DNA of 38,260 nt from Bacteroidales bacterium (lineage in GTDB: Bacteria > Bacteroidota > Bacteroidia > Bacteroidales > Tenuifilaceae), in the NCBI GenBank assembly GCA_013376985.1, contig JACABB010000041.1, forward strand, positions 6,809 to 45,068. Direction: 5' to 3'. Shown piece by piece: positions 1-38,260 of the stretch. Under the pieces are notes generated by a model, which saw nothing but the letters and a program-made list of their open reading frames with translations, ran no database searches and was not told where the DNA came from. The stretch's first letter is position 1. Every line of letters begins with the position of its first letter. The position numbers and the translations under genes are program-made.

Positions 1-400
1 ACAGGAGATTGGGAGACTAGAGGTTTAGGAGATTAGCAATTTAGGATTTTATGATTTTTGGGATGAGTGTTTTTATAATTAGGGTTATAGTGGTTGAAAG
101 TGTGTAGTAAGCCAATTTCGGTTTCGTTTTATGAGCTAAAGATATTTAGGCTTGATGAGGAGGTTGGATTTAGTGGAGTTTGTTTAGTGAATATTTCGCT
201 CCGATGGGGCTGTTAGGGAGGAAAGAGGTTGTAGTGAAGTGTTGGATGCTAGTTTGTGGTAGATGGCACAGATTGCAAATCTGCGCCAGCAGTGAAGCAC
301 GGGGTTGATTTTGTGTTTAAGTGGATACATTTTAATTAGTTTAATATAAAATAGTTGTTAATTAAAAGTCTTGCTAAGAGACGTAAAGCAAAAAAAAATT
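1..400. other. Non-coding accessory edge with low-complexity start
   Basis: I see no convincing gene here. The first 45 bases are a degenerate purine-rich repeat with GGAGATT / GGAGACT / GGAGATT words, the kind of short-period sequence often found beside mobile small-gene cassettes in Bacteroidota (the latter from general knowledge). A REP-like palindrome lies at 265-287 and is listed separately. The stretch ends in an A-rich tract directly before the ATG at 401. Confidence 0.5.
265..287. repeat. REP-like palindrome
   Basis: A 23-bp inverted repeat has ten-base arms GGCACAGATT and AATCTGCGCC around a GCA loop, with one G/T-type mismatch. It would fold into a stable hairpin. It is not followed by a T-run, so it looks like a repetitive extragenic palindrome rather than an intrinsic terminator. 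No second copy was noticed in this window. Confidence 0.55.
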
Positions 401-652
401 ATGGCAGAGAGAAGGAGTACTTATGTTTTCCCAACTGACAGTGATTATAATGATGCGAAAGATCATATTTATAGGCTGATGAGCAGCGATTATGGTGATT
501 CTAACAAAATCTATTTTTATGGTTCATGGGGATCTTGTTCGAAGTTTGGTTGGGATAATTGTTATCGGGCTGATATCTGTAGTGATTGTTCGGATGCAGG
601 AATGGCAGCAGATATATTCAGGGAACATAGAGGACGATTTTACGATATGTAG
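401..652 (+). CDS. Small cysteine- and aromatic-rich protein of unknown function
   Basis: This gives an 83-residue acidic protein that I do not recognise. I chose the ATG at 401 over a TTG at 371, because the ten extra residues would be encoded largely by a poly-A tract that looks like a leader. The protein has a Tyr/Asp-rich first half (SDYNDAKDHIYRLM) and a GSWGSC...NCYRADICSDCSD segment with four cysteines in about 20 residues, which could bind metal or form a redox centre. There is no signal peptide or membrane segment, so it should be cytosolic. It precedes a small membrane protein by 57 bases and may be an accessory gene of the downstream envelope/GTPase operon, but that rests only on proximity. 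Low-complexity coding noise is unlikely given its balanced composition. Confidence 0.55.
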   Translation: MAERRSTYVFPTDSDYNDAKDHIYRLMSSDYGDSNKIYFYGSWGSCSKFGWDNCYRADICSDCSDAGMAADIFREHRGRFYDM

Positions 653-709
653 AAATTTTACTTCCTATTGATAGCAATAAGGGATTTGGGAAAGTATTAA
701 AAGTGAATT

Positions 710-982
710 ATGGCTACAATTGAAAAATTGAAATGTAAACGGGATGAATCGCTCATTGTAGTTTGTACATTGGGTTTTGGGGCAATATTTTCATCATCAA
801 TCAGGCCAGTTTGGATGAAAAACTTGTTCAAAGGCACATCTATAAATAAAGGTGTTGTAGGTTTTGTGTTGAAATGTTTATCCTACGTATTCCTTGCATT
901 ATTTACTGCGGCAATAATGTTTGTTATTAATTTATTCAAATTGATTTACTATCAAATAGAAATCTCAAAATTAAAGCATTAG
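710..982 (+). CDS. Small membrane protein of unknown function
   Basis: This is a 90-residue protein with a Lys/Arg-rich start (IEKLKCKRDE), a first hydrophobic stretch at about residues 15-30 that includes VCTLGFGAIFSSS, and a strong transmembrane segment at about 53-80. It ends in a short charged tail. I recognise no family. It starts with ATG and a purine-rich stretch lies about 20 bases upstream (GGGAAAG). It lies between the 83-residue orphan and the five-gene operon that begins 313 bases downstream. It could be a membrane accessory of that operon or an unrelated orphan. The second hydrophobic segment is clear enough to call it membrane-bound; its role is unknown. Confidence 0.5.
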   Translation: MATIEKLKCKRDESLIVVCTLGFGAIFSSSIRPVWMKNLFKGTSINKGVVGFVLKCLSYVFLALFTAAIMFVINLFKLIYYQIEISKLKH

Positions 983-1295
983 AATATTGTATGAGCATTT
1001 ACGATAATCCTAATTTTTAGATAAAACGCTTTGTTTCCTGTTGGAATTGTGATTGATGTAACAAGTCTAATTAATTGCAAAGATTTTTTTTAAGGGATCA
1101 ATTATCATATTGCTAAGAACAATGTAACATATTGGCTTTAGGTTTTTAATTTCCAATGTTGTTATAGAATGCATTGGGACAAATATTTAAAATAGATTAC
1201 TAACATATATACTGATTGAGGAAGATTAAGGCCGACTATAGATTATAAAATGACGGATATTAAAATAATTAACATTTCTAATTAATATATTTTGT
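983..1295. other. AT-rich intergenic stretch, probable promoter region of the operon
   Basis: These 313 bases contain no open frame of note, no RNA gene and no clear hairpin terminator. They are AT-rich throughout and probably carry the promoter for the operon starting at 1296, though I could not pick a specific promoter with confidence. Confidence 0.4.
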
Positions 1296-2360
1296 ATGAA
1301 TACAGAAAAAACTAAAATTCCATTGATAGTACATTTTGCTGTGCTTATGCTGAGTTTGATTGCTTTTGCCGTAGGTTTTTGGCATACACATCTCGGGTTA
1401 AAAGAGATGAGGCCTTTCGAATCCGATTATGGTAGTATTTTAATTGCGTCAATCATACTTCTTTTATTATTAATTTCTTACTTCTTTGCTATTGCAGGAA
1501 AAGGGGTTGCATTATTAATTTATTTGATTTGTGCATGTTTTTTTATAGTGTTCAACCTAAACTTTTTTTACCCTTCATATTTGGGTCGTCAATTAGTAAA
1601 GGAAGAGGCCATTAGATTAAATGATACATTACAAAGATTTTCAAACAGAGTAAAATTGATAGATAAGTCAAATATTGCTGATGTAAGCGAACTCCATTCT
1701 CTTCAAGAAAAAATATATGATGAAATCAAAAGACAATCGGGTTTCGGACCGAGAGCAACCGATTACCTAAATCAGTTTAATGCTATAACAGGTGGTAATC
1801 TTAAAGCAAATATTCGCATAGGAGTAACACAGGAAGAACGTGAAGAAATTGCTGCAGCATATAATAAACTTCTTGAAAAAGAGATTGAAAATTATGTTGT
1901 CAAACAAATGGCGACAGGAAATACAGAAAATGCAAATAAATTGTATCAAGGTGTGGTTGCTTTAGACACAATTAATAAGTTTTATTCACCAATTCTAAAA
2001 GAAATTATTGCTGATGATAATAGAGTTCAATTAGAATCTGTAAAGACACACCCACAAATCAATCATCTACAAAGATTAATAACAAGTTTGGATGATGCTA
2101 CTATTAAAATAAATGAGGCAAGCAACAAACAAATTTTCCCAAAACTTAACGAAGCTAAAACACGTAATTTGGGGCGTATTGCACACACGTTAAATTCTAT
2201 AATGGAACGAATAAACCACATAGATACCTGGGCTATGATTTTACTTTGTTTGTTTATCGACTTGCTTGTACCATTAGCGATATACATATTAATTCGCAAA
2301 AAAGCAGATGATCCAGGTATAACGATTGCCGTTTTACGGAAACATGGCAGGAAATTATAA
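1296..2360 (+). CDS. Four-TM membrane protein with large helical periplasmic loop (unknown family)
   Basis: This 354-residue protein begins with membrane segments at about residues 9-29, 46-65 and 70-92 and ends with one at about 311-333. In between is a charged, helix-rich region of roughly 218 residues with coiled-coil-like stretches (around 95-150 and 175-215). The C-terminus is strongly basic (IRKK...RKHGRKL), so by the positive-inside rule both ends are cytosolic and the long loop is periplasmic. I do not recognise the family. It is the first gene of a tight operon; the next gene, a P-loop GTPase-like protein, begins 35 bases after its stop. Its likely role is the membrane partner of a nucleotide-switch system, which is inference from context. 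Confidence 0.75.
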   Translation: MNTEKTKIPLIVHFAVLMLSLIAFAVGFWHTHLGLKEMRPFESDYGSILIASIILLLLLISYFFAIAGKGVALLIYLICACFFIVFNLNFFYPSYLGRQLVKEEAIRLNDTLQRFSNRVKLIDKSNIADVSELHSLQEKIYDEIKRQSGFGPRATDYLNQFNAITGGNLKANIRIGVTQEEREEIAAAYNKLLEKEIENYVVKQMATGNTENANKLYQGVVALDTINKFYSPILKEIIADDNRVQLESVKTHPQINHLQRLITSLDDATIKINEASNKQIFPKLNEAKTRNLGRIAHTLNSIMERINHIDTWAMILLCLFIDLLVPLAIYILIRKKADDPGITIAVLRKHGRKL

Positions 2361-2395
2361 TTAACGTATTAATATAATTTAATAAAAATATCATT

Positions 2396-3385
2396 ATGGC
2401 AGTTCCATACAAAGAAGAAGAAGTAAAAGTAAAAGCAAAAGAAAAAGCCGTTATAGAAACAGTTAATTCTGCATATTCATCAAGGATGAATTTGGCAAAA
2501 ACAGATCAAAGGAAAATTATTGAAGCACTTTCGGATTTGGCTCAAAATCGTTATCAGTTTGTAATTCCTATTGGTTTCCCAGCAGCAGGCAAATCGTTGT
2601 TTTTATCTTCACTGTTCCATTATGCTGATAGAGATATTGCTAAAAAATGGAATGCGGATCCTAAAACGGAGGATCCATTTTATTATGGCAATATGTCAAG
2701 AAATGCAATGATAAATTTTTTCGATGCAAAAAGGGCATATGCTCAAACAAAAAGCGGAACGCTAGATTTAATTGGAATGACATTAGAACCAATGAATAGA
2801 AATCTACCCGATTTAGACCTGACATTCATTGACCTTGCGGGCGAAGATATTCAAAGAATTAAAACCGACAAAGGTGGTGCTTTGTCAAAAGCAATTGAAG
2901 GTATCTTTCATGCTTTAAATCAAAAAAACGTTGAACCTATTTTTTGTTTGATTACCCCATACAAACCTTCCGATGGTGATAATGCAGAAAATGATTTACA
3001 TAAAGATTTCCTTAGCTACCTCAAAGAGTATCACGCTGATTTATACTCTCGTTCAAAGTTTATTATTTTGGTTACTCAATGGGACAAAAAGCCCGAAACT
3101 AAGAATTTGACTGTAGAAGAATATATTCAGAATAAACGACCTGCTTTATATACAGCCCAATTTGGTAAAAAAGCCAAAATTTTTTACCGGGAATATTCAA
3201 TTGGAAGAGTGATTGAAGCCGAAGAAATAGACGAAAAAACGGGAGAAACAAGACCTAGTATTTTAATTAACAGTATTGATACTGAATACCCAGCAATTTT
3301 TTGGAATAAGCTATACCTTTTAGCAACTGGCCGCTCACTGGAACCGCTTGGTTGTTGGGGTAAATTATTTGGAGGATTTAGATAA
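2396..3385 (+). CDS. P-loop GTPase-like protein (TRAFAC/double-GTPase type, provisional)
   Basis: This 329-residue cytosolic protein carries a Walker A motif GFPAAGKS at residues 60-67. A switch-II-like DLAGED follows a hydrophobic strand (LTFIDLAGED, D146-G149-E150). A base-recognition-like TQWDK at 227-231 sits after a strand (FIILVTQWDK), where small GTPases have NKxD. The order and spacing fit a single GTPase domain of about 180 residues with a helical N-terminal extension. The TQWD in place of NKxD fits the divergent GTPases described by Burroughs and Aravind in prokaryotic conflict systems, but I cannot assign the exact family. Its stop is only 8 bases from the next gene, whose product has a cytosolic domain followed by a TM helix and LysM. 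The pair probably couples nucleotide state to the envelope. Confidence 0.8.
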   Translation: MAVPYKEEEVKVKAKEKAVIETVNSAYSSRMNLAKTDQRKIIEALSDLAQNRYQFVIPIGFPAAGKSLFLSSLFHYADRDIAKKWNADPKTEDPFYYGNMSRNAMINFFDAKRAYAQTKSGTLDLIGMTLEPMNRNLPDLDLTFIDLAGEDIQRIKTDKGGALSKAIEGIFHALNQKNVEPIFCLITPYKPSDGDNAENDLHKDFLSYLKEYHADLYSRSKFIILVTQWDKKPETKNLTVEEYIQNKRPALYTAQFGKKAKIFYREYSIGRVIEAEEIDEKTGETRPSILINSIDTEYPAIFWNKLYLLATGRSLEPLGCWGKLFGGFR

Positions 3386-3393
3386 TTTTTAGT

Positions 3394-4851
3394 ATGGAAA
3401 ACAAGGAAATAAGTATAATTCTGTTCGGCAAACCGAAGGCATTTGAAATTTATGAACTTTTTGAAAATGGTGCTGTAAAAAATATTGAAACCGAAAATCA
3501 GAGTCCAGAATTTTTGCCAATCAGCATTTCCGATAATATTTGCCACTTCTATAAACGAAAGGGCTTTTACTACTATGAGGTATATTCAGAAGCGTTTGCT
3601 AACAACGTCACTCGTGCGGGCAATTTAATAGGTTTTTGTATTAAGTCAAAAAACAAAATTGTTGTTAATACTGAATTTGTTAATGTTCTATTTAGTAATT
3701 ATCAGGACATTAAAAATGACTCATTGAAAAACAATACTTTCATTTATTCAAGTTTATGGAATGATTTTATTAATAAGATAAAGATTGAAAAATTTGTTTC
3801 AGCAGTTATTTTAAGTATCAACTCTTTTGCCACGCAAAGCAAAAATTTTAATTTAGAAACACGCCTGATTGAGCGTGGTAATAACGAAATTGGTAGCATC
3901 CAACTAGATTTGGACAAATATGAATATTACATTTCCCAAGACGACGGTATTTTCAAAGATACAATAAACAAACAAAAATTCTTTGAATTGGGTGAGCAGG
4001 TTTACCAACTCAATAAAAGTGGCAAGGTGATTCCGAAAAAAGCATTAATTGTTGAGCCTAAATCTGATAATAATGTATCGATAGATTTTTTAAACAGAAA
4101 AATACAACAATCAGACAATGTTGATGAGATAAAAAAACTTCTAAAGCAGAAAGATAAAATTATTTGGCAGGAGCAGCAGAAAACAAAAAAACGCAATTTA
4201 GTAATTATTATCATTTGTATTTTGTTTGCTATTGGAGGTAGTGCTTTTGGCTGGTACAGTAAAGATATGAATAAAAAAATAGCTGACAAAGAAAGCGATA
4301 TTGTAAAGAATGAAAGGAGAATAGAGGAACTGGATAAAAAAAAGGAAGAATTATATGATGAGATTGCAAATAAAAAGAGGAAACTACAAGAAACCGATGC
4401 TAATAAGGCAGAATTAATGGGAAAGTTAGATGAGTTGAGAATAGAACATAACAATTTAAAAGCTGATTTTAAAGATTACAAAGATTCTCATAAAGTCAGT
4501 CAAAAAGATTTAGATAGTTATATTCTAAAGACTGAAATTGACAACAAAAAGTATTTTGACAAGAGTTATATTGACAAAAACTATGTATCAATAAGTAAAT
4601 ATAACGAGTTAAAAGAAAAAAATGAAAAATTGAAAGAACCTGCTGATACAAATGCCAGTAAAAAGTTACAACCAGAAGATACTGATAAATTGAAAAACGC
4701 AGAAACACCCAAAGTACACATTGTTAAGCTAGGTGAAACATTAAGTTCTATTGCTACAAACTATTATACAACAATTGAAAAACTAAAGAAGTTAAATAAA
4801 CTTAAATCTGAAGATATTAAACCCGGACAAAAACTAAAATTGAAAGAATGA
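3394..4851 (+). CDS. Cytosolic domain-TM-coiled coil-LysM protein, GTPase partner
   Basis: This 485-residue protein has four parts. Residues 1-230 form a globular, beta-rich N-terminal domain (for instance the VTRAGNLIGF motif near 72-81) that I do not recognise firmly. It is reminiscent of the N-terminal domains of 'GTPase-associated protein 1' partners. Residues about 268-287 are one TM helix preceded by KTKKR. Residues 290-370 form a long coiled coil with a heptad-like K/E pattern. Residues about 441-484 are a LysM domain (VHIVKLGETLSSIA...KPGQKLKL). The positive-inside rule puts the N-domain in the cytosol and the LysM in the periplasm, where LysM domains bind peptidoglycan. The gene overlaps the downstream lipoprotein gene by four bases (ATGA). 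A cell-wall-tethered sensor or anchor for the adjacent GTPase is the most economical role, by inference. Confidence 0.8.
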   Translation: MENKEISIILFGKPKAFEIYELFENGAVKNIETENQSPEFLPISISDNICHFYKRKGFYYYEVYSEAFANNVTRAGNLIGFCIKSKNKIVVNTEFVNVLFSNYQDIKNDSLKNNTFIYSSLWNDFINKIKIEKFVSAVILSINSFATQSKNFNLETRLIERGNNEIGSIQLDLDKYEYYISQDDGIFKDTINKQKFFELGEQVYQLNKSGKVIPKKALIVEPKSDNNVSIDFLNRKIQQSDNVDEIKKLLKQKDKIIWQEQQKTKKRNLVIIIICILFAIGGSAFGWYSKDMNKKIADKESDIVKNERRIEELDKKKEELYDEIANKKRKLQETDANKAELMGKLDELRIEHNNLKADFKDYKDSHKVSQKDLDSYILKTEIDNKKYFDKSYIDKNYVSISKYNELKEKNEKLKEPADTNASKKLQPEDTDKLKNAETPKVHIVKLGETLSSIATNYYTTIEKLKKLNKLKSEDIKPGQKLKLKE

Positions 4852-5441
4852 AAATTTTAGCAAAAATCATTTTTATAAACTCACTTTCTTTGGTTCTATT
4901 TTCATGTAACGATTGTCTAAATGTAGAAATAGAAAAAGCAGAGTGGGTAACCAGACGTGAAGATTATAGAAAAGATACTTTGGTTAGCTATAGCGTAAAA
5001 GATGCTGTGAGATTAACGGAATATTCATCAGGTTCAAATAGGGATTCACACACTCATGATGTTACAATACGCAATAATAATACCAGGTATTCAAATCGTT
5101 ATGCAGTGCAATTCTTTTGTAAATATAATTACGATACTCCAAATAGTTGGATACATACAACCGATTACGTTGAAATAGGACCAAATAGCGAATATACTTT
5201 TTCGTATAATTGGTATGGTGCAAGAGGTACTTATGATTCGGATTTTTCAGTAAAAATAGAAATTCTGCAAGAACCCGAAAAGATTATCTTAATTCGCCGA
5301 ATAGATGAATTGATCCTTTCCAAAATCACAATAAACACCTGTGAGAAAAGCGCAGAGGCTGAACAGGCAAAATACAATGCCATAAAAGAGTACTATCTGC
5401 AAAAAGTTAATAAATCAAAACAAATAATCATTAACAAATAA
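4848..5441 (+). CDS. Lipoprotein of unknown function in GTPase/LysM operon
   Basis: The 197-residue product starts with a short basic and hydrophobic leader (MKILAKIIFINSLSLVLFSC) ending at Cys20, a typical lipobox for lipid attachment. The mature part is rich in beta-type sequence with repeated Asn/Tyr/Thr, and has a charged helical tail near 160-195 containing AEAEQAKYNAIKEYY. It is not a family I know. The start overlaps the stop of the LysM protein gene as ATGA, which implies translational coupling and a shared function. The product probably sits in the periplasmic face of a membrane near the LysM domain of its neighbour. Confidence in the gene and lipidation is good; the role is unknown. 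Confidence 0.75.
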   Translation: MKILAKIIFINSLSLVLFSCNDCLNVEIEKAEWVTRREDYRKDTLVSYSVKDAVRLTEYSSGSNRDSHTHDVTIRNNNTRYSNRYAVQFFCKYNYDTPNSWIHTTDYVEIGPNSEYTFSYNWYGARGTYDSDFSVKIEILQEPEKIILIRRIDELILSKITINTCEKSAEAEQAKYNAIKEYYLQKVNKSKQIIINK

Positions 5442-5447
5442 TAGTTT

Positions 5448-5996
5448 ATGGGTGAAAATAGACATCTGGACAGCTATAAACCACCTGCCTCATCAAACGA
5501 AGAAAAATTGTATTTCCTTACTTATGGCAGAATACGAAGGCGTGCATTTTTTTTAAGAACGCTTTTGGTCTTTTCAATTTTGATTATTGCCAATCTTATA
5601 ATGGAAAATTATTTTAACCAAGAGTATTACAGATGGCAAAATATTGGTAATGGTGTTGTTAGAAACCAAGGTTTTCTGTTTTGGTATAATGTTTATTCTA
5701 TTTTTAATTATTTTGTACTAACTATCTTGCTTGTAATATTTTTCATAGTTCAATCGACAAAACGAATCCATGATGTAAATAAAAGCGGGTGGTATGTCCT
5801 TGTGCCATTCTACAATATTATTTTGTGGTTATCTGAAGGTGATAAGGGACAAAACGATTACGGATTAGATCCAAAACCTTATAAAGTTGAAAAATATTAC
5901 GACAACACTTTGTATCAGTGTTCGAAATGCAATCATGAACAAGTAAGGCGAGGAATGAAAGAATGTCCAAATTGTAATACTAAATTAAGTTGGTAA
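5448..5996 (+). CDS. DUF805-family membrane protein with C-terminal zinc ribbon
   Basis: This 182-residue protein matches the DUF805 pattern: an LTYGRIRRRAFF start motif at about 24-35, TM segments near 36-52, 79-101 and 113-130, a TKRIHDVNKSGWY motif at about 104-116 (family form RLHDxGxSGW), and NDYGLDPKP at 136-144. Unusually, it continues into a zinc-ribbon-like tail with CSKC (158, 161) and CPNC (173, 176). DUF805 proteins are common small inner-membrane proteins of unknown biochemistry. The gene begins six bases after the lipoprotein stop and is the last tightly packed gene of the operon. The zinc ribbon could provide a cytosolic docking or nucleic-acid-binding surface, which is speculative. 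Confidence 0.82.
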   Translation: MGENRHLDSYKPPASSNEEKLYFLTYGRIRRRAFFLRTLLVFSILIIANLIMENYFNQEYYRWQNIGNGVVRNQGFLFWYNVYSIFNYFVLTILLVIFFIVQSTKRIHDVNKSGWYVLVPFYNIILWLSEGDKGQNDYGLDPKPYKVEKYYDNTLYQCSKCNHEQVRRGMKECPNCNTKLSW

Positions 5997-6131
5997 AAAC
6001 CCTACGACTAACGCCAAAATTTAGCTAAAACGAGGAAGTGACGAATTTCAGTTATTTAAATACCGATGAATATTGGGTTTTTAAATAGTTCAGAGAATGG
6101 ATTTTGATACTAAACCTTAATAATTAAAGTG

Positions 6132-6362
6132 ATGGGAAGTTTTTCGGTAAAAGTAGTTTATGGCAATGGTAAGCCAGCAAGAGATATTGGTGTAATGATT
6201 GATTACGGTATTTTGGGTGGTTATGATGAAAAAAGAACACATAGCGATGGATGGGTTGAATTTCATAATTATGGAAATTCATCTGGAAACATTTGGGTAC
6301 ACGGGGAAAATATGGGTTCCCATTCTTTAGCAGATGGGAAAACATATTCTTTTACTATATAG
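6132..6362 (+). CDS. Small beta-sandwich-like protein of unknown function
   Basis: The frame gives 76 residues from the ATG at 6132; a GTG three bases upstream is less likely. The sequence FSVKVVYGNGKPARDIGVMIDYG...THSDGWVEFHNYGNSSGNIWVHGE has the alternating pattern and 'GxPxxxxxVxi...TdxxGxaeF' logic of carboxypeptidase-regulatory-like or similar small beta-sandwich domains. It has no signal peptide. It lies 135 bases after the DUF805 gene on the same strand, with a gap long enough for its own promoter. It may be a late member of the operon or an independent small gene. The family resemblance is by pattern only. Confidence 0.6.
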   Translation: MGSFSVKVVYGNGKPARDIGVMIDYGILGGYDEKRTHSDGWVEFHNYGNSSGNIWVHGENMGSHSLADGKTYSFTI

Positions 6363-6431
6363 TTTTGAAAATAAAAATACAACAAACGTATTACAGTTCC
6401 TGTTCGGAATCTTAGTCGAAAATAGAGATAA

Positions 6432-6488
6432 GTTTATTTATCACCTGATTTTGATGAGCCAGTGGATTTTAAAGACTATATATACTAA
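6432..6488 (+). pseudogene. Remnant of a DUF2281 (antitoxin-like) gene
   Basis: One frame encodes VYLSPDFDEPVDFKDYIY followed by a stop. This is the conserved C-terminal end of DUF2281 proteins, whose typical ending has DFDEPLEDF. The same frame is closed by stops immediately upstream, and upstream FG-type coding occurs in another frame. Only the tail of the gene is left. A second, fuller but broken copy lies at 7652-7855 on the other side of the Rpn nuclease gene. Confidence 0.6.
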
Positions 6489-6595
6489 TACCCGCTATAA
6501 TACCTGTAAACAAGCCCCCCTTCATTTTAAAAAAGAGTGCTGGCAGCAAAAGTTACGAATCATAAAAAAGAGTATTTTTGCATAAAAAGTACAGT

Positions 6596-7483
6596 ATGTC
6601 AATTGATTTCAAAGAAAAATACATAAACCCATTCACCGATTACGGATTTAAACGCCTCTTTGGAGAAGAGCCAAATAAGGATCTGCTTCTTGATTTCTTA
6701 AACGAGCTACTGCAATCGGAGCAGGGGCATATTAAAGAACTGACATATCTTAAAAGTGATAGGCTTGGCTCAAGCGAAGAGGAAAGAAAAGCTATCTTCG
6801 ACCTCTACTGTGAGAATGAGAAGGGCGAAAAGTTTATAGTAGAACTGCAAAAGACAAAACAAAAATTCTTTAAAGATAGAACAGTATACTACTCAAGCTT
6901 TCCTATTCGAGAATCGGCAAGGAGGGGAAGCGACTGGGATTTTGAGCTAAACGCCATTTACACGGTAGCCATACTAGACTTTGTTTTCGATGAGGATAAA
7001 AATCAGGAAGATAAATACTTGTACAATGTTAAGCTGTCCGATATTGAGACCAACAAGGTTTTCTACGACAAGCTGACTTTTGTGTATTTGGAGATGCCAA
7101 AGTTCAATAAGACCATAAAGGAGCTCAAAACCCGATTCGACAAATGGATGTACATTATCCGCAACCTTAACAAGCTTGATCGGATCCCTGATGAATTAAG
7201 GGAAGGGATATTCGAAAGGTTGTTCGATATAGCAGAAATTGCAAAATTCACACCCTTGGAAGTTCGTACGTACGAGGATAGCTTAAAAACATACCGAGAT
7301 TTAAAAAACTCAATAGATACCGCCCGAGAAGAAGGAGAAATAAAAGGAAAGATTGAAGGAAAGATTGAAGGAAAGATTGAGATTGCTAAAAAACTTACAA
7401 AGAAAGGATTTAACATTCTGGAAATTGTTGAGATAACTGGATTGACAAGGGAGGCGATTGAGAAAATAAAAAACGAAGGGTAA
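6596..7483 (+). CDS. Rpn-family PD-(D/E)XK nuclease / recombination-promoting protein
   Basis: I chose the ATG at 6596 (MSIDFKEKYI), giving 295 residues; a TTG at 6578 adds six poorly supported residues. The start NPFTDYGFKRLFG is the signature opening of this family. The PD-(D/E)XK active site is visible as D69 (AIFDLYC) and E83-x-Q85 with Lys (FIVELQKTK). These proteins are related to E. coli RpnA-type DNA endonucleases that promote RecA-independent recombination, and are abundant in mobile regions of Bacteroidota. The C-terminal helical tail contains an in-frame tandem repeat GKIEGKIEGKIE at about 249-260, and ends in a short HTH-like segment (GLTREAIEKI). It appears intact. It is flanked by decayed antitoxin-like genes, which fits a turnover-prone locus. 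Confidence 0.85.
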   Translation: MSIDFKEKYINPFTDYGFKRLFGEEPNKDLLLDFLNELLQSEQGHIKELTYLKSDRLGSSEEERKAIFDLYCENEKGEKFIVELQKTKQKFFKDRTVYYSSFPIRESARRGSDWDFELNAIYTVAILDFVFDEDKNQEDKYLYNVKLSDIETNKVFYDKLTFVYLEMPKFNKTIKELKTRFDKWMYIIRNLNKLDRIPDELREGIFERLFDIAEIAKFTPLEVRTYEDSLKTYRDLKNSIDTAREEGEIKGKIEGKIEGKIEIAKKLTKKGFNILEIVEITGLTREAIEKIKNEG

Positions 7484-8032
7484 TCGAGTAGGCAGCCGAT
7501 AAACTTTTAACCTATCTGAGAGCCTCTCTGCGCTACTAGCAGTGTTCGTGGTGTTTAAACCTAATTGTAAAAGCAATAGACCCCAGATGAAAGTACAACC
7601 TTTTGATTCGAGTTTTGAAAATAGAGTTGTACCTTTGTTAGAGGAGGTGTTGTGAAGCAAATTCAATTATATACAAAAATCAACTATTTGCCAACGGATC
7701 TAAAATCGGAGGTAACCGATTTATTGATTGTTTACTGAGTAAAAGGAAAAGTGAAGCAAAAAAACAACCTAAATTTGGTTGTGCCAAGGGGCAAATTTAT
7801 TTATTGCCTGATTTTGATGAGCCATTAGAGGATTTTAGAGATTTCATGTTGTAGGTTATTTCCAGAATTTATATCAGAATACAAATACTTCCGAAGAATT
7901 TTACAATTAAGCCATTCAATAGATTAATTGTGTTAATGAAAATCAAATATCCAAAGTGGAGACCAGAACCCACAAAAATAAACGGGGCGAATTCCGAAAG
8001 GCCATAAGAGTAGGAGGAAATAGTATTGCATT
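7484..8032. other. Decayed intergenic region between rpn gene and decarboxylase
   Basis: Apart from the broken DUF2281 gene at 7652-7855, this stretch has no intact gene. Bases 7490-7640 and 7856-8000 contain only short, interrupted frames and look like eroded coding DNA. A purine-rich AGGAGG lies about 15-20 bases before the decarboxylase ATG at 8033 and may act as a ribosome binding site. Confidence 0.5.
7652..7855 (+). pseudogene. Frameshifted DUF2281 antitoxin-like gene
   Basis: From a GTG at 7652, just after GAGGAGG, one frame reads VKQIQLYTKINYLPTDLKSE, continues VTDLLIVY, then hits TGA at 7736. The adjacent frame continues LLSKRKSEAKKQPKFGCAKG and then QIYLLPDFDEPLEDFRDFML to a stop at 7853-7855. 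Together they make a complete DUF2281 protein of about 67 residues. Adding one T to the T-run at 7720-7722 restores VTDFIDCLLSKRK, so a single-base deletion explains the break. DUF2281 proteins are usually antitoxin-like partners of PIN-domain (VapC) toxins; no PIN gene follows. An assembly error in the short T-run is possible but the run is only three bases. Confidence 0.75.
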
Positions 8033-9358
8033 ATGGAACTAAGGCATGTACCAAAATACAGAGTAGGTAGGTGGTTACCCTCGGATAGGGATTACCTAAC
8101 CAGCTGGATTGAGAAAAAGGTTGTTCAAGCCAATGCAAGCGATAAACCTTTGCATCCAAGCATTCAGAAGCTAAAGGATTTGATTGAGAATGATCCAATC
8201 CTATATATGTGCTTTACGGGTATGTATGATGATATTCCGCAGGGGTATAATGCTCCTATAAAGAATTTTGATACCATGCTGCGGGTGATGAATGAAATTA
8301 TCTCGGAGTCTATTAGCTACAGCGTTATTGAGGATAATATAGGCTTAGTTGGGTTTCCTATAAATGCTATTCTGGATTGGGCAATGGGTACTCAAGGGGG
8401 GTATTTGGCCTTTACCAATGAGAAGGTAAATGAAAATCTATATAATATTCTTGAGGTTTGGAAGAAGTTTTTGGGTTCAAGCGATTCCAGATATGTACTG
8501 GTAGAAGGGGAGATTCCTCACCAAGAAACATACTATACAAATCCTATAGGATGGTTTAGCCCGGCAGCATTGGAGGCACTTGCCGCAGCAGATCCATTGC
8601 GTGGGAAAGGATCGCCATATGAAGCAAAGGCCAATTTTATTTATAATTTTAAGTGTAACCCAAAAGCAGATTATTGGGGGTATAAGAGCTGGGATGATTT
8701 TTTTATCAGGGAGTTTAACGCAGGAGTGCGCCCTGTAGAAAGCCCTGCGGATGATAATGTTATAGTTAACGCTTGCGAATCGGCACCTTACAATTGCCAA
8801 ACGGCAAAAACCAAGGATAAGTTCTGGATGAAGGGGCAGCCGTATTCATTATACGATATCATGGCGCATGATCCGCTCTCGCTAAAGTTTAAGGATAATA
8901 GTACGGTTTATCAGGCGTTTTTATGCGCAAAGAGCTATCACAGGTGGCATAGCCCTGTAAATGGAACTATTGTAAAGGCATTTAATGTTAAGGGTACATA
9001 CTATGCAGAGGCTCCTGTGGCAGGGTTTGATCCGGCTGGGCCAAACGATTCTCAGGGTTATATTGCGGAGGTGGCTGCTAGGGCAGTTATTTTTATTGAG
9101 GCGGATAATAAGAGTATTGGTTTAATGTGTTTTGTGGCAATTGGAATGGCGGAGGTATCAAGTTGTGATATTTATGTTAAGCAGGGACAGCATGTTAAGA
9201 AGGGTGATCCGCTAGGGACTTTTCATTTTGGTGGTTCAACGCATTGTTTGATATTTAACGAGAATGTTAAGCTTAAGTTTGATTATCATAACCAAACGCC
9301 AGGGTTAAGTACATCGAATATCCCATTAAGTGCTAAGATTGCAACGGTTATTAAGTAA
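8033..9358 (+). CDS. PsiD-like phosphatidylserine-decarboxylase-superfamily enzyme
   Basis: This 441-residue protein has an N-terminal helical domain (about 1-170, the PSDC-type extension found in PsiD-like proteins) followed by a PSD-type catalytic domain. Visible motifs are WDDFFIREF at 220-228, AYHRWHSPVNGTIVK-like sequence at 300-315 (here KSYHRWHSPVNG), FIEADNKSIGL near 354-364, and the self-cleavage site FGGSTHC with Ser402. In this superfamily the chain is cut before that Ser, which becomes the pyruvoyl cofactor. Length and motifs resemble the fungal L-tryptophan decarboxylase PsiD (439 residues, FHFGGSS) more than bacterial Psd, which is shorter and membrane-bound; no TM segment is visible here. 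The substrate is therefore uncertain: an aromatic amino acid or another small amino acid is plausible. It is monocistronic with a terminator after it. Confidence 0.88.
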   Translation: MELRHVPKYRVGRWLPSDRDYLTSWIEKKVVQANASDKPLHPSIQKLKDLIENDPILYMCFTGMYDDIPQGYNAPIKNFDTMLRVMNEIISESISYSVIEDNIGLVGFPINAILDWAMGTQGGYLAFTNEKVNENLYNILEVWKKFLGSSDSRYVLVEGEIPHQETYYTNPIGWFSPAALEALAAADPLRGKGSPYEAKANFIYNFKCNPKADYWGYKSWDDFFIREFNAGVRPVESPADDNVIVNACESAPYNCQTAKTKDKFWMKGQPYSLYDIMAHDPLSLKFKDNSTVYQAFLCAKSYHRWHSPVNGTIVKAFNVKGTYYAEAPVAGFDPAGPNDSQGYIAEVAARAVIFIEADNKSIGLMCFVAIGMAEVSSCDIYVKQGQHVKKGDPLGTFHFGGSTHCLIFNENVKLKFDYHNQTPGLSTSNIPLSAKIATVIK

Positions 9359-9407
9359 TTGTTGTTTGGTGGGTTGTTTTAAATATGCGAGTGATTTTAT
9401 GGTTATA

Positions 9408-9436
9408 GGCTCCGCCTTAGGGCGGAGTTATTGTTT
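9408..9436 (+). terminator. Intrinsic terminator after the PsiD-like gene
   Basis: A hairpin with arms GCTCCGCC and GGCGGAGT around TTAG is followed by TATTGTTTT. It lies 50 bases after the decarboxylase stop and before the REP array, so it probably ends that transcript. Confidence 0.7.
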
Positions 9437-9478
9437 TAATTTGTGGGTACATAATTCCATTATTGAATATGATATTTC

Positions 9479-9798
9479 GGTGCGCTGCACCTCTGATGGT
9501 ATTTACAATATTTTTCTACAAATATTAGGGTGCTCTGCACCTTAAGAGGAATTTACAACATTTTTCTTCTACAAATATTACGGTGCGCTGCACCTTTGAT
9601 TGATAAGGGGAATGTTTATCTACGAATATTATGGTGCGCTGCACCTCTGATTATTACGGGAAATGTTTATCTACAAATATTGTGGTGCGTTGCACTTTTG
9701 GAGGTTATTACAAATAATTGGCTACAAATATCACGGTGCGCTGCACCTCTGATTGATAAAGGGAATGTTTATCTACGAATATTATGGTGCGCTGCACC
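9479..9798. repeat. REP array 1: seven 13-bp hairpins with ~51-bp period
   Basis: The hairpin word GGTGCGCTGCACC (stem GGTGC/GCACC, loop GCT) or a near copy starts at 9479, 9529, 9582, 9633, 9684, 9735 and 9786. Spacings are 50, 53, 51, 51, 51 and 51. Copy two has loop TCT, and copy five ends GTTGCACT. Each hairpin is preceded by a conserved CTAC(A/G)AATATT-type word (ATC in one case), and the interspacer sequences fall into a few related types. It is a tandem array of REP-like palindromes next to an IS200-type transposase gene. Confidence 0.9.
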
Positions 9799-9870
9799 TT
9801 GTGGCTGTGCCAATACAAATTGTATAATAGGGGAGAAGTATGTTTTATAATTCTACAGTTGTATCGCAAA

Positions 9871-9935
9871 GCAGCAGAGCTGCAAAATATTTGTAGAAAC
9901 GAATTCGAAGAACATTACCACAGGTGCAGAGCACC
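9871..9935. repeat. Two inverted REP units beside the transposase
   Basis: Hairpins GCAGCAGAGCTGC at 9871-9883 and GGTGCAGAGCACC at 9923-9935 are 52 bases apart and in the opposite orientation to the flanking arrays: the first is followed by AAAATATTTGTAGAA and the second by GTAATATTT, the complement of the word that precedes the other units. The first keeps a perfect five-pair stem although its sequence differs, which is compensatory change. Confidence 0.75.
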
Positions 9936-9942
9936 GTAATAT

Positions 9943-10422
9943 TTAATCACATTCATCAATATTTTCAAAGAATTCAAACAGGTGTTCCCGATTAAATTCA
10001 ACATTGTTTTTTTCTAGCATTTCTAAATATTCTTCTTTGAATGGTTTCTTTTTGTGATGCTCTTCCTGCGATAAAATATATTTTACCACGGTGTCTATTT
10101 GTGAACGGGAATGGGTAAAAGCACCATAGCCCTTCTGCCATTCAAATTTAAATTTTGATAGTTTTTTCGTTTTAATCCATGAGTTGGATGATGTTTTAAT
10201 TTCTTCTACCAGATCGGGTATCAAGTGATTTACATTGTATCCGATCATAATATGTAAATGATCGGGCATAGCACCAATTGCTAACATTTTATGCTTGTGA
10301 TTTTGGACAATTCCTGTTATATACATTTCCATTTCGGTTTTCCATGCTTTCTTTATTAGCGCATCACGATTTTTTACTGCAAAAACCAAATGGAAATAAC
10401 ATTGGGTATAAGTGTTTGCCAT
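9943..10422 (-). CDS. IS200/REP-associated tyrosine (HUH) transposase
   Basis: This 159-residue protein is the size of a Y1 transposase. The HUH metal motif is visible as MPDHLHIMIG (His-Leu-His at about 55-57). The catalytic tyrosine is probably in VVKYILSQEEHHKK near residue 114. The N-terminus YTQCYFHLVFAVKNRDALI is typical of the IS200-like proteins common in Bacteroidota genomes. Enzymes of this class nick and rejoin single-stranded DNA at hairpins; the RAYT subgroup acts on REP palindromes. Arrays of matching hairpins lie on both sides (9479-9935 and 10555-10770), so this gene is probably the agent that spread them. It appears intact and starts with ATG. No tnpB gene is present. Confidence 0.88.
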   Translation of the reverse strand: MANTYTQCYFHLVFAVKNRDALIKKAWKTEMEMYITGIVQNHKHKMLAIGAMPDHLHIMIGYNVNHLIPDLVEEIKTSSNSWIKTKKLSKFKFEWQKGYGAFTHSRSQIDTVVKYILSQEEHHKKKPFKEEYLEMLEKNNVEFNREHLFEFFENIDECD

Positions 10423-10554
10423 TGTGTTTAATTATTGTTGAGTGGTATCATAAAGATAGAAAAAAATTATGGAGACACGAACCTTGGGGTTTATTATAGC
10501 GAAGTAAGTTTATGAATGTGTTTGGGATAATTCTAATAATGGATAAGATATTTC

Positions 10555-10770
10555 GGTGCGCTGCACCTTAAGAGGAATTTATAACATTTTTCTACAAATA
10601 TTACGGTGCGCTGCACCTTTGATTGATAAGGGGAATGTTTATCTACGAATATTATGGTGCGCTGCACCTTTGGAGGTTATTACAAATATTTGTCTACAAA
10701 TATCACGGTGCGCTGCACCTCTGATTGATAAAGGGAATGTTTATCTACAAATATTTCGGTGCGCTGCACC
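10555..10770. repeat. REP array 2: five 13-bp hairpins with ~51-bp period
   Basis: Copies of GGTGCGCTGCACC start at 10555, 10605, 10656, 10707 and 10758, with spacings 50, 51, 51 and 51. Spacer sequences are close copies of those in array 1, for example TTGATTGATAAGGGGAATGT after 10605 and after 9582. Array 2 therefore seems to be a duplication of part of array 1, or both came from one ancestral array split by the transposase segment. Confidence 0.9.
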
Positions 10771-10790
10771 TTAGAGTTTATAACAACAAA

Positions 10791-10828
10791 AACTGCCGGT
10801 AGGATTTCTTTAATCCAAACCGGCAGTT
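10791..10828 (-). terminator. Intrinsic terminator of the AFOR operon
   Basis: Ten-base arms AACTGCCGGT and ACCGGCAGTT enclose an 18-base loop. Read on the minus strand the second arm is followed by TTTTTG. It lies about 20 bases after the AFOR stop, so it is the terminator of the minus-strand operon. Confidence 0.85.
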
Positions 10829-10846
10829 AATATTAGTTGGTATATT

Positions 10847-12802
10847 CTACCCGTAAATCTGTTTTTTTACTTCGGGAAGATTCAGCTTATCCAGAGTAAT
10901 CTTTAAGGGTACGGAGGTGTTAGGATCCCATCCCATTGCACCAAAGTAGGCTTTTTTGGCATCATCCCACATTAAAACGTTAGGACTATAGGCATTGGGC
11001 CCATCATTCATGGCTGGATTTCCACGTGCACGTTCGGGCATTCGGATTTTTGGAACATCAATATTTTCGCGCAGGTTAAACGCATGTCGGATGGTTTTTA
11101 TTCTTTGGCCTGTGAGTAAATAATCATCTAAAGTGTTATTCCAGCCAGTGGTAGCATTTATCCACTCAACAAAAGGAACCATAGGCCCTAAGTAAAATCC
11201 GAAGTTGCATAATCCCATTGCATTTATAATGTCTTCGCCGCAGCTCGCATTCTTAAGGGAGGTACCCATTTCGCTGTCGGTGGTGGATTGCTGCGAAAGG
11301 TTATACTTGGGCTGAAATTTAAGTTTTTGGTAGTACTTGTTTAGGACTTTTGAGTTGAGTTCGGTCTGCTTTTTCTCCTTTTCAATATAATCATCTATGC
11401 CCGAAAAGGTGCTGGTATGTCTGCCTGGGGTAGGTTCAACCTCGTAGCCAATACCTAAACCTAATCCGCCCTCTTTGTTTCTTGAATCGTGCATTGGTAG
11501 TTCCTGCCCATGAACGTGCATAGCAGTAAACTCCTTATCTTCAAGTTTGAGGTTTTTTAAAGCTTCTTTGAGACCATCTTTTAGCTTTGCACCAAACCCT
11601 TCGTTATTGGCAATTTGCTTTACCAATTCCATTACGGCTTTACCGTTTCCCCATTCTAGTTTTAAGCCACCTGTTGTTTTCTCGTTAATATATTTTTTCT
11701 CGTATGCCTCAAAAGCCCAGTTGATGGTTGTTGCACAGCTAATGGTATCTAATCCAGCCCTATTGCATAATTCATTGGCAGTGTAGATACTCTCAAGATC
11801 GTTATTTAGAAGTTGTACCCCAAACCCGCAAAGGGTTTCGTATTCTGGTCGATGAGTTTCCTTTAGTATTTTGTTTCCAGGGACTTCGCATATTCCTCCA
11901 CAGCCAAATGGGCAGCCATAGCAGGCATATTTTTCCTTTTCGTATTTGGTAACCTCAAAGGCATTAATCTTATCGGCAACTTCTTTTGGAAAATCTTTAG
12001 TTCCAATACCCATCCAGTTTTTAACTGGTGAATCGCCACTTTCGGCAGAATCGGTGAGGGTTCCGGCAGTACCACAATTTTTCATGGTTTTACCAAAGTC
12101 GTTAAGGTCGTTAACCAAACCTTTGAGTAGGGTTGTGGTATTCTCCCAAACTTTATCGGAGTTGAACTCCTCGGCATAATGAGTTCCCTTAACGCATAAG
12201 GCTTTCAGATTTTTAGAGCCCATTAAAGCACCAAAACCGCTTCTGCCAGCAAGTCTACCCTTGGCATTTACTACGCCTGATATAAGAGAAAGATTTTCTC
12301 CGCCAGATCCAATGCTAATCACCCTATAATCATTTCCATGAGCATCTTTAAGCATTACCTCTGTGTCAACAGCGTCTACCTTTTTCCAGAGATGAGCGGC
12401 ATCTTTAAATTCAACTTTACCATCATCTACTATGATGTATATAGGTTTGGGGCTTTTGCCTGTTATAAAAATACCATCGTAACCAGCGTTTTTAATGGCA
12501 GGGGCAAAATCGCCTCCACAGTTGGAATCTCCCCAAGTATCGGTTAAAGGACTTTTGCCAGCAAGTATCCAACGACCATTAAATGCAGCCCGTCCATTGG
12601 TTAGCAAGCCGCTCATAACTGCTAAAATGTTATCGGGATCAAACTTTGACAGGCCTTTTTTTTGCCTATCGTAAATGATTTTTGCAGCTAACCCATACCC
12701 ACCAATAAAAAGTTGATATATTTTATCATCAATAATCTCTTCATGGGATGTTTTATCGGTAAGGTTTAACCAAAGTATCTTACCATGATATCCTTTTTTC
12801 AT
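10847..12802 (-). CDS. Aldehyde:ferredoxin oxidoreductase family protein
   Basis: The 651-residue protein has the AFOR layout. An N-terminal domain binds the tungsto- or molybdopterin (GYHGKILWLNLT..., GGYGLAAK at about 34-41, GRWILAGKSPLT near 76-87, GRSGFGALMGSKNLKAL at 186-202). A [4Fe-4S] motif is C294-x2-C297-x3-C301 with the distant fourth Cys532 in AMGLCNFG. These enzymes oxidise aldehydes to acids and pass electrons to ferredoxin in anaerobes; some relatives act on other substrates. Length is slightly above the typical 605-620. It starts 31 bases after the HAD gene and is the last gene of an operon led by a glycyl radical enzyme pair, so it may oxidise an aldehyde that the radical enzyme makes. 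The substrate is not predictable from sequence. Confidence 0.9.
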   Translation of the reverse strand: MKKGYHGKILWLNLTDKTSHEEIIDDKIYQLFIGGYGLAAKIIYDRQKKGLSKFDPDNILAVMSGLLTNGRAAFNGRWILAGKSPLTDTWGDSNCGGDFAPAIKNAGYDGIFITGKSPKPIYIIVDDGKVEFKDAAHLWKKVDAVDTEVMLKDAHGNDYRVISIGSGGENLSLISGVVNAKGRLAGRSGFGALMGSKNLKALCVKGTHYAEEFNSDKVWENTTTLLKGLVNDLNDFGKTMKNCGTAGTLTDSAESGDSPVKNWMGIGTKDFPKEVADKINAFEVTKYEKEKYACYGCPFGCGGICEVPGNKILKETHRPEYETLCGFGVQLLNNDLESIYTANELCNRAGLDTISCATTINWAFEAYEKKYINEKTTGGLKLEWGNGKAVMELVKQIANNEGFGAKLKDGLKEALKNLKLEDKEFTAMHVHGQELPMHDSRNKEGGLGLGIGYEVEPTPGRHTSTFSGIDDYIEKEKKQTELNSKVLNKYYQKLKFQPKYNLSQQSTTDSEMGTSLKNASCGEDIINAMGLCNFGFYLGPMVPFVEWINATTGWNNTLDDYLLTGQRIKTIRHAFNLRENIDVPKIRMPERARGNPAMNDGPNAYSPNVLMWDDAKKAYFGAMGWDPNTSVPLKITLDKLNLPEVKKQIYG

Positions 12803-12833
12803 TGTGCCTTTTGTTTAGAGTTATGATTAAGAT

Positions 12834-13862
12834 TTACTTGGTCATCCAAACTGTTTTAAACTCTTGAGCCATATCAACTCGTTTCCAACCGTTCAATCGC
12901 ATTGTTCTCTGCCATGTTGTATCAGTTGGTCCGTGATATGGAGGATAGGCATATTCTCTGATTGAGTCGTTATGGTTAAGCAAATATGCAGCATTTGGGT
13001 ATTTACTTGTTGATGCAAGGCGGAACATACCAAAATCGCCAGTAGTGTTGCCGAATGCAAATACTGGAACTTTGCCTATTTGTGAGTAGATATTTAGACT
13101 TTTCCCATCTTTATCATCTTTTGGGGGGAATATGCCTTTTGCGATAATAAATTGGGTTCTTTTTTCAATTGGGAAATATTTGGGAGATAAAATCTGATTT
13201 GTTCCAATGAGATGATCGCGATTGAATCCAATGATTTGAGGGCAAACACTCCAGATTACTCCTCTTACAGAGCCAGATACCACGTAAATGTTGAACTGAT
13301 TCTCTTTGAGGTATTTTAGCAATTCGAGCATGGGTTCGTAGAACATGTAAGCAAGGGTAATGTTGAATCGTTGGTCTTTTGTTTTGAATAGGTATCGATT
13401 GGCTGAATCGATGTATGCCTCATTATCAACACCCTTATATGCTTTCCACACCATAGAGTCGATATAGTTGTAGTATGGCTTGGTTGTAAAGTTAGTCCAA
13501 TGATTTAGTACCGAAGTATCGTTGGAGTTTTTTGCAAGTTTTAGAGCATACTGATACTCTGGGTATTTTAAAAGTTTAGGATCAGCCTTTGATTGCTGAT
13601 TTAGACCATTAACGGCTGCGTACATCTCGAACCAGAGAGGGGTTTCGCATGCAAGGGTTCCATCCATATCAAAAACGGCAATTCTATCTTCAACTGGGAT
13701 TTGGGCAACCGCTTTGTTCATATATTCGATGATGGATTTTTTTATTGGAGTTTCATTCCATGATGGTAGAGGATCCTGATCCTGAACTGGTTTTTCATGC
13801 TTGCAAGCGCAGAAAGAGATAAGGAGAAATGCAAGTGCAAGGTTGTAACTAATTGTTTTCAT
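12834..13862 (-). CDS. HAD-superfamily phosphatase, predicted lipoprotein
   Basis: I start the gene at the ATG at 13862, giving 342 residues with a signal peptide MKTISYNLALAFLLISFCAC ending at a lipobox-like Cys20. A longer frame would overlap a strong hairpin. HAD motifs are clear: FDMDGTLAC (nucleophile D65 and D67), VVSGSVRG (motif II), and FAFGNTTGDFGMF (motif IV). Such enzymes hydrolyse phosphomonoesters. The export signal places it in the periplasm, unlike the cytosolic enzymes encoded on either side. It could dephosphorylate an incoming substrate before uptake by the pathway. It sits between the glycyl radical enzyme (66-base gap with a hairpin) and AFOR (31-base gap). Family assignment is good; substrate is unknown. 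Confidence 0.85.
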   Translation of the reverse strand: MKTISYNLALAFLLISFCACKHEKPVQDQDPLPSWNETPIKKSIIEYMNKAVAQIPVEDRIAVFDMDGTLACETPLWFEMYAAVNGLNQQSKADPKLLKYPEYQYALKLAKNSNDTSVLNHWTNFTTKPYYNYIDSMVWKAYKGVDNEAYIDSANRYLFKTKDQRFNITLAYMFYEPMLELLKYLKENQFNIYVVSGSVRGVIWSVCPQIIGFNRDHLIGTNQILSPKYFPIEKRTQFIIAKGIFPPKDDKDGKSLNIYSQIGKVPVFAFGNTTGDFGMFRLASTSKYPNAAYLLNHNDSIREYAYPPYHGPTDTTWQRTMRLNGWKRVDMAQEFKTVWMTK

Positions 13863-13888
13863 TATTATTGGGTTTAAGTTTAGTAAGA

Positions 13889-13919
13889 AATCAAGGTGTG
13901 AAGATTCCACACCTTGATT
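13889..13919 (-). promoter_or_regulatory. Intra-operon 12-bp hairpin after the glycyl radical enzyme gene
   Basis: Perfect arms AATCAAGGTGTG and CACACCTTGATT surround a seven-base loop. The hairpin starts about nine bases after the GRE stop on the minus strand and is followed by TTCTTAC rather than a long T-run. It may be a leaky terminator or a 3' stabiliser that lowers HAD and AFOR expression relative to the radical enzyme. Confidence 0.7.
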
Positions 13920-13928
13920 TTGTAGAAT

Positions 13929-16439
13929 TTAATTCATTTTTACTGGACGGTTGATGTAGTTCTCCATATGCGATAGCGGGAGTGTTATAAATGGAGCATT
14001 CCAACCTCCAACTCGTACCATGATATCCGAATACTTTAGCAATTTCTCCGAGGCTACTGTAGGATTCTCAATTAGGTTGGCTGCCTTAGCAATTTCATAT
14101 ATTTCCTGATATTGAGGCGATGCAATAGTAACAGTTAGCATACCTCCATTTTTTTGTATAAAAGTTTTAATTATGCCATCCAGTAACGCATCAGATTCGA
14201 GGCAAATATCTGTGATTACACCAGCTGCAAAACGGTTTAATCCTAATTGACTGAATGTTTCAATCAAATTTGCTGGGGATGTATGCCAAGTGCCTGAAGC
14301 AGGGGTGAAGTTTGGTGCTAAAGGATCACCCGTATTTCTGGATGCAGATGCGGCGTTTCCTGCTCCTTGCCAGTTATACTGTTCAAAGGTACCCATGCCT
14401 GCTGTAAATTTCAAGTCGAAGTCGGGGAGTATGGTTTGTAATGCTTTACCATAATACCCTGCAATAGCCCTTAAAGCCCAAATCTGCTTATCGTTGTCGC
14501 CTTTAGGATCTAGAAATACTTTGTTGGCTAATGTTTTGGATTGGTTTACAGCGTTAACAAATGTGTCTAAAATAAATTTAGCGATATCATTGGTTTCGCT
14601 GTCGTTACCGAATTGAGGACTGTTGGTGAAGAAATCAACTTTAATAGAATCGAATAAACGCTGAGTTTTAAAGTCACCAGTATCACCTGCGGTGTAATTG
14701 AAACGTAAGGCACTCAGCACATCCGATAGTTTGTATTTCTTTTGATCAAATACCCATTTCTTAATTGCAGCAACAGTGTTAACCATATCAGGAACTCCTC
14801 CTAGTACAGTGCCACCTAAGTTATATTCTGCGCCACCCCATGATTTATCGCGACCATTTTCTAAGCATTTTCCAAATAAAGCAGAAACTAGGGGAGAGGG
14901 AACAACAAATTCGGAGGTGAGATAGTACAGGCACATTGCTAAAGCTGACTGATCAACAAAGAATTGAATTTGCTTAGTAAGAGAATTTTTCAGGCTATTG
15001 TAGTCTGTTAATTCTCCCGTGTCAATGCTTAATTTCTGACCACGAAGTAGGGCAGGGTTGGAGGTTAAAGCGGCACCCCGATTAAGAGTACACTCCATTA
15101 TGGTCATACCGTTTATCATACCAAAAGTCCATTCGCTTATACCGTTAAGGATTGGTTCCCAGCATCCATCCACACAATAATCGTTAGCCAATTCCTGATA
15201 TTTTTTCAGTTTATCAGGTTTTGTTTCACCAAACGATAATGCGCTAAGCATGGCAGGGATCATCACCTCATCGTTTAAAATGTATGGTAGATTTTTTGTC
15301 ACCTTAATCGATTCGGAAACGGCAGCATACAATTTAGCGGGGCTATCTTTGTGTAGCCTTACGTAGATACCTGGAGTGGATAGATTTACATTCTTAAATG
15401 CTTCGAGGATGATATATGTGCAATCATTCGTGGCATCCTTTCCTTCGGGTGTTTTACCACCAATAATGATGTTTTGTAGGAAGTTATTCAGACCCGCTCT
15501 TTGATCAAGGTAGTATGGATGTATACCAAGGGCTGCATTATAATCCATATGATCCTGTGTAACTAAATATTGCGTTGTTAGATTAAGACGCCCCGCTGCT
15601 TTAATAATGAAGTTTTCAAATAGTTCGCATGCGAAGGCTTTATCTGTTTCTTTTTTCAAATATGGATTTAATACCTGATCGAGCCGGCCAAGTGACATAA
15701 AGTCCATTGTTGAATGCAGGCAGCAATGTACAAGCCATATGCTATGTATGGCTTCGTAAAATGTTTCGGCGGGTTTAGCTGGAACTTTGTTGCAAATGCG
15801 TGCAATTTCGAGCAATTCTTTTTTTCTTTTTTCATCCTTACAGGTTTTCGCCTTTTCGGATGCAAGATTTGCAAACCTTGAAGCATAATCAATAACGGCT
15901 TTACAAGATATTATTATTGCTTTGTAAAATGCTTTTTTATCATAGGCATCTTCAATATCTCCCAATGCTTTTGGATGTAATTTTTCCTCCGCATAAATTA
16001 TGATGCTCTGTAACCCATTTTTGAGAACTTTTTCGTAGTTAATTGAATTATGACCAAGCAAGGACATTGCCGTTTTATTGGTGGCAGAACCAACTCGAAG
16101 TTCTTCCTCGGTAAGATAATTAGGGAATACTTTACCTAACCCGTTTGAGCCCATAGGAATAGTCCCTGCTAATAAATCACCTTCCTCAATGTCGAAGCAG
16201 CGTGTATACCCAAAATCCTTTGTATTGCACATTGCTTTTAGCATTTCATCTACACCGTATGCTCTACGGATCATTACATGCTCGTTAGGATACATTTTGG
16301 CCACATCGGGGAGCCAGGGTCTTGTTGTTAAATCTGCCTGCTCATTCTTTTTAAACCACTCCTTGGTTCTGTCTTCAAACCCCCTTTTCATAAGGTTCTC
16401 ACGTAGCTTAGCAATACGTGGGCTTAATTCTGTTTTCAT
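13929..16439 (-). CDS. Glycyl radical enzyme (PFL/dehydratase superfamily), substrate unknown
   Basis: The 836-residue protein has the size of the PFL-like lyases and dehydratases. The radical-bearing loop near the C-terminus is RVGGWNAPF, with Gly812 as the likely radical site; most relatives read RVxGYxxxF or RVAGFxxxF. The thiyl loop is VDGCWEP, with Cys426 and Glu428. The Cys-x-Glu pair is shared with the diol dehydratase, choline lyase and hydroxyphenylacetate decarboxylase branches (usually GCVEP), whereas PFL itself has two adjacent Cys. The Trp between Cys and Glu is unusual. The activase gene overlaps its start by four bases. HAD phosphatase and AFOR genes follow. A C-O, C-N or C-C lyase that yields an aldehyde for AFOR would fit, but I cannot name the substrate. 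Confidence 0.88.
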   Translation of the reverse strand: MKTELSPRIAKLRENLMKRGFEDRTKEWFKKNEQADLTTRPWLPDVAKMYPNEHVMIRRAYGVDEMLKAMCNTKDFGYTRCFDIEEGDLLAGTIPMGSNGLGKVFPNYLTEEELRVGSATNKTAMSLLGHNSINYEKVLKNGLQSIIIYAEEKLHPKALGDIEDAYDKKAFYKAIIISCKAVIDYASRFANLASEKAKTCKDEKRKKELLEIARICNKVPAKPAETFYEAIHSIWLVHCCLHSTMDFMSLGRLDQVLNPYLKKETDKAFACELFENFIIKAAGRLNLTTQYLVTQDHMDYNAALGIHPYYLDQRAGLNNFLQNIIIGGKTPEGKDATNDCTYIILEAFKNVNLSTPGIYVRLHKDSPAKLYAAVSESIKVTKNLPYILNDEVMIPAMLSALSFGETKPDKLKKYQELANDYCVDGCWEPILNGISEWTFGMINGMTIMECTLNRGAALTSNPALLRGQKLSIDTGELTDYNSLKNSLTKQIQFFVDQSALAMCLYYLTSEFVVPSPLVSALFGKCLENGRDKSWGGAEYNLGGTVLGGVPDMVNTVAAIKKWVFDQKKYKLSDVLSALRFNYTAGDTGDFKTQRLFDSIKVDFFTNSPQFGNDSETNDIAKFILDTFVNAVNQSKTLANKVFLDPKGDNDKQIWALRAIAGYYGKALQTILPDFDLKFTAGMGTFEQYNWQGAGNAASASRNTGDPLAPNFTPASGTWHTSPANLIETFSQLGLNRFAAGVITDICLESDALLDGIIKTFIQKNGGMLTVTIASPQYQEIYEIAKAANLIENPTVASEKLLKYSDIMVRVGGWNAPFITLPLSHMENYINRPVKMN

Positions 16440-17377
16440 GGCGTTATTTGTTTTGTTTTTTTATGAAGTAAAAAATCAATGACATAGTTATAGTTTTTAT
16501 CAGCCTTACTTGAATTGTACTCAATCTGATTTGTTAGTCCCATTGCTTTGTAATAGTGTGAACTCTCTGGATTATGAGGTAATAATTCAATATTTTTGAT
16601 TTTGTATTCTTGTAAAATCTTTTTGGCTGAGTTAAGGTATGATTTAGTAGTGGTAAATCCTGGTATTACAGGGATACGTATAATAATTTCTGTTTCAGGT
16701 TTTTGTGTTAAAAAATTCAGCGTTCCTCGGGTAATTTTTTCAAGATCTATTGAGGGTAAGGTATTTGCTCCAGTTAAAAGTCGCATTCCAACTAGCCATG
16801 TATCAATATAAGGGAAAATGCTTTGAATGTAAGGCAATGGAACTATTCCCGAGGTTTCTATTGTAGTATGGAAACCTGATTCCTTACATTTTTTTGCCAG
16901 TAAAACTAGCGCTTTTGATTGGAGTAAAGGTTCTCCTCCGCTAAAGGTTATCCCTCCAATATTCTTAAGTAGTTCTAAGTGGGGTTCAATGGATTTAAAT
17001 AGTGATAATACATTCACACTTTGAGTTGGAAGAGAAAGTGCTCCTGTTTTGCAATTGGATGAAGATTGTGGACATGCTTCAACACATGCACCGCATCTGA
17101 TGCAATTTTCTCTTTGTATAATATGCTTGTTTTCAATAAAACGATGAACATCTTTTTTACATGCATGTTTGCAGCGTTGGCATTTTTTGCATAAAGAATC
17201 AAGATAAAGTAGAGGACTTTTATTGGGTTGTGAATGGGGAGAGTGACACCATATACATTCTAAGTGACAACCCTGTAAAAAAAGGACTAGTCTTTTTCCA
17301 GGCCCATCGTTCTCAGATAACCAGTCAATATTAAAATATGATATTACTGAATCATCATTAATACTTTCGTATTTCAT
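16436..17377 (-). CDS. Glycyl-radical enzyme activating protein (radical SAM)
   Basis: The 313-residue protein has the radical SAM motif C37-x3-C41-x2-C44 in QGCHLECIWCHSPHSQ, with the WCH that is typical of PFL-activase relatives. It is followed by a ferredoxin-like insert with two four-cysteine sets (C63, C66, C69, C73 and C92, C95, C98, C102), characteristic of activases of dehydratase-type glycyl radical enzymes, not of the simple PFL activase. GGITFSGGEPLLQ near 139-151 is the SAM-binding GGE motif. The enzyme cleaves SAM to generate the glycyl radical on its partner. Its stop overlaps the partner's start as ATGA, so the pair is translationally coupled. It is the first gene of the minus-strand operon. 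Confidence 0.93.
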   Translation of the reverse strand: MKYESINDDSVISYFNIDWLSENDGPGKRLVLFLQGCHLECIWCHSPHSQPNKSPLLYLDSLCKKCQRCKHACKKDVHRFIENKHIIQRENCIRCGACVEACPQSSSNCKTGALSLPTQSVNVLSLFKSIEPHLELLKNIGGITFSGGEPLLQSKALVLLAKKCKESGFHTTIETSGIVPLPYIQSIFPYIDTWLVGMRLLTGANTLPSIDLEKITRGTLNFLTQKPETEIIIRIPVIPGFTTTKSYLNSAKKILQEYKIKNIELLPHNPESSHYYKAMGLTNQIEYNSSKADKNYNYVIDFLLHKKTKQITP

Positions 17378-18076
17378 TCTTTAATATTGAACCGTTAGTT
17401 AGTTGCTGTATAAATACATAAATTATAAAATGTCCATATATAAATCATAAAATATCATATAAATATAAATAATTTAAATATAAGATAAAACATAATTATT
17501 ATAATTCAATATATATGAATATTAAGCCGAGAGTAATGAGGTTAATTATTTCAAGACATAGGTTGTTTGAGCGATGTTTTAAGGAATTGAACAATAATGA
17601 ACCAATGTCGTTTTACTTAGATAACTCAATTCTTACAAATTAGAAAAAGTTATTAAGCAGCATTAAAGGCATGAATCCTAAATTTTTGTTAACGTTTAGT
17701 TGCTTTTTTTAAACAGATTAAGTTAGTGAAAAAATGTAAGAAAGTAGTTAACATTAAGTATAATTTTTAGTGTTTAAAATGAGTTTAAAACGATAGTTCA
17801 AATTGAGACTATGCATTCTATGAATTTTGATATTTTGAATGGAAAGGGGATTAAAGAAATTTAGGAATCCTTTGTGAAAAAGTTGAAAATGAGTTATTAA
17901 TTGATTTTTAAAGACTTATTATTTAATGCTTATATGGATAAATGCTATTTTAGTCAAGAAAAATTGGTGAAATGATTTATTATAACCATTTTGACAGCCG
18001 AAAAGAGAGAGATAATGTAAGATTGGATTTATTATTCTTGTGGTTTTTAATTTAACTATAAATCAAACATAATAAT
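17378..18076. other. AT-rich 700-base intergenic region
   Basis: No convincing gene is present. Bases 17395-17520 are almost pure A/T and probably carry the promoter of the minus-strand glycyl radical operon. One short frame (17515-17643, 42 codons, plus strand) is open but has no recognisable product or ribosome binding site. The rest contains only scattered short frames. The promoter of the gene at 18077 should lie within the last 100 bases. Confidence 0.45.
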
Positions 18077-18481
18077 ATGGAAACTATATTTGAGAATGAT
18101 GTGGCTAAAATAACTTACGAGGAGGAGCTTAAAATTTTATCGATTACTTGGACAAACAAGAAGATGACATTTGAGGAGTATCAGTTGCCTTTTAAGTTTG
18201 CAATTGAATTTATGTCCAAGAAGCCAGTTGTAAATTATATCTCAGATATAAGAAATCAAGGGATTGTATCGCCAGATTATAGAAAGTGGTTACAGGAAAC
18301 TGCCTTGCCCGAAGCAGCAAAGGCAGGATTAAAAAGGGTTGTGGGAGTTGCTAGTGTAAATGTTTTTAAGCAATATTACATTAATAATGTTTTTCAATCA
18401 GCCAAAAAATTCGGAATACCTTTTAAAATGTTTAATACTATTGACGAAGCCAAAAAATGGTTTAGAGAATTTGAGAAATAG
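18077..18481 (+). CDS. STAS/SpoIIAA-like small protein
   Basis: The 134-residue soluble protein has an early beta pattern (VAKITYEEELKILSITWTNKKMTFEEY) and ends with GIPFKMFNTIDEAKKWFREFE. The final 'F.tiDEAkkWL' ending is typical of the SpoIIAA-like/STAS-like family widespread in Bacteroidota, whose members are thought to be regulatory or lipid-associated folds without known enzymatic activity. No signal peptide or TM is seen. It stands alone between AT-rich gaps, so it probably has its own promoter. The assignment is by overall pattern and is moderate. Confidence 0.7.
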   Translation: METIFENDVAKITYEEELKILSITWTNKKMTFEEYQLPFKFAIEFMSKKPVVNYISDIRNQGIVSPDYRKWLQETALPEAAKAGLKRVVGVASVNVFKQYYINNVFQSAKKFGIPFKMFNTIDEAKKWFREFEK

Positions 18482-18615
18482 TTTTGTTGGGTTTCAGAGA
18501 GTATACCGACAATTAAGTAGGTGATTAGTTTATTGACCTTATGTTACTTAATTTCATTATTTTACTTAAGATTTAATTCTTATTATATAATTGCTTAAGT
18601 GGATATGAATTTGGT

Positions 18616-18855
18616 TCATCCCCTATCTTTTAGATTTTTTAGTAAGTATTCTAGCCCATTTAGTTTGATTTCATAGAGTGTTGAGAGCAGCATTCCTAGT
18701 TTTCCTTCGGGGAATCCTTTGTTGTGCATCCAAACGAGGTAATATTCAGGTATTTCGCACAGTTTATACCCCTTGTATTTCCCGTAGGGCATTTCCATTG
18801 TAACCAAATCGGTTAGGAGTTTTGGGTTGTGGGAGGGTAGAGGAAGATCTTGCAT
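18616..18855 (-). CDS. DUF3820-family protein
   Basis: The 79-residue product carries the family core MPYGKYKGYKLCEIPEYYLV followed by WMHNKGFPEGKLG and then YEIKLNGLEYLL. These are hallmarks of DUF3820 (putative quorum-sensing-regulated virulence factor family), small cytosolic proteins of unknown role. The length is usual for the family. It is convergent with the STAS-like gene upstream and has a 350-base gap before the next minus-strand gene end. The start at 18855 has alternative downstream ATG codons near residue 20, so the first residues are less certain. Confidence 0.85.
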   Translation of the reverse strand: MQDLPLPSHNPKLLTDLVTMEMPYGKYKGYKLCEIPEYYLVWMHNKGFPEGKLGMLLSTLYEIKLNGLEYLLKNLKDRG

Positions 18856-19208
18856 TGGGGGATGAAATAGTGGATTGTTTTATTAGATTAATTGTCACTG
18901 GCATTCTGTTAGTATAAAAAACGTTTTTTGAAGTTTGTTAAAATGGTTGAAAGTGAAACATGAATTTCATGAGCAATCATAAATATTTTGCTCTAAGAGT
19001 TTATTGCCAATAAACTAGTTTAATATTTCTACATATTAACTCTGTAAATTCAGCAATTATAAAATGTCTTATGGAACAAATTTAGCTATCTCAATAGCAA
19101 ACTTGAAAGTATTAAAAAAAGACAAAAAAGCGAATAATTTTGGTAAAACAAAAACCTAAACCCAAAGCCCATTCAGCACTATCACTTATTTTGACAGAGG
19201 AACTACAT
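18856..19208. other. Intergenic region upstream of DUF3820 gene, downstream of pstB
   Basis: Nothing strong is visible. The region is AT-rich. A 31-codon open frame at about 19064-19159 (plus strand) has no recognisable product. I see no clear hairpin-plus-T-run terminator for the pst operon. Confidence 0.4.
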
Positions 19209-20042
19209 CTAGCTAAAATAACCGCTTATATAATCTTTTGTCAGTTGCTTTTGTGGATGGTTAAAGATCTGTTCGGTTGTACCAAATTCAATTAATTTAC
19301 CCAAATACATGAATGCAATGTAATCGGCAATTCGTTTGGCCTGACGAAGTGTGTGAGTGACCAGAATTATCGTATAATCTTTTTTAAGTGTTACAAAGAG
19401 TTCTTCAATTTTCTTGGTAGAAATTGGGTCAAGAGCTGATGTGGCCTCATCACCCAGAATAATTTCAGGCTCAACAGCCAAGCCTCTGGCAAGACATAAA
19501 CGCTGCTGTTGTCCAATTGATAGTTGATTTGCTGGAGTCTTTAAGCGATCTTTTACTTCTTCCCACAAACCAACCTCTGTAAGATAATGCTTTGTATTTT
19601 CATATAGTTTTCTTCGTTGCCAAGCACCATGTAACTTTGGACCATAGATAACATTATCATAAATTGACATTGGAAGAGGGCAAGGTCGTTGTGCTAGCAG
19701 TCCCATTTTTTTTCGGATGGCTATTACCTGAATGTTTTCATCATAAATATTTTCGTCATCAACAAAAATCTTACCGGTAATTTTTACATTGGGTGAGTCA
19801 TCGTGCATGCGGTTGAACGAGCGGAGTAATGTTGTTTTTCCGCATCCTGATGGGCCAATAATACAGGTTATTTTTTTTGGAGGGATATTAAGGTTTATAT
19901 CTTTAAGGATATGGTTATCGCCAATTTTTAAGTTAAGATTAGCTACCCTAATATGAGGGTTAACCACATAACTATCCAGAGCACTATCCGCTATGATATT
20001 CTCGTCTTTATTTTCAATCTGTAGTGAATTTGTTGATTGCAT
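19209..20042 (-). CDS. pstB: Phosphate ABC transporter ATP-binding protein PstB
   Basis: The 277-residue ATPase powers high-affinity phosphate import. Walker A is GPSGCGKT at 63-70, the signature LSIGQQQ at 174-180, Walker B ends at D198-E199 in ILGDEATSALDP, and the switch His is in VTHTLRQAKRIAD. The SFNRMHDD element after Walker A is typical of PstB. Two deviations stand out: the usual LSGGQQQ is LSIGQQQ, and the Pro of DEPTSALD is Ala. The N-terminus carries about 28 extra residues before the ABC core. The gene begins two bases after pstA and ends the operon; no phoU follows. Confidence 0.93.
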   Translation of the reverse strand: MQSTNSLQIENKDENIIADSALDSYVVNPHIRVANLNLKIGDNHILKDINLNIPPKKITCIIGPSGCGKTTLLRSFNRMHDDSPNVKITGKIFVDDENIYDENIQVIAIRKKMGLLAQRPCPLPMSIYDNVIYGPKLHGAWQRRKLYENTKHYLTEVGLWEEVKDRLKTPANQLSIGQQQRLCLARGLAVEPEIILGDEATSALDPISTKKIEELFVTLKKDYTIILVTHTLRQAKRIADYIAFMYLGKLIEFGTTEQIFNHPQKQLTKDYISGYFS

Positions 20043-20044
20043 AG

Positions 20045-20884
20045 TTAAATCTTATTTTTTGAAAGTTTCCTTGAAAAATATCTTGCTGATAAACTAAGAA
20101 CTAGAATTATAATTGTTAAAATTAGAGCAGCTGCATAGGCTCTATTCTGGACCTCTTCCGATGGGCTTCCTAGTTGAAAGAAGATTGCTAAAGGAAGTGT
20201 AGCTACTGGGTGGCTGAGTGATGTAGGAATATTATCGGTATAGCCAGCAGTAAAAAGCACTGTTGCTGCATCACCAATGCCACGTCCAATTGCAAGCAGA
20301 ACGGCAGTGGTAATGCCAGGTAATAATTGGCGAATAATAACTTTTATCACTTCGTACTTTGTGGCACCCAACGATAAAGATGCCTCAGAGAGTTCTTTTG
20401 GAACGAGCCGAGCAACCTCATCTAATGAGCGCATGATAATGGGAGTTATAAGCATCCCGACAACAACAATACCACCAAAAAGTGAAGCTTTAAGTCCAAA
20501 ATAGATCATTACTGCAAAACCAAATGCACCATAAACAATTGATGGTATGCCGAAGAGAATATCAAATGAAAATCTAACGGTATCAGCAAAAAAAGATCTT
20601 TTAGGTAAATAAAAGTTTATATACATCGTTACAGGTATACTTAGTACAAGAGCTAAGAGAACAGCACCTATAACTATATAAAAAGATCCTAAAATAGCAT
20701 TCAAAATCCCGCCCTCCTTACCAAGGTAAAAGCCTCCTCCAGGAAGTTTGCTAACCATGTCCCAGGAAAGAGAGGCAAACCCTTTTGAAACAATTGTAAA
20801 CAGAATAAAACCTAAAATGCTTATAATTGCAAAAGCTGAAAAAAGCATTAATGATTTAAATATTTTCTCCTCTAGTAATTTCAT
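20045..20884 (-). CDS. pstA: Phosphate ABC transporter permease PstA
   Basis: The 279-residue integral membrane protein has about six TM segments and the PstA-type features GGFYLGKEGGILNAILGSFY at about 50-69, FDILFGIPSIVYGAFGFAVM, and the EAA coupling loop SEASLSLGATKYEVIKVIIR. It forms the inner-membrane channel with PstC. Its start overlaps the pstC stop by four bases, and pstB begins two bases after its stop. The length matches the family. Confidence 0.93.
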   Translation of the reverse strand: MKLLEEKIFKSLMLFSAFAIISILGFILFTIVSKGFASLSWDMVSKLPGGGFYLGKEGGILNAILGSFYIVIGAVLLALVLSIPVTMYINFYLPKRSFFADTVRFSFDILFGIPSIVYGAFGFAVMIYFGLKASLFGGIVVVGMLITPIIMRSLDEVARLVPKELSEASLSLGATKYEVIKVIIRQLLPGITTAVLLAIGRGIGDAATVLFTAGYTDNIPTSLSHPVATLPLAIFFQLGSPSEEVQNRAYAAALILTIIILVLSLSARYFSRKLSKNKI

Positions 20885-21777
20885 ACTTGATATCTCCTTT
20901 CTATACGATTAAGTATCAATCTCGAGATGGCATTAAAGAAAACAATAATTATGAATAGGAGAAATGCAGCCATCATCAATGCAGATTCATAGCTTGGAAT
21001 AGATAACATCTCGCCATAATTGTTTGCAATTAATGCCGGAAGAGGATAGCAAGCATCAAAAATGGATGATGGAATTATTGGGATGTTACCGCAAACCATC
21101 AGAACAGCAATAGTTTCACCGAATGCGCGAGATACTGCTAAAGCAATGGCTGCTACGATTCCTGGCATAGATTTTCGAAGTACAATCTTTTTAACCGTTT
21201 GCCATTTTGTTGCCCCAAGCGATAACGATGCCTCTCGCATTTCATTGGGTATTGCGCTGAATACCTCGCAGAAAATGCTTATTAAAAGAGGGATTATCAT
21301 TACCGATAGAACAATTCCTCCCGCTAATACGCTATAACCTGTAGAAAACTCAACAAAATGTGGTGCAATTTTTTCGGATATAAAAGGAACTATTGTTAAT
21401 GTTCCCCATACACCATATATAACGGGTGGAATTCCAGACAATAAATCGACAATTGGGGAGAAAAAATTATTAACCCTTTTTGAAGCGTATTCTATAAGAT
21501 AGATGCTTGTAAGCAATGAAAAGGGGAGAGCGATTACAATCGCTATGAAAGTAACATGTAAAGTACTAATAATATATGGTAGAAATCCAAATTCTCCCTT
21601 AAATGGTTTCCAGTTAGCTGAAGTTAATAGCGTCCAAATATTTTTTTCCCTAAGAATCGGTAACGACATATAAAATAGACCAATCCCTATTAATAGCAGG
21701 AAGAAAAGGGAGAAAATGGTAATGCCCAGCATGGTTAGCCGGGCTGTTTTATCCTTAAATAATCGAAATCGAATCAT
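20881..21777 (-). CDS. pstC: Phosphate ABC transporter permease PstC
   Basis: The 298-residue membrane protein has the PstC pattern: an N-terminal TM at about 14-36, DLLSGIPPVIYGVWGTLTIV in the middle, the coupling loop REASLSLGATKWQTVKKIVL, and SRAFGETIAVLMVCGN. It pairs with PstA to form the phosphate channel. It begins one base after the pstS stop and overlaps pstA, so the three genes are transcribed and probably translated together. Confidence 0.93.
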   Translation of the reverse strand: MIRFRLFKDKTARLTMLGITIFSLFFLLLIGIGLFYMSLPILREKNIWTLLTSANWKPFKGEFGFLPYIISTLHVTFIAIVIALPFSLLTSIYLIEYASKRVNNFFSPIVDLLSGIPPVIYGVWGTLTIVPFISEKIAPHFVEFSTGYSVLAGGIVLSVMIIPLLISIFCEVFSAIPNEMREASLSLGATKWQTVKKIVLRKSMPGIVAAIALAVSRAFGETIAVLMVCGNIPIIPSSIFDACYPLPALIANNYGEMLSIPSYESALMMAAFLLFIIIVFFNAISRLILNRIERRYQV

Positions 21778-21778
21778 A

Positions 21779-22717
21779 TCAATCTAACTTTTTCATCTCT
21801 GTATTTAGTTTATCCTTCGGTAACTCTATATAACCTGCTTCATGTACAAATTTCTGACCTTCGGTTAATACCCATTTAATGAATTCAATAACTTCTTTTT
21901 TGTGGGGTTTACCTTTTGTGACGAAATACAATTCTCTTGCTGGAGGTGAAGGATATTTACCAGCGGATATTGCTGCAATTAAATCATTTAAAGAATCGTA
22001 AAAGTTTTCATCGGGATCAATTTTACCATTATTGTTTAGATCTATTGGCAAAACTCTAATACCAGGTATTTGTTTTTTTGTTTTTGCATCGTATGCATAA
22101 CCAATATTATTAAATCCAATTCCAAGCGGATCTTTCTTAACGGCTTGTGCAAGCCCTGGATCGCCAAAAACTCCAACACCTAAAAGATCCTCCTGCTTTT
22201 TACCCATATATTTAGCCCACATTTCAGCAGCACCACATGCATCAGAGCGTGTATAGATATGAATTGCAGTTTTTGTCTTTACTCCAAAAGCTTCCGACCA
22301 AGTTTTATATTTACCTGAAATCCAGATATTATTTGCAACGTCTTTTTTTATTCCTTTAGACATTAACTCGGCTAGAAGCGGGTTACTGGCACAAATAACA
22401 GGGACAACGGCATCTTTAGTAACTGAAATTGCGAATGCCCCTTTGTTGAGTTCTTCAGGATATATTTCGCGAGAAACCATACCAATATCAACCATTTCGC
22501 TTAAAGCATCGGCAATACCTTTACCAGCACCACCGGCAGATATATCAATTCGAACATTCGGATGAGTTTTTTTAAATTCATCTACCCATTTTACGGTCAT
22601 AGGATAAAGGGCAAAGGCACCTGAAATGCTGATTTCACCCTCCATATTATTTTGAGCATTTACTTTTAGAACTATAAGTAAACTGCAAATTATTAGTAAT
22701 AAGTTTCTCTTTTTCAT
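21779..22717 (-). CDS. pstS: Phosphate-binding periplasmic protein PstS
   Basis: The 312-residue protein has a cleavable signal peptide (MKKRNLLLIICSLLIVLKVNA, cut before QNN). The mature start EISISGAFALYPMTVKWVDE and ISAGGAGKGIADAL, with later IYTRSDACGAAEMWAKYM, are phosphate-binding PstS/PBP-like features. It delivers phosphate to PstCA in the periplasm. It lies 11 bases after the porin gene and one base before pstC. The PBP-like family also binds other oxyanions, but the neighbours fix the role as phosphate. Confidence 0.9.
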   Translation of the reverse strand: MKKRNLLLIICSLLIVLKVNAQNNMEGEISISGAFALYPMTVKWVDEFKKTHPNVRIDISAGGAGKGIADALSEMVDIGMVSREIYPEELNKGAFAISVTKDAVVPVICASNPLLAELMSKGIKKDVANNIWISGKYKTWSEAFGVKTKTAIHIYTRSDACGAAEMWAKYMGKKQEDLLGVGVFGDPGLAQAVKKDPLGIGFNNIGYAYDAKTKKQIPGIRVLPIDLNNNGKIDPDENFYDSLNDLIAAISAGKYPSPPARELYFVTKGKPHKKEVIEFIKWVLTEGQKFVHEAGYIELPKDKLNTEMKKLD

Positions 22718-22728
22718 GTTTTAATTAT

Positions 22729-23841
22729 TTAAAATCCAATTTGATATTGAATTACGCCCATATTATTATTAACACTTGGTCCCTGTTCTTCTCGGAATGT
22801 ATAACCTACTTGAACTTTAGACCAATTGTTGAATGCATAGTTTATTGCAATTGTGTAATTGGTTGAAATATCATTGGTACTAGATGTATTCGGATCAAAA
22901 GTATCATATTTTAATAGAAATTGTAATTTTTGTGGGATAATAAAATACCCAGATTGAACGTACCAGCCTTTACGAATAGTATTGCTATCATAACCTTTAA
23001 TATATTCACTACGTAAAGAAAACTGTTTTAATTCATATTTTAACTCGACTCCCCATCTATTTCGTTTATGGTTTGAAGATGGTGCTCCAAAAACATCAAC
23101 GCCACTATAAAATGAGCAACCAAGATCTAACCCTTTTATTGGATGAATCACAGATCGACCCGCAATTGATTTATTTTCATTTTTATCGCTAATATTTATG
23201 CCAGAACCATTGAAAATACCTGCCGAATAATCAATTAAATAGCGGTTGTCGATTTTTAAGAAACTTCCAAATACTTGAACGCCAATATCACGCCCATTTT
23301 GATTGCCTATTACATCTTTGCCTCTTGCCACAAGAGCCTCTACAACCTGTGAGCGGTCAATCATCTCTAATTTATTTGAAGATGCCAAGTTTTCCATAGA
23401 GAAGGGAATCTTAAACTGGCCAATAGTTAGATTAAAGTAGTCAAAAAGCTTGCATTCACCATATGCATCGATTAGTTTAGGTGTAACGGCCAAATCTGCT
23501 TGAAATCTGATATTCCAATATGGAGAAATTGAGCCTTTAATGTCAATTCGAGCACGACGAATATCAAACCCATCAATTTTACCTGCCTCATCAAGGTTTT
23601 GATACCTTACTTGGGCATAACCTGAAAGTTGAACTTGTTTTGATGCATTTACTAAAAAAGATTTTTTATTAGCATCTGTTTCTTGTTGTTTTATTGCAGC
23701 TTCTGCTCTTATAGAATCAGCTTGCTCTTGTGTGATATTTTTATTAGCTATTAGTAAGTTTAAAATATCATTTGTAGATTGGGCATTTGATTTTAAAGTA
23801 ACAACAAATAAAATTAGGATTAAAGTAAAAAACTTATTCAT
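22729..23841 (-). CDS. Phosphate-selective porin O/P family outer-membrane protein
   Basis: The 370-residue protein has a signal peptide (about 1-20, ending NAQS), a short helical segment (LIANKNITQEQADSIRAEAA), and then a beta-barrel with VQLSGYAQVRYQN, GFDIRRARIDIKGSISPYWN and a final aromatic strand MGVIQYQIGF. These match OprO/OprP-type porins. It opens the phosphate operon and should bring phosphate across the outer membrane to PstS. Its upstream region is shared with the divergent FNR-like regulator gene (221 bases). Confidence 0.9.
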   Translation of the reverse strand: MNKFFTLILILFVVTLKSNAQSTNDILNLLIANKNITQEQADSIRAEAAIKQQETDANKKSFLVNASKQVQLSGYAQVRYQNLDEAGKIDGFDIRRARIDIKGSISPYWNIRFQADLAVTPKLIDAYGECKLFDYFNLTIGQFKIPFSMENLASSNKLEMIDRSQVVEALVARGKDVIGNQNGRDIGVQVFGSFLKIDNRYLIDYSAGIFNGSGINISDKNENKSIAGRSVIHPIKGLDLGCSFYSGVDVFGAPSSNHKRNRWGVELKYELKQFSLRSEYIKGYDSNTIRKGWYVQSGYFIIPQKLQFLLKYDTFDPNTSSTNDISTNYTIAINYAFNNWSKVQVGYTFREEQGPSVNNNMGVIQYQIGF

Positions 23842-24062
23842 AAATAATTAAGATTATGTGAATATAATGTTCTAAAATGATTCATTGGTTAATCTTTGTG
23901 GTATAATAATAGTCATTTTTTAAAAAAATAACTTTAAAGAAAGCAATTAAGTATTTTTTTACAAACATATACATTATATTCATCGAATTAGTGTACATTT
24001 GTATTGGATAATTAATCCTTTAATATTAAATATTTCATATTTAATTATTAATTATTTAAGCA
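23842..24062. promoter_or_regulatory. Divergent promoter region between porin/pst operon and regulator pair
   Basis: This 221-base, very AT-rich region must carry both promoters. I could not pick out a reliable Pho-box or FNR-type palindrome by eye. It is the only regulatory space for the pst operon. Confidence 0.5.
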
Positions 24063-24761
24063 ATGATGGAAGTTGAATCTCAATTATTTGATTGCAACAA
24101 GTGCGCATTTAAGACCATAAGTTGTCATTATATTGGCGATGATGAGTTTGAGATTATCAGACAACTTTCTGTTCAGTTGCAATTTGAAAAAGGGGAAACT
24201 ATTGTAAAACAAGGAAGTAAATCGACACATCTAATATTTCTTCATAAAGGTATTTTGAAGTTTACCTACCATAACCAATCTGGAAAAAATTTTATAATGA
24301 CAATTGTGGCGGGACCTAAGCTCCTTGGAGGTGCAAACCTTTTCTTTAAAAATACAAATATTTTTTCGCTAGTGGCTATAGAAAAATGCGATATTTGCCT
24401 TATTGATGAGCGTGCTTTTAAAAATACTCTTGTAAAACATGGCAACTATTTACTTATTCTTTTCGAAAAGACAATTGAAATGTTTCAATCCTCAATCTTC
24501 AATTTTATTAGCCTTGCTCATCAACAGGTTAATGGAAGAATTGCCGATATATTAATTTATCTTTCAGAAGAGGTATATAAAAACCAAGGATATGAATTTA
24601 CGCTTTCAAGAAAAGAGATTGCGGAGTTTGCAGCTTGTTCGCACGAAAATGTAATTACAACTTTATCAAAACTTAATAAGGAGGGTACTATTACACTTGT
24701 TGGGAAGAAAATCATAATAAATGATTTAAATAAACTTAAAGAAATAAGTAAACGAAGTTAA
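24063..24761 (+). CDS. FNR-like Crp/Fnr family regulator with Fe-S type cysteines
   Basis: The 232-residue protein has a cyclic-nucleotide-type beta-barrel (about 28-115), a dimer helix (about 120-160) and a winged HTH with LSRKEIAEFAACSHENVITTLSKL at 181-204. The N-terminus carries C11-x2-C14-x6-C21, and further cysteines at 109 and 112 lie where E. coli FNR has its fourth ligand. This arrangement suggests an oxygen- or NO-sensing [4Fe-4S] cluster, as established for FNR. The recognition helix differs from E. coli FNR (HENV in place of ExxSR), so the site should differ. The next gene (Rrf2) starts inside its stop (TAATG). Either of two adjacent ATGs at 24063/24066 may be used. Confidence 0.85.
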   Translation: MMEVESQLFDCNKCAFKTISCHYIGDDEFEIIRQLSVQLQFEKGETIVKQGSKSTHLIFLHKGILKFTYHNQSGKNFIMTIVAGPKLLGGANLFFKNTNIFSLVAIEKCDICLIDERAFKNTLVKHGNYLLILFEKTIEMFQSSIFNFISLAHQQVNGRIADILIYLSEEVYKNQGYEFTLSRKEIAEFAACSHENVITTLSKLNKEGTITLVGKKIIINDLNKLKEISKRS

Positions 24762-25177
24762 TGCAAATGATATCAAAAAAGACTCAATATGCGATGCTTG
24801 CTTTAACCAAGTTGGCTAAAGAATATGGAAATGGGCCTATTCCAATTAGCGAAATTGCCATTAGCGAAAGAATACCCCAACGGTTTCTAGAGAATATTCT
24901 CCTTGAAATAAAGAAGATGGGAATTTTGGGCAGCCGTTTGGGGAAGGCAGGAGGATATTACCTCATTAAGAAACCGGAAGAAGTCAGTCTTGGTGAAATT
25001 GTAAGACAATTTGAGGGAACCATTGCAATGATATACTGTATTTCTGAAAAAGCATATCAACCCTGCGAATTTTGTAAGAACGAAAAGGCTTGCAAAATTC
25101 GTAAGGTTTTTAAAGAAGTAAGAGATAGTACTCTGTCGATTTTGCAAAGAACCACATTAGATCAGTTGATTGACTAG
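24761..25177 (+). CDS. Rrf2 family transcriptional regulator with Fe-S type cysteines
   Basis: The 138-residue protein shows the Rrf2 winged-HTH: MISKKTQYAMLALTKLAKEY, SERIPQRFLENILLEIKKMG and the wing SRLGKAGGYYLIKKPEEVSL. Cys93, Cys102, Cys105 and Cys111 form a cluster-binding set like that in IscR/NsrR-type members (usually three). It is coupled to the FNR-like gene by a one-base overlap, so both are likely made together and sense redox or NO. Its stop overlaps that of the convergent TolC gene in the palindrome CTAG. Confidence 0.9.
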   Translation: MQMISKKTQYAMLALTKLAKEYGNGPIPISEIAISERIPQRFLENILLEIKKMGILGSRLGKAGGYYLIKKPEEVSLGEIVRQFEGTIAMIYCISEKAYQPCEFCKNEKACKIRKVFKEVRDSTLSILQRTTLDQLID

Positions 25178-26511
25178 TATATTTTCTCACCGACAGATAC
25201 CTTTAGTTTATAGATGCTTAGTATGTAATCGATTTTAGATTTAAGAAGTAGCAATTGACTTTCGGAAACCGAAGTTGTTGCATCCATCAGATCTAGGTTT
25301 GTAAGTGAACCTGCATTATAATTTATTTCTGCTAATTCTAGGGCTCTTTTTGATTGGTTTAGTTGCATTTCGAACTGTTTAACCTTTTTAATTGCAACGC
25401 TTAGATTCGTTTCACTTTCAATGACTTCATTGGAAATATTTCGTTGGATTATATCCTTTTCTAAATTACATATCAAGATAGATGACTTGGCTAAACTTTG
25501 GTTATACTTGTTTCGAGTACCATCAAAAATAGGAAGTCGAAAACCAAAGCCAGCAATATAATTTGATTGAAACTTGTTTTCATCGGGTATATATCCATTC
25601 TTAAATCCTCCAGAGACAATAATACTTAAAACAGGGTTGTTTTGGTATTTAACAATTTGCAAATGAATTTGAGCTAGGTCTGATTTAATTTGAGCCATTT
25701 TCATTTCATCCCGATTACGGATAGCATTGGTAATTATTGAATCTTCGTTTGAAACAAAGTATTCTAAACTTGATATATCTTTTGCTACATAGCGCTTATT
25801 AGAGGGTTGTGCTAAAAGGTTGTTTAATACTGAAAATTGGTTTTTGATTAAACCTTCAAGATCAAGTTTTTGGCTTTCAATATTTGTTATTTTAACTTGA
25901 GTTGATAGTATTTCATATTCCGTTGCTGAACCTGTTTCCATCTTTTTCTTTACAAAATCAAGATGCTTATTTAAGGTGTTTATCTGCTGTTGTTTTATTT
26001 GTATAGCCTTTTGGAGGTATAGTATGGCATAATAGTTATTAATTACAGTTATTGCCAATTTTTGCTTAACAAAATTCAGTGATTGGTCAGCAATTTGCTT
26101 GCTCTTATTTTCAAATTCAATATTTTGCTTTGTTACTCCAAAATCCCAAATATTTTGTTTATAATTGATATAGGATGAATAATTATTATTAGGATAAAGT
26201 TGAAATGTTCCAAGTCCTGGAAATGTTAGAGTGGAAACTGGACCAATATGTGAATAGTTAGCTGTAATATCTATTTCAGGGTAATAACCTGATTTGGCAA
26301 AACCAATTTTAGCATCTGATGAATTAATAGCCTCTTCTGCCTCTTTTATAGATGGATAATTCTGAATTACATCCTTTATTATTTTACTTAATTCTATTGA
26401 ATCACCTGGTAGCAAGGCATTTTCGGATGATTGCCCTTTTAGTAGAATTGAGGGTAAAAGGGTAATGAAAAATAGTGATATGTATAATCGCATATAGTTT
26501 TTATTATTCAT
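25174..26511 (-). CDS. TolC-family outer-membrane efflux protein
   Basis: The 445-residue protein has a signal peptide (MNNKNYMRLYISLFFITLLP...LLKGQ) and two repeated alpha-helical/beta-strand halves typical of TolC: AKSGYYPEIDITANYSHIG, then ALELAEINYNAGSLTNLDLM near the end. It forms the outer-membrane channel of the adjacent EmrAB-type pump. The gene is 19 bases after emrB on the minus strand and last in the operon. Its stop codon shares CTAG with the Rrf2 gene stop, so the two transcripts must run into each other. Confidence 0.92.
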   Translation of the reverse strand: MNNKNYMRLYISLFFITLLPSILLKGQSSENALLPGDSIELSKIIKDVIQNYPSIKEAEEAINSSDAKIGFAKSGYYPEIDITANYSHIGPVSTLTFPGLGTFQLYPNNNYSSYINYKQNIWDFGVTKQNIEFENKSKQIADQSLNFVKQKLAITVINNYYAILYLQKAIQIKQQQINTLNKHLDFVKKKMETGSATEYEILSTQVKITNIESQKLDLEGLIKNQFSVLNNLLAQPSNKRYVAKDISSLEYFVSNEDSIITNAIRNRDEMKMAQIKSDLAQIHLQIVKYQNNPVLSIIVSGGFKNGYIPDENKFQSNYIAGFGFRLPIFDGTRNKYNQSLAKSSILICNLEKDIIQRNISNEVIESETNLSVAIKKVKQFEMQLNQSKRALELAEINYNAGSLTNLDLMDATTSVSESQLLLLKSKIDYILSIYKLKVSVGEKIY

Positions 26512-26530
26512 GGCTTACAGGATTAACAAT

Positions 26531-28129
26531 TTATTTCTTTTTTTTGGTGTGAAGAAATATTATAGGTATACCACCAATAAACGTAATAATAGCAGCTAGC
26601 ATAAAATCATCGTCAACACCTTGAATATATGCTTGTTTTCCGATGAAAGATGCTATAGCTACTTGACTTTGCTTCGATGCAATAGCTGGAGCGCTACCCG
26701 CATTGTGCTGAATACTATTACTTAAATGTGAAATTGTATTTTGGTATATCTGCGAATGAGGTTGCACCGATTCAGAATACATTTCTGCGTGATAGTTAAT
26801 CCTTGAGGTAAGCATTGTTGCAAGTAAAGCAACACCTAAACTTCCTCCTAGTTGTCTTAGTGTATTGGATAACCCCGATGCTTGTGCTAATTTTTCTCTT
26901 GGGACTTCAACTAAAGAAATTGTAGTTAAGGGTGTGAAAATTAATCCTAATGATAATCCTCTAAGATATAGCGATATCATGATATAGCTATGCTCAGTCA
27001 GATATGATAATTTGGTATTTACCCAAAAACTGAGTGCAAGTAAGACAACGCCTAATATCATGGGAACTTTTGCATTTATTTTATCTGAGATAATGCCTGA
27101 AATAGGCGACATTATACCTTGAATTATTCCAACAGGGAGAAAAACAGCTCCAGCTTGCAGAGCAGTATATCCTAGTGAATTTTGTAGATATATTGGCATT
27201 AAAAAAGTGCTTCCAAACATGCCAATGCTAAAAATCAAAAGGATTAGCATGCAAATTCCGAAATTGTGATTTCTCAATAGCCTTAAATCAATGAGTGGCT
27301 CAGATGTCGTTAGCTCTGTAGTTATAAAAACGGCAAGGGCTATTATAGAAATAGCAAAGCATATCAATATATATGGAGCGGACCAGCCTTCGGAATTGGT
27401 TGCTGCATTCCCTTCTGTTAATGCAAAAAGCATTAGCGGTAGGAAAATTATTACTGATATAAAACCAATGTAATCGAACTTTCGAATACGTTTATTTTTG
27501 TACTCTCCCTGAATAATTATAGTAGCAAGCAAGCCGATAATACCTATTGGAATATTTACATAAAAAATAAGTGGCCAGCTGAAATTATCAACCAGATAAC
27601 CTCCTATTAATGGACCAAATGAAACTGAAGCTGCAGCCGAAATTGCCCAAAATCCAAGTGCTATACCCCTTTGATGAGGTGGAAATTCTCTTGAAATAAT
27701 TGCCATACCTAAGGGTTGAATGGTGCCTGCTCCAAGGCCCTGAATAATTCGTGCAATAATTAAGGTGTTTTCATCGCCCGATAATCCGCAAAGTAAAGAA
27801 CCGAATGTAAAAACAAGTAGACCTAAAAAATACATTCGCTTGTAGCCAAATTTATCGGCTAGCCATCCTGAAGTTGGAAGCATTACTGCCATGGCAAGCA
27901 TGTAGGCTGTAATTACCCATTCTATCTTATCAAGCCCAACACCAAATGATGCCATGATTTTAGGCAACCCAACATTTACGATAGTTGCATCTAGTACCGC
28001 CATGAAAGTTCCAATCATGACATTAGCCAGTAACCACCATTTATAGTTATCACTTTGTGGGTGAAAAACAGAGTCTCTTGAGCGGGTTACTTTTCTAATA
28101 CGATGTGCGACGGTCTTTCGCTTCTTCAT
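26531..28129 (-). CDS. EmrB/QacA-type MFS drug efflux permease (DHA2, 14 TM)
   Basis: The 532-residue membrane protein has the MFS motifs MAVLDATIVNVGLPKI (motif D1 at about 44-59), GWLADKFGYKRMYFLG (motif A), RIIQGLGAGTIQPLGMAI (motif B/C) and a C-terminal 14-TM layout. It exports drugs or toxic lipophiles through the EmrA and TolC partners using the proton gradient. The basic cytosolic N-terminus (MKKRKTVAHRIRKVTRSRD) is longer than in E. coli EmrB. The gene starts two bases after emrA. Confidence 0.92.
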   Translation of the reverse strand: MKKRKTVAHRIRKVTRSRDSVFHPQSDNYKWWLLANVMIGTFMAVLDATIVNVGLPKIMASFGVGLDKIEWVITAYMLAMAVMLPTSGWLADKFGYKRMYFLGLLVFTFGSLLCGLSGDENTLIIARIIQGLGAGTIQPLGMAIISREFPPHQRGIALGFWAISAAASVSFGPLIGGYLVDNFSWPLIFYVNIPIGIIGLLATIIIQGEYKNKRIRKFDYIGFISVIIFLPLMLFALTEGNAATNSEGWSAPYILICFAISIIALAVFITTELTTSEPLIDLRLLRNHNFGICMLILLIFSIGMFGSTFLMPIYLQNSLGYTALQAGAVFLPVGIIQGIMSPISGIISDKINAKVPMILGVVLLALSFWVNTKLSYLTEHSYIMISLYLRGLSLGLIFTPLTTISLVEVPREKLAQASGLSNTLRQLGGSLGVALLATMLTSRINYHAEMYSESVQPHSQIYQNTISHLSNSIQHNAGSAPAIASKQSQVAIASFIGKQAYIQGVDDDFMLAAIITFIGGIPIIFLHTKKKK

Positions 28130-28131
28130 TA

Positions 28132-29139
28132 CTAATCCTTAACTATTTTAGCCACAACTGACATCCCCGTAAGAATCTTATTTTTCTCAATTCTTCTGTT
28201 TTTTTCATCAGCATCAATTGATACCTTTATAGGTACACGCTGAGTTACTTTTGTGAAATTTCCAGATGCATTGTTTGGTGGAATCAATGAAAATAATGAG
28301 GCAGTGTTTGAACCTATTGAGAATACTTTACCGCTAAATTCTTTATTTGGTAACGCATCAATTGTAAAAAGCACTTTTTGACCGATATGAATTTCTGAAA
28401 GTTTAGTCTCTTCAAGGTAAATAACAACCCAAAGTTTTTGATTATTAATGATAGTAAAAAGTGACTGTCCGGGCTGTACAATATCACCATTTAGTAGCCA
28501 TCGCTTTGCCACAACGCCTTTCATCGGCGCATAAAGTTTAGTATTCCTTAACTGGGTGACAATAACTCCAATTTGAGATTCGGCATAATCAACAGCTGCA
28601 GATGCGCTGTTGACTTGAGATTTTGATACATTCAACAGTATTTTAGCCGAATTAAGCTGAGCTTGAGCTGTTTCGTATGTTTTTTTAATATGCTCATACT
28701 GCTCTTTTGTAATAACATCGCTGTTAAATTGATTTTTTGCTCTATCAAAATCATCTTGAGTTTTAGCAACGTTAATTTCTAGCACCTTAATATTTTCGAT
28801 ATCATATTTATATTTAGCATCTGCTTGCAATTGATTTGCAACTGCTTGACCTTTCATTGCTATAAATTGATATTTTTGAGCAAGTAAATCATTGCTATCC
28901 AGTTCTGCAATTAGCTTTCCTTTCGAGATTGAATCCCCTTCATTACTGTATAGGTGTGATATTCGCCCTAATATTTTTGAACTAATCGCCACATAATCCG
29001 CGTCAACATGGGCATCATCAGTAGTAATAAATTTTTTATACTGATCGTACCAGTACCAAACACCGCTAAAAACTATTAAAACAACTACAATTAAGGGGAT
29101 GTAAACCTTAAAATTTTTCTTGTCTCTATTTAGTTTCAT
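28132..29139 (-). CDS. EmrA/HlyD-type membrane fusion protein
   Basis: The 335-residue protein has one N-terminal TM (about 12-32) followed by the HlyD-type lipoyl half-motif TDDAHVDADYVAISSKILGR and GDSISKGKLIAELDSND. A long coiled-coil hairpin (about 85-175) follows, then APMKGVVAKRWLLNGDIVQP and the beta-barrel domain. It links the EmrB permease to the TolC channel. It is 51 bases after the tetR stop and two bases before emrB. Confidence 0.92.
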   Translation of the reverse strand: MKLNRDKKNFKVYIPLIVVVLIVFSGVWYWYDQYKKFITTDDAHVDADYVAISSKILGRISHLYSNEGDSISKGKLIAELDSNDLLAQKYQFIAMKGQAVANQLQADAKYKYDIENIKVLEINVAKTQDDFDRAKNQFNSDVITKEQYEHIKKTYETAQAQLNSAKILLNVSKSQVNSASAAVDYAESQIGVIVTQLRNTKLYAPMKGVVAKRWLLNGDIVQPGQSLFTIINNQKLWVVIYLEETKLSEIHIGQKVLFTIDALPNKEFSGKVFSIGSNTASLFSLIPPNNASGNFTKVTQRVPIKVSIDADEKNRRIEKNKILTGMSVVAKIVKD

Positions 29140-29190
29140 GTACTCTATATATTAAAATTGATAAAATAAATTATTGGTAGATGTGTTTAT

Positions 29191-29814
29191 TTATCTGTAT
29201 TTTAACCCCTTAATAAATATTTCAACGAAATCGTTGGATTTTTTTGATAGTAAGTCATACTCAATCTCATCAATAAAAAATATTCTTTTCTTATTGATCT
29301 CCATATTCCTAAGCCCTTTTAAAAGATCAACGAAAAGAATGGCACTTTCATCAACTTTTGAAATATTAAAACTCTCTAAATCAATCCCTTTTTTTAAGAC
29401 TTTTTTGATAATAGCTATTTCTTTATTTCGAAACTCAATCCAAACATCACTCATAATGGATTTAATTTCTTCGGAGGAGTCAAAACTTAAACGATTGAGG
29501 TTTAATAAGGACTTAAAATATGACATTCGCAAGTTGACATATTCCTTTAGATTTTCCTCAGGATCAGGGTTTTTCTCAATTTTATCTTTTAGTATTTCTA
29601 AAAATTCATTCTGCTCTTTCTCCACCACTGCTTTATATAAATGTTCCTTATCAGGAAAATAGTAATAAAGAAGTCCTTTAGACATATTTAAATCTGTAGC
29701 AATTTCACGCATAGTTGTTTTCATCAACCCATAAACACCAAAACGTTTCTGGGCTGCCTCAATAATCAGTTTTGTTTTTTCTTGATTGTCGTTGCTGTGA
29801 GAAGCTGCTACCAT
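29191..29814 (-). CDS. TetR family regulator of the efflux operon
   Basis: The 207-residue protein starts with a TetR HTH: IIEAAQKRFGVYGLMKTTMR, EIATDLNMSKGLLYYYFPDKEHLYKAV. The remainder is the helical ligand-binding domain, which should bind the pump substrates. It is the first gene of the operon, so it probably represses itself and the pump. A strong inverted repeat lies at 29861-29885, about 47 bases before the start codon. Divergence of the ligand domain prevents naming the inducer. Confidence 0.9.
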   Translation of the reverse strand: MVAASHSNDNQEKTKLIIEAAQKRFGVYGLMKTTMREIATDLNMSKGLLYYYFPDKEHLYKAVVEKEQNEFLEILKDKIEKNPDPEENLKEYVNLRMSYFKSLLNLNRLSFDSSEEIKSIMSDVWIEFRNKEIAIIKKVLKKGIDLESFNISKVDESAILFVDLLKGLRNMEINKKRIFFIDEIEYDLLSKKSNDFVEIFIKGLKYR

Positions 29815-29860
29815 TTTATAATTTTTCTTTTAAAACGGAAATAAACAAGAATTGTTCAAA

Positions 29861-29885
29861 TTGACCAAAACGTTTAATTGGTCAA
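29861..29885. promoter_or_regulatory. Probable TetR operator
   Basis: Perfect eight-base arms TTGACCAA and TTGGTCAA are separated by nine bases containing AACGTT. The 25-bp site lies just upstream of the TetR-efflux operon start on the minus strand, where an autorepressor site is expected. Confidence 0.75.
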
Positions 29886-29933
29886 AGATAATGAAATACT
29901 ATTTATCTCCTAATGCTAAATGGAAAGTAAAAT

Positions 29934-30980
29934 TTATTTTGTCACAGGGCAGGATTCAGGCTTAGCAAATCTTTTGCATAGAGGTTGGCAGTGAATACAA
30001 TAGTTGATTTTTTTATTGGTTTGAGCTTTTTGTAGCCATAAATTATCAGTGAGAAGATCTCTTCCGATAGCAACAAAATCAGTCATCCCGTTTTCCAACA
30101 ACCACGAGGCTCTTTCAGGCGTACTGATTTCGTTAACAACAATAATTGGAATCTTAACATGCTTTTTCAACTCTGTGCCGCAGTATACAATCCAATTATT
30201 TGGAAAGTTTGCTGGAATTTCTGGAATAATCCCTTTATCTCCACCATGGGATACGTGTAAAATATCAATGCCTGTTTTCTCTAACTGCTTTCCAATTTCA
30301 ATACCATCAAGTAGAGTAGGAGAGTTTGCACCCATCCGATATCCAATTATGAAGTTGGCATGGCAGGATTGTTTAATACCTTTTATAATATCTGTAGCGA
30401 GTTTTAATCTACCAGATACTGAATTGCCATACTCATCAGTACGTTTATTAATTGCTGAGTTAGCGAATTGGTTAAGCAGGTATCCATGAGCTCCATGAAG
30501 TTCAATCCCATCAAATCCTGCCATTAGAGCTCTTATTGCGGCATCGATAAAAGCTTTTTCTATCACTTTAATCCCTTCAATTGTTAGAGCGGAAGAGTGG
30601 TCATTCTCAGAATCTATAGATGGCCCCAATACTATATCAGAAACGCCCTTGTAAGTTGTTAAACCAGCGTGATGTATTTGGAGTAACACAATTGAACCAT
30701 GTCTATGGCAAGCATCGGTGATCTTCTTTAATCCCTCTATATGTTCATTGTTCCAAATTCCTGGCTGATAGCTGAATATTCTACCATTTTTGAGCACACA
30801 AGTTACTTCTACGATAATAATTCCAATACCCCCTTTAGCAATATTTTCATAGTGTTTAACATGCTTTTCGCTAACAAAACCATTTTTATCGGCCCAACCG
30901 AAGTTAACAATGGGGGGAAGAACTACTCTGTTCTTAATGTTATAGGATTTTATTGTAAAGTTTGAGAATAAATTAGCCAT
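29934..30980 (-). CDS. Old yellow enzyme family NAD(P)H:flavin oxidoreductase with Fe-S type cysteines
   Basis: The 348-residue protein is the TIM-barrel OYE domain: NRVVLPPIVNFGW, LLQIHHAGL at about 99-107, GFDGIELHGAHGYLLNQF with the catalytic H162/H165-Y167 set, RTDEYGNSVSGRLKLA, and TDFVAIGRDLLTD. Near its end is C328-x2-C331-x3-C335-x8-C344, like the [4Fe-4S] site of 2,4-dienoyl-CoA reductase and trimethylamine dehydrogenase. However, it ends there, without the FAD and NAD domains of those roughly 650-residue enzymes. It reduces activated C=C bonds or related substrates with FMN. It ends about 50 bases before the operator and is transcribed towards the TetR operon, so readthrough is possible. 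Confidence 0.88.
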   Translation of the reverse strand: MANLFSNFTIKSYNIKNRVVLPPIVNFGWADKNGFVSEKHVKHYENIAKGGIGIIIVEVTCVLKNGRIFSYQPGIWNNEHIEGLKKITDACHRHGSIVLLQIHHAGLTTYKGVSDIVLGPSIDSENDHSSALTIEGIKVIEKAFIDAAIRALMAGFDGIELHGAHGYLLNQFANSAINKRTDEYGNSVSGRLKLATDIIKGIKQSCHANFIIGYRMGANSPTLLDGIEIGKQLEKTGIDILHVSHGGDKGIIPEIPANFPNNWIVYCGTELKKHVKIPIIVVNEISTPERASWLLENGMTDFVAIGRDLLTDNLWLQKAQTNKKINYCIHCQPLCKRFAKPESCPVTK

Positions 30981-31099
30981 AATGAAATGTTAGGATGGGG
31001 TAATTTGAAAATTTGAAGATGATATTGTTTGAAAATGTTTCCTTAAATTATAAAAACACTTAAGTATAAATCAAGTGACAATTTCGAATCCACTGATTT

Positions 31100-31399
31100 T
31101 TAACCTTCAGGTTGTTGTATAAAAGGTGCAAAATCCTTTGCATACTTCACGGGGTTAAACTCAATCACCTCATATTTTGCAATATTATTAATAAAGAAAG
31201 GATCTTGTTGAATAATATTCCAAACCTCTTCAATATGTTTTGCATTGCAAATAATTATTCCGCCTGTACGTGGATTGCGTGGTCCCGAGCAAATTAAATT
31301 GCCTGTAGCGTAGTATTTATCAAGAAAGGCTCTGTGATTAACCAGATGGGCATCAACCTCTGAAATTTCTTTAATATAGGTTACATAAACAAGGTACAT
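31100..31399 (-). CDS. YciI-family protein
   Basis: The 99-residue protein fits the YciI (YCII domain) fold: MYLVYVTYIKEI, VDAHLVNHRAFLDKYYATGN, a GPRNPRTGGIIIC loop and a helix plus IIQQDPFFINNIAKYEVIEF. The conserved His in VNHRAFL and Asp in QDPFF are the expected active-site-like residues. The family's function is unresolved; some relatives act as chlorohydroquinone dehydrochlorinases. It is 119 bases upstream of the OYE gene on the same strand, so co-transcription with it is possible but not evident. Confidence 0.88.
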   Translation of the reverse strand: MYLVYVTYIKEISEVDAHLVNHRAFLDKYYATGNLICSGPRNPRTGGIIICNAKHIEEVWNIIQQDPFFINNIAKYEVIEFNPVKYAKDFAPFIQQPEG

Positions 31400-31624
31400 A
31401 TGAAAATGTTTTTTGCCAAAAATAGCATTTATTTATCCTTTTGAATAAATAACATATCTATTAATGTAATTGAATAGTATTTTTCATGATTGCAAACCAT
31501 GAAAATATGCTACTTTTACGGTAAGTTCATGATTTTTCATAGCCTTGAAATGTATGGAATAGTTGAACATTGAAATAAAATTGTAAGTATTGAACTTGTT
31601 TGGCACATAATTTAACTGACACAC

Positions 31625-32899
31625 ATGAGAAAATATTTGTTTTTACTAGTCGTAATATTATTTGTATTATCAAATAAAGCGTTAGCACAAACAGAGGAGT
31701 TCAGCTGGGTGTATCTATATTATACTAACTCCTTTGGACCACGTCCAGTTTTTACAGTTCTTTTTAATGATAAAGAAGTCATTCAACTCGAAAAGAGAGC
31801 CAGAGTTAAATGTAAAGTTTATTCTACTGGAAATATTAATATTTCATGTTACTATGGATCTAAAAATGATAGACTTGCAGAGAGTTTTGTTACTCTAAAT
31901 GTTCAACAGGGAAAAACCTACTATGTTAAACTTGATAATACCTACTTAAAGTTGAGATTAGTTGACGAAATTGTTGGTGAAAAAGAGTTTAATAACCCCA
32001 AATTAGCTAAAATTCAAGATTTCAGAGAAGATGTTCAAGATCCATTTATTAAAAAGGAGAATGTTTACGCAACAAAAATAGAGAAACAGATAGTAAAATC
32101 TGATGTAGATGTTGATAATGATATTCCTACCACCAGTACAACTAAAAGCAACACTTATGCTTTGATTATTGGAAACGAAGATTATAATTCCTTTCAAACA
32201 GGTCTTACTTCTGAAGTAAATGTTGATTTTGCCTTAAATGATGCCAAAGTTTTTAAAGAATATTGTACAAAAACACTGGGCATCCCTGAAAAACAAGTAA
32301 AACTTCTCCCTAATGCAACTGCTGGGCAGATTAGCCAAGGGTTAGCATGGCTCAGCAACCTTGCAAGGGTTGATAATGGTAAAGCTGAACTTGTTTTCTA
32401 CTACTCAGGGCACGGTTTACCCGATGAGCAAACCAAAGAACCATACTTAATCCCCGTTGATATTAGCGGCAATAATGTTACGCTTGCAATAAAACTCTCC
32501 GATGTATATGCTAAACTTAACGAGTATCCATCAAAGAAAATATCAGTATTTCTTGATGCCTGTTTTAGTGGCGGAGCAAGAAATCAGGGTTTAATTGCAA
32601 TGAAAGGGGTAAAAGTAAAACCCAAGGAGGATATGATTACTGGAAACATGGTAGTACTATCATCGAGTACAGGAGAGGAGTCATCAGGTGTATATAGGGA
32701 AAAGCAGCATGGGTATATGACATACTTTTTACTGAAAAAACTACAGGAAACTCAGGGCGACATAACCTATAAGGAGCTTGCCGATTATGTTGTAGAATCA
32801 GTTAAGAAAGAAACCGCATTGGAGGGGAAAATACAGACACCTCAATGTAATTATAGCCCAAGCATTCAAAATGTCTGGTTAAATTGGCGGATGAAATAG
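31625..32899 (+). CDS. Exported caspase-family (C14) protease with N-terminal DUF2846-like domain
   Basis: The 424-residue protein begins with a signal peptide (MRKYLFLLVVILFVLSNKALA, cut before QTEE). A beta-rich domain follows (about 25-115, YTNSFGPRPVFTVLFNDKEV, VNLNVQQGKTYYVKL-like), resembling DUF2846. After a linker, the caspase-like p20 fold has the catalytic dyad in YYSGHGLPDE (His263) and FLDACFSGGARNQG (Cys313). Such prokaryotic caspases are called metacaspase-like or orthocaspase; their targets are mostly unknown. Export makes a periplasmic or surface role likely, unlike cytosolic death-type caspases. The gene is monocistronic and convergent with arfB. Confidence 0.9.
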   Translation: MRKYLFLLVVILFVLSNKALAQTEEFSWVYLYYTNSFGPRPVFTVLFNDKEVIQLEKRARVKCKVYSTGNINISCYYGSKNDRLAESFVTLNVQQGKTYYVKLDNTYLKLRLVDEIVGEKEFNNPKLAKIQDFREDVQDPFIKKENVYATKIEKQIVKSDVDVDNDIPTTSTTKSNTYALIIGNEDYNSFQTGLTSEVNVDFALNDAKVFKEYCTKTLGIPEKQVKLLPNATAGQISQGLAWLSNLARVDNGKAELVFYYSGHGLPDEQTKEPYLIPVDISGNNVTLAIKLSDVYAKLNEYPSKKISVFLDACFSGGARNQGLIAMKGVKVKPKEDMITGNMVVLSSSTGEESSGVYREKQHGYMTYFLLKKLQETQGDITYKELADYVVESVKKETALEGKIQTPQCNYSPSIQNVWLNWRMK

Positions 32900-32956
32900 T
32901 TCGATGGAAAAAAAATCACTTATTGTGTTGGGCGAAACCATCCCTTATGATTAGTA

Positions 32957-33373
32957 TTAATAGTCTATATCCTTTCTAAGCACTTTTTTTTCTGAGTTTA
33001 AGCGTTTTCCCTCTAACCGTTTTTCTTTTGCTTTTTTAGATGGTTTAGTGGGTTTCCTATTTTTTTTGGGCTCTAGGGCTTTGCGGATTAAAGCATAAAA
33101 TTTATCGATAACTTTCTCTTTATTTGCAAGTTGTGATCGTTCTGATTGCGAGACTAAAATAAACTCTCCTTCCTTATTAATCTTATTTGCTAGTTTTATC
33201 AGTATTATTTCTTTCTCCTCTTTTGTTAATAAAACGGATTCCAAAATATTAAACCTTAATTCAATTTTGGAGCTAACCTTATTTACATTTTGTCCTCCGG
33301 GGCCACTACTCCTCGATGAATTGAATTTAAATTCAGGATAAAAATCTCGACCTTGAATAATATCTATATCCAT
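32957..33373 (-). CDS. arfB: ArfB-type peptidyl-tRNA hydrolase / ribosome rescue factor
   Basis: The 138-residue protein has the class-I release-factor GGQ motif in SSGPGGQNVNKVSSKIELRF (Gly26-Gly27-Gln28) and the basic C-terminal tail (RKPTKPSKKAKEKRLEGKRL) that enters the empty mRNA channel in ArfB (YaeJ). It has no stop-codon recognition domain, which matches ArfB and distinguishes it from RF1/RF2. It releases peptides from stalled ribosomes. The length fits the family (about 140). Confidence 0.92.
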   Translation of the reverse strand: MDIDIIQGRDFYPEFKFNSSRSSGPGGQNVNKVSSKIELRFNILESVLLTKEEKEIILIKLANKINKEGEFILVSQSERSQLANKEKVIDKFYALIRKALEPKKNRKPTKPSKKAKEKRLEGKRLNSEKKVLRKDIDY

Positions 33374-33454
33374 TTAATTGATTCGTTTCGTTAATCAAAG
33401 AGTGCTTTGTAAGCATAACACATTGATCCTAAATATAGTGTTAGATTGTTGCTT

Positions 33455-33522
33455 TGTCATGCTGAAAGAAGAGAAGCATCTGGATTTTAGGTAATTAGAT
33501 CCTTCGCTTCGCTCAGGATGAC
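33455..33522. repeat. Dispersed hairpin element (MITE/REP-like)
   Basis: The 68-base unit has ends GTCATGCTGAA...GCATCT and AGATCCTTCGCTTCGCTCAG...GATGAC, which are imperfect inverted repeats. It is the same family as the repeats at 37667-38190, in reverse orientation. It lies in the gap between the arfB and xdhC genes. Confidence 0.85.
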
Positions 33523-33561
33523 ACCTTACATCGAATTGAAGTTATTTAGGAATAGGAAGTC

Positions 33562-34521
33562 TTACTTTTTCTCCCCATTCCTTGTATGTATTATTTTACC
33601 AGCAATGCTAATTGCAATCTCAGCAGGAGTTTGGCTGTTTATTGATAAACCGATAGGAGAATCAACACGATTAAAATCATTATCGGTAAAACCAAATGCT
33701 TTTAGTGAATCGTAAATGCTTTGCACTTTGTTTTTACTACCAATCATCCCGAGGTATTTCAATTTCTTACCTAATAATTGTTTAAGAATAATTTGATCGA
33801 ATTTATGACCAAAGCTCATTATGGCTACATAGCTATTTTGACCCTCTGGGACAAGATCTTCAACCTGATTGTAATCTATTATATGCTTTTGATGAGCAAA
33901 ACTATTAGCAGTAAAAGTTGATAGTTCCTTTCTATTATCGAAAACAACAACTCTGAACTCAAGCATCCTCAATATTTGGCTTAAGGGAACGCTAATATGT
34001 CCTGCACCAAAAATATAAACTGTATCCTTTAGACCGATTACCTCTTTATATTCCCAATCCTTTGTACTATTTATAAAAGCAGTTACTTGAAAATCAGAAG
34101 AATCATCCTTTTTAAAATGAATATTATTAGGGCTAATGGTAAGAATGCCTTTTTCTCCATTATTAATAGATTCTTTTATGGTACTTATAGTCTCTAAATC
34201 CGATAATGTTAGAGGTAAAAAAACATGGGTTTGCTCACCTGAGCAGATCATGCCCGACTTATCATATTCTGCTTCAGAATCATGTACCTGTCTTTTAATC
34301 AAAGGTTCTAATGTATCACTTGAAACCAACTTACGAGCCAGCTCAACCATGTTGTATTCCATCACACCACCACCTATGGAGCCTGAAATTTCGCCATTTT
34401 GCGAAACGGCCATTTTGAATCCAACTCGTCCTGGACTACTTCCCTTGCATTCGATAACGGTTAGTAATATTACTCTTCTCTTTTCCGAAAGTTGATTGTA
34501 AATAAAATTCCAAAGCTCCAT
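33562..34521 (-). CDS. XdhC/CoxI-family protein
   Basis: The 319-residue protein has the XdhC N-domain (ECKGSSPGRVGFKMAVSQNG, GSIGGGVMEYNMVELA) and the C-terminal Rossmann domain (TVYIFGAGHISVPLSQIL, LGMIGSKNKV, GLSINSQTPAEIAISIAGKI). XdhC proteins bind molybdenum cofactor and insert its sulfurated form into xanthine dehydrogenase-type hydroxylases. No such hydroxylase gene is in the window. It is divergent from ygeY with a 264-base gap, and YgeY/YgeW are partners of selenium-dependent molybdenum hydroxylase clusters, so the target enzyme may lie just beyond the right edge. Confidence 0.88.
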   Translation of the reverse strand: MELWNFIYNQLSEKRRVILLTVIECKGSSPGRVGFKMAVSQNGEISGSIGGGVMEYNMVELARKLVSSDTLEPLIKRQVHDSEAEYDKSGMICSGEQTHVFLPLTLSDLETISTIKESINNGEKGILTISPNNIHFKKDDSSDFQVTAFINSTKDWEYKEVIGLKDTVYIFGAGHISVPLSQILRMLEFRVVVFDNRKELSTFTANSFAHQKHIIDYNQVEDLVPEGQNSYVAIMSFGHKFDQIILKQLLGKKLKYLGMIGSKNKVQSIYDSLKAFGFTDNDFNRVDSPIGLSINSQTPAEIAISIAGKIIHTRNGEKK

Positions 34522-34785
34522 AATTATTAATATTAGTGACGTGTGATAGGGTTTGAATATGAATTGTAAAAGTATAAAAGATATTTATTGAGCAGTATAG
34601 TTAGGAATAATATTATCTTTCCTATCATAGTAATTATTGTACATAAAGAATATTATTCTATAAATAATATATATACTAATTTATTATACTATATTAGTAA
34701 ACGGATTGTATATTTATGTTCTATAATTTGATACTAATTGTTAATATTTTTAACTTTGACATCGAAATTAAATTGACATTTAGCC
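34522..34785. promoter_or_regulatory. AT-rich divergent promoter region, xdhC and ygeY
   Basis: These 264 bases between divergent genes are extremely A/T-rich and must carry both promoters. No specific operator could be identified by eye. Confidence 0.5.
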
Positions 34786-35973
34786 ATGGAAAGTATCTTT
34801 CAACAAATTAATGAATTATCAGAGAAGTACCGCAACTACACAGCCGAGAACCTTTCGAAATTAGTGAAAATTAAATCGTTGAGCACACAAGAAAAAGATG
34901 TTCAACTTGAGTTGAAACGTCAAATGGAAGAGGCTGGGTTTGATGAGGTTAAAATTGATGGTTTAGGAAATGTTATTGGTCGTATTGGAAACGGTAAGAA
35001 GATTTTGGCTATTGATGGTCATATGGATACCGTTGATATGGGCAATATGGACAATTGGACTTTTAATCCCCTTGGTGGCGAAATAAAGGATGGTTTTGTG
35101 CATGGTCGTGGAACCGTTGACCAAGAGGGTGGCCCTGCTGCTTTTGTTACATCTGGAAGGATTTTAAAAGAGTTAGGCTTTGATAAAGACTTAACCATTT
35201 ACTTCGTAGGAAGTGTGATGGAAGAGGATTGTGATGGTCTTTGCTGGAAGTATATTGTTGAAGAGGATAAGATAAAACCTGATTTTGTAATTAGTACCGA
35301 GCCTACAAACCTTAATATATATAGGGGTCATAGGGGTAGGATGGAGATGCATGTTCATTTCCACGGTGTTTCATCGCATGGTTCAGCTCCTGAACGTGGG
35401 AAGAACGCTATCTATATGGCATCACGTGCAGCACTTGAAATCGAGAAATTAAACGAAAGACTAAAATTCGACGAGTTCTTAGGCAAAGGTAGTGTTACTA
35501 TTTCTGAGATAATCTCTGGAAGTCCTTCTCTTTGCGCTGTTGCTGACTATGCAAGAGTTCACCTTGATAGAAGATTAACTTGGGGCGAAACCAAGGAATC
35601 AGCTGTTAAAGAGGTTGAAGAGGTTGTAAAAGGCATGAACGCTAAGGTTGAAGTTCTTAACTATTCTGAAAAAGCCTATACTGGTTTAGAGTACGGAATG
35701 GAGAAGTACTACCCAACATGGAAAATGGCTGAAGATCATCAAGTTGTTCAAACAGGAGTAAAAGCATATAAAAACCTTTTCAATAAGGATGTAAAGGTTG
35801 ATAAATGGACATTCTCAACTAACGGTATCATGACTTGCGGTACTTATGGTATTCCAACTATTGGATTTGGTCCAGGAAATGAGGTGTTAGCACATGCTCC
35901 AAATGAGAAAGTTCCAGTTAACGATCTTGTTATTGCTGCCTCTTTTTATGCTGCCTTTGCCTATTTGATTTAG
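34786..35973 (+). CDS. ygeY: YgeY-family hydrolase (M20 metallopeptidase fold, selenium-linked)
   Basis: The 395-residue enzyme has the M20 dinuclear zinc set: AIDGHMDTVDMGN (His79, Asp81), GRGTVDQEGG (Asp112), SVMEEDCDG (Glu146-Glu147), STEPTN (Glu172) and HAPNE near the end. The length and NLNIYRGHRGRMEM segment are typical of YgeY. In E. coli and others ygeY sits in the ygeW-ygeX-ygeY cluster. YgeY is proposed to act on ureido or diureidopropionate intermediates of anaerobic purine breakdown. Here it is followed by an inserted S23-type gene and then ygeW. Confidence 0.88.
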   Translation: MESIFQQINELSEKYRNYTAENLSKLVKIKSLSTQEKDVQLELKRQMEEAGFDEVKIDGLGNVIGRIGNGKKILAIDGHMDTVDMGNMDNWTFNPLGGEIKDGFVHGRGTVDQEGGPAAFVTSGRILKELGFDKDLTIYFVGSVMEEDCDGLCWKYIVEEDKIKPDFVISTEPTNLNIYRGHRGRMEMHVHFHGVSSHGSAPERGKNAIYMASRAALEIEKLNERLKFDEFLGKGSVTISEIISGSPSLCAVADYARVHLDRRLTWGETKESAVKEVEEVVKGMNAKVEVLNYSEKAYTGLEYGMEKYYPTWKMAEDHQVVQTGVKAYKNLFNKDVKVDKWTFSTNGIMTCGTYGIPTIGFGPGNEVLAHAPNEKVPVNDLVIAASFYAAFAYLI

Positions 35974-36011
35974 TTAATAAGTTATTTGTTATTAAGTTAA
36001 TAGGTTATTGA
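35972..36011. repeat. Left flank repeat of the four-helix-bundle cassette
   Basis: A short-period sequence made of GTTAATAAGTTATT / GTTATTAAGTTAAT / AGGTTATTG words lies between the ygeY stop and the cassette gene. Its reverse complement resembles the right flank at 36402-36457, so the pair form imperfect inverted repeats. Confidence 0.65.
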
Positions 36012-36017
36012 GGAACT

Positions 36018-36392
36018 ATGATTCTTAGAACATTTGAAGATCTAGAGGTTTGGAAAATTGGTCGACAAATACGAAAAGAGATATCAATATTAGTAAAACA
36101 ATTTCCTGTTGACGAAAAATATAGATTAACCGATCAGATGTTAAGGGCTTCACGATCTGTTACAAATAATATTGCTGAGGGCTATGGGAGGTTTCACTAT
36201 CAGGAAAATATTCAATTTTGTAGACATTCTCGTGGTTCGCTTGATGAATTGATTGATCATTTGATAGTTGCATTAGATGAAGAGTATATTTCGGAAGAAC
36301 AATTTAATCAGCACAAATCAAATATTCTTCAATGCATCAAGGTACTAAATGGTTACATTTCTTATCTGAAAAAAGCGAAAGAAGAAAAATGA
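36018..36392 (+). CDS. Four-helix-bundle protein (S23/IVP type)
   Basis: The 124-residue protein starts with FEDLEVWKIGRQIRKEI and continues QMLRASRSVTNNIAEGYGRF, then a Leu-rich helix (SLDELIDHLIVALDEEYISE) and a lysine-rich end. This is the four-helix bundle family first described as the 23S rRNA intervening-sequence protein (S23) and related to Avd of diversity-generating retroelements. It occurs as a solitary small cassette in Bacteroidota genomes, often with short-repeat flanks. Here it separates ygeY from ygeW, which are usually close, so it looks inserted. Its molecular role is unknown. Confidence 0.92.
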   Translation: MILRTFEDLEVWKIGRQIRKEISILVKQFPVDEKYRLTDQMLRASRSVTNNIAEGYGRFHYQENIQFCRHSRGSLDELIDHLIVALDEEYISEEQFNQHKSNILQCIKVLNGYISYLKKAKEEK

Positions 36393-36401
36393 TTTTTACT
36401 T

Positions 36402-36457
36402 TTAATAACTAATAACCCACTAACTTATTAACTAATAACCTAATAACACAATAACCA
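36402..36457. repeat. Right flank repeat of the four-helix-bundle cassette
   Basis: A run of TTAATAACT / AATAACCCACTAACTTATT / AACTAATAACCTAATAACAC words lies between the cassette stop and ygeW. It is similar to the reverse complement of the left flank, suggesting a mobile cassette boundary. Confidence 0.65.
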
Positions 36458-36463
36458 TAACAT

Positions 36464-37651
36464 ATGAACCTAAAAGATAGAATTGAAGGACTTAGCAAAG
36501 TTAAGTCAGAGTTGTACAAAAAAGATTTTCTTCTCACCTGGGAAAAAAGTGAAAAGGATTTAAGAATCGTATTTGAGGTTGCCGCAATTCTTAAGGAGAT
36601 GCGTGCTCAGAATATCTCACCAAGAGTATTTGACTCAGGATTAGCAATTTCTAACTTCCGCGATAATTCAACCCGCACACGCTTCTCATTCGCTTCTGCA
36701 AGTAACCTTCTTGGACTAGCAGTACAGGATTTGGATGAGGAAAAATCGCAGATTGCACACGGTGAAACAGTACGTGAAACTGCCAATATGATCTCTTTTA
36801 TGTCCGATTTTATTGGTATTCGTGATGATATGTTCTTAGGCGAAGGCAATAAATATATGCGTGAGGTAGGTTCTGCTCTCGATGAAGGTTTTGCAAAAGG
36901 AGTTCTTCCATCACGTCCGGGTATTGTGAACCTACAGTGCGATATGGATCACCCAACTCAGTCGATGGCAGATTTGATGCACCTTCAAGATGTATATGGA
37001 TCACTTGAAAATCTAAGAGGTAAGAAGATTGTAATGAGCTGGGCTTACTCACCAAGTTATGGTAAACCACTTTCTGTTCCTCAAGGTATTATTGGATTGA
37101 TGTCACGCTTTGGAATGAACATTGAATTAGCTTACCCCGAAGGATACGGCTTAATCCCTGAGATTGTTGATATTGCTAAGAAAAATGCTCAGCAAAGTGG
37201 TGGCTCATTGAATGTTAGCCATTCCATGTCAGAAGCTATGAAGGGTGCAGATATTGTTTATCCAAAAAGTTGGGCACCATTCCATATTATGCAGCAGAGA
37301 ACTAAACTTCTACAAAATTCTGATAAAGCAGGTTTAAAAGAGTTAGAGCAAGTTTGCCTAGCAAATAACGCTAAGTTCATGGATTGGGAGTATGATGAGG
37401 CTAAGATGAAAACAACCAAGAACGGAAATGCTCTTTACATGCATTGTTTACCAGCCGATATTAGCGATGTTTCATGCAAACACGGTGAAGTAAGTGCCGC
37501 AGCGTTTGAGCATTACAGGATTAAAACCTACCAAGAAGCTGGTTTTAAACCATATATCATTGCAGCTATGATGTTTACAAATAGATTTGAGAATCCAGCA
37601 GAGACATTAAAAGGAATTCTTGATAGAAATAGAAAAAGAGTAGGGTTCTAG
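36464..37651 (+). CDS. ygeW: YgeW-type knotted carbamoyltransferase
   Basis: The 395-residue protein shows the transcarbamoylase carbamoyl-phosphate loop DNSTRTRFSFASASNLLGL, a HPTQSMADLMHLQD motif and the ending MHCLPADISDVSCKHGEV with AAFEHYRIKTYQEAGFKP. These features and the length match YgeW, a homotrimeric 'knotted' transcarbamoylase that is neither aspartate nor ornithine carbamoyltransferase. In the proposed anaerobic purine pathway it releases carbamoyl phosphate from a ureido intermediate. It is downstream of ygeY and the S23 cassette; ygeX and others probably follow beyond the edge. A repeat region begins about 15 bases after its stop. Confidence 0.9.
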   Translation: MNLKDRIEGLSKVKSELYKKDFLLTWEKSEKDLRIVFEVAAILKEMRAQNISPRVFDSGLAISNFRDNSTRTRFSFASASNLLGLAVQDLDEEKSQIAHGETVRETANMISFMSDFIGIRDDMFLGEGNKYMREVGSALDEGFAKGVLPSRPGIVNLQCDMDHPTQSMADLMHLQDVYGSLENLRGKKIVMSWAYSPSYGKPLSVPQGIIGLMSRFGMNIELAYPEGYGLIPEIVDIAKKNAQQSGGSLNVSHSMSEAMKGADIVYPKSWAPFHIMQQRTKLLQNSDKAGLKELEQVCLANNAKFMDWEYDEAKMKTTKNGNALYMHCLPADISDVSCKHGEVSAAAFEHYRIKTYQEAGFKPYIIAAMMFTNRFENPAETLKGILDRNRKRVGF

Positions 37652-37666
37652 GTAAACTCTTCTTTT

Positions 37667-38190
37667 GTCATCCTGAGCGAAGCGAAGGATCTAACAGATG
37701 CTTCACTCCGTTCAGCATGACAAGTAATAGTATTTTCAGGGAGTTTCAATCTCTACTTGTTCGGATATTCTTTAAATAATGATAAATTGTAAAATGCTTC
37801 CATTGTCATCCTGAGCGAAGCGAAGGATCTCCAAATATTGAAACATAATAGATGCTTCCCTCTGTTCAGCATGACAAGTAATAGTATTTTCAGGAAGTTT
37901 CAATCTCTACTTGTTCGGATATTCTTAAAATAATGATAAATTGTAAAATGCTTCCATTGTCATCCTGAGCGAAGCGAAGGATCTCCAAATATTGAAACAT
38001 AATAGATGCTTCCCTCTGTTCAGCATGACAAGTAATAGTATTTTCAGGAAGTTTCAATCTCTACTTGTTCGGATATTCTTAAAATAATGATAAATTGTAA
38101 AATGATCCCATTGTCATCCTGAGCGAAGCGAAGGATCTACTATTTATCATTCTGTGCGAATCGAAGAATCTAAAATGCTTAGCTTCGTTC
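37667..38190. repeat. Tandem MITE/REP-like repeat block
   Basis: The word GTCATCCTGAGCGAAGCGAA starts at 37667, 37805, 37959 and 38113, spacings 138, 154 and 154. The units starting at 37805 and 37959 are nearly identical over 154 bases. The first unit lacks about 16 bases within its loop and differs at a few positions. The fourth degenerates after 38140. Each good unit contains a hairpin whose second arm ends GTTCAGCATGAC, the imperfect complement of the first arm. Bases 38191-38260 contain nothing recognisable. Confidence 0.9.
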
Positions 38191-38260
38191 AGTATAGCAA
38201 TAAACAATTTTGGTATAATGGACATTTTTAATGGTTTTTTTTGGACCATGCTCCCTAATG

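Follow-up and report, generated by a model that had tools for sequence, protein, structure and literature searches.

Five intact open reading frames (ORFs) lie in tandem on the + strand at positions 1296–5996 of the window, the 38,260-nt stretch of DNA analysed here, with intergenic gaps of 35, 8, −4 and 6 bases (A–B, B–C, C–D and D–E, respectively; Table 1). Protein A has four hydrophobic segments (residues 8–26, 48–66, 70–88 and 315–333, by hydropathy and charge count), the long loop before the last of them is predicted on the same basis to be periplasmic, and an AlphaFold2 model of the protein is all-helical (mean pLDDT 72, pTM 0.47). Protein B carries the motifs of a P-loop GTPase. Protein C runs from a predicted cytosolic domain through a transmembrane helix and a stretch that, judged from its composition and weak Pfam matches, looks like a coiled coil, to a LysM domain (52.7 bits against a cut-off of 20.9) that would, from the domain match, bind peptidoglycan. 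Proteins D and E are a lipoprotein and a DUF805 membrane protein.

An earlier, sequence-only reading of this DNA had proposed a five-gene operon with these spacings, composed of a four-transmembrane protein with a large helical loop, a P-loop protein with Walker A, switch and TQWD motifs, a cytosolic domain–transmembrane–coiled coil–LysM protein, a lipoprotein and a DUF805 protein with a zinc ribbon. We recover all of this except the ribbon, which is visible as two CxxC pairs with a Pfam match (E = 0.0092) under the cut-off. The Rpn nuclease that it had placed nearby is also present, as an Rpn-family gene shortly 3′ of the operon (TIGR01784, 2.9e-34, within 6596–7483), but its decayed antitoxin genes are not borne out: the four flanking ORFs scanned with Pfam (371–652, 710–982, 6129–6362 and 6596–7483) contain no antitoxin family. 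The arrangement looks like a cytoplasmic G-protein-type switch that is connected, across the inner membrane, with the cell wall.

Table 1 Genes and features of the operon, in positions of the window
Feature	Position	Strand	Basis
Protein A, 354 aa, core component	1296..2360	+	ORF, hydropathy, AlphaFold2 model
Putative periplasmic helical part of A, aa 89–314 (226-aa loop)	1560..2237	+	Hydropathy/charge and model
Protein B, 329 aa, DO-GTPase1-like P-loop GTPase, core component	2396..3385	+	Pfam, hhalign
Walker A/P-loop of B, GFPAAGKS	2573..2596	+	Sequence
Walker B/G3 of B, FIDLAGE, includes G-E pair	2825..2845	+	Sequence
G4-like motif of B, TQWD	3074..3085	+	Sequence
Protein C, 485 aa, core component	3394..4851	+	Pfam, hydropathy, structure comparison
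Predicted longin-like domain of C, aa 1–145	3394..3828	+	
Transmembrane helix of C, aa 269–287	4198..4254	+	Hydropathy
Charged, coiled-coil-like stretch of C	4261..4548	+	Composition; weak Pfam coiled-coil matches
LysM domain of C, aa 442–483	4717..4842	+	PF01476 4.2e-14
Protein D, 197 aa lipoprotein, lipobox LFSC, accessory	4848..5441	+	Sequence; homologues
Protein E, 182 aa DUF805 membrane protein, C-terminal CxxC pairs, accessory	5448..5996	+	PF05656 2.5e-13

A DO-GTPase and its conserved neighbours

Protein B (P0002) matches the Pfam family DO-GTPase1 (PF19975) at 2.2e-6, its 27.6 bits lying just over the cut-off of 27, and hhalign comparison of the B family with DO-GTPase1 gives a probability of 98.6 (E = 7.2e-16); the same family profile reaches E = 9.2e-7 with DO-GTPase2. 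By this domain match B is assigned to the DO-GTPase family, in keeping with the earlier suggestion of kinship with conflict-system GTPases, and by that assignment it is a predicted GTP-binding protein. Single relatives fall under the PF19975 cut-off (L003, 17.1 bits; L009, 26.3 bits), and a genome search with PF19975 at E ≤ 0.001 did not return the window's own genome. At the same threshold within that genome, P0002 matches one protein, itself, and the operon holds a single DO-GTPase gene. Relatives carry SQWD, SKWD, SKFD or similar at the TQWD position, and in 18 of 21 B proteins a G-E pair comes after the aspartate/glutamate of Walker B. A conserved glutamate within the Walker B motif of DO-GTPases is described in passages of PMC7159879; in our own reading, the glutamate of the pair would be this residue.

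The A–B–C arrangement is confirmed as conserved beyond chance, with A located 5′ of B in 14 of 14 readable family loci and in five of six test loci. The conserved unit is this three-gene core and not all five genes, so that the five-gene set proposed earlier stands as an operon and in its A–B–C part, whereas the LysM domain, D and the DUF805 protein are not constant. The D family is present in 3 of 20 loci, including homologues at the same position in L034 (47% identity) and L035 (26%). Homologues of E lie within 5 kb 3′ of C in eight of nine near-branch loci—seven of those eight being members of the search profile—and in 8 of 20 loci overall, several loci having little 3′ sequence. The order C–D–E is kept in Bacteroides sp. 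51 and in an isolate of the Flavobacteriaceae, with identities of 47 and 26% for D and 49 and 37% for E.

Among the ten C proteins scanned (of 20), Pfam detects LysM only in that of the window (P0003) and not in those of L003, L009, L010, L012, L030, L032, L034, L035 and L039, and it is absent from the remote L075 as well; LysM is not constant in the family, and the extracytoplasmic tail of C is exchangeable. Between the window and L034 the N-terminal 225 residues of C, at 24% identity, diverge faster than A, at 68%. Structure comparison predicts a longin-like fold for the cytosolic N-domain, and two structures of TagF are among the fold matches. A longin domain is characterised by the succession β-β-α-β-β-β-α-α of its strands and helices.

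The core recurs in scattered relatives and its detection is patchy: relatives were detected in 2 of 295 genomes of the order and, at E ≤ 1e-16, in 10 of 395 genomes of the phylum, four of these ten being sources of the query. Within the open-licence PMC literature, covered largely through listings, we found no described system with this gene set, as the sequence-only reading had also stated, and no report of the module's function having been tested.

A proposed switch across the envelope and its alternatives

We propose, with a probability of roughly 60%, that the operon specifies a trans-envelope switch of the G-protein type, of which A, B and C form the constant core. We infer an interaction between B and C, a tether to the wall, a trigger and a direction of signalling, as follows. 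The longin-like domain of C would associate with B and set its nucleotide state, while the extracytoplasmic tail, here ending in LysM, would hold C to peptidoglycan. When the wall or the inner membrane is disturbed, this tail, the helical part of A, or both may be pulled on or freed; the longin-like domain would shift the GTP/GDP state of B; and B would act back on A, on the accessory DUF805 protein and on the surface lipoprotein, producing a membrane or envelope response. The purpose of such a module would most likely be protection against envelope attack, whether by phage, toxin or stress.

A narrower role as a dedicated anti-phage system is possible, although we lean against it: the membrane complex would detect a phage as it adsorbs or as its DNA enters at the wall, the threshold would be set by the GTPase, and the accessories (DUF805, protease, nuclease) would halt the cell or act against the invader. 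The GTPase family of B is common to predicted conflict systems, and both the patchy detection and the rapid divergence of the N-terminal part of C are in keeping with this role. Clear defence-type neighbours occur at 3 of 17 loci—a Druantia-type DruE, a type I restriction–modification system with PDC-S14, and a DUF262-type (Orf5/HEC-06) protein with a PD-(D/E)xK nuclease—with one more match not assigned to any locus, but the excess of PADLOC matches at 1e-20 over a control has p = 0.085 (at least 7 of 110 neighbours; two family matches in the 110 proteins of the control), and several loci sit amid apparent housekeeping genes. The immunity role suggested earlier is not established. Extracytoplasmic nuclease and protease lipoproteins among the variable partners speak for an anti-phage function; against it, PADLOC models match none of A–D at E ≤ 1 and E only weakly (best E = 0.013), and no relatives of B were found in phage or viral contigs.

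We consider it unlikely that the N-domain of C is of the GAP1-N1 type with a fold other than longin, which would make the module a membrane-bound DO-GTPase/GAP1 system. Pooled C profiles align with GAP1-N1 in hhalign over 78–84 columns, in order (P = 0.021, 0.04 and 0.017), with a glycine and an R-x-G in common and a score above those of 150 of 150 column shuffles and of seven alignments of A, B, D and E. The match is nevertheless statistically weak: the window's own branch gives P = 0.24 and 0.41 (125 residues), the mid branch 0.19 and 0.33 and the far branch 0.021 and 0.029, the pooled value becomes 0.21 once L075 is added, and HMMER cross-searches are not significant. PF20012 is unmatched in the scanned C proteins (10 of 20, and L075). 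The absence of GAP1-M and GAP1-C from C is uninformative, because canonical GAP1 was itself matched in Pfam by GAP1-N1 only. By eye, the strand order of GAP1-N1 is that of the longin domain, so both readings of the N-domain may be true, and together with the weak pooled match this suggests that GAP1-N1 is itself longin-like. A third type of DO-GTPase system, with a transmembrane longin protein as partner, has a chance that we put somewhat below even; were GAP1-N1 also longin-like, bacterial conflict GTPases and the traffic GTPases of eukaryotes and Asgard archaea would share one type of regulator, which in this operon would itself be anchored in the wall as a sensor of tension or damage.

The membrane complex of type VI secretion, TssJ–TssL–TssM, combines an NTPase and a lipoprotein with a transmembrane protein whose tail binds peptidoglycan. 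The operon shares this layout, and TagF resembles the N-domain of C in fold, which would fit a constitutive envelope machine for transport, secretion or wall maintenance driven by the P-loop protein. Such a machine is improbable, given that B is a DO-GTPase1 relative and that a D-family lipoprotein occurs at so few loci; patchy detection and exchangeable tails are likewise unlike a housekeeping machine. Nor was a VipB/TssC sheath gene of type VI secretion found in the window's genome (PF05943, 0 of 1 at E ≤ 0.001; Escherichia coli control positive). Equally hard to credit is the view that D and E, as well as the LysM tail, ride along as part of the accessory region and have no role in the module, for their scarcity across loci is set against the retained C–D–E order and the near-branch frequency of E.

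The trans-envelope switch would be an uncharacterised, patchily distributed bacterial system, built on a defined core of three genes with a GTPase of named family, physically connected to the cell wall and offering a partner domain that can be put to the test. On the longin reading, if true, it would serve as a bacterial model of GTPase control by longin domains and as a clue to the as yet unexplained partner GAP1 in predicted conflict systems; on the sensor reading, if true, it would give a Gram-negative cell a direct means of passing a disturbance of the wall on to a G-protein switch in the cytosol.

Relation to known systems

Zorya is a membrane complex containing an OmpA-like peptidoglycan-binding protein and, to our knowledge, no GTPase. 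The module resembles it as a putative membrane complex that includes a predicted peptidoglycan-binding protein and differs in having LysM in place of the OmpA-like domain; A has no Pfam match to a MotA/ExbB-type, ZorA-like domain at E ≤ 1, and A–D lack PADLOC matches at that threshold.

In MglA–MglB and the actinobacterial conservons (CvnA–D; PMC13343842), an operon likewise unites a GTPase and a small regulatory domain; that domain is roadblock, which is related to longin, and conservons have a membrane sensor in addition. The pair there is a Ras-like GTPase and roadblock, whereas here it is DO-GTPase-like and longin-like, and the operon lacks the histidine-kinase-like protein of conservons. 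A Ras-like small GTPase with a roadblock partner is not seen here: B and C have no small-Ras or roadblock Pfam match at E ≤ 1. The eukaryotic and Asgard longin–GTPase modules (FLCN–FNIP, GATOR1, TRAPP and DENN), as outlined in parts of PMC3521125 and PMC10933270, share the fold predicted here for the partner domain and a GTPase alongside it; they differ in GTPase family, and the longin-like domain of the window is fused to a transmembrane helix and a putatively wall-binding tail.

The GTPase-centric conflict systems that unite a DO-GTPase with GAP1 (Kaur et al. 2020, PMC7159879) are compared here from excerpts of that paper. Their GAP1-N1 systems have two GTPases where the operon has one, and the module has no recognisable GAP1, GASH or FNIII protein: no GASH (N1 type) or FNIII-repeat (N2 type) protein was matched in A–E by Pfam at E ≤ 1, whereas GASH was detected at the canonical loci L028 (2.8e-69) and L029 (3.1e-6, barely above the cut-off). 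Its partner is instead a single-pass membrane protein with a predicted longin-like domain, and its first gene encodes a four-transmembrane protein with a predicted periplasmic helical part. Common to both are the GTPase family, a partner gene directly 3′ of the GTPase gene, transmembrane parts and variable partner modules, the GAP1-N2 types including some with peptidoglycan-binding or other extracellular domains (PMC7159879).

A conserved three-gene core

The five-gene GTPase–LysM operon proposed by the sequence-only reading is real: five intact open reading frames (ORFs), termed A to E in gene order, lie on one strand with intergenic gaps of 35, 8, −4 and 6 bases. The Rpn-family gene that it placed beside the operon is present on the 3′ side, and the antitoxin remnants that it reported were not seen in the four flanking ORFs scanned.

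Features of the window and of related loci (L-numbers, stretches around relatives of B in other genomes)
Feature	Location	Length	Description	Basis
Operon A–E	window 1296-5996
A	window	354 aa	four hydrophobic segments, 226-aa loop	hydropathy
B (P0002)	window	329 aa	P-loop protein; motifs GFPAAGKS, FIDLAGE, TQWD	sequence
C	window	485 aa	N-domain, TM 269-287, charged stretch, LysM 442-483	PF01476, 4.2e-14
D	window	197 aa	lipoprotein, lipobox LFSC	sequence
E	window	182 aa	DUF805 protein, two CxxC pairs	Pfam DUF805, 2.5e-13
Rpn-family nuclease/transposase gene	window 6578-7483		short GKIEGKIEGKIE repeat close to C-terminus	TIGR01784, 2.9e-34
Secreted protein	window 31625-32899		caspase-type peptidase-like	by eye
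Remote A-B-C variant	L075 (G606:C4:30001-44000), 4642-14000		B with long N-terminal extension
Retropepsin-like lipoprotein	L009 4151-5229		shortly 3′ of core, as is an SNase-like lipoprotein
Retropepsin-like lipoprotein	L031 4658-5293		shortly 3′ of core
Retropepsin-like lipoprotein	L037 10749-11129		shortly 3′ of core; runs into contig end	candidate assignment
Small secreted/lipoprotein ORFs	L035 5797-6177; L039 6025-6474		5′ of A, mutually alike	by eye
Caspase-domain protein and octameric membrane protein (8xMP)	L010 4223-7382		5′ of A	PF24838 (8xMP)

In all 14 distinct family loci whose sequence extends beyond B in both directions (the window, L003, L009–L012, L030–L032, L034, L035 and L037–L039), an A-like protein lies 5′ and a C-like protein 3′ of B, as judged by eye; a further locus, L040, begins within B and retains C. 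This set excludes the canonical DO-GTPase/GAP1 loci L028 and L029, as well as L033, which by eye resembles SRP54. As the recognition of A and C had been visual, profiles built from these loci were tested on six further loci, retrieved afterwards with B as the only query, and matched the expected neighbours of B in five. The sixth, L075, keeps this gene order with a four-TM protein, a remote GTPase (DO-GTPase2 match, 5.6e-8) and a protein resembling C, its A and C profile matches falling below threshold; the core adjoins genes for a subtilase protein and for an SrfC-like protein (PF10139, 4.8e-97). Profiles of C from the three branches of the family match one another (near–mid, 1.1e-5; mid–far, 7.4e-6; near–far, only 0.02), and the A, B and C distances across 19 loci give r of 0.86–0.92, a level reached in 0 of 2,000 permutations. 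Genes A, B and C travel together, through descent or as a unit. The conserved unit, new to us, is apparently undescribed: no description turned up in searches of open-licence PMC papers.

Accessory genes and genomic context

The complete A-B-C-D-E order recurs in L034 (Bacteroides sp. 51) and L035 (Flavobacteriaceae Ap0902), the latter with an extra 95-aa ORF between A and B; identities to the window are 47% and 26% for D and 49% and 37% for E, respectively. In the near branch, to which the window belongs, eight of nine loci have E no more than 5 kb 3′ of C (seven of the eight were in the E profile; just 870 bases remain in the ninth, L038); E is at none of 11 other loci, five of which offer at least 5 kb to search. 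D occurs in 3 of 20 loci, the same three that built its profile, and where it is absent other lipoproteins follow the core in some loci. The proteases of L009 and L031 share 49.6% identity over 125 aa beside B proteins of different branches, so the protease part seems to be exchanged. The retropepsin-like and SNase-like lipoproteins are possible extracytoplasmic effectors. Separately, in three genomes of one genus (L030, L073 and L074) the core starts in line with a very large gene, RHS-like by eye, and about 70–80 bases 3′ of it.

Clear defence-type neighbours adjoin 3 of 17 loci, among ten proteins from six loci picked by eye: DruE (L034), type I restriction-modification with PDC-S14 (L070), and an Orf5/HEC-06-type protein (DUF262-like by eye) with a PD-(D/E)xK nuclease (L071). 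Several other loci sit among housekeeping-like genes. Across all 110 ORFs of at least 110 aa within 7 kb of the 17 loci, at least seven proteins give a PADLOC match at 1e-20 (counted from family names, drawn from 25 of 57 families, with one match, PDC-S57, lacking an assigned locus), compared with two family matches, from one or two proteins, in a control set of 110 (one-sided Fisher p 0.085, taking the control as two). Of the envelope-sensing immunity or stress system proposed earlier, the conserved unit stands, and the excess of defence-type neighbours over the control is suggestive only.

A putative trans-envelope switch

We propose, with a probability of roughly 0.6, that the operon encodes a trans-envelope G-protein switch. 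The GTPase B would act inside the cell and C, with a predicted longin-like fold, would be its partner in the membrane; the outer tail of C varies and in this genome could hold the cell wall. A, a four-TM protein with a predicted periplasmic helical part, would be a further component. Four segments pass a simple hydropathy threshold in 16 of the 20 A proteins, and two or three do so in the other four; charge counts favour an outside location for the long loop. In its predicted structure A is helical throughout (pLDDT 72, pTM 0.47), and structure comparison with this model gave no diagnostic match. One hydrophobic segment is present in 18 of 21 C proteins (none in L011, L012 and L032), followed by 0 to 232 aa across relatives; LysM, present in the C of the window, was found in none of nine other C proteins scanned (of 20), nor in L075. 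A type VI secretion role is disfavoured, as a search of the own genome for the VipB/TssC sheath gene found none. The module may sense envelope perturbation, and immunity is a possible purpose.

Distribution and relationship to DO-GTPase systems

Searching the order with P0002 matched 2 of 295 genomes (its own and G193), and a two-sequence profile matched 5 of 395 in the class, its own included. In the phylum, Pfam DO-GTPase1 matched 14 of 296 genomes, 5 above its cut-off and the own genome not among them, and a 14-sequence profile matched 16 of 395 at E ≤ 0.001, 10 of these at E ≤ 1e-16 (four being sources of the profile). When genome contigs were pattern-scanned using an alignment of three sequences, 8 of 65 stretches were confirmed; judging from titles, every one belongs to Bacteroidota in the broad sense (Bacteroides, Flavobacteriaceae, Sphingobacteriales, Azobacteroides, Kapaibacterium, Ignavibacteria, plus two named only Bacteroidetes).

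P0002 narrowly exceeds the Pfam DO-GTPase1 cut-off (27.6 versus 27 bits), and the B proteins of L003 and L009 fall under it. The B family profile matches a DO-GTPase1 profile (probability 98.6, E 7.2e-16; comparison set of two Bacteroidota loci and eight plasmids, seven of the latter N-terminally cut) and DO-GTPase2 (E 9.2e-7), and a G-E pair follows Walker B in 18 of 21 B proteins. DO-GTPases were defined by Kaur et al. (2020; PMC7159879) as parts of predicted conflict systems, often close to the membrane, with GAP1 plus GASH or FNIII proteins as partners. L028 and L029 are canonical DO-GTPase/GAP1-N1 loci in Bacteroidota, in which the strand order of GAP1-N1 is, by eye, that of a longin domain; L029 shows the canonical set of PNP-GAAD, GASH, DO-GTPase2, DO-GTPase1 and GAP1. 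The window has a single DO-type GTPase gene, and a Pfam scan of A–E gave no GASH or FNIII match. The operon reads as a new form of DO-GTPase system that, on the features tested, probably lies outside the described GAP1 types.
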